From NCBI RefSeq assembly GCF_000422885.1, contig NZ_AUGX01000001.1, positions 249,238-313,237 of the forward strand: DNA of 64,000 bases, in the 5' to 3' direction. The notes under the pieces are model-generated. The model worked only from the letters and a program-made list of their open reading frames with translations. It made no database searches and was not told the DNA's origin. The translations under genes were made by a program, and so were the position numbers. The DNA is from Ottowia thiooxydans DSM 14619 (GTDB taxonomy: Bacteria > Pseudomonadota > Gammaproteobacteria > Burkholderiales > Burkholderiaceae_C). Below, one piece after another: positions 1-64,000 of this stretch. Position 1 is the first letter of the stretch. Each line of letters opens with the position of its first letter.

Positions 1-718
1 CGACGCCCCAGCCCAGGATGCCCAGGCCGTTGATCATGGTGGTGTGTGAGTCGGGGCAGACGACGGAGTCAGGGTGATAGATGCCATTGGTGCAAGAGAC
101 TCCTGTGGCGAGACGTTCCAGGTTGACTTGATGGCAGATGCCAATTCCTGGCGCGACCACGTTGACTCCGCGAAACGCACGCTCGCCCCACTTCAAGAAC
201 ATGAAGCGCTCGGCATTGCGCTCGAATTCAGTGGACATGTTGAGTGCCAGCGCCTGCTTGTTGCCCTGGTGATCAACTTGCACCGAATGGTCTACGACCA
301 GGTCCACAGGAACCTGCGGCTCTATAAGCGAGGCAGGCCAACCGTTGGCCTGAGCGGTATCCCGCATGGCTGCCAAATCTGCGATCAACGGAACGCCGTT
401 GAGATCCTGCAACAAGATCCTTGCCGGGACAAACGGTAGCTCTTGGGTTCGCGCGCCAGTGGGTGTCCAGCCACACAACGCACGGACATGCTCGGGAAGC
501 ACACGAATGCCGTCGCAGTGGCGTAGCATGGTCTCAAGCAGCATTCGAAGTGACACCGGCAAGCGTTCAATATGGCCCAGCCCCTGGTCCTGAAGCGCTG
601 CCAGGAGATGCATCTGACCTCCGGGCTCGGTTCCGGGGACCGAGAGCGGCCGAAGTGTGTTGAACGGGTCTACGAGCCGTTCGAGAGGACTCGTGGGTAG
701 TTTTTGTTGGGTAGTCAC
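1..718 (-). CDS. acnA: Aconitate hydratase (AcnA family), N-terminal part; cut by window edge
   Basis: Reading leftward from a GTG at 716-718, the frame stays open for 239 codons to the window edge. It gives an aconitase N-terminus with the stretches ARILLQDLNGVPLIADLAAM, DLVVDHSV, FLKWGERAF, GICHQVNLE and DSHTTMINGLG, all typical of the AcnA/IRP1 type (citrate to isocitrate through a [4Fe-4S] cluster). The cluster cysteines lie beyond the edge. A GGAGG sits 14 bases before the GTG, a long spacing, so the start is tentative. The usual VGTDSHT reads VCPDSHT here. Aconitase is certain; a specialised 2-methyl-aconitate role cannot be excluded. Confidence 0.88.
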   Translation of the reverse strand, partial: MTTQQKLPTSPLERLVDPFNTLRPLSVPGTEPGGQMHLLAALQDQGLGHIERLPVSLRMLLETMLRHCDGIRVLPEHVRALCGWTPTGARTQELPFVPARILLQDLNGVPLIADLAAMRDTAQANGWPASLIEPQVPVDLVVDHSVQVDHQGNKQALALNMSTEFERNAERFMFLKWGERAFRGVNVVAPGIGICHQVNLERLATGVSCTNGIYHPDSVVCPDSHTTMINGLGILGWGV

Positions 719-794
719 ACTACGAGAATAGTCCTCCACTCAAAGGAAATCTATTACGAATATTTGGGGTGATACTAAAGAAAAATTATGGATT

Positions 795-1676
795 TCAGCG
801 TTTGGTCAGCTTTCTCAGCTCCACCAAAAAGTCCTCTGTGGCGCGCGATCGCACCTGACCGTAGGGCGTCACGGCAACCACCACGAGTTGCTGCTTCGGA
901 CGCAGGGGGCGCGCAACCAGTCCGGCCGGGCGCATGGCAGCAAAGTAAAACGGCTCGACAATCCCAATGCCGGCGCCGCACTGCACCAATCGAATAGCGG
1001 TTAGCGTCTGCCCAACCTGCACGCCGATGTTGGGTACATGGCCCGAGCCGGAAAAGAGACGGTCTACCTTGCCGCGCAGGTTGTCCTGCGGGTCGTAGGT
1101 AACCAAGGATTCATGGGCCAAATCGGCAGGTGAAATCGTCTTTTTGCTTGCGAGGGGGTGCGCTTCAGGGAGCACACACATGAGCTCACCGGTAGTCACC
1201 TGTTCCACTTCTACCCCGTCGTGAGCCACCGGGCCATAGCAGACACCCACATCGAACTCGCGCGCAGCTACTCGGGCAATGAGTTCTGGAGTTTGGAGGG
1301 CTTGAAGCGTCACACAGACTTCAGGGCTTGCGCTTCGAATATGTGCGATGGCGTTCACCAGATGGCCCGTAGCCAGTGCCAATGTGCCTGCAACGGCAAG
1401 TTCGCCGCTTCGACCAGACGCCAGCGCCTTCGCGCGACGCGTGACGTGCTCGACACCGAGAAACACGGCGCGGATATCGGGAAACAAGCGCTCCACCTCA
1501 GGTGTGGGTTTCAGGCGTCCTCCAGCTCTTACGAACAGCGCGACGCCGAGCTGCGCTTCGCAATGCTGAAGTATGGTGCTGACCGAAGGCTGGGACACGT
1601 GCAGCAGCCTGGCTGCTTGCGTGATGGATCCCGTCTGGAGGATCGCGTGGAGAACTTCAAGTTGTCGGAGCTTCAT
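795..1676 (-). CDS. LysR-family transcriptional regulator
   Basis: This 293-residue protein has the LysR layout. An N-terminal winged helix-turn-helix (about residues 1-60, with TGSITQAARLLHVSQPSVS as recognition region) precedes a two-lobed effector domain. The N-terminus MKLRQLEVLHAIL is a normal LysR start. It lies 77 bases from the truncated aconitase and 43 bases from the next LysR gene, all leftward, and faces away from the catabolic run that begins at 2746. It may sense an intermediate of that cluster or control aconitase. The sequence does not identify the effector. Confidence 0.93.
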   Translation of the reverse strand: MKLRQLEVLHAILQTGSITQAARLLHVSQPSVSTILQHCEAQLGVALFVRAGGRLKPTPEVERLFPDIRAVFLGVEHVTRRAKALASGRSGELAVAGTLALATGHLVNAIAHIRSASPEVCVTLQALQTPELIARVAAREFDVGVCYGPVAHDGVEVEQVTTGELMCVLPEAHPLASKKTISPADLAHESLVTYDPQDNLRGKVDRLFSGSGHVPNIGVQVGQTLTAIRLVQCGAGIGIVEPFYFAAMRPAGLVARPLRPKQQLVVVAVTPYGQVRSRATEDFLVELRKLTKR

Positions 1677-1719
1677 AAGTTGCGGTTAGTTCGAGGATGA
1701 GGCCAAAACACTGAACGCT

Positions 1720-2655
1720 TCATGAAATCTCGTCTTGTTTGTTGAACAACTCGTGCATCGTTTCGCGAAACCATTTGCTCGCCGCATCATCGTGGAAGCG
1801 CTTATGCCAGTGCTGCCGTAAGCGAAACGTCGGTGACTTGAACGGCAGTGGATGTACTTCCAAGTCCTGCGACTTGTGGAAGAGCTGAACCACTTCCCGG
1901 GGCACGATAGCAATAAGGTCGGTTTGCGAAACAATCTCAAGAAGGCTCATGAAGCGCGAGACCTTGAGCGGAACGTAACGCTCAAGCTTGCGTTCCGCCA
2001 TATGTCGCAAAATGATCTCGCCGCTGCGGCCCGGTGTTGCGACATCCACCTGTGGCGCGCTCAGAAAGCGGCTCATGGTGAGTTTGCCGTTGACGTGAGG
2101 ATGGCCGGATCTGCTGATCACCACGAAGTGACTGGTGAAAAGTGCTTGCTGGATGAAGTCGGCGCCGATCAGATCGGGGTAGTGGCCCATCGCCAGATCG
2201 ATTTCTCCGGATGCCAATTGTTGTTCCAGAGCTTCGGGCGTGGGAGAGGCCACGCGCACCCGCAACCGAGGGCCAAACTTTTGGAGCGCCCCCACGATGC
2301 GGGGTACGAAGAAGGCTTCACCCACGTCACTTGTGGCAATGCAGAACTCCCGTTGAGACTTCGTGGGATCGAAGTTTGACGAACTCAAGAGGTCGGTGCG
2401 GATGCGCATCAGGACGTCGCGCACGGTGTCCTCCATAGCGAGAGCGCGCGGCGTGGGCTCCATACCCGAACTCACATGGACGAACAGTGGGTCCTCGAAG
2501 GCGAGGCGCATGCGCCGCAAGGCATAGCTTGCGGCGGGTTGACTCAGACCCAACTCTTTCCCGGCTGCCGTGACATTTCGGTGGCGCAGCAATGCCTCGA
2601 AGACGACCAGGAGGTTGAGGTCGAGTTGCCTGTTATCTATTATTTGGATCGTCAC
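1720..2655 (-). CDS. LysR-family regulator, NahR/NodD-like
   Basis: This is a LysR regulator of the NahR/NodD/LinR type. RQLDLNLLVVFEALLRHRNV leads into a helix-turn-helix with LSQPAASYALRRMR, followed by an effector domain. The frame is open up to an ATG at 2700, but that start has no ribosome binding site. A GTG at 2655 has GGAG six bases upstream and gives the usual length (311 aa), so I prefer it. The gene is divergent from the gentisate-pathway genes starting at 2746. NahR-type proteins activate aromatic catabolism, so it is the best candidate activator of that run. Confidence 0.9.
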   Translation of the reverse strand: MTIQIIDNRQLDLNLLVVFEALLRHRNVTAAGKELGLSQPAASYALRRMRLAFEDPLFVHVSSGMEPTPRALAMEDTVRDVLMRIRTDLLSSSNFDPTKSQREFCIATSDVGEAFFVPRIVGALQKFGPRLRVRVASPTPEALEQQLASGEIDLAMGHYPDLIGADFIQQALFTSHFVVISRSGHPHVNGKLTMSRFLSAPQVDVATPGRSGEIILRHMAERKLERYVPLKVSRFMSLLEIVSQTDLIAIVPREVVQLFHKSQDLEVHPLPFKSPTFRLRQHWHKRFHDDAASKWFRETMHELFNKQDEIS

Positions 2656-2679
2656 TATAAGCTCCATGTAATTGACGAA

Positions 2680-2699
2680 TGATCCAGCAAACTTGATCA
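2680..2699. promoter_or_regulatory. Possible LysR binding site in divergent promoter region
   Basis: The inverted repeat TGATC-N10-GATCA lies between the preferred LysR start (2655) and the flavoprotein start (2746). LysR proteins bind imperfect dyads with a T-N11-A core in such divergent gaps. The arms are only five bases long, so this is a weak candidate. Confidence 0.3.
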
Positions 2700-2745
2700 T
2701 CAGGCAACCAGTTTCCCGCTGCGTATATCAACAAACGGAGATTCC

Positions 2746-3993
2746 TTGAAAGCCGCGAAAGACAAACCAGTGATCGTTGCCGGTGGTGGCCTAGGTGGGC
2801 TCAGCGTGGCCCTCGCCCTGGGCCAGGCCGGGCATTGCGTTCAGGTACTTGAGCAAGCGCCAGAGATCGCACCGATCGGCTATGGCATCCAGTTGGGGCC
2901 CAACGTGCTGAAAGCTTTCAGCCAACTCGGGCTGGCTTCCATCGTCAAGGCAGCATGTGATTACCCGCAGTCTCTGGTGATGCCAGACGCTGAAAGCGGC
3001 GACGTGCTGCTGCGCATCCCGCTAAACGGAGAGGCGTACATCCAGCGATTTGGTGAGCCCTACATTGTCATCCACCGTTCGGCGATCCACGACATCCTGC
3101 TCGAAGCCTGCAGCAGACAAGAAGGAGTTGAGTTGATAGTCAACTCGCAGGTCGACAATTTCCGTGACGAAGGCGAAGACGGGGTGTCCGTTACAACCAC
3201 AGATGGGCGGCGATTCGAGGGCAGTGCACTGATCGGTGCGGATGGCGTCAAGAGTCGCATCCGCGCGTTGATTCAAGGTGAGACAGCCCCTCGCGATACA
3301 GGCTACGTAGCGCACCGTACGGTGATGCCGATGTCGCAAACGCCTGCTGGCCTGCCGCACTTGCAAGATGTGGTGTTGTGGTCTGGACCGGGTTACCACG
3401 TGGTGCACTACCCACTTAATCAAGGAACAGTGTTCAATGCGGTCGCTGTTTTTCGAAATCCTGCGCCAGGGGTAGAAGACCCAAAACAGTATGTCGCCCA
3501 AGTCCAGCAGGTTTATGGCGCAGCACATCCTTCGCTGAAGAAGGTGATTGAGCTGATGGACTTGCAAAAGCGATGGCCATTAGCAGACCGCGATCCATTC
3601 CGCACGTGGAGTTGCGGGCGCGTCACGCTGCTAGGCGATGCCGTTCATCCGACTTTACAGTCGTATGGGCAAGGTGCCGGGATGGCCGTTGAGGATGCTG
3701 TTTGCTTGGCCGGATTGGTGAACGACAGCGGCGGTGATTTTGAGAAGGCCTTTGCGGAGTACCCGAAGCGAAGGCTCGTTCGTAGCGCGCGCATTCAGCT
3801 TGGTTCACGCCACCTTTGGGAGTTCTACCACGCTGAAGGCATTGCCCGGGAAGTACGCAATGCCGAACTGAAAGAGCGCACGGATCAGAGCTTCTACGAC
3901 TGTCTATCCTGGATCTGGGATGGTGATCCGATGTCAGGAATGCCCTTGACTGTGCAGAAGTCTGATGGCCGTTCGGCGGAGGCTCTTGCATGA
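2746..3993 (+). CDS. FAD-dependent aromatic monooxygenase, probable 3-hydroxybenzoate 6-hydroxylase
   Basis: This 415-residue class A flavoprotein hydroxylase has the FAD dinucleotide motif at G13-x-G-x-x-G18 with the acidic E36. It also has the IGADGVKS motif near 163-170 and the FAD-ribityl GDAVHP motif at 297-302. Overall pattern and length match 3-hydroxybenzoate 6-monooxygenases (NagX/MhbM/XlnD type), which convert 3-hydroxybenzoate plus NAD(P)H and O2 to gentisate. Salicylate hydroxylase is the main alternative, but the next gene is gentisate dioxygenase, which supports the gentisate-forming assignment. The start is TTG with GGAG five bases upstream. The last four bases overlap the next gene (ATGA), suggesting coupled translation. 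Confidence 0.85.
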   Translation: MKAAKDKPVIVAGGGLGGLSVALALGQAGHCVQVLEQAPEIAPIGYGIQLGPNVLKAFSQLGLASIVKAACDYPQSLVMPDAESGDVLLRIPLNGEAYIQRFGEPYIVIHRSAIHDILLEACSRQEGVELIVNSQVDNFRDEGEDGVSVTTTDGRRFEGSALIGADGVKSRIRALIQGETAPRDTGYVAHRTVMPMSQTPAGLPHLQDVVLWSGPGYHVVHYPLNQGTVFNAVAVFRNPAPGVEDPKQYVAQVQQVYGAAHPSLKKVIELMDLQKRWPLADRDPFRTWSCGRVTLLGDAVHPTLQSYGQGAGMAVEDAVCLAGLVNDSGGDFEKAFAEYPKRRLVRSARIQLGSRHLWEFYHAEGIAREVRNAELKERTDQSFYDCLSWIWDGDPMSGMPLTVQKSDGRSAEALA

Positions 3994-5027
3994 CGACCAC
4001 CGGCATTGCACCTGACCGCTTCAGACAGCAGTTGTCGGCGCTGAATGCGGCACCGCTCTGGGATGTGCTGGCCACCCTGGTTCCTCCGCAACCCCGGAGC
4101 AACGCAGTGCCAAATGTATGGCGCTGGGCTCAGTTGCGGCCACAGCTATTGGCTGCTGGTGAACTCATCAGTGCCGAAGAAGCGGAACGCCGGGTTCTGA
4201 TGTTGTGCAACCCCGGAATTGTTGGGCGCCGTCAGGTCACTGACACGCTTTATGCCGGACTGCAACTTATTCATCCAGGTGAGTCAGCCAGAGCCCACCG
4301 GCACAGTCAGTCAGCACTGAGGTTTGTTCTGGAAGGCGAGGGCGGCTTCACCTCTGTCGATGGCCTGCGCGCCGATATGCGACGGGGGGACTTCATCGTG
4401 ACGCCCTCCTGGAAATGGCACGATCACGGTAACGATGGCGATGGTCCGGTCATGTGGCTGGATGGACTGGACGTACCACTGGTCAGTTTTTTGCAGGCAG
4501 GGTTTCGGGAAGAGCACGAAGCCGTTCGATTTCCCGCTCGCGGTAGTGCCGAGCAGGTGTTCCACCGCTACGGCAACGGGCTGCTTCCGCTGGAGCGCCG
4601 AGATGCGGGCTCAACTTCTCCCATCTTTAGCTATCCCTACGAGCGCACGCGCGAATCGTTGGAGCAACTGGTCAGCGCGGGGGAAATTGATGAGTACCGA
4701 GGAGCGGTGGTGCGTTATGCCAATCCGCTGAATGGCGATTGGGCAATGCCTTCAATCGGGGCATGGATGCAATGTTTACCGAAGCGCTGGAAGCCGCTCC
4801 ATACACGTTCTACCGATAGCGTTGTGCTGACTGTTGTCGAGGGAACGCCCACCATCGAAATTGATGGTGAGGTGCCGGTCTTGCTTCAACCCAACGATGT
4901 TTTTGTGGTGCCTGGATGGCGGCGCTGGCGAGCTCTCGCAGGAGACACAGAGGATGCGGTGATATTCGCGTACTCGGACCGCCCCGTGCATGAGAAGCTA
5001 GGTTTGTATCGCGAACAACTCGGATAA
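3990..5027 (+). CDS. Gentisate 1,2-dioxygenase
   Basis: This 345-residue bicupin protein opens the gentisate ring between C1 and C2 to give maleylpyruvate, using Fe(II) and O2. The N-terminal cupin shows the metal ligands H103, H105 and H144 (motifs AHRHS and WKWHDHGNDG), at the spacing expected for gentisate dioxygenases. A second degenerate cupin lies around 265-335. It overlaps the 3-hydroxybenzoate hydroxylase gene by four bases and is followed 25 bases later by an FAH-family hydrolase. Salicylate dioxygenases belong to the same family, but the adjacent hydroxylase favours gentisate. Confidence 0.92.
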   Translation: MTTTGIAPDRFRQQLSALNAAPLWDVLATLVPPQPRSNAVPNVWRWAQLRPQLLAAGELISAEEAERRVLMLCNPGIVGRRQVTDTLYAGLQLIHPGESARAHRHSQSALRFVLEGEGGFTSVDGLRADMRRGDFIVTPSWKWHDHGNDGDGPVMWLDGLDVPLVSFLQAGFREEHEAVRFPARGSAEQVFHRYGNGLLPLERRDAGSTSPIFSYPYERTRESLEQLVSAGEIDEYRGAVVRYANPLNGDWAMPSIGAWMQCLPKRWKPLHTRSTDSVVLTVVEGTPTIEIDGEVPVLLQPNDVFVVPGWRRWRALAGDTEDAVIFAYSDRPVHEKLGLYREQLG

Positions 5028-5052
5028 ATAATTTAGAAAAGGAACTTGGTTC

Positions 5053-5907
5053 ATGAAAGTCTGTCGTTTCAATGAAAACCGCATCGGTATTATTAAAGAC
5101 AACGAGGTCTATGACATTACGCCGCTGTTTGATCGCTTCGGAAAGCCCGGTTGGCCTTACCCTGCGTATGACTGGATCATTGGGAATTTTGGTGAAATTC
5201 GCAATGAGATTGATGGATTTTTGCCTTCAGTTAAGGCACTTGCCTTGGCCGATGTCACATTACGCGCGCCGGTAGCAAATCCTGGGAAAATCATTGGCGC
5301 GCCGGTGAATTACAAGGATCATATCGATGAAGCGAATATAGATAAGCAGATCAACCACGGTAAGCAATACACCTCCATGGATAAGTTGGGGTTGTTCATT
5401 AAAGCTCCAACTTCGCTGTTGGGGCCAGATGGTGTGGTGCAAATTCCGTTCGCCGATAGAAGAACAGACCATGAGGTCGAGCTGGGTGTCATCATTGGAA
5501 AGCAATGCCGCAGGGTTTCTCGTGACCAAGCGCTTGACTACGTTTTTGGGTATTGCATTGCACTTGACATGACGGTGCGTGGTCCTGAGTTTCCGGGATT
5601 TAGAAAGTCAGCAGATACATTCGGGGTAATAGGCCCCTGGATCACGACTGCTGACGAAATTCAAGATCCTAATGCCTTGGATTTTTCGATTTCAGTTAAC
5701 GGTGAAGTTCGGCAAAAATCAAATACAAGTTATCTGATTTTCAATGTTCAACATTTGATTGAATACGCGTCAGCAATGTATACGCTGATGCCTGGAGATG
5801 TCATCATGACGGGCACCCCAGCTGGAGTGAGTCCGGTGCAGCCGGGTGACCGTATGTTGTCCGTTATTCAGGGGCTGGGGGAAATGTCGATCGACATTGC
5901 AAATTAA
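5053..5907 (+). CDS. FAH-family hydrolase, probable maleylpyruvate/fumarylpyruvate hydrolase
   Basis: This 284-residue fumarylacetoacetate-hydrolase-fold protein has the family blocks IGAPVNYKDH (81-90), HEVELGVIIG (140-149, with metal-binding E141 and E143), a downstream acidic residue at D172 and IMTGTPAGVSPVQPGD near the C-terminus. After gentisate cleavage it would split maleylpyruvate directly, or fumarylpyruvate after isomerisation, to pyruvate and maleate or fumarate. No maleylpyruvate isomerase is seen in the window. The gene is strikingly AT-rich beside its neighbours: 18 G/C of 60 bases at 5701-5760. This suggests separate acquisition. Confidence 0.86.
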   Translation: MKVCRFNENRIGIIKDNEVYDITPLFDRFGKPGWPYPAYDWIIGNFGEIRNEIDGFLPSVKALALADVTLRAPVANPGKIIGAPVNYKDHIDEANIDKQINHGKQYTSMDKLGLFIKAPTSLLGPDGVVQIPFADRRTDHEVELGVIIGKQCRRVSRDQALDYVFGYCIALDMTVRGPEFPGFRKSADTFGVIGPWITTADEIQDPNALDFSISVNGEVRQKSNTSYLIFNVQHLIEYASAMYTLMPGDVIMTGTPAGVSPVQPGDRMLSVIQGLGEMSIDIAN

Positions 5908-5948
5908 TAAATAATCGATAAATTTTCTGAGCTTCAGGAGACAATGTA

Positions 5949-6950
5949 ATGAATCGATCAAATCAAAAACAGCACGTAATTCGGCGTCGGGTTGTACTAT
6001 CCGCCGCACTTTCGGCCGCTTTGGGGTCCGCGGGTCTGGTCCACGCAAATACGAAGTACCCGTCGGGGCCAATCAGCGTTGTTGTGGGGGGGCCACCAGG
6101 CAGTTTGTCGGATACCTTGTCGCGCTTTTTTGCCCTGAAGCTCAGTGAAGCCTTATCAGAGAAGGTGTTTGTAGAAAACAAGCCAGGAGCGAATGGCATG
6201 TTGGCTGCAGGCGCAGTGGCCAAAGCGGCGCCAGATGGCCGTTCACTGTTCTTGACTCCGGACACCGTGATGGTGGTTAATCAGTTTGTCTACCAACGGT
6301 CTCCGTACAACGTGGAGACGGATTTCCAGCCAATTGCACTATTGGGGAAGGTGTCGGTCGTGCTGGTCACGCACCCGAAGAGCGGGATCAAAACCCTGGA
6401 CCAGTTGGTTCAGCGGGCCAAGTCCAAGCCCCAATCCGTAACCTATGCGTCTGGTGGCTCCGCGCACCCAACGCATTTGATCATGGCCATGACCGCTAAT
6501 CGTCTAGGTTTGCAGATGACCCATGTGCCTTACAAGGGCACATCCCCGGGCCTGCAAGGAGTGATGGCGGGTGATGTCGATGCCATGGTGATTGGTTCCG
6601 CCGAAGCAGTGCCTCTCATCGAAAGCGGGCGCTTGGTATTGCTTGCCGCCAGTGGACCTGGAGCGAAGGAGCGCTTCCCCACAGTTCCTTTGCTGAGGGA
6701 TGCGCACCGTGACCTTGACTTGACATCGTGGTTTGCGATTTTTGGCCCGGCTGGTCTTCCGCCCGAAACTGTGAGCACCTTGAACACCGAGTTGAATAAA
6801 GTTCTTCGCTCTCCGGAGGCTAAAGCGCGGTTGGCAGAGTTTCACATGTTGCCATTGCCTGGTGCTCCAGATGAGGTGCAAAAAATGATGCAAGCCGAGC
6901 GACTCAAGTACCGCGAACTTGTAGAGGCCATTGGCTTGAAAGTGGATTGA
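5949..6950 (+). CDS. Bug/TctC-family periplasmic substrate-binding protein
   Basis: This 333-residue extracytoplasmic binding protein belongs to the Bordetella uptake gene (tripartite tricarboxylate) family. An RRR-containing, alanine-rich signal peptide ends near VHA-NTKYPSG. The mature part has the family opening PISVVVGGPPG and the features VENKPGANG and THVPYKGTSPG. Family members bind carboxylates or aromatic acids. No TctA/TctB membrane partners are adjacent, which is common for orphan Bug proteins. Its place behind the gentisate genes suggests it binds their substrate. A 148-base AT-rich gap follows. Confidence 0.93.
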   Translation: MNRSNQKQHVIRRRVVLSAALSAALGSAGLVHANTKYPSGPISVVVGGPPGSLSDTLSRFFALKLSEALSEKVFVENKPGANGMLAAGAVAKAAPDGRSLFLTPDTVMVVNQFVYQRSPYNVETDFQPIALLGKVSVVLVTHPKSGIKTLDQLVQRAKSKPQSVTYASGGSAHPTHLIMAMTANRLGLQMTHVPYKGTSPGLQGVMAGDVDAMVIGSAEAVPLIESGRLVLLAASGPGAKERFPTVPLLRDAHRDLDLTSWFAIFGPAGLPPETVSTLNTELNKVLRSPEAKARLAEFHMLPLPGAPDEVQKMMQAERLKYRELVEAIGLKVD

Positions 6951-7098
6951 GTAATCGTTTTGAGTATCCGTTTGGTATGAATGGATGGCTGCCTTTTCTC
7001 TGAACGAACCGTTTTCTTCTCGTCTGGTGAAGATGTTGTATTGAAGTTCTGATATCAAAATGTCTTTGATTTTTTTCTAGAAATGAACAAGAGACTCA

Positions 7099-7896
7099 AT
7101 GAGCCAACCGCCCACATCAAACAGTAAAGACAAGCTCGTTCACTTCGATATGCGGGGCTCAGTTGCGGTCATTCGTCTGAGCCGGCCAGCCAAGCGTAAC
7201 GCGTTGAGCGACAAGCTCATCTTCGCTCTGCGCGACGTTTTCCAGAATCTACCGGCCGAAGCGCGCGCCGCCGTCATCCACGGCGAAGGCGAACATTTCT
7301 GTGCCGGCCTGGATTTATCTGAACTGCAGGAACGCGATGCAGGAGCAGGCGTACACCACTCACGCTCGTGGCATAACGCGCTAACCCAGGTGCAGGAAGG
7401 CCCGGTGCCGGTGATCGCCGCGTTGCACGGTGCGGTGGTGGGCGGGGGCTTGGAGTTGGCCAGTGCCTGCCACATCCGCGTGGCCGACGAGACCACATTT
7501 TTTGCACTCCCTGAAGGCACTCGTGGCATCTTTGTGGGTGGCGGCGGCTCGGTGCGCATCCCCAAGCTGATCGGTGTGGCGCGCATGACCGACATGATGC
7601 TGACCGGCCGTGTCTACAACGCTGCGGACGGCGAGCGTGTGGGCTTGGCGCAGTACCTTGTGCCCGCGGGCACGGCGCTGGACAAGGCACTGGCGCTGGC
7701 CACGCAAATTGCCACCAACGCGCCATTGACAAACTACGCGCTGATGCACGCACTGCCGCGCATCGCCGAGCAGTCTGCTGACCACGGCTTCTTTACTGAA
7801 GCGCTGATGGCCTCCATTGCCCAGGCCACACCTGAAGCCAAGGAGCGCGTGCGCGCATTCCTGGAAGGCAAGGCCGCCAAGGTGCAGAAGGGATGA
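7099..7896 (+). CDS. Enoyl-CoA hydratase/isomerase (crotonase family)
   Basis: This 265-residue crotonase-fold protein has oxyanion-hole segments HFCAGLDL (66-73) and GAVVGGGLEL (111-120). Both catalytic acid/base glutamates of hydratases appear present: E119 in GGGLEL and E139 in ALPEGTRG. The predicted role is hydration of the 2,3-double bond of an aryl-propenoyl-CoA to the 3-hydroxyacyl-CoA. Feruloyl-CoA hydratase/lyases are also crotonases, but the dehydrogenase and thiolase downstream suggest full beta-oxidation rather than retro-aldol cleavage. It is the first gene after an AT-rich 148-base gap and probably starts a transcription unit. Confidence 0.9.
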   Translation: MSQPPTSNSKDKLVHFDMRGSVAVIRLSRPAKRNALSDKLIFALRDVFQNLPAEARAAVIHGEGEHFCAGLDLSELQERDAGAGVHHSRSWHNALTQVQEGPVPVIAALHGAVVGGGLELASACHIRVADETTFFALPEGTRGIFVGGGGSVRIPKLIGVARMTDMMLTGRVYNAADGERVGLAQYLVPAGTALDKALALATQIATNAPLTNYALMHALPRIAEQSADHGFFTEALMASIAQATPEAKERVRAFLEGKAAKVQKG

Positions 7897-7930
7897 AGCC
7901 GGGTCAACGTAGAAAATTCCAGGAGACAAG

Positions 7931-9799
7931 ATGAGCACTCCCGCCTTCCGACCGATGGCCTTTGGTGTAACCACCGCCGTGTTGCGCGACGGCCCCAATG
8001 GCACGCACTACCTGCGCGCTGACCAAGAACTGCAGCCCTATAAAAATCGCCTGACAGACCTCCTGCGCCATTGGGCCGAAACCGTCCCCGACCGTACCTG
8101 GATGGCACGTCGTCAGCCTATCGTGGGTGTTGACGGCAAACCCGCACTGGGTGAGTGGCGCCACATCAGCTACGCAGAGGCATGGGCTACAGCACGCCGC
8201 ATTGCTCAAGGCCTGATCAACCGAGGGCTCAGCGCTGAGCGCCCGGTGGCCATATTGTCTGAAAACAGCCTTGAGCATGCGCTTTTGGCTTTGGGTTGCA
8301 TGGTGGCGGGTGTTCCTCATGTGCCTGCTTCCCCCGCGTATTCGCTGATCAGCACCGATTACGAAAAGCTCAAGCACGTGCTGCGCACCACCACACCCGG
8401 GATGCTGTTTGCCAGTGACGCCACTCTCTATGGCAAGGCCCTGCACGCCGTCGCCAGTGATGGTGTGGAAATCGTGTTGGCACAAGGCCGCCTTGAAGGT
8501 TTGGATAGCACCAGCTTCGCCGAACTGGCCGGAACGCCGGAAACGCCCGACGTGGATGCGGCCATCTCCGCTACAGGGCTGGACACCATCACCAAGTTTC
8601 TCTTTACCAGCGGGTCCACGAAACTGCCGAAGGCTGTCATCAACACGCAGCGTATGTGGTGTGCCAATCAGCAGCAGGCAGCGCAATCCATGCCCGTTGT
8701 GGCAGAGCAACCCCTGGTGCTGTTGGACTGGCTGCCCTGGAATCACACTTTCGGGGGCAACCACAACTTCGGAATGGTGATCTACCAAGGCGGTACGTTG
8801 TACATCGACGATGGCAAACCTACGCCTGCACTGATGCACGAGACCTTGCGCAACCTGCGCGAGATTGCGCCAACCGTGTACTTCAACGTGCCCATAGGCT
8901 TTGAGGCCATCGCCAATGCGATGAAGACCGACGACTTGCTGCGCAAGACGCTGCTGTCACGTGTGAAGATGTTTTTCTACGCCGGAGCGGCGCTGGCGCA
9001 GCCCGTGTGGGACAGCCTGTACGAGAGTGAGGAGCGTGAGATTGGCCAGCGCGTCGTCATGGCGTCCGGGCTGGGCATGACGGAGTCTGCACCGTTTGGC
9101 CTGTTTGTGACCAGCCCCAATGTGAGGGCGGGTGATTTGGGTTTACCCACTCCGGGGTTGGAGCTCAAGCTAGTAGATGTGGATGGCAAGACCGAGGTGC
9201 GCTTTCGCGGTCCCAACATCACCCCAGGTTACTGGCGCGCACCCCAGGAAACCGCGGATGCCTTCGACGAGGAGGGCTTCTTCAAGACGGGTGATGCAGT
9301 GAAGTGGATCGATGAGACCGATGTCCATCTCGGGTTGAAGTTCGACGGGCGCATCGCCGAGGACTTCAAGCTTGCTACCGGCACTTTCGTGAGCGTGGGC
9401 CCTATGCGCGCAAGGATCATTGCCGCAGGCGCTCCCTACATCCAGGACGTGGTGCTGACTGGCCTGAACTTGAAGGAGGTGGGTGCCATGGTTTTTCCTA
9501 CGCCCAAGGTGCGCGAGCTGGCAGGTCTGCCAGCGGATGCGTCCTTCCACGATGTATTGGAGAGCGCACCAGTGCTGGCCTACTTCCAGAACCTGGCTAA
9601 CGAGCTTGCCAAGACAGCGACAGGCAGCGCCAACCGAATCGCGCGCCTATGCCTGTTGGCCGATCTGCCCACTATCGACCGTGGCGAGATCACCGACAAG
9701 GGCTCTATTAACCAGCGCGCGGTGCTTACACACCGGGCTGATACCGTGGCCGCTCTGCACGAGGACCGGTTGCACCACATCGTCAAGCCTCAGCACTGA
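7931..9799 (+). CDS. Acyl-CoA synthetase of the feruloyl-CoA synthase family
   Basis: This 622-residue ANL-superfamily ligase has the phosphate-binding loop LFTSGSTKLPKAVINTQR (224-241), GLGMTES for adenylation, the FCS-specific block DGRIAEDFKLATGTFVSVGP in place of the usual hinge, and a C-terminal EITDKGSINQR with the likely catalytic lysine. This matches feruloyl-CoA synthases, which activate hydroxycinnamates with ATP and CoA. The loop carries K where most ligases have G. A ribosome binding site (AGGAGA) lies just before the ATG, and the gene is 34 bases after the hydratase. The substrate is probably a hydroxyaryl-propenoate. Confidence 0.9.
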   Translation: MSTPAFRPMAFGVTTAVLRDGPNGTHYLRADQELQPYKNRLTDLLRHWAETVPDRTWMARRQPIVGVDGKPALGEWRHISYAEAWATARRIAQGLINRGLSAERPVAILSENSLEHALLALGCMVAGVPHVPASPAYSLISTDYEKLKHVLRTTTPGMLFASDATLYGKALHAVASDGVEIVLAQGRLEGLDSTSFAELAGTPETPDVDAAISATGLDTITKFLFTSGSTKLPKAVINTQRMWCANQQQAAQSMPVVAEQPLVLLDWLPWNHTFGGNHNFGMVIYQGGTLYIDDGKPTPALMHETLRNLREIAPTVYFNVPIGFEAIANAMKTDDLLRKTLLSRVKMFFYAGAALAQPVWDSLYESEEREIGQRVVMASGLGMTESAPFGLFVTSPNVRAGDLGLPTPGLELKLVDVDGKTEVRFRGPNITPGYWRAPQETADAFDEEGFFKTGDAVKWIDETDVHLGLKFDGRIAEDFKLATGTFVSVGPMRARIIAAGAPYIQDVVLTGLNLKEVGAMVFPTPKVRELAGLPADASFHDVLESAPVLAYFQNLANELAKTATGSANRIARLCLLADLPTIDRGEITDKGSINQRAVLTHRADTVAALHEDRLHHIVKPQH

Positions 9800-9910
9800 T
9801 TTTCCCCTGCCGGCTTCGGCGTCAAGCAGGTGTCATGTGGTCACAAGGGCTTGGCCCCACGGTAACTATGACGCTAACACTCATGTTGGCAGGAATCGAC
9901 CAGGTTCTCC

Positions 9911-11167
9911 ATGAAAGTTGAAATGAAAGACAACGGTTTCTTCAATCTATTTAATGACGTCGTGATACTCGACGGGGTCCGCACTCCGATGGTCGACTAC
10001 TGCGGCGCCCTCGGTCACATCTCTCCTACCGACCTGGGCATCAAGGCTGCGCGGGCCGCACTGGCCCGCGCTGATGTGCCGGCGGAACATATCGGTTCGG
10101 TGGTCACGGGCAATATGTCGCCCGGAGATTTCGACCAGTTCTTCCTGCCGCGGCACATCGGCCTGTACGCGGGCGTGCCGCTGGAGGTGCCGGCCATCAT
10201 GGCGCAGCGCATCTGCGGGACGGGATTTGAGCTGTTCCGCCAGGCCGGTGAACACATCCAGGGCTGCGCCTGCGAGGCCGTGCTGGTGGTGGGCACCGAG
10301 AGCATGACCCGCAATCCTATCGTCGCTTTCGACCATCGGACCGGCTTCAAGCTGGGCGCGCCGGTGGGTTTCAAGGACTATCTGTGGGAGGCGCTTCAAG
10401 ACCCCGCTGCCGGAATCAACATGATCCAGACGGCAGAGAATCTAGCCAAGAAGTACGGTATTACCCGCGAGGAGGTGGACGCCTTCGCATCCAGCTCCTT
10501 TGCCAAGGCTGTCGCAGCGCAGGAAAGCGGTTTTCTGGCTGGAGAGATCGTGCCCGTGGTCACCGAGAAGTTCGAGTTGGAAGGCTACAAGCCGCGTGGA
10601 ATCCGGCTGCAGGGCAAGGCCACCGAATTGGCCACCGACACCCACGCTCGCCTTTCTCCGGTGGAGGTACTGGCCAAGCTCAGACCCGTCTATGAAGGTG
10701 GCGTACAGACCGGTGGCAATAGCTCGGCCTTGGTGGATGCAGCTGCAGCTGCGGTGGTCGCATCGGGCGCGTATGCCAAGACCTACGGCAAGAAACCACT
10801 GGCACGTGTGGTGGCTGCCGCCGTCGTGGGTGTGCCGCCCGAGATCATGGGCATCGGGCCGGCGCCAGCCATCCGCCTGCTGCTGTCGCGCTGCGGGCTG
10901 ACGCTAGACCAGATCAGCCGCTTCGAGATCAACGAGGCCCAAGGCGCGCAAACCCTTGCTGTCGGGCGCGAATTAGGGCTGGATCTGTCCAAACTCAACG
11001 TCAATGGCGGCGCCATCGCGCTTGGTCACCCTCTGGCCGCCACGGGCGTGCGACTGACCATCACCTTGGCGCGTGAGCTGCGCCGAAGCCAGCAGCGCTG
11101 GGGCATTTCAAGTGCGTGCGTGGGCGGCGGGCAGGGCATTGCGCTGCTGATTGAGAACCCCCAATAA
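9911..11167 (+). CDS. Thiolase (acetyl-CoA C-acyltransferase family)
   Basis: This 418-residue thiolase has the acylated cysteine C102 in QRICGTG, the active-site N341 in INEAQ, H373 in NGGAIALGHPLAATG and the second catalytic cysteine C403 in CVGGGQG. The family NEAF motif reads NEAQ, a change beside the catalytic asparagine that may reflect an unusual, bulky acyl group. The predicted reaction is CoA-dependent cleavage of 3-aryl-3-oxopropanoyl-CoA to aroyl-CoA and acetyl-CoA. The reading frame begins MKVEMKDNG; an internal start at MKDNG is possible. It sits between the CoA ligase and the SDR gene. Confidence 0.92.
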   Translation: MKVEMKDNGFFNLFNDVVILDGVRTPMVDYCGALGHISPTDLGIKAARAALARADVPAEHIGSVVTGNMSPGDFDQFFLPRHIGLYAGVPLEVPAIMAQRICGTGFELFRQAGEHIQGCACEAVLVVGTESMTRNPIVAFDHRTGFKLGAPVGFKDYLWEALQDPAAGINMIQTAENLAKKYGITREEVDAFASSSFAKAVAAQESGFLAGEIVPVVTEKFELEGYKPRGIRLQGKATELATDTHARLSPVEVLAKLRPVYEGGVQTGGNSSALVDAAAAAVVASGAYAKTYGKKPLARVVAAAVVGVPPEIMGIGPAPAIRLLLSRCGLTLDQISRFEINEAQGAQTLAVGRELGLDLSKLNVNGGAIALGHPLAATGVRLTITLARELRRSQQRWGISSACVGGGQGIALLIENPQ

Positions 11168-11179
11168 GGAGCTGATCAA

Positions 11180-11965
11180 ATGATTATTCAAGGACAAGCA
11201 GCACTGGTCACCGGCGGCGGCTCCGGCCTGGGTGAAGCCACTGCACGCGAACTAGCCCGCCAGGGCGCCAAGGTTGCTGTGCTCGATATCAACATGGACA
11301 ACGCTCGGCGCGTGGCCGACGCCATCATTGCTGCGCACGGCACTGGCACTGCACTGGCTGTGGAGTGCGATGTGACCAATGGCGATAGCGTGCAGGCGGC
11401 CATAGACGCCGCGGCCGTAGCCCATGGCTCGGCACGCATTCTCATGCAGATTGCCGGCATCGGAAGCGCCAGGCGCATCATCGCCAAGGACGGCAGCCCC
11501 GCCCCACTGGAAGACTTTGTCCGCGTGGTCAACGTCAATCTCGTTGGCACTTACAACGTGGCCCGCCTGTTCGCGGCAGCCTGCGCCAAGGCCGAGCCTA
11601 TGGCAGACGGCGAGCGTGGAGTCATGGTGTTTACCGCGTCTGTGGCGGCGTTCGACGGCCAGGTGGGTCAGCAGGCCTACAGCGCCTCCAAGGGCGGGGT
11701 AGTGGGCATGACGCTGCCCATGGCGCGTGACCTGTCGCAACATGGCATCCGCGTGTGCACCGTGGCGCCAGGCCTCTTTGCTACCCCGCTGATGAACACC
11801 TTGCCTGAATCGATACAGGCATCGCTGGCTGCCAGCATCCCTTTCCCTAAGCGGCTGGGTAAGCCCGAAGAGTTTGCAGAACTCGCTTGCCATGTGGTGA
11901 CCAACGGCCACCTCAACGGCGAGGTGATCCGCCTGGACGGCGCGCTGCGCCTGGCGCCTCGTTGA
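11180..11965 (+). CDS. Short-chain dehydrogenase, probable 3-hydroxyacyl-CoA dehydrogenase
   Basis: This 261-residue classical SDR has the cofactor loop TGGGSGLG (11-18), D36 after the second strand (typical of NAD preference), catalytic S154, Y167 and K171 (YSASK), and a substrate loop ending in NGEVIRLDGALR. It resembles the type-II 3-hydroxyacyl-CoA dehydrogenases (HSD17B10-like) often found in beta-oxidation gene sets. It would oxidise the 3-hydroxyacyl-CoA made by the hydratase to the 3-oxo form for the thiolase. The usual NNAG segment reads QIAG. It lies 12 bases after the thiolase and 12 before the thioesterase, clearly one operon. Confidence 0.92.
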   Translation: MIIQGQAALVTGGGSGLGEATARELARQGAKVAVLDINMDNARRVADAIIAAHGTGTALAVECDVTNGDSVQAAIDAAAVAHGSARILMQIAGIGSARRIIAKDGSPAPLEDFVRVVNVNLVGTYNVARLFAAACAKAEPMADGERGVMVFTASVAAFDGQVGQQAYSASKGGVVGMTLPMARDLSQHGIRVCTVAPGLFATPLMNTLPESIQASLAASIPFPKRLGKPEEFAELACHVVTNGHLNGEVIRLDGALRLAPR

Positions 11966-11977
11966 AAGACTAAGCCA

Positions 11978-12400
11978 ATGAGCAAGACTGTGGTGTACGA
12001 AGTGAATGTGATGTTCGGCGATTGCGACCCGGCCGGCATTGTTTTCTTTCCCAACTTCTCGAAGTGGATGGACGCCTCGTCTCTGAACTTCTTCGTCACG
12101 TGTGGTGTTCCGCCCTGGCGTGAGTTGGTCAAGACGCGTGGCATCGTTGGCACGCCGCTGTTGGAGATTCATACCAAATTCATGCGTCCGGCCACCTATG
12201 GCGAACGCTTGCAAGTGCATACCAGTGTCATCGAATGGCGCGAAAAGGTGTTCATCCAGAAGCATGTTGTCAAGCGAGGCGAGGAGGTGCTCTGCGAGGG
12301 CACAGAGACGCGCGCTTTTGTCGTGCACCCGCCCGAGAACCCCGATCGCATCAAGGCCATTCCCATACCCGAGGACATTCGCGCCAAGTGCGGTGGTTGA
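11978..12400 (+). CDS. Hydroxybenzoyl-CoA thioesterase (4HBT hotdog fold)
   Basis: This 140-residue hotdog-fold thioesterase contains FGDCDPAGIVFFPNF, with catalytic D17 at the same position as in Pseudomonas 4-hydroxybenzoyl-CoA thioesterase. It also shares CGVPPWRE, RGIVGTP and a downstream EWREKVFIQ-type strand with that enzyme. The expected product is free hydroxybenzoate plus CoA. In context it would release the aroyl group left by the thiolase, most simply 3-hydroxybenzoate for the hydroxylase at 2746. The length is normal for the family. It could alternatively hydrolyse the 3-oxoacyl-CoA. Confidence 0.92.
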   Translation: MSKTVVYEVNVMFGDCDPAGIVFFPNFSKWMDASSLNFFVTCGVPPWRELVKTRGIVGTPLLEIHTKFMRPATYGERLQVHTSVIEWREKVFIQKHVVKRGEEVLCEGTETRAFVVHPPENPDRIKAIPIPEDIRAKCGG

Positions 12401-12449
12401 TTCCCCGCGAGACCACTTTCCCCCTCAACTAACTTAGGAGACAAAGCCC

Positions 12450-13604
12450 GTGAAAACCATAAAGACCATACAAGCTATCCGAACTCTCTTGGCTGTTACG
12501 GTGGCAGCGCTGGCCGCCACAGCCGCGCAAGCCGACATCAAGGTGGGTGTCGTCCTTTCGCTCACCGGCCCTGGTTCCAGCCTGGGAATTCCGATGAACA
12601 ACCAGCTCAAGCTGTTCGCCAAGACCATTGCTGGTGAAAACGTTCAGCTTTTCATACTCGATGACGCCACAGACCCCGGAAAGGGAGCGGCCAACACGCG
12701 CCGCTTGGTAACCGAGGACAAGGTGGACATCATCCTCGGCTCCACCATCACTCCAGTGGCCGCTGCGATGTCGGTCATTACCGCTGAGGCAGGTACCGTT
12801 CAACTGGCTCTGAGCCCTGTGATTTTGCCCCCCGGCAAGGACAAGTGGCTGTTCCGTATGCCTCAGTCCAGCGCGGTGATGGCGTTTCCCATGGTCGAGC
12901 ATATGCGCAAGCAGGGCGTCAAGACCCTGGGCTTCCTGGGCTACGCTGATGCTTATGGCGAACAGTGGCTTCAGGATTTAACTCCGCTGTTGACCAAGGC
13001 CGGTATCAAGATTGTGGCTACCGAGCGCTTCGCACGCACCGACTCAAGTGTGGCCCCGCAGGCGCTGAAACTGACTACAGCCAACCCCGACGCAGTATTG
13101 GTCGTGGCCACGGGAACTGGCGCCGCCATGCCCCACGTTGCCATGGTTGATCGTAACTACAAGGGCAAGATCTACCAGACTCACGCAGCCGTCACACAAG
13201 ACCTGATGCGCGTTGGCGGCAAGGCCGTGGAGGGCGCATTCGTGGTCTCGGGCCCCACTGTGCTTGCTGAGCAACTGCCTGATACGCACCCTTCAAAAGC
13301 AGTGGCTGTAGATTTCGTGCAGAAGTACGAGAAGGCTTATGGGCCTAACTCTCGAAATCCCTTTGCAGGCCAGATCTACGATGTGCAAGTGGTGCTGGAA
13401 AAGGCAGTGCCTATGGCGCTTAAAAAAGCCAAGCCGGGCACACCTGAGTTTCGCGCCGCGCTTCGTGACAGCATAGAAACCATGGGCCGAACCATCCTGT
13501 CATGGGGCGTTATGAACTGGACACCCACCGATCACTGGGGCTACACCAGCGAAACTGGGGTGATGCTGAAGATCGTGGACGGTAAGTTCAAGGTCGAGCA
13601 ATAA
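12450..13604 (+). CDS. Liv-type ABC transporter periplasmic binding protein
   Basis: This 384-residue type I periplasmic binding protein of the LivJ/LivK family starts at GTG with TAGGAGA upstream. A signal peptide ends near AAQA-DIKVG (about residue 29). The mature part shows the family pattern VGVVLSLTGPGSSLGIP, then TRRLVTEDKVDIILGS and later the hinge motifs of these proteins. In aromatic degraders such proteins bind hydroxycinnamates, benzoates and similar acids. It starts a five-component importer (12450-17248) directly behind the CoA-pathway genes. Confidence 0.93.
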   Translation: MKTIKTIQAIRTLLAVTVAALAATAAQADIKVGVVLSLTGPGSSLGIPMNNQLKLFAKTIAGENVQLFILDDATDPGKGAANTRRLVTEDKVDIILGSTITPVAAAMSVITAEAGTVQLALSPVILPPGKDKWLFRMPQSSAVMAFPMVEHMRKQGVKTLGFLGYADAYGEQWLQDLTPLLTKAGIKIVATERFARTDSSVAPQALKLTTANPDAVLVVATGTGAAMPHVAMVDRNYKGKIYQTHAAVTQDLMRVGGKAVEGAFVVSGPTVLAEQLPDTHPSKAVAVDFVQKYEKAYGPNSRNPFAGQIYDVQVVLEKAVPMALKKAKPGTPEFRAALRDSIETMGRTILSWGVMNWTPTDHWGYTSETGVMLKIVDGKFKVEQ

Positions 13605-13703
13605 GTTTTTGTTTCGAGTTCAGCCGCGCCAAGTTCGTCTGCGCCCCGGTGGCCAGGCCACGCCGGCGCGGTTCCTTTTCTCCTGAAAGACCAAAACCAT
13701 CCC

Positions 13704-14744
13704 ATGGACTTCACGATCGCCAGCATCCTCTTTTTGGACGGCGTAACCAATGGCGCCGTCTATGCGTTGCTGGGCCTTGCCACGGTGCTCGTGTTCACCG
13801 TCACGCGCATCATCTTCATTCCGCAGGGCGAGTTTGTCGCTTATGGGGCTCTCACCCTCGCCATGTTGCAAAGTGGCAAGACGCCGGGTACGGTTTGGTT
13901 GTTGCTCATTGTGGCTGGCGTTGCGGCCGCTATGGAGTGGGTGTCCCGCTTCCGGCATCACGGCCACGCCGGCCATGCCACCCGTTCCGCACTCAAAACG
14001 TTGATGGCCCCTGTGGCCGTGTCGTTACTCACTATGTGGGCCGCACCGCAACAGTGGCCACTGGTGGCACAGGCCTTGTTGTCTGTGGCGGTGGTTACGG
14101 CCTTTGGTCCGCTGGTCTATCGTGTGGCGTATCAGTCGCTTGAAGACGCCACGCCGCTGGTGCTGCTGATTGTGTCGGTAGGCGTGCATTTCGCCATGAC
14201 TGGCCTGGGCCTGCTGTTCTTCGGTGCCGAGGGTTTCCGCAACCCTAGCTTCTGGAATTACCGGGGCCAGTTTGGCCCGCTCACCCTGAGCGGTCAGACC
14301 ATCATCATCGGGCTGAGCACGGTGGCGCTGATCGTGCTGTTTTACCTGTACTTCGAGCGTTCGTTCAAGGGCAAGGCACTGCGTGCCACCGCGGTCAACC
14401 GTACCGGTGCGCGCCTGATGGGTATTTCGACCCACAGCTCTGGCCAGCTCACGTTCACCATGGCCGCGCTGTTAGGTGCGCTCTCGGGCTTGCTGATCGG
14501 CCCCACCACCACGTTGTACTACGACTCGGGGTTCCTGATCGGTCTGAAGGGCTTCGTTGCTGCTGTGATGGCTGGCTTGTCCAGCTACCCTGGTGCACTC
14601 ATCGGTGCGCTGTTTGTGGGCATCGTTGAATCCTTCGGTTCGTTCTGGGCAAGCGCTTTCAAGGAAGTGATCGTGTTCACGCTGATTTTGCCAGTCCTAT
14701 TGATCCGCTCCATCACCAGCAGGCATTCCGGTGAGGATCACTGA
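13704..14744 (+). CDS. livH: ABC transporter permease, LivH type
   Basis: This 346-residue inner-membrane permease begins [20 protein letters not shown], the usual LivH opening, and ends with a run of hydrophobic segments including [20 protein letters not shown]. It is about 50 residues longer than typical LivH. The extra part is an insert around residues 75-125 containing a histidine-rich stretch (RHHGHAGHA). It would form half of the membrane channel of the importer. It is followed immediately by the LivM-LivG fusion gene, which starts just after its stop codon. Confidence 0.91.
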
Positions 14745-14745
14745 A

Positions 14746-16512
14746 ATGGACATCCGAAAAGCTGGGCTTGTTGCCCTGATCGCCGCCGTGCCGCTGATCG
14801 CGGTGCTGCCCCTGCCTGATTTCTGGGTGATGCAACTCAATTACATCGGCCTCTACAGCCTGACCTCGCTAGGCTTGGTGCTGCTCACTGGCGTGGGTGG
14901 ACTCACATCGTTTGGGCAGGCGGCCTTTGTGGGCATTGGTGCCTACACCACTGCCTGGTTTACGCTCAATCTGGGGTTTTCGCCCTGGCTCACGCTGTTC
15001 ATCGGGCTGGCCTTCACGGCCGTCAGTGCGCTGGTGGTGGGCTTCATCACGCTGCGCATGTCGGGCCATTACCTGCCGCTGGCCACTATTGCCTGGGGCC
15101 TATCGCTGTATTACCTGATGGGCAACTTAAGTGCGCTGGGAAAATACGATGGGTTACTGGGTATCAAGAGCCTTACCCTCGCTGGCTTTGATATAGGGCA
15201 GGGTCGCACCTTTTTTGTGTTGACCTGGAGCATTTTGCTGGCGCTGGCGTTTGCCCTGATACACCTTCTGGATTCGCGGGCCGGCCGCGCCATCCGGGCC
15301 CTGAAGAACGGCTCGCAGATGGCTGAGGCTATGGGCATCAACACCTTCCGCTACAAGGTCACTATCTTCGTATTGGCGGCGTTGTTCGCGTCCGTAGCAG
15401 GCTGGTTGCTGGCGCACTTCCAGCGCACTGTCAACCCGTCAGCTTTTGGTATCAAGATGGGCATCGAGTATCTGTTCATGGCGGTGCTGGGTGGTGTGGG
15501 ACATGTGTGGGGCGCTATTGCCGGTGCCGGCATGATCAAGCTGCTGGACGACCAATTGCAGGTGTTGTTGCCCAAACTCATCGGCACCAGTGGCAGCTAC
15601 GAGGTCATCGTGTTGGGTATCGCCATGGTGCTCGTGCTGAAATACCTGCCAGACGGCCTGTGGTCGCTGGTGGAGCGTCAATTGCCACGCAAGCAACGCA
15701 AGGTGGACTGGGCCGAGGCAGCCGCGCTGCACGAGCGCAGCAAGCCCTGTGCGGGCGAGGTGGTGCTGGATGTGCAGAAAGTCCGCAAGCAGTTTGGCGG
15801 GCTGGTGGCCGTCAATGACATCAGCTTTCAGATTCAGGCCGGCCAGATTGTCGGTTTGATCGGCCCCAACGGCGCGGGCAAATCGACCACCTTCAACCTC
15901 ATTACCGGCGTATTGGGCATGACCAGCGGACAGGTGTTGTTCCGTGGTCAGGCAGTGGGCGGAAAGGCATCGCGGGAAATCTCACGCCTGGGCATGGCCC
16001 GCACGTTCCAGCACGTGAAAATGATCGCCGACATGACGGTACTGGAAAACGTGGCCTTGGGCGCCTACACCCGTGGCTCCAAGGGCGTATTGCAGGCCAT
16101 GTTGCGCACCAATCGAGGTGAAGAACAGCGCCTGTTCCGCGAGGCCCAGCGCCAATTGGAGCGCATTGGTATGGGCGAGCACCTGCACGAGCAAGCGGGC
16201 AACCTGGCCATGGGCCCACAACGTTTGATGGAAATCGCCCGCGCCCTTTGTGCTGACCCGGCTTTGCTCTTGCTCGACGAGCCCGCCGCCGGTCTGCGCC
16301 ACAAAGAGAAGCAGGCCCTCGCTGACGTATTGCGGCAATTGCAGCGAGAGGGCGTGAGCATTTTGCTGGTGGAACACGACATGGATCTGGTCATGCAGGT
16401 CTGTGATCACCTGGTGGTGATGGAGTTCGGAACCCTTTTGACTCAGGGAACACCGGCCCACGTCCAGCAAGACCCCAAGGTCCGCGCGGCCTACCTCGGA
16501 ACCGAGCATTGA
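14746..16512 (+). CDS. Fused ABC permease-ATPase (LivM-LivG)
   Basis: This single protein of about 588 residues combines a LivM-type permease (about residues 1-310) with a LivG-type ATPase (about 340-588). The ATPase part has Walker A GPNGAGKST, a signature region LAMGPQRLMEIARAL in place of canonical LSGGQ (usual for LivG), and Walker B LLLLDEPAAGL. A GTG at 14731 also opens the frame. The ATG at 14746 is preferred because GAGG lies nine bases before it and it avoids overlap with the upstream gene. Fusion fixes a 1:1 permease:ATPase ratio. Confidence 0.92.
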   Translation: MDIRKAGLVALIAAVPLIAVLPLPDFWVMQLNYIGLYSLTSLGLVLLTGVGGLTSFGQAAFVGIGAYTTAWFTLNLGFSPWLTLFIGLAFTAVSALVVGFITLRMSGHYLPLATIAWGLSLYYLMGNLSALGKYDGLLGIKSLTLAGFDIGQGRTFFVLTWSILLALAFALIHLLDSRAGRAIRALKNGSQMAEAMGINTFRYKVTIFVLAALFASVAGWLLAHFQRTVNPSAFGIKMGIEYLFMAVLGGVGHVWGAIAGAGMIKLLDDQLQVLLPKLIGTSGSYEVIVLGIAMVLVLKYLPDGLWSLVERQLPRKQRKVDWAEAAALHERSKPCAGEVVLDVQKVRKQFGGLVAVNDISFQIQAGQIVGLIGPNGAGKSTTFNLITGVLGMTSGQVLFRGQAVGGKASREISRLGMARTFQHVKMIADMTVLENVALGAYTRGSKGVLQAMLRTNRGEEQRLFREAQRQLERIGMGEHLHEQAGNLAMGPQRLMEIARALCADPALLLLDEPAAGLRHKEKQALADVLRQLQREGVSILLVEHDMDLVMQVCDHLVVMEFGTLLTQGTPAHVQQDPKVRAAYLGTEH

Positions 16513-16513
16513 C

Positions 16514-17248
16514 ATGAGCACCCCACTTCTTCGCATCCAGCAACTGCGCGCAGGTTATGGCCGGGCAGAGGTATTGCATGGCATTGATCTGCACGCAGAC
16601 AAGGGCAGCGTGATCACCGTCATCGGCCCTAACGGCGCCGGAAAGTCCACCCTCCTCAATAGCATGATGGGCCTGCTGCCCTCCAAGGGCCTGGTCGAAT
16701 ACGAAGGCGAGGACATTGGCACGCTCACCCTGGAAGAGCGCGTGATGCGCGGTATTGCCCTGGTGCCGGAAAAGCGCGAACTGTTCGGCACTATGCCGGT
16801 AGAAGACAATCTGGTGCTGGGCGGCTACCGGCAGATGCGCCTGGGCAACGCCCAGTGGCGTTCACGCCTGGACGATGTGTATGCGTTGTTCCCGCGGCTG
16901 AAGGAGCGCCGCACTCAGTTGGCCGGCACACTCTCAGGCGGTGAACGCCAGATGTTGGCGGTGGGCCGATCTCTGATGTCGGGTCCGCAGGTGCTGATGC
17001 TGGATGAGCCCAGCCTGGGTTTGGCACCGCTGATCGTGAAAGAGATCTTTTCCATCATCACGACCCTGCGCCAAACCGGCGTGACCATCGTGCTGGTGGA
17101 GCAGAATGCGCGCGCCGCGCTGGCAGTTGCCGACCATGGTTACGTGCTGGAAATGGGCGAACTGAGCCTACAAGGCCCGGCGGCCGAGTTGGCGCAAGAC
17201 GCACGTGTCATCGATACCTACCTGGGTGCCACCAGGAAGCCGGATTAG
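16514..17248 (+). CDS. livF: ABC transporter ATP-binding protein, LivF type
   Basis: This 244-residue ATPase has Walker A GPNGAGKSTLLNS, the signature LSGGERQMLAVGR, Walker B QVLMLDEPSLGL, and the C-terminal LVEQNARAAL segment typical of LivF. It starts one base after the LivM-LivG stop and closes the first importer. The downstream 230 bases (17249-17478) carry no gene I can support and lead to a LysR regulator. Confidence 0.94.
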   Translation: MSTPLLRIQQLRAGYGRAEVLHGIDLHADKGSVITVIGPNGAGKSTLLNSMMGLLPSKGLVEYEGEDIGTLTLEERVMRGIALVPEKRELFGTMPVEDNLVLGGYRQMRLGNAQWRSRLDDVYALFPRLKERRTQLAGTLSGGERQMLAVGRSLMSGPQVLMLDEPSLGLAPLIVKEIFSIITTLRQTGVTIVLVEQNARAALAVADHGYVLEMGELSLQGPAAELAQDARVIDTYLGATRKPD

Positions 17249-17478
17249 GGCTTGTTCTTCATGGATGCCTATCCTCCCTAAGCGAGGTGGTACCGCTTAA
17301 CCGCTGTGGCTCCCAGGCCGAAGCGCGATGAACTGCGGATGCCGATGAGGAATGGCGGTCTTATGAACTTCTGCCGAAGATACCCTGGCTATGGAGGGGG
17401 CCGCTACCGTCGCTGCGATGCGCTTGGCATCAGGGTCCGTTACAGTCCGCACGGTTGCCACTCCTTTGACCGCCAACC

Positions 17479-18432
17479 ATGGATATGCGTGCGATCTACT
17501 ATTTCGTCAATGCTTACGAGGAACGCAGTTTCACCGCCGCAGCTGAGAAAGTGCACGTCGTTCAATCGGCGCTGAGTGCGCAGATCCGCAATTTGGAAGA
17601 CGAGTTCGGTACACCACTCTTTGAGCGCGGAGCGCGAGGGGTGGATCCCACTCCGGCCGGGCAGCGACTGTATGAGCTGAGTCTGCCGCTGCTGCGCGAT
17701 CTGGCCTCCGCCAAGCAGGAGATCGTAGATTTGGTGCAGGGCAAGAAGATTACGGGAGCCTTGCGCATTGGCCTTCCTTCCTCTATCTGCAGGGGTATCC
17801 TGGGTGGTGTGCTACGGGAGTTTCGCGAGCGTTACCCTAAGGTGGATGTGAGCGTCGTGGAAGCCTACCATCGTACTTTGACAGACCAGGTTCAGGCCGG
17901 GCAACTAGACGTGGCACTGGCCGCAATGCCGCAGGAGCACAGCGGTCTCGCGTTTCACTCCAGCATACGCGATCTATGCGTGATGGTTTCAGGCCGGCCT
18001 ATCCTTGGCGAATCCCTCACACCCTGTGATTTGACCGCGCGCGACGATCTCAAACTGGTCGTGCCCTCCGACCGCCATCTGTTGGGGCAGGCGATCAGCA
18101 CACTCATTGCCAGCGGCGCCGTCAAGCCGCGCTCGCTGATGCGGGTCGACGGCACTATCGCAACGATGGAAAGCGTCCTTGCCTCGGACTGGGCATGTCT
18201 GTGCCCCATGACCGCTGTGGTCAATGAACTCGACTCGAAGGAATTCTTTATCTATCCGGTTGTTAAACCCGACCTGCGCTTTGACCTCTACCTGGTGCGC
18301 GATCAGCGCAGGCCGCTTACGCCGGCGGCCAGGGCTTTCGCGGAAATCCTGGAGCGCAGGCTTGGTGAGGTGCGCGCCAGGTGGGACGCCGCAGTAGGTG
18401 AGCACGAAAAGTCGCTACAAGAGGCGTCCTAG
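17479..18432 (+). CDS. LysR-family transcriptional regulator
   Basis: This 317-residue LysR protein starts MDMRAIYYFVNAYEERSFT, followed by the helix-turn-helix AAAEKVHVVQSALSAQIRNL and an effector domain. It sits in the same direction between the first Liv importer and the Baeyer-Villiger monooxygenase, 230 bases after the former and 101 bases before the latter. It is a good candidate local regulator of the monooxygenase-hydrolase pair. No clear operator was seen. Confidence 0.93.
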   Translation: MDMRAIYYFVNAYEERSFTAAAEKVHVVQSALSAQIRNLEDEFGTPLFERGARGVDPTPAGQRLYELSLPLLRDLASAKQEIVDLVQGKKITGALRIGLPSSICRGILGGVLREFRERYPKVDVSVVEAYHRTLTDQVQAGQLDVALAAMPQEHSGLAFHSSIRDLCVMVSGRPILGESLTPCDLTARDDLKLVVPSDRHLLGQAISTLIASGAVKPRSLMRVDGTIATMESVLASDWACLCPMTAVVNELDSKEFFIYPVVKPDLRFDLYLVRDQRRPLTPAARAFAEILERRLGEVRARWDAAVGEHEKSLQEAS

Positions 18433-18533
18433 CGGGAGCGTTGAACGAGTCATCGGTTTGAGTGATGGGTGACATCCATTTAAATCGCTTTTTCTGAGTT
18501 GTCCCGCTGACTAGTATTGCGGTCATTCAGAAA

Positions 18534-20498
18534 ATGACCGAGACAACGATGGATCCGATGATCGAGAGAGCATGCCGCGACGAGGCGGTGCTGCGCCAGT
18601 CGCTGCAGGACGCGGATACAGTTCCCGCACTGATGGTGCTGGCCCAGTTGACCGACGAGACGGCACTGCTGGAGGAGGCCGCCCCCTACATTGAGGGTGC
18701 ATGGAGCTATCAGCAGAAGATTCCTCCTGCGCTGGCCGAACGCATCCGTGAGCGCTTGATTGGCGCGCTCCACGAGTACGCGCAGAACGGGAAAGCAGTT
18801 CCGCGCGTGGTGCCTGACGAGCGTTTGCAGCGCATCATGAGCGTGGGGGCTGGTCAAGCCGTACCGGCATCCTACGTGCCGCTGCTGATCGAGGAAATGC
18901 GGCTGGCGCACGAAGATCCGCGGGCGGTGCCTTGGCACTCCGGTGAGCCGCCGGAGGCTGTGAAGGATTTCCGGGTAGTGGTTATAGGCGCGGGCCTCTC
19001 GGGCATCTGTGCTGGCATTCGCCTGCGGCAGGCGGGTATCCCATTCGTGATTCTCGAGAAGAACCAGGAGATGGTGGGGACTTGGCTCGAGAACGACTAT
19101 CCCGGCTGTGGCGTGGACACCCCCAACCATTTTTACTCATTCTCGTTCAACCCAAAAAACGACTGGTCTCACCATTTCGCCAAGCGCGATGAGATCTTTG
19201 AGTACTTCAGGGATACGGCCGAGCTTCATGATCTGCGTCGCCACGTGCGGTTCGGCGTGGAGGTCACTCAGCTGAACTATGAGCAGGACAGGGCGCTTTG
19301 GTCCCTTGAGTTGCGCCTGGAAGATGGCACTATCGAGACGATGGGTGCTCATGCTGTGATCAGTGCAGTGGGCATTCTCAATCGGCCTGCAGTGCCGGTG
19401 ATCGAGGGCCTGGAGAAATTCGCTGGCCCTTGCTTCCATACCGCGCGTTGGGATCATACGGTTGATCTCAAGGGTAAACGCGTGGCCATGATCGGAACCG
19501 GGGCGAGCGCTATGCAAGCTGGGCCGGAGATCGCACCCGATGTGGCCAAGCTCACGCTGTTTCAGCGCTCTCCGCACTGGGCCGCTCACAACCCCAATTA
19601 CCACAAGCCCGTGAGCGCTGGTCATCAGTGGGCACTGGAGCACATACCCTTGTTCACGGAGTGGTGCCGCTTCCTGCTTTTCTGGGCTGGGTCTGATGGC
19701 TTCCACGATACGCTGCAGGTTGATCCCAACTGGACTCAGCCCGAGCTGTCACTCAATCGCGAGAACCACGCCATGCGGGAGGTGTTGATTGCGCATATCC
19801 GCCGTGAGTTGGACGGTGACGAGGCATTGATCGCCAAGTGCATCCCGAACTACCCGCCGTATGGCAAGCGCATGCTTCGCGACAACCATTGGTATCGCAC
19901 GCTGCGCCGGCCTAACGTGGAGCTTGAGAACGGTCCTATTGCGCACATCACCGAAGACGCGGTCATCATGCAGGACGGTACTCGACATGAGGTGGACGCT
20001 CTCGTGCTGGCCACCGGCTTCCATGCGGGCAAGGTGTTGTGGCCGATGGAGATCACTGGGCGCGATGGCTTGCGCCTGAGTGAAGTGTGGCAAGGCGAGA
20101 ACCCGCGTGCCTACAAAGGCATGACCATGCCCGGCTTTCCAAACCTGTTCTTGACATGCGGGCCCAATACCGCGCTGGCGCATGGTGGAAGCCTTGTGTT
20201 TCACACGGAGTGCCAAGTGAAGTACATCATGCAGGCGCTCCGCTCAATGCTTGAGAGCGGTTGCTCGGCGATAGAGGTACGAGAGGACATCCATGACCGC
20301 TACAACGACGAGGTCGACGAGCGCTGCCGTGGCATGGTCTGGTCGCACCCCGGTGTGAGCAGCTGGTACAAAAACCGCGACAACCGCGTCACGATTACTT
20401 CGCCATGGAAGCTGGTGGATTACTGGCAACTCACGCGTGAATTCGAACCTGACGACTATCTCGTCACCCCCTCCGCTACAAACCCTTCCGCTGTTTAA
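18534..20498 (+). CDS. Baeyer-Villiger monooxygenase, 4-hydroxyacetophenone monooxygenase type
   Basis: This 654-residue flavoprotein has an N-terminal extension of about 140 residues, the FAD motif GAGLSG (152-157), the Baeyer-Villiger fingerprint F296-x-G-x-x-x-H302-x-x-x-W306-D, and a second NADPH motif GTGASA (321-326). The extension and the C-terminal pattern (GTGFHA-like ATGFHAGK, GPNTALAHGG, SSWYKN) match 4-hydroxyacetophenone monooxygenases rather than cyclohexanone ones. It would insert oxygen beside an aryl-ketone carbonyl to form an ester. The next gene is an alpha/beta hydrolase suited to cleave that ester. A start at the ATG at 18549 is also possible. Confidence 0.9.
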   Translation: MTETTMDPMIERACRDEAVLRQSLQDADTVPALMVLAQLTDETALLEEAAPYIEGAWSYQQKIPPALAERIRERLIGALHEYAQNGKAVPRVVPDERLQRIMSVGAGQAVPASYVPLLIEEMRLAHEDPRAVPWHSGEPPEAVKDFRVVVIGAGLSGICAGIRLRQAGIPFVILEKNQEMVGTWLENDYPGCGVDTPNHFYSFSFNPKNDWSHHFAKRDEIFEYFRDTAELHDLRRHVRFGVEVTQLNYEQDRALWSLELRLEDGTIETMGAHAVISAVGILNRPAVPVIEGLEKFAGPCFHTARWDHTVDLKGKRVAMIGTGASAMQAGPEIAPDVAKLTLFQRSPHWAAHNPNYHKPVSAGHQWALEHIPLFTEWCRFLLFWAGSDGFHDTLQVDPNWTQPELSLNRENHAMREVLIAHIRRELDGDEALIAKCIPNYPPYGKRMLRDNHWYRTLRRPNVELENGPIAHITEDAVIMQDGTRHEVDALVLATGFHAGKVLWPMEITGRDGLRLSEVWQGENPRAYKGMTMPGFPNLFLTCGPNTALAHGGSLVFHTECQVKYIMQALRSMLESGCSAIEVREDIHDRYNDEVDERCRGMVWSHPGVSSWYKNRDNRVTITSPWKLVDYWQLTREFEPDDYLVTPSATNPSAV

Positions 20499-20505
20499 AC
20501 CTGAC

Positions 20506-21282
20506 ATGATGCAATTCGAATCTACCTACACCGTGCGAGGCGTCAAGCTGAGAATGTTTCGCGGCGGACATGGCGAGCCCACGCTTTTTCTGCATGGCGC
20601 CGCCGGTCTGAGCCACTGGACACCGTTTTTTGAGACCATGTCGCATGGGTTTGACTTCATTGCTATTGAGCACCCGGGTTACGGAAAGTCGGACTCGCCA
20701 GAGTGGATCTCATCTATTGACGAACTCGCGACGTTTTATCTGGATGTGATCGAGGGCTTGGGTGTGGAGCGTGTCCATCTGATTGGCAGTTCGCTCGGTG
20801 GATGGTTGGCGAGCGAGATCGCCGTGCGCAATAGCGCTCTGCTACGAAGCCTGACATTGCTCGGGCCTGCGGGCTTGCGGCGCGACGACATTCCAGTGCC
20901 CGATATGCTGTCCTGGACACCCCAGGAGGTTACACGCAAGGCTTATTTCGATCAGGAAATTGTTGAGCGCATCCTTTCCATGGACATGACCGACGAGCAG
21001 AAGCAAATGCTGGCTAAGAACCGAGCCAGCACTGCGCGCTTGGGCGGCCCAACGGGGTTCTTCAATCCAGCGCTGGAAGAGCAACTACGCCAACTGACCA
21101 CGCCTTCATTGGTGCTGTGGGGTGATACAGACCTGATTTGCCCTACGCCTTACGCCGACGTGTGGAGTAGTGCGCTGCCGCGTGTTCGCAAGGTGATCCT
21201 GCCGCGTTGCGGCCATCTGCCCCACTTTGAGCAGCCAGAAGAGACCGCCCGTCACATCAAGGCTTTCCTGGGCGAACTTTGA
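20506..21282 (+). CDS. Alpha/beta hydrolase, probable ester hydrolase
   Basis: This 258-residue alpha/beta-hydrolase has the oxyanion segment LFLHGAAG (28-34), nucleophile elbow G94-S-S96-L-G98, an acid residue in LWGDTD and catalytic histidine in RCGHLPHFEQP. The frame is open further up to 20437, overlapping the monooxygenase. The ATG at 20506, seven bases after that gene's stop, is the natural start. Pairing of an acetophenone-type monooxygenase with an esterase is the known arrangement in 4-hydroxyacetophenone degradation. It is also similar in layout to meta-cleavage product hydrolases. Confidence 0.88.
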   Translation: MMQFESTYTVRGVKLRMFRGGHGEPTLFLHGAAGLSHWTPFFETMSHGFDFIAIEHPGYGKSDSPEWISSIDELATFYLDVIEGLGVERVHLIGSSLGGWLASEIAVRNSALLRSLTLLGPAGLRRDDIPVPDMLSWTPQEVTRKAYFDQEIVERILSMDMTDEQKQMLAKNRASTARLGGPTGFFNPALEEQLRQLTTPSLVLWGDTDLICPTPYADVWSSALPRVRKVILPRCGHLPHFEQPEETARHIKAFLGEL

Positions 21283-21392
21283 GCACCGGGGGGCTTCCCT
21301 TCGTTTCCTTGCCTTTCCACCTTTGGCCAGTTCTTGCCATTTCGCATAGTGGGCGTCAGACCCGCTTTTCCTTTCATTTATTGGAGACAACC

Positions 21393-22553
21393 ATGACTAT
21401 CAAGAATCTCATGCTCGCGGCTGCTGCTGCGTTCACGCTGGTTGCGGCGTCCGCTGCCTCGGCTAATAACAACACGATCCGCATTGGCACGTTCAATCCG
21501 GCCACCGGGCCCGCTGCCACCATTGGAGATCCCGAACTCAAAGCTGTTCGGCTGTGGGTGAAGTTGCTCAATCAGAAAGGCGGCATCGATGGCCGCAAGA
21601 TTGAGCTGGTTGAGTATGACGATCAATCCAAGTCGGCTATGGCGGTGAGCTACATGAAGCGCTTGATCGAGAATGACAAGGTCGATATCGTGGTGGGTGG
21701 TGGGGTTTCAGGTAATGCGCTGGCAGCGGCGCCTATCGCGGAAGCCGCTGGCGTCCCCTTCGTGGCAATGGGCACCACCAGCCGTCTGACCGAGCCGGTT
21801 CGCCCGTGGGTGTTCAAGGTGGCGGCCGGCGAGGCGCTGACCGTGCGCAAGACGCTCATCCACATGAAAAACCGTGGAGTGACCAAGGTGGGGTTGCTGT
21901 CGTCCACCTCCGCATTCGGAGTTTCCGGGCAACAAGCGGTGCGTGATCTGGTGCCGGCCATGGGCATGACTTTAGTAGCTGATGAGCAGTACGCGGACGC
22001 AGATAAAGATCTTTCTCCACAGCTCAACACCATTCGGGGCAAAGGCCCGGATGCGGTCTTTGTATTCGGCTTGGGAGCGGGCGCTGCATTGGCAGCTAAG
22101 AACTACCACCAGTTGCAGATCGGAAAACCGTTCTACGTAGCAACGGGTAACGCCACCGAGCGCTTCATTGAACTGGCTGGCCCCGGTGCCGAGGGCGTTC
22201 TGATGTCCACAGTGGCCATGCCAATTGTTGACCAACTGGCGGACAACGATCCACGCAAGAAGATCATCCAGACGCTCAAGCACGAGTATGAGAAGGAATA
22301 CAAGATCGAAGTCTCGGCCTTCGCCGCCACGGGCTACGATGGATTGATGATCGCGGCTGATGCTATTCGCCGCGCTGGTGGTGCGCAAGACAAGAAGAAG
22401 GTACGTGAGGCCCTGGAGTCGACCAAGGGCCTGGTCATGATCAACGGTACCTATACCTACACGCCGAAAGACCACGCCGGGCTCGATATCGATTCGGTCT
22501 ACACCATGCGCGTGAAAGGCAAGGGCTTCGTGTTGGAGAAAGACGCGCCTTGA
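21393..22553 (+). CDS. Liv-type ABC transporter periplasmic binding protein
   Basis: This 387-residue binding protein starts at the ATG after TTGGAGACAACC. A signal peptide ends near ASA-NNNTIRIGTF. The mature part shows FNPATGPAATIGDPELKA and GGIDGRKIELVEYDD, typical of LivK proteins. It is the binding component of the second Liv importer (21393-25885) and is clearly distinct in sequence from the one at 12450, so the two importers probably take different aromatic substrates. It follows the hydrolase by 110 bases. Confidence 0.93.
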   Translation: MTIKNLMLAAAAAFTLVAASAASANNNTIRIGTFNPATGPAATIGDPELKAVRLWVKLLNQKGGIDGRKIELVEYDDQSKSAMAVSYMKRLIENDKVDIVVGGGVSGNALAAAPIAEAAGVPFVAMGTTSRLTEPVRPWVFKVAAGEALTVRKTLIHMKNRGVTKVGLLSSTSAFGVSGQQAVRDLVPAMGMTLVADEQYADADKDLSPQLNTIRGKGPDAVFVFGLGAGAALAAKNYHQLQIGKPFYVATGNATERFIELAGPGAEGVLMSTVAMPIVDQLADNDPRKKIIQTLKHEYEKEYKIEVSAFAATGYDGLMIAADAIRRAGGAQDKKKVREALESTKGLVMINGTYTYTPKDHAGLDIDSVYTMRVKGKGFVLEKDAP

Positions 22554-22597
22554 GTCGCGTTCGCAATCACTGACGGCAACCGCATCGGGATCGATCA

Positions 22598-23470
22598 ATG
22601 GATGGTTTTCTACAGCTGGCGATCTCCGGTGTCGCCATGGGTTCAATTTATGCGCTGGTCGGCTTAGGCTATGCGCTGATCTACAACGCTAGCCACGTGG
22701 TCAATCTCGCGCAGGGCGAGTTCGTGATGCTGGGGGGCATGGGCGCGGTGTCGCTCGCAGGCCTGGGGCTGCCACTTCCAGTGGCCATGTTCCTGGCGGT
22801 GGTGGGTACGGCGCTAGTCGGCTTGCTGATGGCCCGCCTGACCATCGAGCCGCGCAGGCAGGCGCCCGTGCTCTCGCTGATGCTGCTCACCATAGGTGTT
22901 GGTATCGTCTTCCGGGGTGTTGCCATGCTGTTGTGGGACAAGGAAGTGCACACGCTGGCGCCTATTGGTAGCGGCGATCTCATCCGGATCATGGGGGTGA
23001 CCATCGTGCCCCAGACTTTATGGGTCATTGGGTTGATGATCGTCGCGGTGTTGGCTGTAGACAGCTTCTTTCGCCGCAGTCGTCACGGCAAGGCGATTCT
23101 GGCCGCAGCCGCTCATCCAATGGCTGCTCAGTTGTTCGGGATCAAGATTGACGTGGTGCTTCGCTGGAGCTTCACGCTTTCCGCGTTCCTGGGCGGCTTG
23201 GCAGGAGTGCTGGTGACACCGCTCACGTTTACCTCGTATGACGTGGGCCTGAACCTGGGTGTCAAGGGCTTTTCTGCCGCCATCATCGGCGGAATGGGCA
23301 ATGGCCTTGGCGCTGTAGTAGGCGGCCTGTTGTTGGGGCTGACGGAGTCCATGGCCGCAGGCTATCTTTCGTCCAGCTATAAGGACCTGATCGCGCTGCT
23401 GGTGATCTTGGCCGTGATGCTGTTGGCGCCGCAGGGTATTTTTGGTGCCCGACACAAGGAGCGTGTATGA
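22598..23470 (+). CDS. livH: ABC transporter permease, LivH type
   Basis: This 290-residue permease of standard LivH length has the opening LQLAISGVAMGSIYALVGLG, the motif HVVNLAQGEFVMLGG and the cytoplasmic loop AAHPMAAQLFGI. About eight membrane segments are expected. Its final four bases overlap the LivM gene (ATGA). It belongs to the second importer. Confidence 0.94.
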   Translation: MDGFLQLAISGVAMGSIYALVGLGYALIYNASHVVNLAQGEFVMLGGMGAVSLAGLGLPLPVAMFLAVVGTALVGLLMARLTIEPRRQAPVLSLMLLTIGVGIVFRGVAMLLWDKEVHTLAPIGSGDLIRIMGVTIVPQTLWVIGLMIVAVLAVDSFFRRSRHGKAILAAAAHPMAAQLFGIKIDVVLRWSFTLSAFLGGLAGVLVTPLTFTSYDVGLNLGVKGFSAAIIGGMGNGLGAVVGGLLLGLTESMAAGYLSSSYKDLIALLVILAVMLLAPQGIFGARHKERV

Positions 23471-24414
23471 AATCCGGTTTCTGGCAATCTCAGACTGGAG
23501 GGTTGGTCACGCTGGCTGCCGTCATGGCATTGCTGCCGATGCTGATCACCAGCGACCTCTACTTCAACGTAGCCAACAACGTGGGCATCCGCGCACTGCT
23601 GTGTCTGGGCCTGAGCCTGCTGCTGGGTTTTGCAGGGCAAATCAGTCTGGGCCATGCGGGCTTCTTCGCCATCGGTGCGTACAGCTCTGCCTTGCTCACG
23701 TCTCGGCTGGACTGGCCGGTGCCGGTTGCGTTGTTGGCGGGCGCTGCGGTGTGCGCGCTGATCGCGTTGATCATTGGACGCTCCATCCTGCGCCTGCGGG
23801 GGCATTTACTGGCTATGGCTACGCTGGCCATGGGGTCGATGATCTACATCATCCTCAATCAAAATGTGGCCCTTTTCGGCGGACCGGATGGCATATCAGT
23901 CAAACCATTCGAGGTAGGCGGTTTTCGGCTGCAGGGTGGATTGCAGTGGTATATCGCCATTTGCTGCGCCGTGCTGGCAGGAACCTGGCTGGCGCTGAAT
24001 CTGGTGAACTCGCCTGTAGGCCGCGCGTTGGTGGCGATCAAGGGCTCGGAAGTGGCGGCGGAGGTGTCAGGCGTGGATATCGCGCGCTACAAGCTGCTGA
24101 TCTTCGTGGTCTCGGCCGTGTACGCCAGCGTGGCGGGTAGCCTGTTCGCGCACTATACGGAGTTCATTACGCCGGGCGAGGCTGAGCTGTTGTATTCATT
24201 CGAGATGTTGATCATCGTCCTTCTGGGGGGAATGGGCTCTATCTACGGTGCCATCGTGGGTGCGGCAATCCTGATGTCACTTCCGCACCTGTTGACCTGG
24301 TTTCATGACTATGAAACGCTCGTCTTCGGCTTGGTACTGGTGTTCACCGTGCTGTTCTTGCCACGTGGCCTGTTGCCAACGCTGCAGCAACGTTGGCGCA
24401 AGAGGGGCGCGTGA
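23467..24414 (+). CDS. livM: ABC transporter permease, LivM type
   Basis: This 315-residue permease has the LivM landmarks LLLGFAGQISLGHAGFFAIG, a central conserved cytoplasmic helix AIKGSEVAAEVSGVDIARYK and a C-terminal DYETLVFGLVLV. Unlike the fused LivM-LivG at 14746, this one is a separate protein. Start and stop both overlap neighbouring genes by a few bases, which indicates one tightly coupled operon. Confidence 0.94.
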   Translation: MKSGFWQSQTGGLVTLAAVMALLPMLITSDLYFNVANNVGIRALLCLGLSLLLGFAGQISLGHAGFFAIGAYSSALLTSRLDWPVPVALLAGAAVCALIALIIGRSILRLRGHLLAMATLAMGSMIYIILNQNVALFGGPDGISVKPFEVGGFRLQGGLQWYIAICCAVLAGTWLALNLVNSPVGRALVAIKGSEVAAEVSGVDIARYKLLIFVVSAVYASVAGSLFAHYTEFITPGEAELLYSFEMLIIVLLGGMGSIYGAIVGAAILMSLPHLLTWFHDYETLVFGLVLVFTVLFLPRGLLPTLQQRWRKRGA

Positions 24415-25181
24415 TGCTGCAGGTGCAACAAGTAGAGATGCGCTTTGGTGGCGTGCAGGCCTTGTCCGGTATCAGCTTCGATGTGCCGCCAGGCAGCATC
24501 ATGGCTGTCATCGGCCCCAATGGAGCTGGCAAGACCACGCTGTTCAATGTGATTAGCGGCCTATACCGTCCCACAAGCGGTAGTGTCTTGTGGGAAGGGC
24601 AGGACCTGACTCGCGTGGCACCACACAGGCTGGCTGGGTTGGGCGTGGCACGCACGTTTCAGAACCCTCAGGTCTTTGATGGCGCGACCTCGCTGCAGAC
24701 GGTGCAAATCGGTAGCCACCGGTTTGCTCACCGTGGGCTGCTCAGTGCGCTGCTGCGCCTGCCGGCCTACAGGCGGGAGGAACGTGCGCTACGCGAACGC
24801 AGTCTGGAGTGGTTGGACTTTGTGGGCTTGGCTGACGCCGCAGACACCCCCGCTGCCGAGCAGTCCTACGGCGCTATCAAGCGTTTGGATCTGGCCCGCG
24901 CCATTGCGGCCGAACCCAGGCTGCTCCTCATGGATGAACCTGCGGCGGGCCTCAATGGTGCGGAAACGGAGCAACTCAAGCACATGATCAAGGCGATTGC
25001 TGCCAGGGGTATCACCGTAGTGCTGGTAGAGCACGACATGAAACTGGTCATGGAAATATCGCACAGCATCGTGGTGTTGAACCTGGGACAAGAATTGGCC
25101 CGGGGCACGCCCGCGGAGATTCGCAGCAACCCTGCCGTGTTGGCTGCCTACCTGGGCGCTGAATCGTTGGAGGCTGCATGA
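24414..25181 (+). CDS. livG: ABC transporter ATP-binding protein, LivG type
   Basis: This 255-residue ATPase has Walker A IGPNGAGKTTLFN, a LivG-type degenerate signature SYGAIKRLDLARAI in place of LSGGQ, Walker B LLLMDEPAAGL and LVEHDMKLVME. The frame is open from 24393, but the ATG at 24414 overlapping the LivM stop (TGATG) matches the usual LivG N-terminus. The stop overlaps the next gene by four bases. Confidence 0.93.
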   Translation: MLQVQQVEMRFGGVQALSGISFDVPPGSIMAVIGPNGAGKTTLFNVISGLYRPTSGSVLWEGQDLTRVAPHRLAGLGVARTFQNPQVFDGATSLQTVQIGSHRFAHRGLLSALLRLPAYRREERALRERSLEWLDFVGLADAADTPAAEQSYGAIKRLDLARAIAAEPRLLLMDEPAAGLNGAETEQLKHMIKAIAARGITVVLVEHDMKLVMEISHSIVVLNLGQELARGTPAEIRSNPAVLAAYLGAESLEAA

Positions 25182-25885
25182 AGCTGCTAGAAGTGAAGGA
25201 CATGCGCGCTGCCTACGGCCGCATCGAAGTGCTTGATGGTGTGTCACTGGACATTGAAGCAGGTGAGATAGTTGCCTTGATCGGTGCCAATGGCGCCGGC
25301 AAGACGACGCTGCTACGCACCTTGTCTGGCGTGCATCCGTTGGCTGCCGGTCAGATTTTTTTCGATGGAGTGGACGTGAGCGCACAGGCATCGCACGTCA
25401 GGTTGCGTGCGGGCATGGCGCAGGTGCCGGAGGGGCGTCAAGTCTTTGGGCCTCTGAGCGTGCGTGACAACCTGCTGATGGGTGCGTACGTGCGTGATCA
25501 GGCGGAAGTGCCTCAAGACATTGAACGCATGCTTGATCTGTTTCCTATCCTGCGTGAGAAACAGCACCTGCCGGCGGGTAGCCTCTCTGGCGGCCAGCAG
25601 CAGATGCTGGCGCTGGGCCGCGCACTGATGGCGCGGCCACGCTTGCTTCTATTGGATGAACCCAGCATGGGGTTGGCTCCGGTCATCGTACAGGAGGTTT
25701 TCCGCATCATTCGGCGACTGCGGGGGCAGGGGACTACCATCTTGTTGGTGGAACAGAACGCTCATCTCGCGTTGACTGTTGCTGACCGGGCTTACGTCAT
25801 GGAGTCGGGCCGTATCGCTTTCAGCGGCGACAGCGGCTCCGTGCGCGGAGACCCGCAGGTGCAGAAGGCGTACTTGGGCTTGTGA
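25178..25885 (+). CDS. livF: ABC transporter ATP-binding protein, LivF type
   Basis: This 235-residue ATPase has Walker A IGANGAGKTTLLRT, signature LSGGQQQMLALGR, Walker B LLLLDEPSMGLAP and the LivF ending with LLVEQNAHLALTVADRAYV. It is the last gene of the second importer. The 46-base gap to the following LysR gene leaves little room for a separate promoter. Confidence 0.94.
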   Translation: MKLLEVKDMRAAYGRIEVLDGVSLDIEAGEIVALIGANGAGKTTLLRTLSGVHPLAAGQIFFDGVDVSAQASHVRLRAGMAQVPEGRQVFGPLSVRDNLLMGAYVRDQAEVPQDIERMLDLFPILREKQHLPAGSLSGGQQQMLALGRALMARPRLLLLDEPSMGLAPVIVQEVFRIIRRLRGQGTTILLVEQNAHLALTVADRAYVMESGRIAFSGDSGSVRGDPQVQKAYLGL

Positions 25886-25931
25886 CGCCGAGATAGCGCA
25901 GCGAATGGCCGTCCCATGCCAGAATTCCTGC

Positions 25932-26846
25932 ATGCTTACCCATCGTCAGTTGCGTTATTTCGTTGAAATTGTGGACGCCGGCAGCTTCAGCTTGGCGGCA
26001 GAGCGGTTGTTCATAGCCCAGTCTGCGCTCAGCCGTCAGGTACGCGAGATGGAGCGTGAACTTGAGGTGCTGTTGCTGGAGCGAGATGCGCGGCACCTGG
26101 AAATGACCCCCGCGGGCCGTTCGTTATATGCCGATGCACGCCGTATTCTTGCTGCCCTGGAAGACGCGGCAGCCAATGTGGCGAATGCTCAGCGCGGTAC
26201 TGAAGGCACATTGCAACTTCTGCATTCAAGCTCCGTGCCCTTGCATGAGCCCGTTCTCGGTATGCTGCGGCAGCATGCCGAGCAATATCCCGGTGTGGTG
26301 GTCGAGGTTTCGCTGGCCTCTTCCGAGCATCAGGCATTGGACGTTCATGAAGGCAGAGCAGACGTCGGGCTGGCTCGTTCGCCTATCTTGCGCCGCTATG
26401 GAAGTTTGAACTACGCGACGCTGTACAAAGAGCCTCTGATGGTAGCCGTGCCACCTGGGCACACGCTGTCCAGCCGGCGCTGCGTGGCCGTGGCAGAGCT
26501 GAGTCAGGAGTTATTTGTGTCCGTTCCACATCTGGAGCGGGGTGGCCTGAGTCATCGGGTGGCGGAGCTATGCCGTGTTGCGGGTTTTCAGCCAATACCG
26601 GCTACCGTGCGCTCACGCAAGTGGTCGCAACTTGCATTGGTGCAGGGCGGATTCGGGATCGCTATCGTGCCTGAATCCATGGGGCGGCTTGCACCGGAGG
26701 GCGTGTGCCTGTTACCGCTGGAGGGTACAGATTGCACGACGCAGGTCTTGGCGGTGTGGCGACGCGACGCACCGGTTTTAGCGCAACGCTTCGCTGAAGC
26801 ATTGATTGCGGCGCTAGGAGGGCTCAGCAGGCCACCAGACTTGTAG
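25932..26846 (+). CDS. LysR-family transcriptional regulator
   Basis: This 304-residue LysR protein begins MLTHRQLRYFVEIVDAGSFS and continues with the helix-turn-helix LAAERLFIAQSALSRQVREM. The frame is open upstream to 25779, inside livF, but the ATG at 25932 gives the exact family N-terminus. It is the third regulator tied to the catabolic run and is read in the same direction as the second importer. The following 177 bases hold no gene. Confidence 0.93.
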   Translation: MLTHRQLRYFVEIVDAGSFSLAAERLFIAQSALSRQVREMERELEVLLLERDARHLEMTPAGRSLYADARRILAALEDAAANVANAQRGTEGTLQLLHSSSVPLHEPVLGMLRQHAEQYPGVVVEVSLASSEHQALDVHEGRADVGLARSPILRRYGSLNYATLYKEPLMVAVPPGHTLSSRRCVAVAELSQELFVSVPHLERGGLSHRVAELCRVAGFQPIPATVRSRKWSQLALVQGGFGIAIVPESMGRLAPEGVCLLPLEGTDCTTQVLAVWRRDAPVLAQRFAEALIAALGGLSRPPDL

Positions 26847-27023
26847 ATCGCCGGCTGCAAACAGGCCGCAATGGCTTATTTTCTCCTTCGACGCTATAAG
26901 TCCGATTAGATTTCTCAGAGGATGCCTAGCTGATTTCGAGATAGTCGCGCGCCACATTCTGTATTGGCGCATTTGAAGGGGGAGCGATAGATTGGTGAGG
27001 TCACTCCTTTCCATCGTTTACCC

Positions 27024-27800
27024 GTGCACCCTTTGATTTCTTCAGCCCTTGCTGGCCTACCGCTCACCCCGTTTGAACTTCTCGTGTTGGCGCTGGGCGT
27101 TGCCGTTGCTTATGTGATTTTCGGCATTGCAGGGTTTGGCACTGCGTTGGTCGCCGGGCCAGTGTTGGCGCATTTCGTGCCAGTGTCCACCATCGTGCCT
27201 ATGCTGGCTTTGTTGGATTTTGCGGCGGCTACGGTGAATGTCATGCGCGATGGGCGTTCGGCCGATAACGCCGAGCTCCAACGCATCGTGCCTGCCATGG
27301 CGCTGGGCAGCCTTGGGGGCGCTGCCATTTTGCTCATGGGAAGAGCGGAGTTTTTGCTGCTGGCTTTAGGGATTTTCGCCACGGCTTACGCTTTGTATTC
27401 GCTGAGCGGCTTCAAGTCTCAGGCCAGGTTCACTGTTCGAGCTGCCACGCCTTTCGGGTTGGTGGGCGGAGTGTTCTCTGCGCTGTTTGGCAGCGGTGGC
27501 TTTATCTATGCGATCTACTTGGCAGGGCGCATAGAAGCCAGTGACCGGTTCCGCGCGACGCAGTCGGCGTTGATTGGGCTTTCTACTTTGACGCGGGCGG
27601 TGCTGTTTCTGCTGGCGGGTGTTTATGCTGACCGGGCCATTCTGGTGCTGGCTACGCTATTGGTGCCCGCCATGCTGATTGGCACAGCGGTGGGCCGGCG
27701 CATCACGCTGAGTCTTTCGCGCGTGCAGTTCCTTCGCATCGTCAGCGTGGTTGTATTGTGCTCGGGAGTTGCGCTCATCTGGCGTTATATGGCGAGGTGA
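27024..27800 (+). CDS. TauE/SafE-family membrane permease
   Basis: This 258-residue polytopic protein of the TauE/SafE (DUF81) family has an N-terminal segment FELLVLALGVAVAYVIFGIAGFGTALV and a repeated second half with LVGGVFSALFGSGGFIYAIYL. The glycine-rich motifs and eight or so membrane helices are typical. Family members export or import sulfite, sulfoacetate or other organic anions, and the substrate here is unknown. The start is GTG. It stands alone between a LysR gene and the leftward EamA transporter. Confidence 0.86.
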   Translation: MHPLISSALAGLPLTPFELLVLALGVAVAYVIFGIAGFGTALVAGPVLAHFVPVSTIVPMLALLDFAAATVNVMRDGRSADNAELQRIVPAMALGSLGGAAILLMGRAEFLLLALGIFATAYALYSLSGFKSQARFTVRAATPFGLVGGVFSALFGSGGFIYAIYLAGRIEASDRFRATQSALIGLSTLTRAVLFLLAGVYADRAILVLATLLVPAMLIGTAVGRRITLSLSRVQFLRIVSVVVLCSGVALIWRYMAR

Positions 27801-27804
27801 GGAT

Positions 27805-28677
27805 TTAGCTGCTTCGCGCCGTCGTCCACTGCACCGCGAGGACGCTGGCCAAGGCGATCACCAAGCCAGTGAAGGCCATTCCGGTGATGGACTGGGCCAA
27901 GAACGCCCAACCCAAAATTACAGCAGTGAGCGGACTCAGCAAACCCAAGGAAGTAACTGCCACAGACGATAACCGCTCAATTCCACGGAACCACAATACA
28001 TAGGACAGCAAGGCGCCCGCAAGACACAGGTACGCGTATCCTGCGACGTTTGAAAGGCTCAGGCTTGGCAGCGGGGCATCGGCCAGCAAGACCAGCGGAA
28101 CCAACATCAGCCCGCCCAGGAACAGCTGCCAACCAGTGAGCGCCAGCACCGGTAAAGGTAGTTGCCAGCGGCGCGTTAACCAGACCCCAGCCGCTGCGCA
28201 CGCCGCTCCCATTAAGGCGGCAAGGATTCCCACAGGCTCGAACACCGTCTGCGGTGAGACGATAAGCATGGCCATCCCAATTACACCGGCGGCCGCCGCG
28301 ATCAAAGTGGTGCGAGCGGGCGACTTGCCATCCACCATCCATGCAAGCGCCATGACCACGAAGGGTTGAATGGCACCGAGCACCGCAGCTAATCCACCGG
28401 GCAGACGGTAAGCCGCCACGAACAGTAAGGCCTGGAACGCGCCAATGTTCAGCGCGCTCAAGATCAGAAGGCGACCCCAATGCTGGAGAGCGGGTTTCTG
28501 GCGCGTGATCATGATTAACAGCAGCCCAGCTGGCAGCACGCGCAGGAGTGCAGCAGTGAATGGCCGGTTGGGTGGCAGTAGCTCTGAGGTGACGATGTAA
28601 GTGGAGCCCCAGATGACAGGCGCCATTGCGGTAATAAGGAAGTCGTGCCAGCGGGGCGGGGAGAGGGAATTCGCCAT
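27805..28677 (-). CDS. EamA/DMT-superfamily transporter
   Basis: This 290-residue protein has ten predicted membrane helices in two EamA repeats. It starts ITAMAPVIWGSTYIVTSELL in the first helix and has LVIALASVLAVQWT near the end. Such proteins usually export small metabolites or drugs. It is divergent from a MarR-family gene and has a 22-bp operator-like palindrome six bases before its start codon, so it is very likely controlled by that regulator. Confidence 0.92.
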   Translation of the reverse strand: MANSLSPPRWHDFLITAMAPVIWGSTYIVTSELLPPNRPFTAALLRVLPAGLLLIMITRQKPALQHWGRLLILSALNIGAFQALLFVAAYRLPGGLAAVLGAIQPFVVMALAWMVDGKSPARTTLIAAAAGVIGMAMLIVSPQTVFEPVGILAALMGAACAAAGVWLTRRWQLPLPVLALTGWQLFLGGLMLVPLVLLADAPLPSLSLSNVAGYAYLCLAGALLSYVLWFRGIERLSSVAVTSLGLLSPLTAVILGWAFLAQSITGMAFTGLVIALASVLAVQWTTARSS

Positions 28678-28682
28678 GGTGA

Positions 28683-28704
28683 TTTATCTTCAATTCAAGA
28701 TAAA
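28683..28704. promoter_or_regulatory. Putative MarR operator 1 (upstream of EamA gene)
   Basis: Perfect 8-bp arms TTTATCTT and AAGATAAA are separated by the six bases CAATTC. The site ends six bases before the start codon of the leftward EamA gene, so binding would block its transcription or early translation. A near copy lies at 28721-28742 with identical spacing. Confidence 0.75.
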
Positions 28705-28720
28705 ATAATTTTCAACCCAA

Positions 28721-28742
28721 TTTATCTTGAAGTCAAGACAAA
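28721..28742. promoter_or_regulatory. Putative MarR operator 2 (at start of marR-type gene)
   Basis: The arms TTTATCTT and AAGACAAA (one mismatch from perfect pairing) are separated by six bases GAAGTC, the same architecture as the site at 28683-28704. The two centres are 38 bases apart. The site touches the ATG of the regulator gene, consistent with autorepression. Confidence 0.72.
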
Positions 28743-29296
28743 TGAAATCCAAAACTCCTGCACGTCCAACGGACGCAGTGGACGTCATCCTCATGCATTG
28801 GGCCCGCGAGCGGCCTGATCTGGACGCCAGCCCCATGGGGCCCATAGGGCGAATCAAACGTTGTGCTGCGTTACTGGATCAGAGTCTGAATGAAAATTTC
28901 TCACAGTTCGGCTTGAGCATCTGGGAGTTCGACGTACTGGCCTCATTGCGGCGCGCTGGTGCGCCATTCCGCTTGAGCCCTACAGAGCTGTTTTCCTCAT
29001 TGATGGTGACCTCCGGCACGATGACCCACCGCCTCAAACGACTGGAGGGCAGCGGCTTGATTGAACGTGTTCCCAATGAGCAAGACGCCAGGAGTTTGTT
29101 GGTTCAGTTGAGCGCGAAGGGCCTGGAGTTAGTCAATCGCGCCGTCGAGGTTCACCTTGAAAGAGAGCGTGCAATCTTGAAGCCACTGCCAGCTGGGGCG
29201 TTGGCTGAATTGGATGCTCACCTTTCCACGTTTCTAAAATCCCTCGAAGAAAACGCATCAGGCGCCACACCTGGATTGGGAAGACAAGAGTCGTGA
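28742..29296 (+). CDS. MarR-family transcriptional regulator
   Basis: This 184-residue winged-helix regulator has the MarR core: LSIWEFDVLASLRRAG, then LFSSLMVTSGTMTHRLKRLE as recognition helix and the wing ERVPNEQDARS. An upstream TTG at 28727 also opens the frame, but the ATG at 28742 is preferred because the TTG lies within the operator. It is divergent from an EamA transporter, and the pair shares two palindromic operators. The likely signal is a substrate of the transporter. Confidence 0.93.
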   Translation: MKSKTPARPTDAVDVILMHWARERPDLDASPMGPIGRIKRCAALLDQSLNENFSQFGLSIWEFDVLASLRRAGAPFRLSPTELFSSLMVTSGTMTHRLKRLEGSGLIERVPNEQDARSLLVQLSAKGLELVNRAVEVHLERERAILKPLPAGALAELDAHLSTFLKSLEENASGATPGLGRQES

Positions 29297-29314
29297 CTCG
29301 ATCGACTCTTTTTT
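29286..29314 (+). terminator. Intrinsic terminator of the MarR gene
   Basis: The stem AAGAGTCG/CGACTCTT has a nine-base loop and runs directly into six T residues. The left arm overlaps the last codons of the MarR gene, whose stop codon starts the loop. It separates the gene from the leftward PepSY gene ending at 29392. Confidence 0.8.
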
Positions 29315-29391
29315 CAGCAAAGTGGCGAGATATTTTCAACTGCCCCATCGTCTGCACTACCAGAGCGTGATCTCTCTGCTTGTCTGTGGGA

Positions 29392-30621
29392 CTAGCCGGG
29401 AAGGTGCAGGCGCGAGACAGGTGCGTTGAGGTTTCTCTTCGCGCGTGCACGTCGCTTCCTGGCCCAGATGACCACGCCGGTCAGGCTCAGCATGGCAACT
29501 ACCAGCCCCATCAATGAGATGAGTATCCTGCCGGGCAAGCCGATGATGCGGCCTGAGTGCAAGGGGAACTGTGCCTGCAGGAAAATGTCCCCTGCGCTGC
29601 CGGTACCTGGCACGAAGTCTCCCGCCACGGCTCCGGTGCGGCCATCGATATAAAGCCACGGGTTGCCTAAGCCGCCGTCACCGTGCTCGTTGCCATTTTC
29701 GAAGAACGTCACGCCGTAGAGACCGAAACGCTCGGCATAGAAAATGGCACCGGGTGGGGTGGCCCAGTTCCGTTTGCGAGCCTCGGCATGTGCCAGGGCA
29801 ACCGCTTGTCCTTTTGATAATACCGGTTCGATCGGCTCGTCGAGCGGCGCCGGCGAGCGTGTTTCAAAGGGTGTGGTGCCAACCGGTGACAGCAGCGCCA
29901 CCAATGGCTTCATGATCTCCCGACCCAGGTTCATTGAGACCGACGTGATGGCCAGCATCAGCAGTACTGCCCAAACCCAGGTGCCGCCGGAGCGGTGCAG
30001 GTCGAAGTTCAGCTTGGGCCAACCCTGATGGGTACGAAAAGCGAAAGATTTGCGCCAGCTGCGCAGGTTGGGGAAGGATATCCATAAAGCAATGAAACAG
30101 TCCAGAATCCAGACTATGGAGACTATGCCCATGAGCCACAAACCTGTGCGCACGTCTGCGATGTCAGGGATGTGCAGGCTGTAATGCAACTTGTGAAGGA
30201 AAGGTAGAAGGTTTTCGCGCGAGAGGGAGATGGCACCCCATTCCCGCTGCCCCTGCACGGCACCGGTGGCAGGATTGAGTGCGAGTTGATTGAAGTCCAG
30301 GGCAAAGCGTTGGCCCGTCGCATGATCGATACGGGGCTGCACTGAGACTAGCAGTGTGTGGCCGGCTTCGATGATCAGAGGCATGAAACTCACCCGCAGG
30401 CGAGGATCTGATGATTCCACGCGTTGTGCCAGTTCAAGTGCAGAGAGCTGTGCGACTGCCGCAGGGTTATCAGCGCTATGTGCTTGAAACAGATGCGGAT
30501 TGAGCCACTCGTCGAGTTCGTGGTCCCAGGAGATCACGCAACCGGTCACACCTGCGATGAAGAGGAATACGGCGATGAATAGGCCGGCCCAGCGGTGGAC
30601 CGGCACCCATACGGAGCGCAT
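29392..30621 (-). CDS. PepSY-associated transmembrane protein (iron-regulated type)
   Basis: This membrane protein of about 409 residues has the PepSY_TM layout: VHRWAGLFIAVFLFIAGVTG near the start with its conserved histidine/arginine, a large periplasmic loop, and later helices such as ILISLMGLVVAMLSLTGVVIW followed by a basic tail. Proteins of this type accompany siderophore receptors and are thought to reduce or release siderophore iron in the periplasm. The start ATG at 30621 follows the receptor stop by only a few bases, so the two are co-transcribed. Confidence 0.9.
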   Translation of the reverse strand: MRSVWVPVHRWAGLFIAVFLFIAGVTGCVISWDHELDEWLNPHLFQAHSADNPAAVAQLSALELAQRVESSDPRLRVSFMPLIIEAGHTLLVSVQPRIDHATGQRFALDFNQLALNPATGAVQGQREWGAISLSRENLLPFLHKLHYSLHIPDIADVRTGLWLMGIVSIVWILDCFIALWISFPNLRSWRKSFAFRTHQGWPKLNFDLHRSGGTWVWAVLLMLAITSVSMNLGREIMKPLVALLSPVGTTPFETRSPAPLDEPIEPVLSKGQAVALAHAEARKRNWATPPGAIFYAERFGLYGVTFFENGNEHGDGGLGNPWLYIDGRTGAVAGDFVPGTGSAGDIFLQAQFPLHSGRIIGLPGRILISLMGLVVAMLSLTGVVIWARKRRARAKRNLNAPVSRLHLPG

Positions 30622-30627
30622 CAAGCG

Positions 30628-33039
30628 TCACCAGCGGTATGTCGCTGTCGCGATCATCTTTCGGGGTTCGCCATAGAAGCAACCTGTTGTGCAACTTCCG
30701 ACATAGGTCTTGTCGAAAAGATTGGTCACGTTGAAGGCCAGGCGCCAAGGACCCTTGGTGTAGCTGATCATGGCATCGACCAAGGTGAAGGATGGGACGT
30801 CGAACGTACCGACGTTAGGCTTGGTTTCACTCTGATAGCGCAAACCTGCGCCGATCTTGAGATTAGGCAACCCCATGTTGCCGAAGTTGTAGTCGCCCCA
30901 GATGGAGAACTGGTGGAACGGGATGCCGGGTGATCTCGCTCCTACCGCTGAAGGCTGCAGGGGGCTTGCTTGGGTGGTGCGCGCGTCCGTATAGCCATAC
31001 GCCGCAATGAGGTTCGCGTTGCGGCCAATGCGCGTTCGTGCCTCCAGTTCAAAACCTCTAGACCGCACCTCACCAATCTGGGCTGAGTAAGATGGATCTA
31101 CGGGATCTACGGGATCTGAGACTGAGACATTCTTTTGCGTGAGTTGGTAGACGGCCGCAGAGATCAGCGTGTCCGAACCTCGCGGTTGGTAGCGTGCGCC
31201 AACCTCATACTGCGTGCCTTTTGTGGGCGAAAAGCGTGATCCCAGGCGGTCTCTGCCGGAGGTGGGTTCGAAAGACTGGCTGAAACTGAGATAGGGCGCC
31301 AGACCATTGTCAGCAAGATAGACCAAGCCAGCTCGACCCGTAAAGGCTTTGTTCTTCTCGTTGTCGATCGATTTCTCACCGGTGTACAGGTTGCTTTGGT
31401 TTTCGCGGGAGTGGTCGTACCGGCCGCCAACCAGAACCACCCACTTATCCGCAATCTTCATTTGGTCTTGCGCATAAATACCCAGTTGCTTGGTGTCTGC
31501 GTTGTAAGACCACCAGTTGTCCCGAGTGGGCTCACCCAACGGGGTGCCATAAACGGGGTTGTAGTAATCGATGTTGCTGGCTGACCTGTCATAGCGCTCT
31601 GACTGGTTTTTAGGGTGGGAGTAGTCGAAGCCCACTAAAACGGTGTGTTGAACGCTGCCATGGGTGGCTTGGTACTGCAGCGAAGTGTCTGCGACGATAG
31701 ACGAGGAACGTTCCCAGCGCAGAGTTCCCCCGCGGTAGGCAGACGTACGCTGGTCCGAGGCAAGACCAGACACCCACACCTGAGGGAAATCGCTATTGGA
31801 ATGGAAATATCTCAGGCTGTTGCGGAGCTTTAGTTTTTCGCTAAAGGCGTGCTCGAACAAATACCCTATGGAATACCGCTCCGCATCGAATTTGCTGTAT
31901 CCGGGCTCTCCCGTGAACCGATTGCGTGGGATTTTTCCAAACGCAGTGGGGAATATGGTCCCGGTTGCAGGCAGCCAATAGACATAATTCGTTTTGTCCT
32001 TCTGGTAGTCGGCAAGCAGGGTGAGCGAAGTGCCAGCGGACAATTGCCACCTCAGGGCCGGGGCAATGAAAAGCCTGTCATCCTTCACAAAATCGACGAA
32101 GGTGTCACTGTCGCGCTTGAGAAAAGTGAGTCGGTAAGCCCACTTGCCATCTTTGTCCAGCGGTCCTCCGAAGTCGCCAGAGACTTGTTTTCGGCTGAAG
32201 CTGCCGGCTTCCACATTGAGCTCATGCAGCGGAGAGGAGGGGGGCCGCTTGCTCACCATGTTGATGATGCCGCCTGGCCCTGCCGTGCCGTATAGCAGTG
32301 AGGAGGCGCCTTTCAGCACTTCTATGCGTTCAAGCCCGTAGATTTCTTGCTTGCCATTGAACGCGTTGACGGTGTATTTTGCTCCGTCGCGATACACGCT
32401 GCCAGTCGCAGCTTGCGCTTGGAAACCGCGTATGTAGATGGTGTCCTGAACCCGGGACATGCCTTCGAAACGGCTGACGCCGGCCACGTAGCCCAGAGCA
32501 TCCTGAATGTTCTGTGATTTGAGGGTTTCCATCTCTTCGGCACCAACCACAGAGATGGATTGCGGTGTTTCGATGATCGGCGTATCGGTTTTTGTCCCGG
32601 TCGCACTGAGTTTTGCGACGTATCCGAGCACTGGTCCCGTGGCCGTTTCCCGATCAGCAACTCCGGTGACTGTGACCACGGGCAGGGTGGAGTCGGATGA
32701 AACTGGCGCAGACCTCAGAACAACTGAGCGACCGTCTATGTCCGCAACCAATCCGCTGCCCACGAGCAAGCGGTCCAGCGCCTGTCTGGGAGTCAAGTCA
32801 CCAGATACAGCGGGTGCTTTCTTGCCTGCCACCAGCGTTTGCTGCACGGCCAGTTGAGCACCAGTCTGAGTCGCCCACGCATTCAAGGCGTCACCCAGTG
32901 CCTGGGCGGGGATGCTGATGTGGCTCGGGCTTGCAATCTGCAAAGGATTTACCGTGCCTTGCGCCCAAAGACACTGGGTGCTCAAGGCGAACGAAACAGC
33001 TAACGCAAGAGGCGCCGGGCGCGGAAAAATTCGACTCAT
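30628..33039 (-). CDS. TonB-dependent siderophore receptor with signalling domain
   Basis: This outer-membrane receptor has about 803 residues. A signal peptide (LALAVSFALSTQCLWAQG) is followed by an STN signalling domain, with ISIPAQALGDALNAWATQTG and ALDRLLVGSGLVADI. A plug (TPQSISVVGAEEMETLKSQN) and a long barrel ending in the aromatic YRW complete it. The STN domain is the mark of receptors that signal through a FecR-type anti-sigma factor, which is the next gene upstream. ATG at 33039 with GGAG before it is preferred to a TTG at 33060. Confidence 0.94.
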   Translation of the reverse strand: MSRIFPRPAPLALAVSFALSTQCLWAQGTVNPLQIASPSHISIPAQALGDALNAWATQTGAQLAVQQTLVAGKKAPAVSGDLTPRQALDRLLVGSGLVADIDGRSVVLRSAPVSSDSTLPVVTVTGVADRETATGPVLGYVAKLSATGTKTDTPIIETPQSISVVGAEEMETLKSQNIQDALGYVAGVSRFEGMSRVQDTIYIRGFQAQAATGSVYRDGAKYTVNAFNGKQEIYGLERIEVLKGASSLLYGTAGPGGIINMVSKRPPSSPLHELNVEAGSFSRKQVSGDFGGPLDKDGKWAYRLTFLKRDSDTFVDFVKDDRLFIAPALRWQLSAGTSLTLLADYQKDKTNYVYWLPATGTIFPTAFGKIPRNRFTGEPGYSKFDAERYSIGYLFEHAFSEKLKLRNSLRYFHSNSDFPQVWVSGLASDQRTSAYRGGTLRWERSSSIVADTSLQYQATHGSVQHTVLVGFDYSHPKNQSERYDRSASNIDYYNPVYGTPLGEPTRDNWWSYNADTKQLGIYAQDQMKIADKWVVLVGGRYDHSRENQSNLYTGEKSIDNEKNKAFTGRAGLVYLADNGLAPYLSFSQSFEPTSGRDRLGSRFSPTKGTQYEVGARYQPRGSDTLISAAVYQLTQKNVSVSDPVDPVDPSYSAQIGEVRSRGFELEARTRIGRNANLIAAYGYTDARTTQASPLQPSAVGARSPGIPFHQFSIWGDYNFGNMGLPNLKIGAGLRYQSETKPNVGTFDVPSFTLVDAMISYTKGPWRLAFNVTNLFDKTYVGSCTTGCFYGEPRKMIATATYRW

Positions 33040-33202
33040 CAAAACTCCACAAACAGACAAATAGGAATGGTTCTTGTTTGTGTAGACGCATCAGGTGTCC
33101 GCATGCCGGATAACTTTCTGCATTTTTTTGAAAATTTTTAAGTCGAATGGCTGCGGGACGCAACAAGCGTACTTAGGGGGCGCCCTGAACCTGAGGCGTC
33201 AG

Positions 33203-34303
33203 CTACCGTGCGGAACGCAACTCCAGGCCACTTTCCCCACGTTCAAGCTTAATGGGCAGGGCATTGGCCAGCAGCTTGCGCGTACCAGCCACATCCCGGA
33301 GATCGAACGTGCCGGTCAGGCGCAAGCTCGCGGCTGCAGGGTCTACCGTGGAGATTCCCAGATCAGCGTAGCGATCCATTTCAGCCAACGCTTCTCTGAG
33401 CGGAACGTCGCTGAAGCTCAGGCGAGCAGATCTCCATGAGGCAAATCCACCGGCTGGCACAGTACCTTGCCGGGGTGGAGAGCCGTCGACGGCGAAGACA
33501 AGGGATTGCCCGGCTGTCAGCTCAAATGTTTGCTCCCTTGTCTTCTGGGAGGATGAGCCTCTGGTTTCCTGCGTCAAGCTTTTTTGCGAGATGCGCACGC
33601 GGCCTTCCTGTACCACCACCTCTACACCTCCGCGGCCGGGCACGTCGGGAGTCAGCCGCACCGAGAACCTTGTGCCCACCACGGTGATGACTACATCATT
33701 GGCTATCACGCGGAAAGGCCGCTCTGCATCCGGTAGAACGGAAAATAGTGCTTGCCCCTCAGCCAGATGAATCTCCCGCCGATCGCGGTAGTAAGTGGTT
33801 TTCAGGGACGTTGCCGTATCCAGGCGCAAGGTGGAGCCGTCAGGTAAAGTCGCTTCGGACTGTTGCCCTTTGGGTGTGTTGAAAGCCTGCTCATACAGCG
33901 GCGTTGACTGGACGTAGCGCCATCCGAGCCAGCCACTGGCGACGGCCACACCGCCGATACCAGCCATCGCAAAACCTGCCGCGAGCGTTCTGCGACGTGC
34001 GGGCACGACCATTCCTTGAAGCCTTGGCTGAAGCGCGGAAGTAAGCTGGGCTGTTGGGCGTGTCTGGCGGTCCGCTGCAACCATGGCCCGCAGGCGATCA
34101 GCGGAAGCCTGCGGCATGGCATCAATCGAGTTCCAGTCGGCTTCCCACTGGGTATAGGCACGGTGATTGTCGGATGCGGCCATCCATTTCTGAAAGGCTT
34201 GTTCGTCCTCAGGCGCCCATTGGCCATCATGGCGGCGCAGGAACCAGTCGACCAGCTTCTTACGCTGGCGCGCGGCATCGTCGGGTGGGACTGCGGAGAT
34301 CAT
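33203..34303 (-). CDS. FecR-family anti-sigma regulator
   Basis: This 366-residue protein has an N-terminal cytoplasmic DUF4880 region (LVDWFLRRHDGQWAPEDEQA), a single membrane helix near residues 103-125 (LAAGFAMAGIGGVAVASGWL), a periplasmic FecR domain and a C-terminal STN-like segment (FSDVPLREALAEMDRYADLG). It would pass the receptor's substrate-loading signal across the inner membrane to the sigma factor encoded just upstream. A 163-base gap separates it from the receptor start. Confidence 0.92.
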   Translation of the reverse strand: MISAVPPDDAARQRKKLVDWFLRRHDGQWAPEDEQAFQKWMAASDNHRAYTQWEADWNSIDAMPQASADRLRAMVAADRQTRPTAQLTSALQPRLQGMVVPARRRTLAAGFAMAGIGGVAVASGWLGWRYVQSTPLYEQAFNTPKGQQSEATLPDGSTLRLDTATSLKTTYYRDRREIHLAEGQALFSVLPDAERPFRVIANDVVITVVGTRFSVRLTPDVPGRGGVEVVVQEGRVRISQKSLTQETRGSSSQKTREQTFELTAGQSLVFAVDGSPPRQGTVPAGGFASWRSARLSFSDVPLREALAEMDRYADLGISTVDPAAASLRLTGTFDLRDVAGTRKLLANALPIKLERGESGLELRSAR

Positions 34304-34391
34304 GGGGCGGATACTTCTGTTCTACGTGTAGACGCACGAGAGCATGCTTTGCCGGATAGGTAGCCGAAAAACGTCAAAAAATGGTCCATGC

Positions 34392-34943
34392 TCATTTGGA
34401 TGTGCGTGCCTTTCTTGCAGAGCGTGCCGAGGCTGCTGGTGCCAAGCCTTCAAGCTCCTGCAAACGGTGCAAGCAAGCCTCCATAGCTATAGCCAGATGG
34501 GTTTCAACCGTTTTGACACCCACACCCATGCGCTGCGCTACCTCACTGCGGCTTAGCCCATCCAGTTTACTGAGGACGAAAGCCTCGCGCGGGCGAGGAG
34601 GCAACCGTGCGATGACTTCTTCGATAGCCTCCAGGCGTTGACGACCAGCCAGCACGGCATCAGGTTCCAGCGACGCGGGGCCGATTACGAAGTCAAGGTG
34701 CTCCAGACTGTCTCGCGCATTCGGCATTTCCACCTGTTCGCGTACTGCAGAACGGCGATGATGATCAGTGACCAGGTTGCGGGCCGTGGTGTAGAGCAGG
34801 GCACGTGGCTCGGAAGCCTCTTCGCTGTTTGGCGCCGCGTACACGCGGGCATAGCTCTCCTGAGCGAGGTCGGCGGCGAGTTCGCGATCACCGACCTTGC
34901 GCGCAAGGAAATTCAGCAGCTCACGATAGTACCGTTCGAACAA
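34392..34943 (-). CDS. ECF sigma factor, FecI family
   Basis: This 183-residue sigma factor has region 2 ELLNFLARKVGDRELAADLA and SYARVYAA, and region 4 LPPRPREAFVLSKLDGLSRS followed by EVAQRMGVGVKTVETHL. This is the FecI/PvdS type, which directs transcription of iron-uptake receptors. The only start that keeps region 2 intact is a TTG at 34943; no in-frame ATG lies upstream. It is first in the order sigma, FecR, receptor, PepSY, all leftward. Confidence 0.9.
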   Translation of the reverse strand: MFERYYRELLNFLARKVGDRELAADLAQESYARVYAAPNSEEASEPRALLYTTARNLVTDHHRRSAVREQVEMPNARDSLEHLDFVIGPASLEPDAVLAGRQRLEAIEEVIARLPPRPREAFVLSKLDGLSRSEVAQRMGVGVKTVETHLAIAMEACLHRLQELEGLAPAASARSARKARTSK

Positions 34944-35138
34944 AGTTGCACCACATCCTGGACGAATGACAAAGCCATGCGCAGGTGGGCTTCGAGGGAC
35001 GTGGCTGACCTGAGATCTAAAGCATGAAGAGTTTTGATTATCCTTGATTGCGCGAGCTGGCTCACTTCTGGATCTCTTGGGCGTTCAAGGAAGCGGACAA
35101 GGCAGCATACTTCCAACGATCTCACCCCGGCCCGAAGG

Positions 35139-35251
35139 GTGAGGTTCTGGCAAACCGCACTCGGCGTTGCCTACGCCGGCCGCGCAAACCCTCGCCGGGT
35201 GTCCAACCCGGCTGCGATTTGCGCCTTGATTGCGGCTCGCCAGAACCTCAC
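35139..35251. repeat. Foldback (snap-back) repeat element
   Basis: Two 21-base arms face each other, 35139-35159 and 35231-35251, pairing at 19 of 21 positions (GTGAGGTTCTGGC shared exactly). The interior contains further dyads, including CCGGGT-N5-ACCCGG. The stretch 34944-35328 otherwise holds no gene. The element looks like a non-coding structured repeat, possibly a miniature mobile element or an insertion-sequence remnant. Confidence 0.7.
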
Positions 35252-35283
35252 GCGGGGGTGAATTTAGTGTGAACACGCCCTAG
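35228..35283 (+). repeat. 56-bp inverted repeat, left copy
   Basis: These 56 bases are identical, in opposite orientation, to 49195-49250. The copy covers the right arm of the foldback element and continues through TTTAGTGTGAACACGCCCTAG. Perfect identity over 56 non-coding bases at 14 kb distance implies a recent duplication or a mobile or dispersed repeat. Confidence 0.9.
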
Positions 35284-35328
35284 TTCGTACACACAGAAAT
35301 TGGCAATCACCAAGGCGGCTGTGCCGGG

Positions 35329-35592
35329 TCAGCGAGCTTGAACCACAATTCCGCCGAAGCGAGCCTCCTCCGCCCAACAAGCGATGCCGTCTACGTAGAC
35401 TTCGTGGCTGTCGTAAGGTGCACCAGTGTCGGCATAGCTTGCTGCGTACCGACCCTCAGGACCAGTTTGGAAAAGCCGCAACGGACGGGCTTCGATGTCG
35501 CAAACTTTTTTAGCGCAGGTGCGGCACAGATAATTTCGATACCGTGGGTTCTCGGTAACGACTAAATGGCAAATCGGGCATTCTTGGCTCAT
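35329..35592 (-). CDS. Small zinc-ribbon protein, unknown function
   Basis: This 87-residue protein starts MSQECPICHLVVTENP and has paired cysteines C5/C8 and C23/C26 (CRTC) plus C31, consistent with a treble-clef or zinc-ribbon fold. The C-terminal half has an acidic-aromatic pattern (YDSHEVYVDGIACWAEEARF) and no recognisable enzyme motif. The open frame extends upstream to 35706, but the ATG at 35592 fits the start of the zinc-binding part. It follows the ankyrin gene in the same direction by 38 bases, suggesting co-transcription. Function not recognised. Confidence 0.65.
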   Translation of the reverse strand: MSQECPICHLVVTENPRYRNYLCRTCAKKVCDIEARPLRLFQTGPEGRYAASYADTGAPYDSHEVYVDGIACWAEEARFGGIVVQAR

Positions 35593-35630
35593 ACGCAGTC
35601 TCTGAACTGGCTCTTTGGCCCTTTGGCCCT

Positions 35631-36758
35631 TTAACGGTGATAGCTCGGCGTGCTTAGCTTTTCTGGTTTGGGATTCAGCCCCACCCATTCCACGGCCAAT
35701 GCACACAGCCGCTCAGTGTCGCCTCGCTGGCCCTTTACCTCTGAAACGATTTCCCTGGCTTCCGCTAACGCAGACTCGGGAAGGGCAACACCAGAGGCAA
35801 CGTGCGCTAGAAAGGCATCAGCCATTTTTTTGAATGAGGCGTCCCAATTGACACCACCATTGCCCTCAAGTTCGCTGCGGATTCGGCCAGAAATTCTGAC
35901 CACTTCACCTTGGACGGTGTCCGCAGCCCCCTTGGAGGGAACAAGCAATTCCCAGAGTTCCTGATGTTGATCCTGCCATCGCGTCGCATTGGCAATGATC
36001 GGGGATTTGCCATCGTGCGTCGTCCGGCGGGGGACAGGAGGAACATCGAACAGCGCGTACAGCTTTTCTAGCGCTACGCTGGTCGCGTCTACGGAGTCTG
36101 GGTTGAAGCCGGCACGGTGAAACTCGAATTCGGTTCCTATTCGCTGCACATGCGCCTTCATTTCCGGTGTCACGGGCGTTGGGTGTTCCAAGCGCCGCTT
36201 AAAAATACGATCGACAAACGTTCGCGCACTCTTGGGTGCTTGGGCCTGTGCGGCTTCAAGCAACAACTCCGCCATGGCCGCCATCCCCTCTATCCCGGCG
36301 TTGCTGCAGCGTTGGAGTGCGTAGACCAGCGGTGTCAGACCCTGGCCGTCGAGTGCTGCGACACGCGCTCCATGATTCAGTAACAAGCGTGCAGTGTGAA
36401 TATTGCCAATTCCCGCTGCCATATGGAGCGGCGTGCCTCGCACGTTCTCACCGCTGTGAACATCTGCCCCCAGTTCCAGCAAGACTTCAATGCGGCCTTG
36501 CCAGTGGCCGGCCCGTGCATGCAGAGGTGTTTGACCGTAACTGTCGGGTGTTGAAAGATCAGCGCCCTGTGTCACCAGCCAGCGCACCAACTCATCCGGA
36601 CATTCGTTGAAGGCCAGGGCGGATTGCTTGAATATTCCTCCACGCGCATTCACATCGCAGGAATCAAAAACGGCCTTGAGCGCGTCAAGATCACCCGCTT
36701 CCAACTGCGTCGTGAAATCTTTAGGAAGCAACTTCTTTTTGGCTTTGGCCAAGATCAA
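35631..36758 (-). CDS. Ankyrin-repeat protein
   Basis: This protein of about 375 residues has several ankyrin repeats in its first half: TPLHARAGHWQGRIEVLLELGADVH-type units split by loops, with GTPLHMAAGIGNIHTARLLL and LTPLVYALQRC. The C-terminal half has no recognised domain. No signal peptide is seen, so it is probably cytoplasmic. The start is TTG: 36752 has GGAG seven bases before it, while 36758 is too close to that site. Ankyrin repeats mediate protein binding; a partner may be the small zinc-ribbon protein encoded next. Confidence 0.85.
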   Translation of the reverse strand: MILAKAKKKLLPKDFTTQLEAGDLDALKAVFDSCDVNARGGIFKQSALAFNECPDELVRWLVTQGADLSTPDSYGQTPLHARAGHWQGRIEVLLELGADVHSGENVRGTPLHMAAGIGNIHTARLLLNHGARVAALDGQGLTPLVYALQRCSNAGIEGMAAMAELLLEAAQAQAPKSARTFVDRIFKRRLEHPTPVTPEMKAHVQRIGTEFEFHRAGFNPDSVDATSVALEKLYALFDVPPVPRRTTHDGKSPIIANATRWQDQHQELWELLVPSKGAADTVQGEVVRISGRIRSELEGNGGVNWDASFKKMADAFLAHVASGVALPESALAEAREIVSEVKGQRGDTERLCALAVEWVGLNPKPEKLSTPSYHR

Positions 36759-36849
36759 TCTCCAAACTTTGATCTTTCACTATAGCCGCGCCGCCGTGGT
36801 TTCGAGCATGCCATTTTTGACAGTTTCGCGGTGTTTTACTCGATGTAGT

Positions 36850-38268
36850 TCAAGCCTTGGCGCGAGAGCTCCGGGTACCCATAGCCACTACTGCAAGAAG
36901 GATGGCAAGACCAGACAACCCGGCTGCCGAGAAAAAAGTGAAGGAAAAGGCTTTGCCAATGGCCTCGGCGGAGTTGCCGGTCAACCCGCCAGAGTCCAGC
37001 ATGGATGCGAACAGTAGTGGAAACAGGGAGGCTCCCGCCATGAACCCCAGATTGCGAGACAAACCCAGGAGCCCTGACACCATACCTTTGTGTTCATCTG
37101 CTGCCTTGAGCATGACTGCCGTGTTGTTGGCGGCCAGAAAGAGCTGGAATCCAGGCGTGATCAGGATCAACGCTATGACATAGCCAGGAATGCTGAAGAG
37201 GCTGGGCAATATGGCGAAGCAGCAAAGCCCCGCAGTGGCGAGCGTTAATCCTGCCAGCAAGGTTCTGTCTGCGCCAAATCTGTCCGTCATGCGTCCTGCC
37301 GGAACGCCTGAGAGAGCCGCGGCGATCGGGCCCACGGCCATGACCAAGCCTGTTCCTGCATCACTCAGCCCCAGGCCAAATGAGAGGAAAAAGGGGCCCA
37401 CCACCAGGGTGGCCATCATGATGGCGCCTACCAGCAGGTTGGTGATCAATGCCGTCGAGATCGCTCTTTCACCTAGTAGCGCCACGGGAACAAGAGGCTT
37501 CGCCGCCATCAGCTCCGTGTGAACGAATGCGGCGAGCGCGATGGCGGAAAGGGCCAGCAACATCAATATTGGGATGTCCATGCCCACCTTTCCGCCAGTG
37601 GCAGAGAGCGCGAAGCAGAGCAGTGCTACTGCAAGCCAGAAGTTCCCGGCCCAATCCATGCCGCCGTTGATTGCACTGCCTGCTGAACCACTTGCTCCTG
37701 GTTTCGGGATAGCCTTCAAGGCCAGTACCAGCATCCCCGCGCCCAAGATCGTCAGAGCAGCAAACGCGGACTGCCAACCCAGCGATCCTATGAGCACTCC
37801 GCCGAAGGAGGGCCCCATGGCGGTCCCGATGGCAGATGTGGTTCCCAGCAACCCCATCGCTGAGCCTACGCGTTCCTTGGCCACCAGCCCTTTAGCTATG
37901 GACATGGGTAACGACATGAGGATAGCGGCGCCCAGGCCTTGCGCCACGCGCCCGGCAATCAACCAGTTCAGACTCGGGGCCCACATGCAGGCGGCCGAAG
38001 CCAGGGTAAGGAGTAGGAGGCCTGCGACCAACACTCGCCGATTCCCGTATAGATCTCCCATACGCCCCGCCGACACAATAGTCACCGTCACAGCGAGCAG
38101 ATACGCCAGCACCACCCATTGGACTTGCTGCACTTCTGCCGAGAAAGCTCGGGTGAGGGTTGGCAGGGCTACCGTGACGATGCTGATTCCTAATGAAGCG
38201 AGCAGGATGCACCCCGCTAACGCGATCATCAATAGCCTGCTGTCTGGGTTTAAACCTTCACTTTTCAT
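36850..38268 (-). CDS. MFS multidrug efflux transporter (DHA2, 14-helix type)
   Basis: This transporter of about 472 residues belongs to the EmrB/QacA-like drug:H+ antiporter family. The first helix ALAGCILLASLGISIVTVAL is followed by VQWVVLAYLLAVTVTIVSAG, then the MFS loop GRMGDLYGNRR and motif C-like GPSFGGVLIG. ATG at 38268 is favoured (GGAAG upstream) over a GTG at 38274. It is divergent from a MerR regulator and lies just downstream of a MerR-type promoter, so expression is probably drug-inducible. Confidence 0.92.
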   Translation of the reverse strand: MKSEGLNPDSRLLMIALAGCILLASLGISIVTVALPTLTRAFSAEVQQVQWVVLAYLLAVTVTIVSAGRMGDLYGNRRVLVAGLLLLTLASAACMWAPSLNWLIAGRVAQGLGAAILMSLPMSIAKGLVAKERVGSAMGLLGTTSAIGTAMGPSFGGVLIGSLGWQSAFAALTILGAGMLVLALKAIPKPGASGSAGSAINGGMDWAGNFWLAVALLCFALSATGGKVGMDIPILMLLALSAIALAAFVHTELMAAKPLVPVALLGERAISTALITNLLVGAIMMATLVVGPFFLSFGLGLSDAGTGLVMAVGPIAAALSGVPAGRMTDRFGADRTLLAGLTLATAGLCCFAILPSLFSIPGYVIALILITPGFQLFLAANNTAVMLKAADEHKGMVSGLLGLSRNLGFMAGASLFPLLFASMLDSGGLTGNSAEAIGKAFSFTFFSAAGLSGLAILLAVVAMGTRSSRAKA

Positions 38269-38305
38269 GGGCACTTCCTTGCTTGATTCCGAACGAAGGC
38301 CTACT

Positions 38306-38333
38306 ATGCAACTTCAAGTCAACTTGAAGTCAA
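38306..38333 (-). promoter_or_regulatory. MerR-type operator-promoter for the MFS gene
   Basis: A perfect palindrome of two 9-bp arms with a 2-base centre (ACTTCAAGT-CA-ACTTGAAGT, 38311-38330) lies between a leftward -35 box TTGACT and -10 box CATAGT. The spacer is 19 bases, longer than the usual 17. Overlong spacers with a central dyad are the hallmark of promoters that MerR-family activators untwist. The promoter reads into the efflux gene starting at 38268, and the dyad lies immediately before the ATG of the regulator gene at 38336. Confidence 0.8.
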
Positions 38334-38335
38334 GC

Positions 38336-38770
38336 ATGAATCTCGTAGATATAGGAGCCTTGTCCAAGGCAGCGGGCGTTCCCACATCCACGCTTCGCTA
38401 TTACGAGGAAGTGGGGTTGATCCAGCCCGTCAGCAGGAACGGGCTGCGACGGCAATACCAGGAAGACACACTGGTACAGCTCGCATTGATCTCGCTCGGA
38501 AAGGCTGCCGGCTTTTCCTTGGGGGAGATCAGAGGAATGTTTGATAAGGACCGGAAGCCTGAACTGCCGAGGCCGACCTTGCATCAGCGTGCGGATGAGC
38601 TGGACGATCAAATTCTCCGTTTGACCACATTGAGCAAGTTGCTGAGGCATGTCGCAGAATGCCCCGCGCCATCTCATATGGCCTGCTCGCGCTTTCGGAC
38701 GCTACTGCGCGTGACTTTTCCTACCGTTCCGTTTGAAGCAGTACCGCGGAGAAAGGGGCACTCTGGGTAG
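38336..38770 (+). CDS. MerR-family transcriptional regulator
   Basis: This 144-residue MerR protein has an N-terminal winged helix MNLVDIGALSKAAGVPTSTL followed by RYYEEVGLIQPVSRNGLRR, a dimerisation coiled coil around 75-115 and a short C-terminal part with cysteines in AECPAPSHMAC. The longer open frame to 37541 is antisense to the efflux gene and not real. An upstream ATG at 38306 would place the operator within the coding sequence, so 38336 is preferred. It regulates the divergent efflux gene through the 9-2-9 palindrome. Confidence 0.9.
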   Translation: MNLVDIGALSKAAGVPTSTLRYYEEVGLIQPVSRNGLRRQYQEDTLVQLALISLGKAAGFSLGEIRGMFDKDRKPELPRPTLHQRADELDDQILRLTTLSKLLRHVAECPAPSHMACSRFRTLLRVTFPTVPFEAVPRRKGHSG

Positions 38771-39455
38771 ATGTGGGTTGAGCAGCCGGGAGCGTCGCGA
38801 GAAATCCCCAAAGTGGTTCGCGCTACGGCATAGAACATCGTCACGTTCTAAGGGCCATCCCTTCAAGGTATTGGTCTTCGCTTTCCCCGGTAAGGGGGAA
38901 GACAAGCTATTCGGAGGCCGAGCGCAGCAATGGCCCGAGTGGGTATCCCACCCCTTGAGGCCGTGCTGAGGAGCGCAGGGCAAGGGGCCGGCCATCCGGG
39001 GGCGGGCAAGAGCACTGAAAGATGCTCTTGCTTCGTGAACTAGCTTGCGGCAGCTGTTTGAACGTAGTGAGCGAAGCGAAAGAAGAGAGTTCTGCCGCAC
39101 CGCCCCTTGCCTGAGCACCGCAGGGTGCCCGGAGCGCAGCGCAGGGACACGGACTTGGGGTCGCATTTCTTTGGTTCCTTACTTTGGGCGAGCAAAGAAA
39201 GGGGCTGCGCTGCCGGGCGCAATTCCCGGCCTCCGACCTAAAGAGAAGAGCAGAAGGTAATTTACAACGGCAGCGCTAAATCAACCGCCGCTTGCCCTCA
39301 CGCCGCAGCCGGCCGCCCCCGCCCTCTCCCAGAGGGAGAGGGGGTAAAAACCCCCGCCTTCTCCAGACGTCACGGACGCCACAGACGCGTAAGTCTGAAC
39401 GGCATGCGACCCGGCAGCACTGACACCTAGTTGCATCCGTAATCGCCGCGCTCGA
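38771..39455. repeat. Non-coding tract of nested inverted repeats
   Basis: This 685-base gene-free tract contains several strong hairpins. Perfect 8-bp arms CAAGAGCA/TGCTCTTG lie at 39007-39030, GCGGCAG/CTGCCGC at 39047-39098, and TTTCTTTG/CAAAGAAA at 39166-39200. A 9-bp stem with a three-base loop is at 39322-39342. The style, with AGTGAGCGAAGCGAA-like and GTGCCCGGAGCGCAGCGCA-like strings, recalls intergenic repeats I associate with Comamonadaceae. No credible protein is encoded. Confidence 0.65.
39322..39342 (-). terminator. Terminator-like hairpin downstream of the PCuAC gene
   Basis: The perfect stem CCCTCTCCC/GGGAGAGGG has the loop AGA. It lies about 115 bases beyond the stop of the leftward PCuAC gene. 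The flanks are C- and G-rich with an A5 run on one side, so it may be a dispersed repeat that also stops transcription. Confidence 0.45.
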
Positions 39456-39926
39456 TTAGTGCTTGCCACCTGCACCATGCTTCGGCTGTGCACTAGCGTT
39501 GAGGGCACGTACAGGCGCTGCAACCTGCACGGTCTCACGTTTGCCGTCACGTCCTTCCAAAACCAGGGTCAGCGGGACTGAGTCGCCTTCTTTTACTTGT
39601 TGCTTCAAATCCATCAACATCACATGATGGCCACCAGGCTTGAGTTCCACTGCCTTGCCTGCAGGCAAATCAAGAGCAGAAATTTGGCGCATCTTCATGA
39701 TGTTGTCTTGCATGGCCATCTCATGCACCTCAACCACAGGGGTCAGTGGCGAGCTTACTGAAACCAGCTTGGTGTCTTGTGCGGCCTGGATTTGCATGAA
39801 GGCGCCGGTCGCTTTTTGTTGCGGTACCGTGGCTCTGACCCAGGCGTTTGTCACCGTAACTTGTGCGTGGGCGACGGAGGCGAAGAGAGAGACAACGATT
39901 GCGATAGATGCAAATGAGAGTTTCAT
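39456..39926 (-). CDS. Periplasmic copper chaperone PCu(A)C family
   Basis: This 156-residue exported protein has a signal peptide ending at SVAHA-QVTVTNAWVR. It carries the full Cu(I) motif H68-x10-M79-x21-H101-x-M103, seen in VHEMAMQDN and GGHHVMLMDL. Such proteins deliver copper to cytochrome oxidase or scavenge it in the periplasm. A frame extends upstream to 39983, but MKLSFASIAIVVS is the clear signal-peptide start. It lies downstream of a DUF2946 gene read in the same direction, a common pairing in copper-related clusters. Confidence 0.93.
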   Translation of the reverse strand: MKLSFASIAIVVSLFASVAHAQVTVTNAWVRATVPQQKATGAFMQIQAAQDTKLVSVSSPLTPVVEVHEMAMQDNIMKMRQISALDLPAGKAVELKPGGHHVMLMDLKQQVKEGDSVPLTLVLEGRDGKRETVQVAAPVRALNASAQPKHGAGGKH

Positions 39927-40205
39927 CTTGAGGTCCTTTGGGGTGATAAATCGTGTGATGTGGATGGTTCCAGCTACTCGCAAATCAGGCGAGCAGCCTG
40001 GTCTGTAAGACAGTAGTGGGACGTGCCGAATACAGGGAGGGCGAGAGCAGGCATGTAAAGCACCAAACCCACCGCCTTCGAAGCGCGGGAAACAGCTCTG
40101 ACCTGGGCCATGAGCCGTTCATGTTCCAGTGAGACTCTTCGCGGGCAACTGACACTTGCCGACGGCTACCGTGGCGAGCCCATGAGGGCTAGGCCGATGA
40201 AGAGC

Positions 40206-40565
40206 TTAGATTAAGACGGGAGGACCGCGAGGGGGTAGCGGTGCCCCAACCGCTGCGGCAACAGGCGCCTCGAGCTCTGGCTTTAATGCGTGCGAGGGCG
40301 CTGAGGGCAGAGCCTGGAGGGTGCGCTGCTGAGCAAGCGGCAGAGTGGGCGCCAGGCACAGAGAGCAATCGAGCGTGTGCTGACCGTTGCTGGTGACTTG
40401 CCCGTCATCGTTTTGGAAAACGATTTTCATCACGCCGCCCGCGGAACAGACAATTTCTGTCGCTTTGGGCTGAACGATGGGGGATGCCGTTGCGACGCCA
40501 ATCATCAACAGAAACCACGCCAATACCAGGCGAGTCAGGATGGATGATGTGCGCAGCAAATGCAT
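40206..40565 (-). CDS. DUF2946 family exported protein, copper-associated
   Basis: This 119-residue protein has an N-terminal hydrophobic segment RLVLAWFLLMIGVATASPIV, a cysteine in EIVCSAGG and a second motif LDCSLCLAP, the conserved cysteine pattern of DUF2946. Family members are small membrane or periplasmic proteins found beside copper chaperones and TonB receptors; their function is unproven. The open frame runs upstream to 40763 through sequence with no family similarity, so the ATG at 40565 is preferred. A 279-base gap separates it from the PCuAC gene. Confidence 0.8.
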   Translation of the reverse strand: MHLLRTSSILTRLVLAWFLLMIGVATASPIVQPKATEIVCSAGGVMKIVFQNDDGQVTSNGQHTLDCSLCLAPTLPLAQQRTLQALPSAPSHALKPELEAPVAAAVGAPLPPRGPPVLI

Positions 40566-40761
40566 TGATAGATTATCGATGAAAAGAAATTGCCCACCCC
40601 GCGGATTCAAATAGTGTGAACGAATCCCTCGGGCACGCCTGAATGGCGAAGTACTCGGTCGTGCTTTGCTTTCAATATGCTGAGATGGTGTTACCCTCAT
40701 TTTTTTGGTGGGTATGGCTTTGTACCGTCCGCCGAATTGAAAAACCGTACGCATTCCTGCC

Positions 40762-42927
40762 ATGACATTTCATCCCATTGCCCGATCTGTGCCATCGGTC
40801 AGAGCTATCGGAGCCATTGCCACTCGGGCGCTTTGGTGTTTGTCTGTTTTGTCCGTGCCAGCGTTCGCGGCAGGGGTGAACAGTAGCGTATCTACACGCG
40901 AAGACACGTCGGTGCCCATAGTGTTGGCCAACATCGATAACAGCTCCTGCACCAGCATCACCACTGTGGCCGTTCCGGGCACGGGCCAGGGTAACGTTAT
41001 CAACAACGGGACAAGCCTTTACGTCACTGGGCCGCCTACCAGCTGCGCAGACATCGCAGCAGGTCGTCTGTCATGGGCGCCGGGCCTCAACCAGACTTCG
41101 CCCACAGCATTCAGGTTTACGGTAGATGCCGACCCAACCGCGTACACGTTGACCTTGGGCATTAACCAGGCGGTGAACGACACTCCGTTCCTGGGCACCA
41201 ACCGTGTCAACGGCAGCGGTTTTCCAGGAAACAACGGGCCTCTCACCCTCCCAGGCTGGACTTTTTCCAACCTGGGAACGAACATTGGTCACAGCTATGG
41301 CGGCGTGGGCTTTAATACCGGCGACTCGCCGCCCGGTGGCATCCTGCAACAGGTCATGGTGACCGAGCCTGGCACCACCTACACGGTCAACTTCAAGATC
41401 AATTTCGGCGGTTATTTCACGACAGATCAACGCATTACTGTCGGACTGGCTGATGGCAGCCCCGATGCGGGCACACCGTTTGGTCCTTTGCCGGGCACAG
41501 CTCTTCACACGCAAACCTATGGCCAGTTGGCGGGCACGCAGTCCTTTACCTTTGTGGCACTAAGCGCACAAACCACCCTGCGCATTGCCGACACCACCAT
41601 CAACGGCACCACCAACAGCACCGACATTGCGATGGAGTACATCAACGTGCAGGGCCCGTTTGCGGCGCAGCAGTTGCTAGAAGATGGCAGCCTGACCTTC
41701 TCGGGCGCCAACCTCAACAACCTCGGCGTGAGCGACCCCGATGGCGAAACGACGAACTACACGCTGACGGCCAACGTGGCCCACGGCACGTTGACGCCTA
41801 CTCTCCCGTTATCAATCCTGTCCAACAGCCCGCCACCCACGCTGGTTGCCACGCCCGCCTCGGGCCCTGCTGCCAGCTACACCTTCGTCGGCACGCTTGC
41901 TGAAATCAACCGCGCGCTTGAAGGCATGGTCTACACCCCGGTTGCCAATTACAACGGCCCCGATGCACTGAGCCTTGAACTGAATGACCACGGCAGCAAC
42001 GGCAGCTCCGGCGTTTGCCCCTCGTACCCGGCCACGCCCAGCCCGCAGTTTTGTGATTTATCAGCCCAGCAGCAGTTGCCGCTCACCATCATCCCCGTGA
42101 ACGATGCGCCTGGTGGCACCGACAAGCTCGGAATCCCCGTCGCCCAACACAGCTTGTACACCTTCAGTGCCGCAGACTTTGCTTTGACCGACCCCGAGGA
42201 CGCGGCCAATACCTCGGGTGCCAACGCCCTGTTGGCCGTGCAGATCACCACCTTGCCCAACACCGGCACGCTTCTGTTGGCAGGGGCGCCGGTTGCAACG
42301 GGGCAAAGCGTTCTGGCAGCCAGCATCGCCCAGCTGACCTGGACACCCGCACCCGGCAGCGTGGGAAATGGTGTTGCCAGCTTCACCTTCCAGGTGCAAG
42401 ACGATGGTGGCACTGCCAACGGCGGCATTGACCTGGACGCCAGCCCCAACACCATCAGCTTCAACGTCAGCGCTAACTTGCCCCCTGTGGCCGTCAACGA
42501 CAGCTACTCCACCGTGCAAGACTCCCCAGCGATCACGCTCGGCCCGCTGGGCAACGACAGCGACCCCGATGGCGAGCCGCTGCACCTTGTCAGCCTGAAT
42601 GGCACCGTCATTACGTCTGGCACCGAGCAAACCATCGCCGTCACCAATGGCGTTGTCACCGTCAGCGCCACTGGGGCCATCAGTTTTGCCCCGGCCACCG
42701 GTTTTGTAGGCCAGGCCAGTTTCCCCTATGTCGTCGCAGACCCCGGCAACGCATCCGCCACGGCCACCGTGACCATCATGGTCACAGCCAAACCGGTGGT
42801 GAATCCACCCGTTCAGCCCTCTGCTGTTATCCCCGTACCTGTGGGCGGCGCTGGCTTTGCCATGCTGATGGCGGCATTGCTGGCAGGTTTGGCTGGGTGG
42901 AGGCTGAGAAACAGGCGCTCTTCATAA
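40762..42927 (+). CDS. Large secreted Ig-like/cadherin-like repeat protein with C-terminal membrane tail
   Basis: This 721-residue protein has a long signal peptide (cleavage near SVPAFA-AGVNSS), Thr/Asn/Gly/Pro-rich beta-sandwich repeats, and the repeat opening AVNDSYSTVQDSPAITLGPL with the calcium-binding style NDSDPDGEP. The last 30 residues are a hydrophobic helix followed by RLRNRR, after a proline-rich linker IPVPVGG. That layout is like IPTL/PEP-CTERM sorting tails. It is probably an exported surface or outer-membrane-linked adhesin-like protein. The promoter region is the 196-base gap shared with the DUF2946 gene. Confidence 0.82.
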   Translation: MTFHPIARSVPSVRAIGAIATRALWCLSVLSVPAFAAGVNSSVSTREDTSVPIVLANIDNSSCTSITTVAVPGTGQGNVINNGTSLYVTGPPTSCADIAAGRLSWAPGLNQTSPTAFRFTVDADPTAYTLTLGINQAVNDTPFLGTNRVNGSGFPGNNGPLTLPGWTFSNLGTNIGHSYGGVGFNTGDSPPGGILQQVMVTEPGTTYTVNFKINFGGYFTTDQRITVGLADGSPDAGTPFGPLPGTALHTQTYGQLAGTQSFTFVALSAQTTLRIADTTINGTTNSTDIAMEYINVQGPFAAQQLLEDGSLTFSGANLNNLGVSDPDGETTNYTLTANVAHGTLTPTLPLSILSNSPPPTLVATPASGPAASYTFVGTLAEINRALEGMVYTPVANYNGPDALSLELNDHGSNGSSGVCPSYPATPSPQFCDLSAQQQLPLTIIPVNDAPGGTDKLGIPVAQHSLYTFSAADFALTDPEDAANTSGANALLAVQITTLPNTGTLLLAGAPVATGQSVLAASIAQLTWTPAPGSVGNGVASFTFQVQDDGGTANGGIDLDASPNTISFNVSANLPPVAVNDSYSTVQDSPAITLGPLGNDSDPDGEPLHLVSLNGTVITSGTEQTIAVTNGVVTVSATGAISFAPATGFVGQASFPYVVADPGNASATATVTIMVTAKPVVNPPVQPSAVIPVPVGGAGFAMLMAALLAGLAGWRLRNRRSS

Positions 42928-42948
42928 AGAGGAGGCCATTGCCCAACA

Positions 42949-42973
42949 CAACGGCGCCTTCAGGGCGCCGTTG
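42949..42973 (+). terminator. Terminator hairpin after the surface protein gene
   Basis: The perfect 10-bp stem CAACGGCGCC/GGCGCCGTTG has a five-base loop and starts 22 bases after the stop codon. It is followed by a weak T-containing tail, so it is a good hairpin but the tail is short. Confidence 0.75.
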
Positions 42974-43140
42974 TCATTTGATTCGAGGTTCCGGATACAG
43001 GCTTCACGCTGCTTTACACGCGCGTCATATGGCAGGTGGTTAGCCACGCCTATGCTCATCAGCAATGGGTACTCGAATTCCGCGAAAACAATTGACGGAA
43101 ATAGGAGTGACCATTTTCTAACCCTGAAAGGATCATCATC

Positions 43141-43584
43141 ATGAACGCACGAAGCATCATCGCTTTGACCGCTGTAGCCTTCGGCATGAGCGCTGGCGTG
43201 GCCAATGCACAGCCGCAATCACATGAGCGCCGAGACAGGGATCATCGGCAGGAGCAGGCTCGCCAGCCCTCCCGTGACGCGCAACACCCCGGTCGCCATG
43301 CAGGTCCGCAGCGCGCACCGGACTATAGACAGCCCGTGGTGGTTCATGGCCGCCCGCCCATTCACCAAGCTGATCGAGGCCGGGGCGCCGGGCCGGATCG
43401 GCGTTTCTACAGAGGCGAACGCCTTCCTGCTTACTATCGAACCAATCACTACGTCGTGCAGAACTGGCGGGGTCACCATCTGAGCGCGCCTCCCCGTGGC
43501 CATCGCTGGGTACAGGTTGGCAGTGATTACGTGCTGATCGCAGTGGCTACCGGAGTCATCACTCAGCTTGTTTTTGGCAATTGA
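43141..43584 (+). CDS. RcnB-like periplasmic protein
   Basis: This 147-residue exported protein has a signal peptide ending GVANA-QPQ, then a His/Arg-rich mature region and the RcnB block LPAYYRTNHYVVQNWRGHHL with PPRGHRWVQVGSDYVLIAVA, ending in a short hydrophobic tail. RcnB proteins affect nickel/cobalt homeostasis in the periplasm, but most relatives are uncharacterised. It stands alone, 213 bases after the surface protein, and ends at a strong bidirectional terminator facing the msr operon. Confidence 0.86.
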   Translation: MNARSIIALTAVAFGMSAGVANAQPQSHERRDRDHRQEQARQPSRDAQHPGRHAGPQRAPDYRQPVVVHGRPPIHQADRGRGAGPDRRFYRGERLPAYYRTNHYVVQNWRGHHLSAPPRGHRWVQVGSDYVLIAVATGVITQLVFGN

Positions 43585-43592
43585 TGCTCAAA

Positions 43593-43635
43593 GACACATG
43601 GGCGGGAGCAGAAGACTCTTCTGCCGCCCGGTGTC
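43593..43635. terminator. Bidirectional terminator between converging genes
   Basis: This long nested hairpin has outer arms GACAC/GTGTC, middle GGGCGG/CCGCCC and inner GCAGAAG/CTTCTGC. It lies between the rightward RcnB gene (stop 43584) and the leftward msrA gene (stop 43650), the right place to end both transcripts. Confidence 0.75.
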
Positions 43636-43649
43636 CTGGCGTGACCGGA

Positions 43650-44399
43650 TTACGTGCGCGCTTTCTTCACCAGCACCGGATCACTGCGGTACCTGTCGGG
43701 GAATAGGCGTTTAAGGCCCTCTACCTTGGGCAGATCGTTAATCGCGATGTACGGGTTACGCGGGTTCTCGGTCATGTAATCCTGGTGAGACATTTCGGCT
43801 GGGAAGAAACTGGGCTTGTCTTCCAGGCGCGTCACAATGGCCTTGGGGTACACACGAGCAGCGTTCAATTGCGCCACGTAGGCTTGGGCCACCTTGAGCT
43901 GTGCAGGATTGCTCGCGAAGATGGCCGAGCGGTACTGCGTACCGGTGTCTGGCCCTTGGCGGTTAAGTTGAGTAGGGTCGTGCGCCACGGAGAAAAATAT
44001 CTGCAGGAGCGTGCCGTAGCTCACCTGTGCCGGATCGAAGGTGACTTCTACCGATTCCGCATGATTGGTGGTTCCCCGGCTGACCAGTTCATAAGCGGCC
44101 GTGGACGCGGTGCCGCCGCTGTAGCCCGAAACCGCACGTTGCACCCCTTTGACGTGCTGAAACACACCTTGCACGCCCCAGAAGCACCCGCCCGCAAATA
44201 TCGCGCGCTGCGGAGCTGGAGCCCCCGCGGGGAGATCCTGCGCTGGGGCAGGGATACGAACCGCTTCCTCTGCGGAGTGAGCCCGTTTAATCAGAAGCAG
44301 CCCGGCACCCAACAATACCGAGCTCCCCGCTAGAGTTTGGAGCAGGCTACGCCGGCTGGGCAGAGATAGCAATGGAGCAGAGGTTTTCATATCAATCAT
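43650..44399 (-). CDS. msrA: Exported peptide methionine sulfoxide reductase MsrA
   Basis: This 249-residue protein has a twin-arginine-like leader (SRRSLLQTLAG) ending near RAHSA, then a full MsrA domain with FAGGCFWGVQGVF, catalytic C72, and GGTASTAAYELVSRGTTNH. No other cysteine is present in the mature protein, so it is a one-cysteine MsrA needing an outside reductant. It reduces the S-form of methionine sulfoxide in exported proteins. The start overlaps the dipZ stop by four bases (ATGA); ATG at 44390 is an alternative. It ends the operon msrB-dipZ-msrA. Confidence 0.95.
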   Translation of the reverse strand: MIDMKTSAPLLSLPSRRSLLQTLAGSSVLLGAGLLLIKRAHSAEEAVRIPAPAQDLPAGAPAPQRAIFAGGCFWGVQGVFQHVKGVQRAVSGYSGGTASTAAYELVSRGTTNHAESVEVTFDPAQVSYGTLLQIFFSVAHDPTQLNRQGPDTGTQYRSAIFASNPAQLKVAQAYVAQLNAARVYPKAIVTRLEDKPSFFPAEMSHQDYMTENPRNPYIAINDLPKVEGLKRLFPDRYRSDPVLVKKART

Positions 44400-46252
44400 C
44401 CAAAGGTGAAGGCGTAAGCAGAGACGCCAGGGTCCAGGAACTCAATCGTGAAGGTGCGTTGTGTGACGTCGCCTGGTTGGCGCACCAACTGGTATAGCCG
44501 CTGGGCTGTGACGGTTCCACTGCCATCTGGAGCTACATCCATACCGTGCGCGTCTCCCGGAGGTTTGCCATCAATGCTCACCTTGAATCGCACGGGCTTT
44601 CCGTCTGCACCCGGGCTTAGCACCAGATGTAGATCGCGAGCCTGAAAACGGTAGACGATGCGGCCGGACGCTTCCGAAAGCGTGGCGCTTTCCGGGCCAA
44701 TCACCCATCTGCCGGCCAATCCCCAGGCGTTCAGGCCAGGGCGGGCGGGCCCTGTATAGGTCGCCGCCTTGTCATGCACGGCCTTGGGGGTCGATCCGAA
44801 GTTCTCTGCCCGTTCGTAGCCAAGATAGGTTTCATGCGAGCGGACTTCATCCATATTGGCGGCTAACTGCACGCCCTTGGCTTCTACCTCAGTCAGGCCC
44901 ATGGCCATCTGCGAGGCACCGGCTTCTTTGAGAAGCTGCTGAATGACACGCTCTGATTCAGCATACTTGCCTTCGCCGAAGTGGTGATAGCGAATGCGGC
45001 CAGTAGCATCAATGAAATAGTGGGCTGGCCAGTATTGGTTTTTGTAGGCGCGCCAGATCGCGTATTTATTGTCTACTGCTACTGGGTAAGAAATGCCCAG
45101 GTCTTTGATGGCCTTGGTCACATTGCCGATGTCTCGCTCAAAGGCGAATTCCGGCGCGTGCACCCCTATGACCACCAGACCTTGGTCGCGATATTTCTCA
45201 GCCCAGGCTTTGACATAGGGCAGCGTGCGCAGGCAGTTGATGCAGGAGTAGGTCCAGAAATCAATCAACACCACCTTGCCACGAAGGTCCTGGGAGCTCA
45301 AAGGCGGGGAGTTGAGCCATTGCGTGGCGCCATCCAATGAGGGCGCAATGCCTTCATCAGGAAGGGCCGAAGTTCCACCGGCCGGACCGGACATGCGCAT
45401 CGCGCCACCCGCCGCCATCATGGCTGCACCTTCTGCAGGCGCCATGGCCGGCCCCTGCATCATCATGGCGGACGATCCTTGCATCATCATGGCTGGATTG
45501 CCGCTCATGGCCATGGCCTGACCATCTTGCGGCTTTTTCAGTCGGTCAACCAGCTTTTGTTCCAGATCCCCAGTGGATGCGGTAGATAGCTGAGCGAGTA
45601 TTCCCGTGTCCAGGCCAAGCGTGATGGCGATGACGCCGGCGAGCATAGCCACCCCCAGGCCGCGCCGTATCCATTCCCCTGCGCCCAGTGAACGCTTGAG
45701 CGCAGCAAAAACTTTGCCCCCCAGAAGCAGCGCCCCTGCCATGGAGGTGGCGGCGCCCAGGGCATAAGCCAGCAACAGCAGCGACGATGTAGCGTTGGCA
45801 CCTTGAAGAGCCGCGCCGGTCAGGATCAATCCGAGAATGGGGCCGGCACAGGGCGCCCAAAGTAGCCCCGTAGCCACACCGAGCAGGGCCGAAGACCCAA
45901 TCCGGGGCGTTCCGTCTGCATGAGCGTTCTGCGATAAGCGATTTCCCATGGCCACCAAGGGCCTGGTCAGCCGTTCGGAGAGCCCGGGCCATATCAGCGT
46001 TAGCGCCAGAACCGCCACCAGTGCCATTGCCAGCCAGCGACCATATTGGTTGGCAGCAACTACCCATCCCCCGCCAACTGCAGCCAGGGAGGCAATCACC
46101 GCGAAGGTCAATGCCATGCCCACAAGCATGGGCAAGCCGCTTGTCCTGAAAGGCTGGTCAGCCCGGGAAAACACGAAAGGAAGCACTGGGAGGATGCACG
46201 GGCTGATGATGGTCAGCACACCTCCGAGATAAGCTAGAACAATCAGCAACAT
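44396..46252 (-). CDS. dipZ: DipZ-type thiol-disulfide transporter with periplasmic thioredoxin domain and Met-rich linker
   Basis: This 618-residue protein has a CcdA-type membrane domain with the two redox cysteines C19 (ISPCILP) and C135 (WAPCAGP). A methionine-rich linker at 247-287 has 13 Met in 41 residues, including two AMMMQG repeats. A thioredoxin domain with C337-I-N-C340 and a C-terminal beta-sandwich domain follow. It would carry electrons from cytoplasmic thioredoxin to the periplasm. Lying between msrB and msrA, it is the probable electron source for both. The Met-rich linker is unusual and may bind copper or act as an oxidant sink. Confidence 0.92.
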   Translation of the reverse strand: MLLIVLAYLGGVLTIISPCILPVLPFVFSRADQPFRTSGLPMLVGMALTFAVIASLAAVGGGWVVAANQYGRWLAMALVAVLALTLIWPGLSERLTRPLVAMGNRLSQNAHADGTPRIGSSALLGVATGLLWAPCAGPILGLILTGAALQGANATSSLLLLAYALGAATSMAGALLLGGKVFAALKRSLGAGEWIRRGLGVAMLAGVIAITLGLDTGILAQLSTASTGDLEQKLVDRLKKPQDGQAMAMSGNPAMMMQGSSAMMMQGPAMAPAEGAAMMAAGGAMRMSGPAGGTSALPDEGIAPSLDGATQWLNSPPLSSQDLRGKVVLIDFWTYSCINCLRTLPYVKAWAEKYRDQGLVVIGVHAPEFAFERDIGNVTKAIKDLGISYPVAVDNKYAIWRAYKNQYWPAHYFIDATGRIRYHHFGEGKYAESERVIQQLLKEAGASQMAMGLTEVEAKGVQLAANMDEVRSHETYLGYERAENFGSTPKAVHDKAATYTGPARPGLNAWGLAGRWVIGPESATLSEASGRIVYRFQARDLHLVLSPGADGKPVRFKVSIDGKPPGDAHGMDVAPDGSGTVTAQRLYQLVRQPGDVTQRTFTIEFLDPGVSAYAFTFG

Positions 46253-46276
46253 GGTTTAGCTTCTTTAGAGAGCAGC

Positions 46277-46774
46277 TTAGGCAGGCTTGGGTGTAAACGT
46301 GAGCGAAAGGCCATTCATGCAGTAGCGCAGGCCTGTGGGCGGTGGTCCGTCGTCGAAGACATGCCCCAGATGTCCGCCGCAGCGCCTGCAGTGTGCTTCT
46401 ACGCGCACCATGCCAAGGGTTCGGTCACTTCGGGTCTTCACAGCGTTATCCAGCGGCTTCCAGAAGCTGGGCCAGCCGGTGTTGCTTTCAAACTTGGTGG
46501 TGGACGAAAACAGGGGCAGGGCACAACCTGCGCAAGCGAAAGTACCTGTGCGCTTCTCGCTGTTCAGCGGGCTGGTTCCCGGCCGCTCCGTGCCTTCTTT
46601 GCGCAGAACAGCGTATTGCTGTGGGCTAAGCCTTGCTCGCCACTGGGCATCGGTGTAGGTCACCTCAAAGGCCTCAGCAGCTGCCGCAGCCGTGGCGCGG
46701 CGGTGGAAAAGGCCTGTTGCCAGCGCGGCGGTGGAGGCGGCAGTGCCCAGGAGCAGGTTGCGTCGGGTGGTCAT
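46277..46774 (-). CDS. msrB: Exported peptide methionine sulfoxide reductase MsrB
   Basis: This 165-residue protein has a twin-arginine-like leader (TTRRNLLLGTAAST) and an MsrB domain with two zinc CxxC pairs (C81/C84 and C129/C132), the GWPSFW motif and catalytic C152 in RYCMN. It reduces the R-form of methionine sulfoxide, complementing MsrA. As with MsrA, no obvious second redox cysteine is seen beyond the zinc ligands. It is the first gene of the leftward operon, 24 bases before dipZ, and is divergent from the two-component system starting at 46940. Confidence 0.95.
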   Translation of the reverse strand: MTTRRNLLLGTAASTAALATGLFHRRATAAAAAEAFEVTYTDAQWRARLSPQQYAVLRKEGTERPGTSPLNSEKRTGTFACAGCALPLFSSTTKFESNTGWPSFWKPLDNAVKTRSDRTLGMVRVEAHCRRCGGHLGHVFDDGPPPTGLRYCMNGLSLTFTPKPA

Positions 46775-46939
46775 GGCATCGGCTTTCTGGAAGGAATGCA
46801 GGTCAGCTTACAGGCCCAGGCTCCCGAAGTCCTCACGTAAAGTTAAAAAATTCGTGATAACTAAGAACCACAAGATTGCGCACAATGCGAAACAGCGCGC
46901 ATCCCTGCATTGCCAATTTTCCTGGAAAACCTGCCACCC

Positions 46940-47656
46940 ATGACCACTGCCCGCCGCGTCCTGCTGGTTGAGGACGATGCCCACATCGCCGATCTTCTTC
47001 TGCTCCATCTGCGCGATGAGGGGCTGGAAGTGGTTCACTGTGCCCGTGGCGACGATGGCCTGGCGCAGCTGGAGCGTGGCGGCTGGGATGCTCTGGTGCT
47101 AGACATCATGCTGCCTGGCGTGGATGGCCTGGAAATCTGCCGAAGAGCCCGCGCCATGACCCGTTACACCCCAATCATCATTATTAGCGCCCGTTCCAGC
47201 GAAGTGCACCGTATTCTGGGTCTGGAAATTGGTGCGGATGACTACCTCACCAAACCCTTCTCCGTGCTGGAGCTGGTGGCGCGGGTGAAAGCGCTGCTGC
47301 GCAGGGTGGATGCGCTGGCACAAAATGCGCGGCTGGAGTCCGGCAAGCTATCGATACAAGGCTTGGTGATGGATCCCGTTACCCGAGAGGCGCGGCTGGA
47401 TGGGCATCGGCTAGACCTCACACCGCGTGAATTCGATCTTCTGTATTTCTTCGCGCGCCAGCCTGGGAAGGTGTTTTCCCGCATGGATTTGCTCAATGCG
47501 GTATGGGGCTACCAGCATGAAGGCTACGAGCACACCGTGAACACCCACATTAATCGACTCCGTGCCAAAGTGGAGCCTGATCCCACACAGCCTGCGCGCA
47601 TCCTGACGGTCTGGGGGCGTGGCTACAAATTTTCTGAAGGCGGCGAGGGCGAATGA
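46940..47656 (+). CDS. OmpR-family response regulator
   Basis: This 238-residue regulator has a receiver domain with phospho-acceptor D55 (LVLDIMLPGVDG) and KPFSVLELVAR, and an OmpR-type winged-helix domain LTPREFDLLYFFARQPGKVF with the end WGRGYKF. A TTG further upstream also opens the frame, but MTTARRVLLVEDDAH is the standard start. It is divergent from the msrB-dipZ-msrA operon across 165 bases and overlaps the kinase gene by four. Control of the msr operon is likely, as with YedWV and msrPQ in E. coli. Confidence 0.94.
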   Translation: MTTARRVLLVEDDAHIADLLLLHLRDEGLEVVHCARGDDGLAQLERGGWDALVLDIMLPGVDGLEICRRARAMTRYTPIIIISARSSEVHRILGLEIGADDYLTKPFSVLELVARVKALLRRVDALAQNARLESGKLSIQGLVMDPVTREARLDGHRLDLTPREFDLLYFFARQPGKVFSRMDLLNAVWGYQHEGYEHTVNTHINRLRAKVEPDPTQPARILTVWGRGYKFSEGGEGE

Positions 47657-49137
47657 AGCTCCAACTCACGCTGACCCAGCGCTTGGCGATCGTGTTCGCC
47701 GTATTGCTCCTGCTATGCAGCGGCACATCGGCATGGCTGCAGGTCCGCTCCAACCGCATGCATGAGTTGGAGGTGGTTCAAGCCCTTTCCCGGGATGTGG
47801 CTGAAAGCATCGCCAGAGACGCCCAGCTTACGGATGCGAACGGACTCATGCCCGGGGCAGTGCGCAACCTCTTCAACCAACTGATGATGGTGAACCCCAG
47901 CGTGGAGGTCTACCTGTTGGAGCCAGATGGCCGTATTGCCGGCCATGCGGCACCTGAAGGGCGCCTGCGCCGTGACCGGGTAGATCTGGAGCCGGTGCGC
48001 CGTTTTCTGGATGGGCAAATGCTACCCATTCTGGGAGATGACCCACGCAGCCGGGATGGGCGAAAAGTGTTTAGCGCCGCGCCTTTGAGTGTGGAGGGCA
48101 GGCAGGTCGGGTTCATCTATGTGGTGCTGCTGGGAGAAGCGCACGATTTGCTCGCCGCCCAAGGCTCCGCCAACGCGGTTCTGAAAACGGCGCTGCTATC
48201 CATCGGTATGGTGGCGCTGCTGTGCCTGGCGGCCGGCTTGGTGGCGTTTGCGTTGATCACACGGCCCTTGCGCAGGTTGACTGAAACGGTGCGCGGGTTT
48301 GATATTGACGGGCCTCCCCCCGTTCTGCCCGCACAGTCGCCCGAGGCAAACGAAAACGGCCGAGACGAGATCGCGGTGTTGGACGCTACTTACCGGCAAA
48401 TGGTCAAGCGTATTGGCGAGCAATGGAAGGCGCTGACGCGCCAGGACCAGGAGCGCAGAGAGCTGATCGCCAACGTGTCGCATGACTTGCGCACTCCCCT
48501 GTCTTCGCTTCACGGATACCTGGAAACCTTGCTGCTGAAAGACGCCACGCTGGAGCCGGCAGAGCGGCGCCGCTACCTTGGCATTGCGCTGGAGCAAAGC
48601 CGCAATGTGGGCGCACTGTCTCGAAGCCTGTTCGAGTTGGCGCGGCTGGAGTATGGCTTTGTTCAGCCTGAGCCTGAAGCCTTCTCCCTAGTGGATCTGG
48701 TGCAGGATGTGTTTCAAAAGTTTGAGCTGCGTGCCGAGGCACGAGGTGTGGCGTTAGAGGCCAGTTTTCCGCCGCAGGTACCTTCCGCTAACGCAGATCT
48801 TGGCATGATGGAGCGAGTCCTGAGTAACTTGCTGGATAACGCTTTGCGCTATACCCCGGAAGGCGGAAAGATTCGAGTGGGCATTGCCGGGAAGGGGGAC
48901 ATGCTCGAAGTCACTGTAAGCGACTCTGGCCCCGGTATTCCAGAGGAGCTCCGTGAGGGGCTTTTCCGCAAGCCTTTCACGGTGGGTGGGGCACGCCGCG
49001 ATGGTGGCCTGGGTCTCAGAATCGTGCACCGAATGCTGGAACTTCATGGAAGCACGATCGCCCTGGTTGATGTGGCGGAATCGGGGGCCAGCTTCAGGTT
49101 TTCCTTGCCGCGCGCTACTGAGCACTCTACGAGATAG
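47653..49137 (+). CDS. Sensor histidine kinase
   Basis: This 494-residue kinase has a first membrane helix (LAIVFAVLLLLCSGTSAWLQ), a periplasmic sensor region of about 140 residues, a second helix near 178-200 and a HAMP region. The dimerisation domain has phospho-acceptor H277 (NVSHDLRTPLSSLHGYLETL), and the catalytic domain has N box LLDNALRYTPEGG, G1 DSGPGIP and G2 GGLGLRIVH. It partners the OmpR-type regulator just upstream. Position beside exported Msr genes suggests it senses periplasmic oxidant or metal stress. Confidence 0.94.
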   Translation: MKLQLTLTQRLAIVFAVLLLLCSGTSAWLQVRSNRMHELEVVQALSRDVAESIARDAQLTDANGLMPGAVRNLFNQLMMVNPSVEVYLLEPDGRIAGHAAPEGRLRRDRVDLEPVRRFLDGQMLPILGDDPRSRDGRKVFSAAPLSVEGRQVGFIYVVLLGEAHDLLAAQGSANAVLKTALLSIGMVALLCLAAGLVAFALITRPLRRLTETVRGFDIDGPPPVLPAQSPEANENGRDEIAVLDATYRQMVKRIGEQWKALTRQDQERRELIANVSHDLRTPLSSLHGYLETLLLKDATLEPAERRRYLGIALEQSRNVGALSRSLFELARLEYGFVQPEPEAFSLVDLVQDVFQKFELRAEARGVALEASFPPQVPSANADLGMMERVLSNLLDNALRYTPEGGKIRVGIAGKGDMLEVTVSDSGPGIPEELREGLFRKPFTVGGARRDGGLGLRIVHRMLELHGSTIALVDVAESGASFRFSLPRATEHSTR

Positions 49138-49194
49138 CAGTCAGGGCTTACGCAGTTGGGCCGAGCAAGCTTGCGGGGATCGGAATGCTTCGCT

Positions 49195-49250
49195 CTAGGG
49201 CGTGTTCACACTAAATTCACCCCCGCGTGAGGTTCTGGCGAGCCGCAATC
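49195..49250 (-). repeat. 56-bp inverted repeat, right copy
   Basis: These bases are identical to the reverse complement of 35228-35283. This copy lacks the second arm of the foldback element found at the left copy, so it is a half element. It lies between the kinase gene (stop 49137) and the leftward nuclease gene (stop 49276). Confidence 0.9.
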
Positions 49251-49275
49251 CGAATGTACTTGCTCTAAAGATTCC

Positions 49276-50205
49276 CTAGATGTCTCGTGTGCCCCTGCAC
49301 CCCGCAGAAAATTCCGAGCATCCCCAAAAGGCTTTTCCTGCTGCGGAGCCTTGCTTTGCGACACGCCGTACCATCGGTTTACTGCAACGGGGGCAGGGCG
49401 GCTCGGCAGGCAGCTCCGTCTTTGCTGCCGAAATGGCCACTTCTGTTGCTTGGGGCGTCAGGCCTGGTGATTTCACGGTCTGCGAACCCGGCGCTTCGGA
49501 AGGTGATGCGGGAGAGAACGTATTGCGATCGCCTTTACCACGTGCTTCGCGCAGCAAGCCCATGAGTGCGGGGCCGTCGATCAACCGGATGTTGCGGCCG
49601 TGCGCAAACGCTAAGGCCTCCTTCGTGAAGCGTCCAGAAGTCACAACGAAGCCACCTGCGGCCCCATGGGCAGCCATGACGCCATACAGCTCCCGCACAG
49701 TAGTCACGCCCACCTTGAAAGCTATCCATTGCTTGCATTGAACGAAGGACTTTTCCCCTGCCTTGGTGAGCACCAGGTCCACGCCACCATCTGCGCCACC
49801 TCCGCCCAGCTCCTTGACTGAGTAGCCGCGGCGTCGAAACCCTTCACCCACCAGAATTTCAAATTCCTGCCACGACATACCATGTAGTGCATCAGCACTG
49901 CTGCTCGTAGACGTTGATTCAAACAGCGCTCGCCGCCGATGGCGGCGCAGAGCTGAGACCAGGGCGCCAATAAGGCAGATAACCGGGAGCAGGTATTGCC
50001 CGAAGGTGGCGAGTGTTTGCAACAGGCCGTTTGCCGCGAATTGCACGATTTGTGGTGCAGACGTTGCGGTAGGAAGGGGGCGAGAGGCCACAGAGTGCAG
50101 CACCCAATAGCTGGAGACCGCCAACGCCACGCCCATCCACCACGGCAGCATGGCGACCAAGTCCATGAGATCTTCAGCGGGGCTGGATTTACGGCGCTTC
50201 GACAT
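49276..50205 (-). CDS. Membrane-anchored Mrr-type restriction-endonuclease-like protein with zinc finger
   Basis: This 309-residue protein has two N-terminal membrane helices (about 19-40 and 60-86). An Mrr-catalytic domain follows, with MSWQEFEILVGEGFRRRGY, D143 in ADGGVDLVL and Q156-C-K158, the PD-(D/E)xK-type core. The C-terminal topoisomerase-type zinc finger uses C271, C274, C296 and C303. The fold binds or cuts DNA, but in this membrane-linked layout the role is unknown. No methyltransferase gene is adjacent, so it is not a simple restriction system. Confidence 0.9.
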   Translation of the reverse strand: MSKRRKSSPAEDLMDLVAMLPWWMGVALAVSSYWVLHSVASRPLPTATSAPQIVQFAANGLLQTLATFGQYLLPVICLIGALVSALRRHRRRALFESTSTSSSADALHGMSWQEFEILVGEGFRRRGYSVKELGGGGADGGVDLVLTKAGEKSFVQCKQWIAFKVGVTTVRELYGVMAAHGAAGGFVVTSGRFTKEALAFAHGRNIRLIDGPALMGLLREARGKGDRNTFSPASPSEAPGSQTVKSPGLTPQATEVAISAAKTELPAEPPCPRCSKPMVRRVAKQGSAAGKAFWGCSEFSAGCRGTRDI

Positions 50206-50474
50206 TGTTGTCCCCCTCCCTTAACTAATAGCGATTGGTTAACATTTTGCAATAAAGCTTAAGGGGCATAGCAAGCGAGAAGGCCGCGCAGACTCTTAGC
50301 CATTCCACTGCACGAACGGGTGTGTTGGAGCTGGAGTTGCTACCTGGATCAGCGCTTCAAGACCGCCATGCAAGACAGCGTCATACCCGAGCTATAGTGT
50401 TTTTAACGCGCTCGCCAAAGGCGACGAGCGGGACACCATCAGGACTAAGTAGTTCTATTTTTCTGCAACGTAAT

Positions 50475-51542
50475 ATGTATCTTTCGCGACGCAATCTTCT
50501 TCTTTCCGGCGTTTCCGGGTTCGCGCTGTCCGCATGCGCTACCAACTTGAGTAGCTACAGCAGTACGCCGGTTTCGGAGTTGGCCGCGAGTGCCGGAGTT
50601 TGTTATTCGACCTATGTTGTGCTGCGCGCAGGTAAGCCGCAATCACCCGTGGTGGTCAATGGCTGCGGGCCGTCCAACAATTTAGGCCCAGATGGGATCT
50701 TGCAGGCGGCCTCCCTGACCAAACCGGTCATCGCTTTCGTCACACTCGAATTGGCGCGCGCTGGCAAGATAGATTTGCGCTCGCCAGTGTCCGCATACTT
50801 GCCCAACGGCTATTTGCATCGTCAGAAGCCATTCGCCGGACCAGATGACAACCGCACCGACCGGGTGGCACCAGCGGTGCTGGCCCGCATTCCGGTGGCA
50901 ACGCTGCTCAACCATAGCTCCGGTTTTCCGAATTGGACGAGTAGCGCTCTAACACCAGCTTTCGAGCCGGGGCACCGCTGGCAATACTCGGGAGAAGGCT
51001 ATCTCATCCTGCAAGCCTTGATAGCCGCCGTAACCGGTGAAAGCACAGAAACAACAGTCTCCAGGCTCGTATTCGAGCCATTGGGAATGCGTGATTCCCG
51101 AATGCGCCTGACCGATGACATTCGAGGGCGGGTCGTCAGCGGAGTCGGCCCGTTTGGTCACCGCACGCATTTTGAGTTCACGGAGCCGAACGCCGCCGCG
51201 TCTATGTACACGACTGCAAGTGACTACGCGAAGTTTCTTGGGGCCCTGGCATTTCGCCGCGATCTGTTGTCATTGACGGTTGCAGATCCTGTGCCGGTCG
51301 ACCGCGAGCTTGGATTGTCGTGGGGACACGGATGGGGCATAGAAACCGCAGAGGCAGTCCCCTATCTCTGGCAATGGGGCAACAACCCAGGGTATCGCGC
51401 ATTTGCCATGCTGTCCGTGAATTCGGGAGATGGGTTCGTTCTCATGACCAACAGTGAGAACGGACTGCGGCTAGCGGCTTCGCTGGCGCAATCCACAGTT
51501 CCGGCGAAGCATGGCGTCTTTCGATTTCATATGCTCGGCTGA
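50475..51542 (+). CDS. Serine beta-lactamase-fold hydrolase, exported lipoprotein
   Basis: This 355-residue protein has a twin-arginine-style lipoprotein leader (RRNLLLSGVSGFALSAC, lipobox Cys21), the beta-lactamase class C-like motif S80-L-T-K83, a YSG in the YxN position (RWQYSGEGYLIL) and a WGHGWG near the third motif. It belongs to the broad esterase/penicillin-binding family COG1680. The substrate is unknown; the missing canonical YxN argues against a true AmpC lactamase. The open frame extends to 50322, but MYLSRRN is the clear start. The 269 bases before it carry no gene. Confidence 0.88.
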   Translation: MYLSRRNLLLSGVSGFALSACATNLSSYSSTPVSELAASAGVCYSTYVVLRAGKPQSPVVVNGCGPSNNLGPDGILQAASLTKPVIAFVTLELARAGKIDLRSPVSAYLPNGYLHRQKPFAGPDDNRTDRVAPAVLARIPVATLLNHSSGFPNWTSSALTPAFEPGHRWQYSGEGYLILQALIAAVTGESTETTVSRLVFEPLGMRDSRMRLTDDIRGRVVSGVGPFGHRTHFEFTEPNAAASMYTTASDYAKFLGALAFRRDLLSLTVADPVPVDRELGLSWGHGWGIETAEAVPYLWQWGNNPGYRAFAMLSVNSGDGFVLMTNSENGLRLAASLAQSTVPAKHGVFRFHMLG

Positions 51543-51602
51543 TCCTTTGCGGCGCAGCCCTGTAACCCGCTGAGGCTGGCGCCGGCTGGACGGGTTCGCT
51601 AC

Positions 51603-52004
51603 CTATCGAGAGGCATTGCGATTGGTGGCTCGGTGAGCCAGAGCAATGATCACTGGCAAGAGCAACTCAGGTACAAGGTAACCCAGCCATACGGCGGTTG
51701 GCTGGGGAAGCCCGACCTGGCTGATGGACACCAGCCTTCCAACGCCAGCAAGGAAGACTCCCAGTGCAAGGAGGTACACCAGCGTTCCCTGCTGCCTGAT
51801 GGTGATGGCGGCCCAGAGGTTGATGAACCCGGTAGAAAGGTACACGCCGGCCATGAAGCGGTGTACGTTGTCGAGCCTTGGCGAGACCTCCGGCTCTCCC
51901 AGGTACATCTGAAGCGTACCGCCGAGTATGGCGATGGCCGCGACGAGGAACAAACTGATTTGCACGACGCGCTGACTCGCCGGCATGGGTGGCGTGGATG
52001 TCAC
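51603..52004 (-). CDS. DUF4345-type small membrane protein
   Basis: This protein of about 133 residues has four hydrophobic helices (QISLFLVAAIAILGGTLQMY, then FINLWAAITI, LALGVFLAGVGRLV and LVPELLLPVIIALAH). The pattern matches DUF4345 membrane proteins of unknown function. GTG at 52004 has AGGAG seven bases upstream and is preferred. The longer open frame to 52079 runs through a strong hairpin. Confidence 0.8.
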   Translation of the reverse strand: MTSTPPMPASQRVVQISLFLVAAIAILGGTLQMYLGEPEVSPRLDNVHRFMAGVYLSTGFINLWAAITIRQQGTLVYLLALGVFLAGVGRLVSISQVGLPQPTAVWLGYLVPELLLPVIIALAHRATNRNASR

Positions 52005-52033
52005 GATGCGTTCTCCTCTTGAGGCTGTATAGG

Positions 52034-52081
52034 GCGTGTCACTCACTAGTCCCCCGGTTTTAGGGGGGATTGATGACACGC
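52034..52081 (-). terminator. Nested hairpin between DUF1993 and DUF4345 genes
   Basis: Outer arms GCGTGTCA/TGACACGC (52034-52041 and 52074-52081) enclose inner arms TCCCCC/GGGGGA (52050-52055 and 52064-52069). It lies 57 bases downstream of the DUF1993 stop and just upstream of the DUF4345 start, so it could be a terminator or a leader structure. Confidence 0.6.
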
Positions 52082-52137
52082 ACTAATGTAATGTCTCGGA
52101 AGAACTTCGCGCTAGCTCGCGCGCCGAAACTCGTGAA

Positions 52138-52647
52138 TTAATAGGCACCCATATAGTCGCGCTTGCCGATCTCAACACCGTTGTGGCGCAAGATGTCATA
52201 GACGGTAGTCACGTGGAAGAAGAACTGTGGCAGACCATAGTGCAGAAGGTATGTGCTGGCGGTCAGCTTTCTCTCCTTGGGGGTGCCGGGGCGCAGTACG
52301 ATCTCGCGGGTCTCGCTTGAGTCGAATTGCTCGGGTTTGAAAGATTCAATATGGGCCAGAGCCTTGGCAATCAATGCCTGCAGATCAGCGAAGCTGACTT
52401 CGGAATCGGGCCAGGATGGCACTTCTGCGCCGGCCAGGCGGGAAGAGATGCCTTTGGAGAAGTCTGAGGCGATCTGAACCTGGCGTACCAGCGGGAACAT
52501 GTCAGGAAATAGCCGTGCTTGCAGCAGCGCATTGGGCTCAATATTTTTTTGCGTTGCGTGGTCTTCGGCTTTCTTGAGCACATCGGACATGGCGCGCAGC
52601 ATCTGCAGCATGACGGGAACGGAGGCGGTGTACAGGGGACTTGTCAT
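52138..52647 (-). CDS. DUF1993 family protein
   Basis: This 169-residue protein begins MTSPLYTASVPVMLQMLRAM and contains ALLQARLFPDMFPLVRQVQI and YLLHYGLPQFFFHVTTVYDI, which are the signature blocks of DUF1993 (DinB-like four-helix proteins). A frame opens further up to 52992 but has no family similarity, so the ATG at 52647 is used. Its biological role is unknown. It is divergent from the phosphotransferase gene at 52782. Confidence 0.9.
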   Translation of the reverse strand: MTSPLYTASVPVMLQMLRAMSDVLKKAEDHATQKNIEPNALLQARLFPDMFPLVRQVQIASDFSKGISSRLAGAEVPSWPDSEVSFADLQALIAKALAHIESFKPEQFDSSETREIVLRPGTPKERKLTASTYLLHYGLPQFFFHVTTVYDILRHNGVEIGKRDYMGAY

Positions 52648-52781
52648 TGTGAGTTCACTTATAAATAGCGGCGGTGGGACGCAATGGCCCGGACTGATTC
52701 GGCAGGAACGCTGCCGACCATGCGAGGCTAACAGCAAGACGGCGGAGGGGCCGTGCGCTACGGGTGGATACACAATACGCC

Positions 52782-53813
52782 ATGGCAGATACGCATGAAC
52801 AAGTACAAGACCCCTATCTGGTCCCCACCCACACGACTGCTGCGGCGGCTTCCATTGCACGCTGGGTAGCGCAGCACCATGGCATCGCTGTGAAGCATTG
52901 CCATTTGATCCGCCGCGGCCTGAACGATAACTACGCACTTCGGTCGATCGAAGGAACGCAGTACGTTGCACGCCTTTACTCGATCCGGCCACGCGGTGGT
53001 TTCAATGTTGAATTTGAATCTTCACTCTTGGCGCATCTTGCGGCCAAGGGCGCGGGAGTAGCGGCAGTGGTTCCTGCTGCGCAGGGGCGAAATCACGTCT
53101 CACTGCAGTTCCCTGAGGGTTCGCGTGCATTGGCTTTGTTCCGCTATGCGGAGGGCGCTACGCCTGACACACTCGAAGAGTTCGAGCTGACTGGCCGCAC
53201 GTTGGCTGAGATTCACGGCGCGGTACTCGACTACTCAGGCCCGCCCAGCTTGTATACGCTTGATGGGCATCATCTTGCTGGTAGGAGTTTGAACTACCTG
53301 CAAGCATACCCAGAGTTGGGCGAAGAGCTTTTGGAAGCGTATAGCCGTTTGATCGGCGGTCTTCTGGGAGAGCTGGCGGCGGTGGAGGGCGGTCTTACCC
53401 GGGTCATTTGCCATGGGGACACCCATGGGTTCAACAACCATGTCTTCGCAGATGATGCTGGCTGCAAGAAAACGGTCTTCTTCGATTTCGATGATGCCGG
53501 GCCGGGTTTTTTGTCATACGACCTGAGTGTGATGCCATGGTCCTACCTGATTCGCAAGACCCTGAAGGAACCCGACGAAACCCTGCGGGAGCGTTGGGCA
53601 CACTACTTGCGAGGCTACCGTGCTGGGGGCGGCAATCCATCAGAGGCGGATTTGGCTGCACTCCCCTTGTTCATACAGCTCAGGCATCTATGGAACCTTG
53701 GGGAGGCTGTGGGGCGTTTGCATCACTGGGGTACGAGCTCAGCTTCTGTGGCATGGCTGAAAAACCAGATCGAGGTGTTCGAAGCCTGGAAAAAGGTGGA
53801 TCTGCGCGCGTGA
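52782..53813 (+). CDS. Kinase-like phosphotransferase (APH/homoserine-kinase-type)
   Basis: This 343-residue protein has the aminoglycoside-phosphotransferase/RdoA fold. The N-lobe has RRGLNDNYALRSIEGTQYVA, the catalytic loop has ICHGDTHGFNNHVFADD and the metal motif FFDFDDAGPGFLSYDLS. It phosphorylates a small hydroxyl substrate or protein; which one cannot be told. GTG at 52764 is an alternative start. It is divergent from the DUF1993 gene and followed by an acetyltransferase 88 bases later. Confidence 0.88.
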   Translation: MADTHEQVQDPYLVPTHTTAAAASIARWVAQHHGIAVKHCHLIRRGLNDNYALRSIEGTQYVARLYSIRPRGGFNVEFESSLLAHLAAKGAGVAAVVPAAQGRNHVSLQFPEGSRALALFRYAEGATPDTLEEFELTGRTLAEIHGAVLDYSGPPSLYTLDGHHLAGRSLNYLQAYPELGEELLEAYSRLIGGLLGELAAVEGGLTRVICHGDTHGFNNHVFADDAGCKKTVFFDFDDAGPGFLSYDLSVMPWSYLIRKTLKEPDETLRERWAHYLRGYRAGGGNPSEADLAALPLFIQLRHLWNLGEAVGRLHHWGTSSASVAWLKNQIEVFEAWKKVDLRA

Positions 53814-53901
53814 AAGAACTCCTTGGTGCCAAGCGATCTGTAGGCCGCCGGAAGACGAATATATTGCGCGATCATCAGAAACCCTGATCCAACCCTTGCA
53901 T

Positions 53902-54468
53902 ATGACTGATCTCATCGAATTAGAAACGGAGCGCCTGGTCTTGCGGCAGTGGAAACCCGCTGATCGTGAACCGTTTGCTGCGCTCAACGCAGACCCACTG
54001 GTGATGGAGTTTTTCCCTGCCCGCCTCACAAGAGCAGAAAGTGATGCGATCGCTGATCGTTGTGAGTCTTTGATTAGAGAGCGCGGCTGGGGATTCTGGG
54101 CGACTGAACTGAAGACTTCTCGCGAATTCATCGGGTTTGTCGGCTTGCATACCCCTTCTCCTGAGCTTCCCTTCTCGCCGTGCGTGGAAATAGGTTGGCG
54201 TCTGTCCTATCAACACTGGGGAAAGGGATTGGCTTCTGAAGCAGCAAGAAGCGCACTCGGTGTTGGCTTTGCGTCGTTAGGCCTGGACGAGATCGTGTCC
54301 TTCACGGCCATTCAAAACGCCAGGTCTCGTGCCGTGATGAAAAAGCTAGGCATGCTGGAGTCCGGAGCGTTTGAACATCCTCACGTACCGGAAGCTAGTT
54401 CTCTGCGACCCCACTACTTGTACCGATTGCCTCGTGCCCACTACGATGCAACGGTTCTTCCAAGCTGA
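53902..54468 (+). CDS. GNAT-family N-acetyltransferase (RimJ/RimL-like)
   Basis: This 188-residue protein starts LIELETERLVLRQWKPADRE and has the acetyl-CoA motif region YQHWGKGLASEAARSAL and AIQNARSRAVMKKLGML, typical of the RimJ-like GNAT group that acetylates N-terminal amines or small molecules. TTG at 53896 also opens the frame. It sits between a phosphotransferase and an EamA transporter, with no pathway clue. Confidence 0.9.
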   Translation: MTDLIELETERLVLRQWKPADREPFAALNADPLVMEFFPARLTRAESDAIADRCESLIRERGWGFWATELKTSREFIGFVGLHTPSPELPFSPCVEIGWRLSYQHWGKGLASEAARSALGVGFASLGLDEIVSFTAIQNARSRAVMKKLGMLESGAFEHPHVPEASSLRPHYLYRLPRAHYDATVLPS

Positions 54469-54557
54469 AGATCGAAGCCGCAAAAGCTCGCATATGCCTG
54501 AGGGGTATCCGTGTTTACTCATTCGACTATGGTCACTTAAGCAGATACTACAAACCC

Positions 54558-55496
54558 ATGATCTCTGCTAGATATTCCACCCATCTTGGGTTGGTAGGCA
54601 TGGCCGCGTTATGGGGCGCCTCTTGGCCCTGGGGGCGCGTTGTGGCGCAGGCCATGCCGCCATTGGCTGCAGCCTGCCTTCGGTTTGTGCTGGCCAGTGT
54701 GGTGCTCTTGCTCTGGCTTAAGGGCAGCGGACGCATGCATACCCTGGGTGCCTTGCGCGCGCAGCAATGGTGGGGGCTGACAGCGGCTGCGGCGGTCGGG
54801 GTGCTGGGCTACGCCTCCTTCTTCTTGTTAGCGCTGAAAACGGTGCCAGCTGGCAAGGCCGCGATGGTGGTCGCGCTCAACCCCGTATTGACCTTGATCT
54901 TTGCCGTCTTGCTATTTCGCGAGTCGGTGAATTGGGTCATGGGTATAGGGCTCATACTGGCGGTGACCGGCGCACTTTACGCACTGACTGATGGCTCACT
55001 TGCTGTCATGCAACCTGGGCTTTCCGGCACTGGAGAGCTTTTGTTGCTTGGCTGTGCGGGTTGTTGGGTGGGCTACACGCTGATAGGGCGTAAAGTCCTA
55101 TTCACCGTCGATTCACTCACCACTACCGCCGTCACCGCAGTGATTGGCGCTATTTTTCTGTTCATTGCCAGCATGGCCGTGGAAGGGCCTGCCGCGTGGA
55201 AGACTCTTGCCACTGTTTCAACAACTGTTTGGTTTAGCCTGATGGCACTGGCCTTCGGTAGCACCGCGCTGGCCTACGCATGGTATTTGCACGGGGTCAA
55301 GGTCCTGGGTGCTGGAGCCGCGGCAGCCTACATGGCTCTAGTCCCGCTATTTGGCATGTTGTTTTCCGGCCTTTGGTTGGGCGAGCCACTTACCAAATCA
55401 TTGCTCGCTGGCGGTGTGATGGCCATAGTCGGTATGGCACTGATGAACTTTGGCCGTATGTTTTTGCCCAAGCAACAGCCCAACGCTGCCAGCTAA
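54558..55496 (+). CDS. EamA/DMT-superfamily transporter
   Basis: This 312-residue protein has ten predicted helices in two EamA repeats, beginning LVGMAALWGASWPWGRVVAQ, with ALKTVPAGKAAMVVALNPVL in the first repeat and GAGAAAAYMALVPLFGMLFS in the second. It is a probable metabolite exporter of unknown substrate. It follows the acetyltransferase by 89 bases in the same direction. Confidence 0.92.
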   Translation: MISARYSTHLGLVGMAALWGASWPWGRVVAQAMPPLAAACLRFVLASVVLLLWLKGSGRMHTLGALRAQQWWGLTAAAAVGVLGYASFFLLALKTVPAGKAAMVVALNPVLTLIFAVLLFRESVNWVMGIGLILAVTGALYALTDGSLAVMQPGLSGTGELLLLGCAGCWVGYTLIGRKVLFTVDSLTTTAVTAVIGAIFLFIASMAVEGPAAWKTLATVSTTVWFSLMALAFGSTALAYAWYLHGVKVLGAGAAAAYMALVPLFGMLFSGLWLGEPLTKSLLAGGVMAIVGMALMNFGRMFLPKQQPNAAS

Positions 55497-55583
55497 AAGC
55501 GAAGAATCCTGAGTCTGCGGATTTTGGAAAAAGAGGCGATCGATTGCGTGGCTGCCATTCATCGCGCTGGCTATTTCGCTGCC

Positions 55584-56546
<963 letters not shown>

Positions 56547-56601
56547 TTACAGCTTGGTAGACCTCTCTGAATACGGCCTTTCGTGCTGGATGAGGGCTTG
56601 C

Positions 56602-57438
56602 TCAGACTCCCTTGAATCGTGGTGCGCGTTTCTCGTTGAACGCCAGCACACCTTCCATGCGGTCTTCGGTGTCAATAAGGTGGTTGTAGGCTTCGATTTC
56701 GAAGCGGTATGCAGTGCGAAGCTCCATCTGCATTCCGTACCGGACTGACTTCTTGATCTGCCGGGTTGACAGAGGTGCGTTGCCCGCAATACGGCTGGCT
56801 ACCTGCAGAACCTGTGATGGGAGTTCGTCCTGCGAGAAGACTTCATTCACGAGGCCCCATCGCAACGCTTTTTCCGCATCAAAGGGGGTGCCGCTGAGAA
56901 GGATCTCCCTCGCTCGCCTTTCTCCCACGGCGCGGGGCAGATTTTGCGTGCCCCCGCCTCCGGGCATGATGCCAAGAGCCACTTCAGGAAGCCCGAAGCG
57001 CGCATGGCTTCCTGCGTAGATGAAATCGCAGCAAAGCGCCATTTCCAGCCCACCGCCAAAAGCGTGCCCGTTAACGGCGGCAATGACCGGCTGCGGCAGA
57101 TCCACCAACGTCCAGAACATGCGCTCAAACAACTCGTGTTGTTGAATCCATTGTGCGCGTGTCATGCCGTTGCGCTCTTTCAGATCGCCGCCGGCACAGA
57201 AGATCCGCGTGCCGCTGGCGCTGAGCACGATACAGCGGGCTGCCAGCGGGGCAGCGGTGAGGCGGGTCCAGATATCCAGCAGGTCGTGGCCCATCTGCGT
57301 GTTCAGCGCGTTCGCTGAATCGGGCCTGGAAAGCTCAACGCCTAGAACATGCTCGGCCGCACGGAAGCATCTCACCGTTTCATAGGCCGGTAGTTGCTGC
57401 AGGAAGTTTTCTGTGAGGTCGAGTTCGCTGGATTCCAT
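56602..57438 (-). CDS. Enoyl-CoA hydratase/isomerase (crotonase family)
   Basis: This protein of about 278 residues has the crotonase blocks GTRIFCAGGDLKERN, AAVNGHAFGGGLEMALCCDF and GLPEVALGIMPGGGGTQNLP. Both glutamates expected of hydratases are present. ATG at 57438 is preferred to a TTG at 57444. It lies in one leftward unit with the Bug-type binding protein at 57457, and a CoA-transferase is divergent, so it probably acts on an imported acid activated as a CoA ester. Confidence 0.92.
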   Translation of the reverse strand: MESSELDLTENFLQQLPAYETVRCFRAAEHVLGVELSRPDSANALNTQMGHDLLDIWTRLTAAPLAARCIVLSASGTRIFCAGGDLKERNGMTRAQWIQQHELFERMFWTLVDLPQPVIAAVNGHAFGGGLEMALCCDFIYAGSHARFGLPEVALGIMPGGGGTQNLPRAVGERRAREILLSGTPFDAEKALRWGLVNEVFSQDELPSQVLQVASRIAGNAPLSTRQIKKSVRYGMQMELRTAYRFEIEAYNHLIDTEDRMEGVLAFNEKRAPRFKGV

Positions 57439-57456
57439 GGGCAACTAGGTGGTCGG

Positions 57457-58443
57457 TTATTCGGATTTGTACAGACCAAGCTTCCTGGCGGTGCCTTCCC
57501 ACATGGTCGTTTCCTTGCGGATCATTTCATGAAACTGGGCAGATGTCATTGTGGGCGCTGGCTCCAGGTTCAACGAGCGCAGTTTGGCATCCACATCTGG
57601 GCGCTTCATGAGGGATGTGAAATCTCTGTAGAGCTTGTCAAGTACTGCAGGGTCTGTGCGTGCGGGTGCGATGAGGCCATACCATCCTCCCGCTGGAACG
57701 CCCCTGATGCCAAGAGAGTCGAACGTGGGAGTTCCAGGCATAAAGCTGGATTCCTTGGGGCCGGTGATGGCAAGGGCGCGTGTTTTGCCGCTCTTGTGGG
57801 CGGCCAGCGCGCTGGGAAGCCCGTCAATCATGATGTGCACGTGGCCCGCCATGACATCGGCCAGTGCAGGCGCGCTTCCTTTGTAGGGCACGTGAACGGC
57901 ATCAAGCCCGGTGATCTGCTTGAACGCTTCCATGCACATGTGGCTGGTGGAGCCGGCACCTATGCTGGCGTAGCTCAGCTTTCCAGGGTTGGCCTTTGCA
58001 TAAGCCAGAAGCTCGGGCACGGTTTTGTAGGGCTGCGCTGCATTGGCGACCAGGGCCAGTGGTGTGGTGGAGAGCAGGGCGATGGGATGGAAATCGCGCT
58101 CCACGTCGTATCTGAGGCTCTTGTATAGAACCGGGTTCACCACAATGGGGGAATTGGAGGTCAGGAGCAGCGTATGACCATCAGCGGCGGAGCCAGCTAG
58201 TTCCTGAGCAGCCAACGCGCCATTGGCGCCTGCTTTGTTCTCTACGATGACCGGTTGGCCCCAGAGAGTAGTGAGATGTTCGCTCAATGCGCGGGCCAGG
58301 ATGTCTGATCCTTGGCCTGCGGCGAAGGGAATCAAGATGCGGACGGGGCGGCTGGGGTAGGCGGCCTGCGCCAGGGCTGGCGACATGTTGAGTACCCATG
58401 GCGCCACTGCGGCTCCAGAAAGCAAGAAGCTGCGTCGCTGCAT
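57457..58443 (-). CDS. Bug/TctC-family periplasmic substrate-binding protein
   Basis: This binding protein of about 328 residues starts MQRRSFLLSGAAVAPWVLNM, a twin-arginine-like signal peptide ending near ALAQA. It has RILIPFAAGQGSDILARALS, VENKAGANGALAAQELA and VHVPYKGSAPALADVMAGHV, the family hallmarks. It sits 18 bases upstream of the crotonase gene in transcription order and is divergent from the CoA-transferase gene, so these genes probably serve one imported carboxylate. Confidence 0.94.
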   Translation of the reverse strand: MQRRSFLLSGAAVAPWVLNMSPALAQAAYPSRPVRILIPFAAGQGSDILARALSEHLTTLWGQPVIVENKAGANGALAAQELAGSAADGHTLLLTSNSPIVVNPVLYKSLRYDVERDFHPIALLSTTPLALVANAAQPYKTVPELLAYAKANPGKLSYASIGAGSTSHMCMEAFKQITGLDAVHVPYKGSAPALADVMAGHVHIMIDGLPSALAAHKSGKTRALAITGPKESSFMPGTPTFDSLGIRGVPAGGWYGLIAPARTDPAVLDKLYRDFTSLMKRPDVDAKLRSLNLEPAPTMTSAQFHEMIRKETTMWEGTARKLGLYKSE

Positions 58444-58520
58444 ACGAACCCTTTCAATAATGTCTCGAATTTTCTGCAAATATCATATCATTATGGCATT
58501 TGAGCTTGCAAGGAAAACCA
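58444..58520. promoter_or_regulatory. Divergent promoter region, Bug protein / CoA-transferase
   Basis: This 77-base AT-rich gap between divergent start codons must hold both promoters. It contains the dyads ATAATG/CATTAT and CAAAT/ATTTG around 58455-58502. They are candidate sites for the GntR-type regulator encoded at 59730, but none is clearly an operator. Confidence 0.4.
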
Positions 58521-59723
58521 ATGGCGTTGCTGCGAGGAGTTCGCGTTCTTTCGATTGAGCAGTACGGAGCAGGGCCGTTCGCGACGGAGTACCTGGCTGC
58601 CTTGGGTGCGGAAGTGATCAAGATCGAACAGCCGGGTGAAGGGGGAGATGTTTCCCGCCAGGTGGGGCCGCATTTCAATCCAAAGTTGCCGGAAACGGCT
58701 CAGAGCCTGTTCTTCCATAGCCTCAATACTGGCAAGAAGAGCATTGCGCTTGATCTGAGAAGCGAACGCGGGCGAGGCGTTTTCAAAAGGCTTGTGGCCA
58801 AGAGCGATGCAGTGCTCAACAATCTCCGTGGGGATGTGCCTGCAAAGCTTGGCATTACTTACGCCGATCTTTCCAGCGCAAATCCTAAGATCGTGTGCGC
58901 GCACCTTAGTGGGTATGGGCGCGAAGGCCCTCGCGCCAAGTGGCCTGGCTATGACTATCTGATGCAGGCTGAGGCGGGTTATTTCAGCTTGACGGGAGAG
59001 CCTGATGGGCCGCCCTCGCGCATGGGCTTATCCATGATCGATTACATGACGGGCGTGGTGATGTCGCTTGGTCTGGTGAGCGGGGTCTTGAATGCACGCA
59101 GCAGTGGTACCGGCAGCGATGTAGATGTCTCGCTCTTTGATGTGGCGCTTCACAATTTGAATTACCTGGCCGCTTGGTATTTGAATGCGGGTGCGACCAC
59201 GCACCGCCAGGCCCGCTCTGCGCACCCTTCACTTGTGCCTTGCCAGCTTTACAAGACTGCTGACGGCTGGATCTACTTGATGTGCAACAAGGAGAAGTTC
59301 TGGTTGTCTCTCTGTGCGTGCATAGGACATCCGGAATGGGCGAAAGACCCGCGTTATCTGGATTTCCCGGCCCGCTGGGAACACCGTGATGAACTGACTG
59401 AGCGGCTTGATGAAGTTCTCTCCGTGCGCACCACGGGTGAGTGGATGGAGATCTTTGGTGGCCAGGTGCCCGCTTCGCCTGTATTGTCGATGGACGATGC
59501 GCTTGAGAGCGAGTATGTGCATGACAGGCAACGCATCATGACGGTTCGAAGCGGTGATGGGGAAGAAGTACGTTTGGTGCGCAACCCCCTGTCTTCTTCA
59601 AAGTCTGATGATGAGCCAAAGCAGATGGCACCCACCCTTGGGGAGAACACGGGCGATGTGTTGCTGGAGTGCGGCTTCGATCCCGAAGAGATCGCGCTAC
59701 TGCGGGCAGATGGGGTCGTATGA
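58521..59723 (+). CDS. CaiB/BaiF-type (class III) CoA-transferase
   Basis: This protein of about 400 residues has the class III CoA-transferase layout. It begins LRGVRVLSIEQYGAGPFATE, followed by IKIEQPGEGGDVSRQVGPHF, KKSIALDLRSERGR and ICAHLSGYGREGPRAKWPGY-like sequence with the likely catalytic D145. It would move CoA between carboxylic acids, activating an imported acid without ATP. ATG at 58521 fits the family start better than a TTG at 58500. It is divergent from the Bug gene and followed within six bases by the GntR regulator. Confidence 0.92.
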   Translation: MALLRGVRVLSIEQYGAGPFATEYLAALGAEVIKIEQPGEGGDVSRQVGPHFNPKLPETAQSLFFHSLNTGKKSIALDLRSERGRGVFKRLVAKSDAVLNNLRGDVPAKLGITYADLSSANPKIVCAHLSGYGREGPRAKWPGYDYLMQAEAGYFSLTGEPDGPPSRMGLSMIDYMTGVVMSLGLVSGVLNARSSGTGSDVDVSLFDVALHNLNYLAAWYLNAGATTHRQARSAHPSLVPCQLYKTADGWIYLMCNKEKFWLSLCACIGHPEWAKDPRYLDFPARWEHRDELTERLDEVLSVRTTGEWMEIFGGQVPASPVLSMDDALESEYVHDRQRIMTVRSGDGEEVRLVRNPLSSSKSDDEPKQMAPTLGENTGDVLLECGFDPEEIALLRADGVV

Positions 59724-59729
59724 TGGCGC

Positions 59730-60470
59730 ATGACTAAACGCAGTGCCGGCTCGCAATACATGCGGCTGGCCGAGCATCTTTTGCAGCAGATTCAGGAAGG
59801 CACTTATCGCCAGGGCGATCTGTTGCCCTCAGAAGCCCAACTATGTGAGCAGTTCAATATCAGCCGCATTACGGCGCGCGCGGCACTCAAAGAGCTGGAG
59901 ATAGGTGGCGCTGTTTCCCGCCGAGCGGGGATTGGCACCAGAGTGCTCTCGCAAACGGTGAAGCGGCCTGTGTTCGCTCATGCGGGAGGCAGCATTGATG
60001 AGGTGCTCTATTTCACGCAGGGCGTGTCGTTCAAGCTCATTGAGCAGTCCGTTTTTACGGTAACGCCTGAGCAAGCGCTGGATTTGAGAATTCCAGAAGG
60101 TCAACGCTTTTCCCGGCTTCATGCCTTGCGGAAGGCGGCCAATGGCAGCAAACTTTTAACCAGTGTGCACTACGTTCCCGCGTTGCTGACGCCGTCGATA
60201 AGCCAACTGGCAAGATTGCGCAGCTCGCTGGCGCAGTTCATTGCAGAGACTCATGGGGACGAAATCCAGACGATCCGCCAAGAGATTGGCGCGTGCCTGC
60301 TGGACGCCACGCAAGCCGAGATGCTCAAGCAACCGGCTGGCTCCGCTGCGGTGAGCTCCAGGCGGTGGTACATGGGGCGTGAGGGCAAGCTGATTCTGCT
60401 CTCGCTCAGCGTGTTTCCTGCGGAGCATTACAGGTTCGAGTCGGAGCTCATCCGTAACGTTGGCCAATGA
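59730..60470 (+). CDS. GntR-family regulator (HutC/UTRA type)
   Basis: This 246-residue regulator has an N-terminal GntR winged helix, YRQGDLLPSEAQLCEQFNIS followed by RITARAALKELEIGGAVSRR, and a UTRA effector domain (residues about 80-240). It lies six bases after the CoA-transferase gene and probably controls the divergent catabolic genes at 56602-59723. The effector is unknown. Confidence 0.92.
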   Translation: MTKRSAGSQYMRLAEHLLQQIQEGTYRQGDLLPSEAQLCEQFNISRITARAALKELEIGGAVSRRAGIGTRVLSQTVKRPVFAHAGGSIDEVLYFTQGVSFKLIEQSVFTVTPEQALDLRIPEGQRFSRLHALRKAANGSKLLTSVHYVPALLTPSISQLARLRSSLAQFIAETHGDEIQTIRQEIGACLLDATQAEMLKQPAGSAAVSSRRWYMGREGKLILLSLSVFPAEHYRFESELIRNVGQ

Positions 60471-60495
60471 ACCGGGCGCTCGGCAGGCGCTAGTG

Positions 60496-62322
60496 TCAGA
60501 CGGTAGCTGGAAGCGGGGCTGAGCTTGCTTCATGGCTGTTTCCTTCGTCCTCATACCAGCGGTTTTTGCCCAGCATCACACGGTGATGGCCAGCGCCGGC
60601 GGGGATCATTGGAAAGCAGTTTTCCTGGGCAGCGACCTTCACATCCAAAAAGAAGGGGCCGTCGTAGGCAAGGCACTCCGCCAGCGCATCACCCAGTTCT
60701 GCAGGATCGCTCACGCTGCGAGCCCCCCAACCGAAGGCCTTGGCCAATGCCACGAAGTCAGGCAATGCGGCGTTCCAGCTGTGCGACAAGCGATTGCCAT
60801 GGATCAACTCCTGCCATTGCCGCACCATGCCCATGTAGCCGTTGTTGGAGAGCACCAGCTTGACGGGCGTGCCATGTTGAATGGCGGTAGATAGCTCCTG
60901 AATATTCATCAGCACAGAGGCATCGCCGCTGACGCAAACGACCAGCGAATTCGGGTGCGCTACCTGCGCGCCGATGGCTGCGGGCAAACCGTAGCCCATG
61001 GTGCCTGCGCCACCGGATGTCAGCCAGCGGTGTGGTTGCTCAAACCGCAGGTACTGCGCGGCCCACATTTGATGCTGACCTACGTCCGTGGAAACAATGG
61101 CATTCCGCCCCGTGATCCTGGCATTCAGCGTGCTCATCAATTGTTGAGGCAGGATGACAGTGGGCTCAGCTACGAAGTCAAGGCAGCGCTGGGCGCGCCA
61201 GCGGGCCACGCTTTCCCACCAGGGAGAGAGCCGGGCAGGGTCCAAACCACGCAACTGGGGCAAGGCTAGAAAGGCGTTGAGCACCTCACCGCAGTCTCCG
61301 ACGATGGGCACTTCAACCTTGACGGTTCTATTGATGCAGCTGGGGTCGATGTCGATATGGATCTTCTTTGCGTGCGGGCAGAATTCGTCAAGCTTCCCGG
61401 TGATACGGTCGTCGAACCGAGCCCCCACGTTGATCACGACATCAGCCTCGTGCATGGCAAGGTTGGCCTCCAGCGTGCCGTGCATGCCCAGCATGCCGAG
61501 AAACTGCTGATCGGAGGCGGGGAAAGCACCCAGCCCCATGAGGGTGAGCGTGCAAGGCCCTCCAACTTGGCGCACTAGCCGCGTGAAGGCTTCGCAAGCG
61601 GCAGGGCCGGCATTGATAAGGCCACCGCCGCCGTAGAACACAGGACGCTGCGCACTGGCGATCATTTCGGCAGCCCTCTGGAGGCTGGCGATGGGAAGGC
61701 GTGGAGGCTGCGGGGCAGGCTGCGGTTGCACTGCGGCGGAAGGCTTTACAGGGGCCAGTTGCACATCTTTGGGTATATCCAGCAGCACCGGGCCTGGCCG
61801 GCCTCCTGAGGCGATGGTTAACGCGCGGCGCACGGCGCCGGCTACATCGTCAGCCTTGCGCGGTTGAAAATTCCATTTGGTCACAGGGCGTGACATGCCC
61901 AGTGCATCGCTCTCCTGAAACGCTTGCGTGCCGATCACAGAGGTTGCCACTTGCCCGCTGATGCACAGCACGGGCACGGAATCGCTCATGGCATCCAGCA
62001 AGCCGGTGATGGTGTTGCCAACGCCTGGGCCGGAAGTGACCAGCACCACACCAGTTTTGCCTGTGGTTCGTGCATAGCCTTCAGCGGCGTGCACTGCGGC
62101 TTGCTCGTGGCGAACCAAGATGTGGCGCAGCCTGGGCTCAGCATGCAAGGCGTCATACAAAGGGAGTGCGGCGCCACCGGGATAGCCGAAAAGGGTGTCC
62201 ACGCCGCATTCAATGAGTGTGTCCAGCAAGGTTTGCGCGCCATTGCGCGGAGCTGACGGCTCGGGGTGCAAAACCGTATTGGCTACGGCGGGCTGGGAAT
62301 CCAAGAGGGATGATGAGTGCAT
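60496..62322 (-). CDS. ilvB: Acetolactate synthase large subunit-type ThDP enzyme
   Basis: This 608-residue ThDP enzyme has the acetolactate synthase hallmarks: [18 protein letters not shown], catalytic E73 in [32 protein letters not shown] and the ThDP-Mg motif [12 protein letters not shown] with [15 protein letters not shown]. It condenses pyruvate with pyruvate or 2-oxobutyrate. It has about 25 extra N-terminal residues. No small regulatory subunit or ketol-acid reductoisomerase gene is next to it, so it may be a catabolic or stand-alone form. It is divergent from an Lrp/AsnC regulator. Confidence 0.9.
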
Positions 62323-62344
62323 AACCTCAATTTTTACGGTTATG
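62320..62344. promoter_or_regulatory. Inverted repeat at the ilvB-type / Lrp-type divergent promoter
   Basis: The perfect 7-bp arms CATAACC/GGTTATG are separated by eleven bases, nine of them A/T. The left arm contains the start codon of the leftward ilvB-type gene. AT-rich dyads like this are compatible with binding by the Lrp/AsnC protein encoded on the other side. Confidence 0.5.
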
Positions 62345-62402
62345 AGGCAGAATTGGCTTCGAGATTTTCAATATCTAAGGCTTTTATTCTGAAAAAATTT
62401 CT

Positions 62403-62879
62403 ATGAATAATGCAAATGAAGAAAAATCATTCGACAAGAAGGATTTGAGTATTCTGCGTATCCTGCTGCAGGATGCGCGCCGAACGCTCCAGGAGATTGG
62501 TCAAGAGGTGGGGCTGTCCACCACCAGTTGCTGGAGCCGGATCAAGCGGCTTGAATCCGAAGGCGTGATCAAGCGCTACACCGTAGAGGTGGACCCAGCC
62601 AGCCTGGGTTACAGAGACACCGTCATCGTGCAACTCAATCTGGAGAGCCACACGGAAGACACGCTCTACGCCTTCGGCCAGGTGCTGGCCACCATTCCAG
62701 AGGTGTTGGAAGCCTACTTGGTATCTGGTGATTACGATTACTACATCCGCATCGCGGTGCGCGACACCCGAGACTATGAGCGCTTGCTGCGCGAAAAGCT
62801 CTACAAGATACCTGGTATCCGGCACAGCAAGTCCAGCTTTGTGCTGCGCGTTCTGAAGGAAGAAAGTGTGCCGGTCTAG
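62403..62879 (+). CDS. Lrp/AsnC-family transcriptional regulator
   Basis: This 158-residue regulator has an N-terminal helix-turn-helix (KKDLSILRILLQDARRTLQE, then EVGLSTTSCWSRIKRLESEG) and a RAM ligand domain with VSGDYDYYIRIAV. The length is standard. It is divergent from the acetolactate-synthase-type gene with 80 bases between starts, which suggests amino-acid-responsive control of it. It converges with the EamA gene ending at 62918. Confidence 0.94.
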   Translation: MNNANEEKSFDKKDLSILRILLQDARRTLQEIGQEVGLSTTSCWSRIKRLESEGVIKRYTVEVDPASLGYRDTVIVQLNLESHTEDTLYAFGQVLATIPEVLEAYLVSGDYDYYIRIAVRDTRDYERLLREKLYKIPGIRHSKSSFVLRVLKEESVPV

Positions 62880-62917
62880 GGTCTGCAGGTTGGGCGTTCC
62901 AAGATCATGAACAAGTT

Positions 62918-63886
62918 CTATGCAGCAGGTTCGATCGCCACAGGTTTGCGGTGGGCGGCAAGACAGGTGAGAACGCTCAGTACCACGCAGATCAATGCTG
63001 CGATTTCCAACCAGGTTGGCAGGCGTTGTTCCCAGATGAATCCATATAACAGGGCAAAAAGCGTCTCGAACAAGATCATCTGGCCCACAAGCGTCAGCGG
63101 CAGCAGGCGGCTCGCACGGTTCCACAATCCATTGCCGACGATGGAGGCGAAAACCGCCACCCCCACCGACACAGCGCCGAACAGAAGCCACGCGTTGACT
63201 TGGTGATCCGCATTGTTCAGTGCCAGCGCAAATGGGATCAAGAGCAGGCTTTGAGCGCCCGTGACCACACCGGTCAATAAGCTCCAATCATGGGAAGAAA
63301 CGCGGTCTAGCTTAGCAAGGCAACGCGCGTTCCCTATTGCGTATGCAGACCATGATGCCAAGGCTCCTATGGCGCACAACAAACCGATTAATTGCTGGAT
63401 GGGCGAGCCAGTGCTGGGCCCTGCAATGGCTTGCCAGCCAATACAGATCGCGCCCAGCGTGCAAAGCAACAGTGACGGGGCGAGTTTGCTCAAGGGGACC
63501 GCCCCATGTTCTCGGCTACCGGTAACTGTCACCACCACTGGCAGAAAGCCGATCACAAGCGAAGTCATGGCAATTCCCCCAATCTGCACGGCGTTGGCCA
63601 GAAGGATGTAGTACAGCGTATTGCCCGCAAATGAGAGCCACATCAGGTTCCACCATTGGTGGCGCGGGACGTGGGCAACCAGTGGGCGCCAGCGCGGGGC
63701 GAGCAGTGCAGCTGCAATCAATCCGTAACTTAGATACCGCCCGATCGTGATCTGCAGCGGGCTGAATTCCCGCACCAGTTCTGGAGCAAGAAAAACCAGG
63801 CCCCAGAACGCACCCGCTCCCATCCCGCAGGCAAGGCCGGCCCAGATTTTGCTGCTGTGGCTTTGAGACATGGGAAGCGTATTCAT
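62918..63886 (-). CDS. EamA/DMT-superfamily transporter
   Basis: This 322-residue protein has ten predicted helices, starting WAGLACGMGAGAFWGLVFLA, with GRYLSYGLIAAALLAPRW and a C-terminal block LTLVGQMILFETLFALLYGF followed by a final helix and a basic tail. It is a probable exporter, perhaps of amino acids given the Lrp-type neighbour. ATG at 63871 (MSQSHSS) is an alternative start. Confidence 0.91.
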   Translation of the reverse strand: MNTLPMSQSHSSKIWAGLACGMGAGAFWGLVFLAPELVREFSPLQITIGRYLSYGLIAAALLAPRWRPLVAHVPRHQWWNLMWLSFAGNTLYYILLANAVQIGGIAMTSLVIGFLPVVVTVTGSREHGAVPLSKLAPSLLLCTLGAICIGWQAIAGPSTGSPIQQLIGLLCAIGALASWSAYAIGNARCLAKLDRVSSHDWSLLTGVVTGAQSLLLIPFALALNNADHQVNAWLLFGAVSVGVAVFASIVGNGLWNRASRLLPLTLVGQMILFETLFALLYGFIWEQRLPTWLEIAALICVVLSVLTCLAAHRKPVAIEPAA

Positions 63887-63958
63887 GTGAGTAATTTAAT
63901 CGTTTAGGTGATATAAATTGACTCTGAATTCTTGTTGTGGAGAGAAAATTTCTCGGTT

Positions 63959-64000
63959 ATGCCCAAGAAAACTGTTAATTCTCCCTTTGTCCTGGATCGT
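63959..64000 (+). CDS. Start of an unidentified gene, cut by window edge
   Basis: An ATG at 63959 opens a frame of 14 codons (MPKKTVNSPFVLDR) that continues past the window edge. GGAG lies 14 to 17 bases upstream, rather far, and a 13-bp palindrome GAGAAA-A-TTTCTC (63942-63954) lies just before it. It is divergent from the EamA gene. Too short to identify. Confidence 0.4.
   Translation, partial: MPKKTVNSPFVLDR

Follow-up and report, generated by a model that had tools for sequence, protein, structure and literature searches.

The analysed stretch of Ottowia thiooxydans DSM 14619 (64,000 nucleotides, hereafter the window) carries on its plus strand a gentisate unit, a Bug receptor gene, a CoA unit and an ABC transporter, in that order, with the lysR gene of the gentisate unit divergent on the minus strand (Table 1). 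The gentisate unit (lysR, monooxygenase, gentisate dioxygenase and a maleylpyruvate-hydrolase-like gene) spans 1720-5907, and the CoA unit (crotonase, feruloyl-CoA-synthase-type ligase, thiolase, short-chain dehydrogenase (SDR) and 4HBT thioesterase) spans 7099-12400. The genes named in the original prediction are all intact open frames and share one orientation. The original prediction had placed ligase, crotonase, SDR, thiolase and 4HBT genes in one run after monooxygenase and gentisate dioxygenase genes, and that run is there, frames and coordinates included. The enzymes it named are likewise encoded, but its names for the monooxygenase (395 bits against a cut-off of 459) and the ligase (721 against 777) hold more loosely than it stated. 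The FAH-family gene, the TctC/Bug receptor and the ABC transporter are further members of the run that it did not mention.

Table 1 Features of the gene run, with positions in the window
Feature	Position	Strand	Basis or remark
LysR-type regulator of gentisate unit	1720-2700	-	Pfam HTH_1 and LysR_substrate; divergent
Regulator-monooxygenase region	2560-2745	.	Overlaps listed 5′ end of regulator; contains block ATTGACGAAT
3-hydroxybenzoate 6-hydroxylase-like FAD monooxygenase	2746-3993	+	NF006021, 395 bits; TTG start
Gentisate 1,2-dioxygenase-like bicupin	3990-5027	+	TIGR02272, 425 bits; closest structure 2d40
FAH-family hydrolase, probably maleylpyruvate hydrolase	5053-5907	+	Pfam FAA_hydrolase; 6jvv/6jvw
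TctC/Bug-type periplasmic receptor	5949-6950	+	Pfam TctC
148-nt gap, 36% GC, without the palindrome of close relatives	6951-7098	+	
Crotonase (enoyl-CoA hydratase family)	7099-7896	+	NF006013, 422 bits (cut-off 232)
Feruloyl-CoA-synthase-type acyl-CoA ligase	7931-9799	+	NF009232, 721 bits (cut-off 777)
Thiolase (acetyl-CoA C-acyltransferase family)	9911-11167	+	TIGR01930, 357 bits (cut-off 240.55)
Short-chain dehydrogenase, presumed 3-hydroxyacyl-CoA dehydrogenase	11180-11965	+	Pfam adh_short
Hotdog (4HBT) thioesterase	11978-12400	+	Closest to 4-hydroxybenzoyl-CoA thioesterase 1bvq, E 8.6e-36
Branched-chain-type ABC transporter	12450-17248	+	Pfam
ABC receptor	12450-13604	+	Pfam
ABC permease	13704-14744	+	Pfam
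ABC permease-ATPase	14746-16512	+	Pfam
ABC ATPase	16514-17248	+	Pfam

The monooxygenase has 4bjy as its closest solved structure and keeps the columns of Tyr105, His213 and Gln301, positions taken from the mutant chains 4bk3, 4bk1 and 4bk2; at the Gln301 column, Gln is absent from 6-hydroxynicotinate 3-monooxygenase 8uiq. Because its NF006021 score (394.9 bits) lies below the curated cut-off, we name it 3-hydroxybenzoate 6-hydroxylase (3HB6H)-like rather than filing it as a member, and propose it as a candidate for the step from 3-hydroxybenzoate to gentisate. A relative in another genome (L124) scores 401.5 bits on the same model and the genome's own protein on C36 scores 679. This distance from the genome's own 3HB6H, together with the para-type look of the CoA unit as judged by its relatives' neighbours, would suit a different substrate, either salicylate derived from o-coumarate or 4-hydroxybenzoate hydroxylated with carboxyl migration, making ortho- or para-hydroxycinnamate the entry compound. 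We consider this very unlikely, given the three retained columns, the rank of 4bjy and the occurrence of the gentisate unit elsewhere without a CoA unit.

The dioxygenase has the two Cupin_2 stretches of a bicupin and 2d40 as its best solved relative (E 2.2e-104), and scores 425.3 bits on TIGR02272, under the curated cut-off of 442.1. The FAH-family protein is probably a maleylpyruvate hydrolase: its best solved relatives are 6jvv and 6jvw (residues 1-283, E 1.8e-63), the former of which we take to be HbzF, with 1gtt as runner-up (E 4.9e-45). Copies of the LysR regulator stand beside a like gentisate unit in L124, L184 and L185 (73, 61 and 68% identical), and the block ATTGACGAAT in the regulator-monooxygenase region is common to the window, L184 and L185. 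Promoter-like matches lie at 2615-2643 and 2672-2700, in a scan whose total matches were not above chance. The real LysR start may be downstream of the listed ATG. A simple palindrome scan did not establish a LysR box common to this region and the gap before the crotonase gene.

The CoA unit is a conserved locus of the family. Its conservation was assessed in 71 comparator loci selected by their ligase, namely 59 from family genomes, 11 from 10 other genomes of the genus and the genome's own core copy. The 59 were drawn from 72 other family genomes in which the ligase had a match (G009, G030, G045, G048, G076, G083, G086, G098, G104, G107, G108, G115 and G116 were left out), and we also set aside second and third ligase places of the sampled genomes, L129, which duplicates L054, and L039, L124-L127 and L141-L143, which are non-ligase stretches. 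Stretches measured at least 18 kb in 56 of the 71 loci, and tblastn matches were counted above 80 bits for the dioxygenase, 100 for the monooxygenase, 200 for the thiolase, 150 for the SDR and 80 for the 4HBT protein. A crotonase gene accompanies the ligase in 71/71, so the frames have not come to lie side by side by chance; SDR is present in 48 and thiolase in 31, and transporter genes accompany the unit in some relatives (receptor in 33, first permease in 22). The ligase tree places the window in a 17-row clade (support 100/99) in which its own genus is not represented, and the genome's own core copy and 10 of the 11 genus rows form part of another clade. This relationship would be best explained by an origin of the window's CoA unit in a different genus within the family.

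Two Glu residues of 3hin and 4izb, the closest solved structures to the crotonase, are both retained in it; we take them to be the catalytic pair of hydratases. Loci reduced to fewer steps do occur: 11 of the 71 comparators pair crotonase and ligase with no thiolase, SDR or 4HBT match in the stretch, 16 add SDR only, and on an Acinetobacter plasmid a related ligase is accompanied by a hydratase/lyase and an aldehyde dehydrogenase. They would fit a crotonase that is itself a hydratase/lyase releasing hydroxybenzaldehyde and acetyl-CoA, with thiolase and SDR as accessories and the aldehyde oxidised elsewhere. That is unlikely for the window, where the two Glu are kept, thiolase, SDR and thioesterase genes follow the crotonase gene and no aldehyde dehydrogenase is found among the genes of 2746-17248. 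The ligase falls below its model's cut-off, as does the genome's own core copy at 719 bits; plasmid relatives at 46-50% identity are annotated as feruloyl-CoA synthase.

The thioesterase matches its best solved relative, 1bvq, in length and in an Asp at position 17 that aligns with Asp17 of 1bvq (the deposited chain 1lo9 has Asn there); its gene neighbourhood differs. Copies in the comparator loci are 61-88% identical. The Asp had been read as support for an aroyl-CoA intermediate. The residue is present, but it does not discriminate, because the more distant thioesterase 5wh9 also keeps it and plasmid thioesterases sit in another setting, and we dropped it as a pointer. The closest plasmid-borne relatives, on two plasmids (56% identical; 56.5 and 55.8%), lie outside any such ligase locus, followed by an SDR gene and divergent to Crp/Fnr, MFS and 3-keto-5-aminohexanoate cleavage protein genes, the last about 2.4 kb away. 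At otherwise invariant columns, the window has no unique substitution in crotonase or thioesterase, six in the ligase (at most 10 in other rows), four in the thiolase (at most 9) and two in the SDR (at most 4). These counts give no sign that the CoA-unit enzymes have adapted to a new substrate.

What sets the window copy apart is the lack of two presumed regulatory features. A palindrome, RTTATN5ATAAY, stands before the crotonase gene with at most one mismatch in 49 of the 50 comparators whose ligase is at least 60% identical, the pattern having been derived from the very regions in which it was then counted, and in only 1 of 21 more distant ones; the window's best match has three mismatches, the same as in shuffles. 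A form with a 6-base spacer proved wrongly spaced on inspection of the sequences and was replaced by the 5-base form. A MarR gene is linked to the CoA locus in 53 of the 71 comparators, and we presume the palindrome to be the MarR operator; none of the 29 genes called in window positions 1-30000 belongs to the MarR cluster. In the gap at 6951-7098, a simple scan found no promoter-like match and no plus-strand terminator-like match. These 148 nt could hide a promoter that such a scan misses. We make no claim for the inverted repeat ATCAAA-N5-TTTGAT at 7054-7070, since 25.8% of 1000 gap shuffles contain its equal. The absence of the palindrome fits a transfer of the CoA unit to the gentisate promoter. 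Loss is also possible without fusion, because the palindrome is so rare in the distant comparators and L159, a member of the close group, has lost it too.

The two modules, found separately in other genomes, are joined in the window, in agreement with the original prediction that a CoA side-chain module and a gentisate module share one cluster. Within the sampled stretches, four other genomes (L124, L184, L185 and L186) carry the gentisate unit without a CoA unit, and a gentisate dioxygenase match occurs in one of the 71 comparator CoA loci, where it lies about 7.8 kb from the ligase (L128 in G061). As independent support this co-location is weak, being a single locus with a different monooxygenase and dioxygenase type (35-42% and 37% identical). 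The window thus fuses two modules that otherwise occur separately, and the presumed switch of the CoA unit has been lost in the fusion; this combination favours one joined route. The fusion was found in no other genome examined, so it gives no evidence of selection.

Both modules have counterparts in the same genome. The window CoA unit is a second copy beside a MarR-linked CoA locus (L038), and a second gentisate cluster on C36 (L126) encodes a 3HB6H over the NF006021 cut-off side by side with a gentisate-dioxygenase relative, as in the window, and a FAH protein that, unlike the window's, is short (232 aa). That 19-kb stretch has a single CoA-unit match, a ligase-like gene at 23% identity. 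The genome also has two pobA genes over cut-off, the enzyme for the para product. They feature in a reading in which the modules are mere neighbours, brought together by an insertion accident: the CoA unit would process p-coumarate or ferulate, its product (4-hydroxybenzoate or vanillate) being passed on to protocatechuate by PobA or Van enzymes encoded elsewhere, and the gentisate unit would serve external 3-hydroxybenzoate. The CoA-unit enzymes do resemble those of relatives, a VanA protein lies within the sampled stretch in 4 of the 71 comparators and VanA and VanB directly adjoin the unit in two (L042 and L154), and the fusion was seen once. Yet every gene of the unit is still open despite the missing palindrome and MarR partner, and a MarR-linked copy was already in the genome; we rate this reading of mere neighbours as a serious contender, somewhat short of an even chance. 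A hybrid, in which a para-type unit feeds the gentisate unit and the divergent monooxygenase hydroxylates 4-hydroxybenzoate with carboxyl migration, taking p-coumarate to gentisate and maleate rather than protocatechuate, is extremely unlikely.

MarR-regulated hydroxycinnamate loci such as couAB of Rhodopseudomonas palustris and fer of Sphingobium SYK-6 combine, like the window, an acyl-CoA ligase with a crotonase. The cou locus of Rhodococcus jostii RHA1, as outlined in PMC4737184, belongs to the same type. Family relatives of the window CoA unit additionally have the MarR gene and the palindrome; the window copy has neither and is placed behind a gentisate unit. HbzF of Pseudomonas alcaligenes NCIMB 9867 hydrolyses maleylpyruvate directly in a gentisate route (PMC5658364). 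By enzyme content, hbz and the window share a 3HB6H-type monooxygenase, a gentisate dioxygenase and a maleylpyruvate-hydrolase-like protein, the window version being a compact LysR unit with three enzymes. Growth on both 3-hydroxycinnamate and 3-hydroxybenzoate is reported for Alcaligenes aquatilis QD168, but its authors did not assign genes to either pathway (PMC6460240). The titles and starts of abstracts surveyed in open-access listings yielded no paper on the combination of a CoA unit with a gentisate unit.

We give an even chance to a compound catabolic gene run in which the gentisate and hydroxycinnamate-type CoA units form one route. A hydroxycinnamate, most simply m-hydroxycinnamate, would be taken up, activated to its CoA ester by the ligase and hydrated by the crotonase; oxidation by the SDR and cleavage by the thiolase would give acetyl-CoA and hydroxybenzoyl-CoA, from which the thioesterase would release 3-hydroxybenzoate. 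The monooxygenase would convert this to gentisate, the dioxygenase would open the ring and the FAH enzyme would split maleylpyruvate into maleate and pyruvate. At least part of the expression would start from the promoter upstream of the monooxygenase gene, because neither the palindrome nor the MarR gene found in relatives accompanies the CoA unit. We infer transcription as one unit, every substrate in the pathway and the meta position.

The claim of a joined route thus stands in part: candidates are present for activation, hydration, dehydrogenation, thiolysis, thioester hydrolysis, ring hydroxylation and ring cleavage, the modules are joined and the palindrome is gone, but the substrate and its meta position are deduced. 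The meta position lacks support as it was stated, given the VanA neighbours of relatives, the absence of unique crotonase and thioesterase substitutions and the two pobA genes. The simplest reading takes m-hydroxycinnamate through 3-hydroxybenzoate. The restriction of the fusion to one genome, the lack of retargeting substitutions, the VanA neighbours and three enzymes under their cut-offs count against the joined reading. These are known parts in a new combination, and the joined pathway is plausible, not proven. If the modules are mere neighbours, the locus is an ordinary catabolic neighbourhood. If they are joined, it would be a snapshot of route building, with two modules head to tail and one of them without its relatives' regulator site; meta-hydroxycinnamate would then be degraded aerobically by way of gentisate and maleate, and a single genome would offer a defined paralogous pair each of ligase, crotonase, thiolase and thioesterase on which ring-position specificity could be tested.

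The window carries two modules head to tail that elsewhere are found apart, each with another copy in the genome. The original prediction had described them as a complete candidate route from a hydroxyaryl-propenoate to gentisate ring cleavage, and the genes it named are present, intact and in a single orientation. By coordinates, the monooxygenase and gentisate dioxygenase genes overlap by 4 nt, and the gaps from the dioxygenase through the FAH protein, Bug receptor, crotonase, feruloyl-CoA-synthase-type ligase, thiolase, SDR and 4HBT thioesterase to an ABC receptor are, in order, 25, 41, 148, 34, 111, 12, 12 and 49 nt, the two above 100 nt being Bug receptor-crotonase (36% GC) and ligase-thiolase. 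The receptor belongs to a branched-chain-type ABC transporter 3′ of the thioesterase, with two permease-type proteins and two ATPase domains. The FAH gene stretch (window 5001-6000) has 45% GC versus 59% and 56% in the adjoining 1-kb windows, perhaps a sign of mixed origin. The adjoining Baeyer-Villiger region looks like a ketone-to-ester catabolic cluster.

Features of the window; gene names within 28-64 kb rest on a scan of 20 genes
Feature	Position	Remark
Gentisate unit	1720-5907	
CoA unit	7099-12400	
Inverted repeat ATCAAA-N5-TTTGAT	7054-7070	28 nt before crotonase start; not above chance
LysR, Baeyer-Villiger-type monooxygenase, alpha/beta hydrolase, second branched-chain-type ABC transporter, another LysR	17479-26846	monooxygenase with N-terminal extension
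FecR and TonB receptor genes	30628-34303	
Mrr-type restriction endonuclease	49276-50205	
Crotonase	56602-57444	near family III CoA-transferase
Family III CoA-transferase	58500-59723	
GntR regulator	59730-60470	

The solved structure closest to the window monooxygenase is 4bjy (E 5.6e-69), deposited as a probable salicylate monooxygenase, which we take to be Rhodococcus jostii 3-hydroxybenzoate 6-hydroxylase (3HB6H); the three positions altered in chains 4bk3, 4bk1 and 4bk2 are all kept. Three of the window's enzymes score under their curated cut-offs, among them this monooxygenase (395 on the 3HB6H profile NF006021, cut-off 459) and the dioxygenase (425 on the gentisate 1,2-dioxygenase profile TIGR02272, cut-off 442; closest solved structure 2d40). 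Along its whole length the FAH protein is closest to 6jvv, a maleylpyruvate hydrolase, which points to hydrolytic splitting of maleylpyruvate into maleate and pyruvate, as reported with HbzF (PMC5658364). As two maiA-type isomerases above cut-off are encoded elsewhere in the genome, maleylpyruvate could also take a glutathione route here.

The gentisate unit recurs in genome G056 (locus L124), with divergent LysR, monooxygenase, dioxygenase and FAH proteins 73, 68, 75 and 78% identical, in Pseudomonas jinjuensis (L184) and Paraburkholderia sp. CNPSo 3274 (L185), and, with its regulator at the opposite end, in MAG PBB3 (L186, with just 305 bases on hand upstream of the monooxygenase). No match to the CoA-unit ligase or crotonase was found in these four fetched stretches. 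Scanning genome contigs with two peptide patterns, which may miss relatives, gave 8 loci, 4 of them matching at at least 58% (one, L191, truncated by the contig end), and among 369 class genomes (E 1e-120, no more than 4 candidates scored in each) only the window's own matched. Relatives bearing the names Variovorax, Limnohabitans and Ramlibacter suggest that the host is a betaproteobacterium, probably one of the Comamonadaceae. The window's genome holds a second gentisate cluster on contig C36 (L126): its monooxygenase reaches 679 bits on NF006021, and the cluster also has a TIGR02272 relative (279 bits) and an FAH protein.

The CoA-unit ligase is matched at E 1e-100 in 73 of 120 family genomes, the window's own counted. 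Crotonase and ligase occur in all 71 comparator loci, SDR in 48, 4HBT in 36, thiolase in 31 and all five genes in 19; 27 of the stretches gave no match to either the thiolase or the 4HBT. Neighbours, tallied as protein clusters each named from one scanned member, include genes for MarR (53/71), amidohydrolase (35/71), acyl-CoA dehydrogenase (23/71) and GrpE (20/71). VanA proteins lie in 4 of the 71 stretches. In L042 and L154 they directly adjoin the CoA unit, along with a VanB-like reductase; in L046 and L163 the distance is about 7 kb. On a Terrarubrum flagellatum plasmid, a crotonase gene precedes a 50% identical ligase that is annotated as feruloyl-CoA synthase, and a MarR gene is close by. 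Judged by neighbours rather than assay, the CoA unit of relatives would be a hydroxycinnamate locus, with vanillate among its products. Thioesterases with about 56% identity to that of the window are encoded on plasmids of Paraburkholderia largidicola (L216) and Caballeronia sp. NK8 (L217), in the region of about 4800-10200. An SDR gene comes next behind them, and divergent to them are genes for Crp/Fnr, MFS, a 3-hydroxyacyl-CoA dehydrogenase and a beta-keto-acid cleavage protein; this set may serve carnitine-type catabolism.

The window CoA unit is a second copy. The core copy (L038, on contig C2; ligase 68% identical) neighbours MarR, FKBP, GrpE and DnaK genes, with no SDR match in its CoA unit. 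The ligase tree (72 rows) places the window copy in a 17-row clade (100/99) with no rows of its own genus. L038 groups with 10 of the 11 genus rows in a clade of 11 (100/98); the long-branched L140 is placed elsewhere. A gentisate dioxygenase match occurs in one of the 71 comparator loci (L128), within the fetched stretches, and the fusion of gentisate and CoA units is seen in the window's genome only. L128 (G061:C35, 1-18487) is the sole further co-location among these loci: its CoA unit shares a contig, within about 8-15 kb, with a gentisate cluster of a different make-up (dioxygenase/FAH/monooxygenase/GST). At L129 (G035:C30, 11137-12216), a 40% identical 3HB6H-like monooxygenase lies about 10 kb from a CoA unit, on the far side of a DnaJ gene and beyond the stretch that was counted (L054).

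With the window's own counted, 72 upstream regions were compared: the palindrome RTTATN5ATAAY stands before the crotonase without mismatch in 39 and with at most one in 50. Simple shuffles gave an exact best match in 0.0% of cases and a best match with one mismatch in 1.4%. It is found within one mismatch in 49 of the 50 comparators with ligase identity of at least 60%, and in one of the 21 more distant. We infer that the linked MarR protein uses it as its operator; for RHA1, MarR operators at genes of this kind are described as inverted repeats (PMC4737184). Upstream of the window crotonase, the best match has three mismatches, and the whole window holds two sites within one mismatch (5089 and 62339; chance expectation 1.0). 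A simple scan of the 148-nt gap gave no promoter-like and no forward terminator-like match, such matches overall being at or below chance level. The inverted repeat in this gap sits about where relatives have the palindrome.

The downstream CoA unit stands in the window without the usual palindrome and regulator, and most economically would be reached by read-through from a promoter before the monooxygenase. The palindrome is also absent without any fusion, in L159 and 20 of the 21 distant comparators. Most economically, too, the two modules would form one joined pathway, its intermediate an acid accepted by the monooxygenase; because that enzyme is 3HB6H-like, the acid would be 3-hydroxybenzoate, which would make m-hydroxycinnamate the entry substrate. 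In RHA1, p-hydroxycinnamates are described as undergoing beta-oxidative deacetylation (PMC4737184), and for Comamonas serinivorans a thioesterase is proposed to free 4-hydroxybenzoate once 4-coumaroyl-CoA has been beta-oxidised (PMC6307125). The genome has two PobA genes above cut-off, so a para product could do without the gentisate genes. Asp17 of the thioesterase, earlier taken to point to an aroyl-CoA intermediate, proved not diagnostic. At columns invariant among the other rows, crotonase (43 rows) and thioesterase (18 rows) carry no substitutions, ligase six (18 rows; highest row 10), thiolase four (23 rows; highest 9) and SDR two (36 rows; highest 4), counts that give no indication of changed substrate in these five enzymes. 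Counting against one joined pathway are these substitution counts, the two PobA genes, the single occurrence of the fusion, the sub-cut-off scores of three enzymes, the absence of the palindrome in unfused loci and the undiagnostic Asp17. We therefore regard the chances of one joined pathway in this organism as about evenly balanced, and those of a meta-positioned substrate as lower than that.
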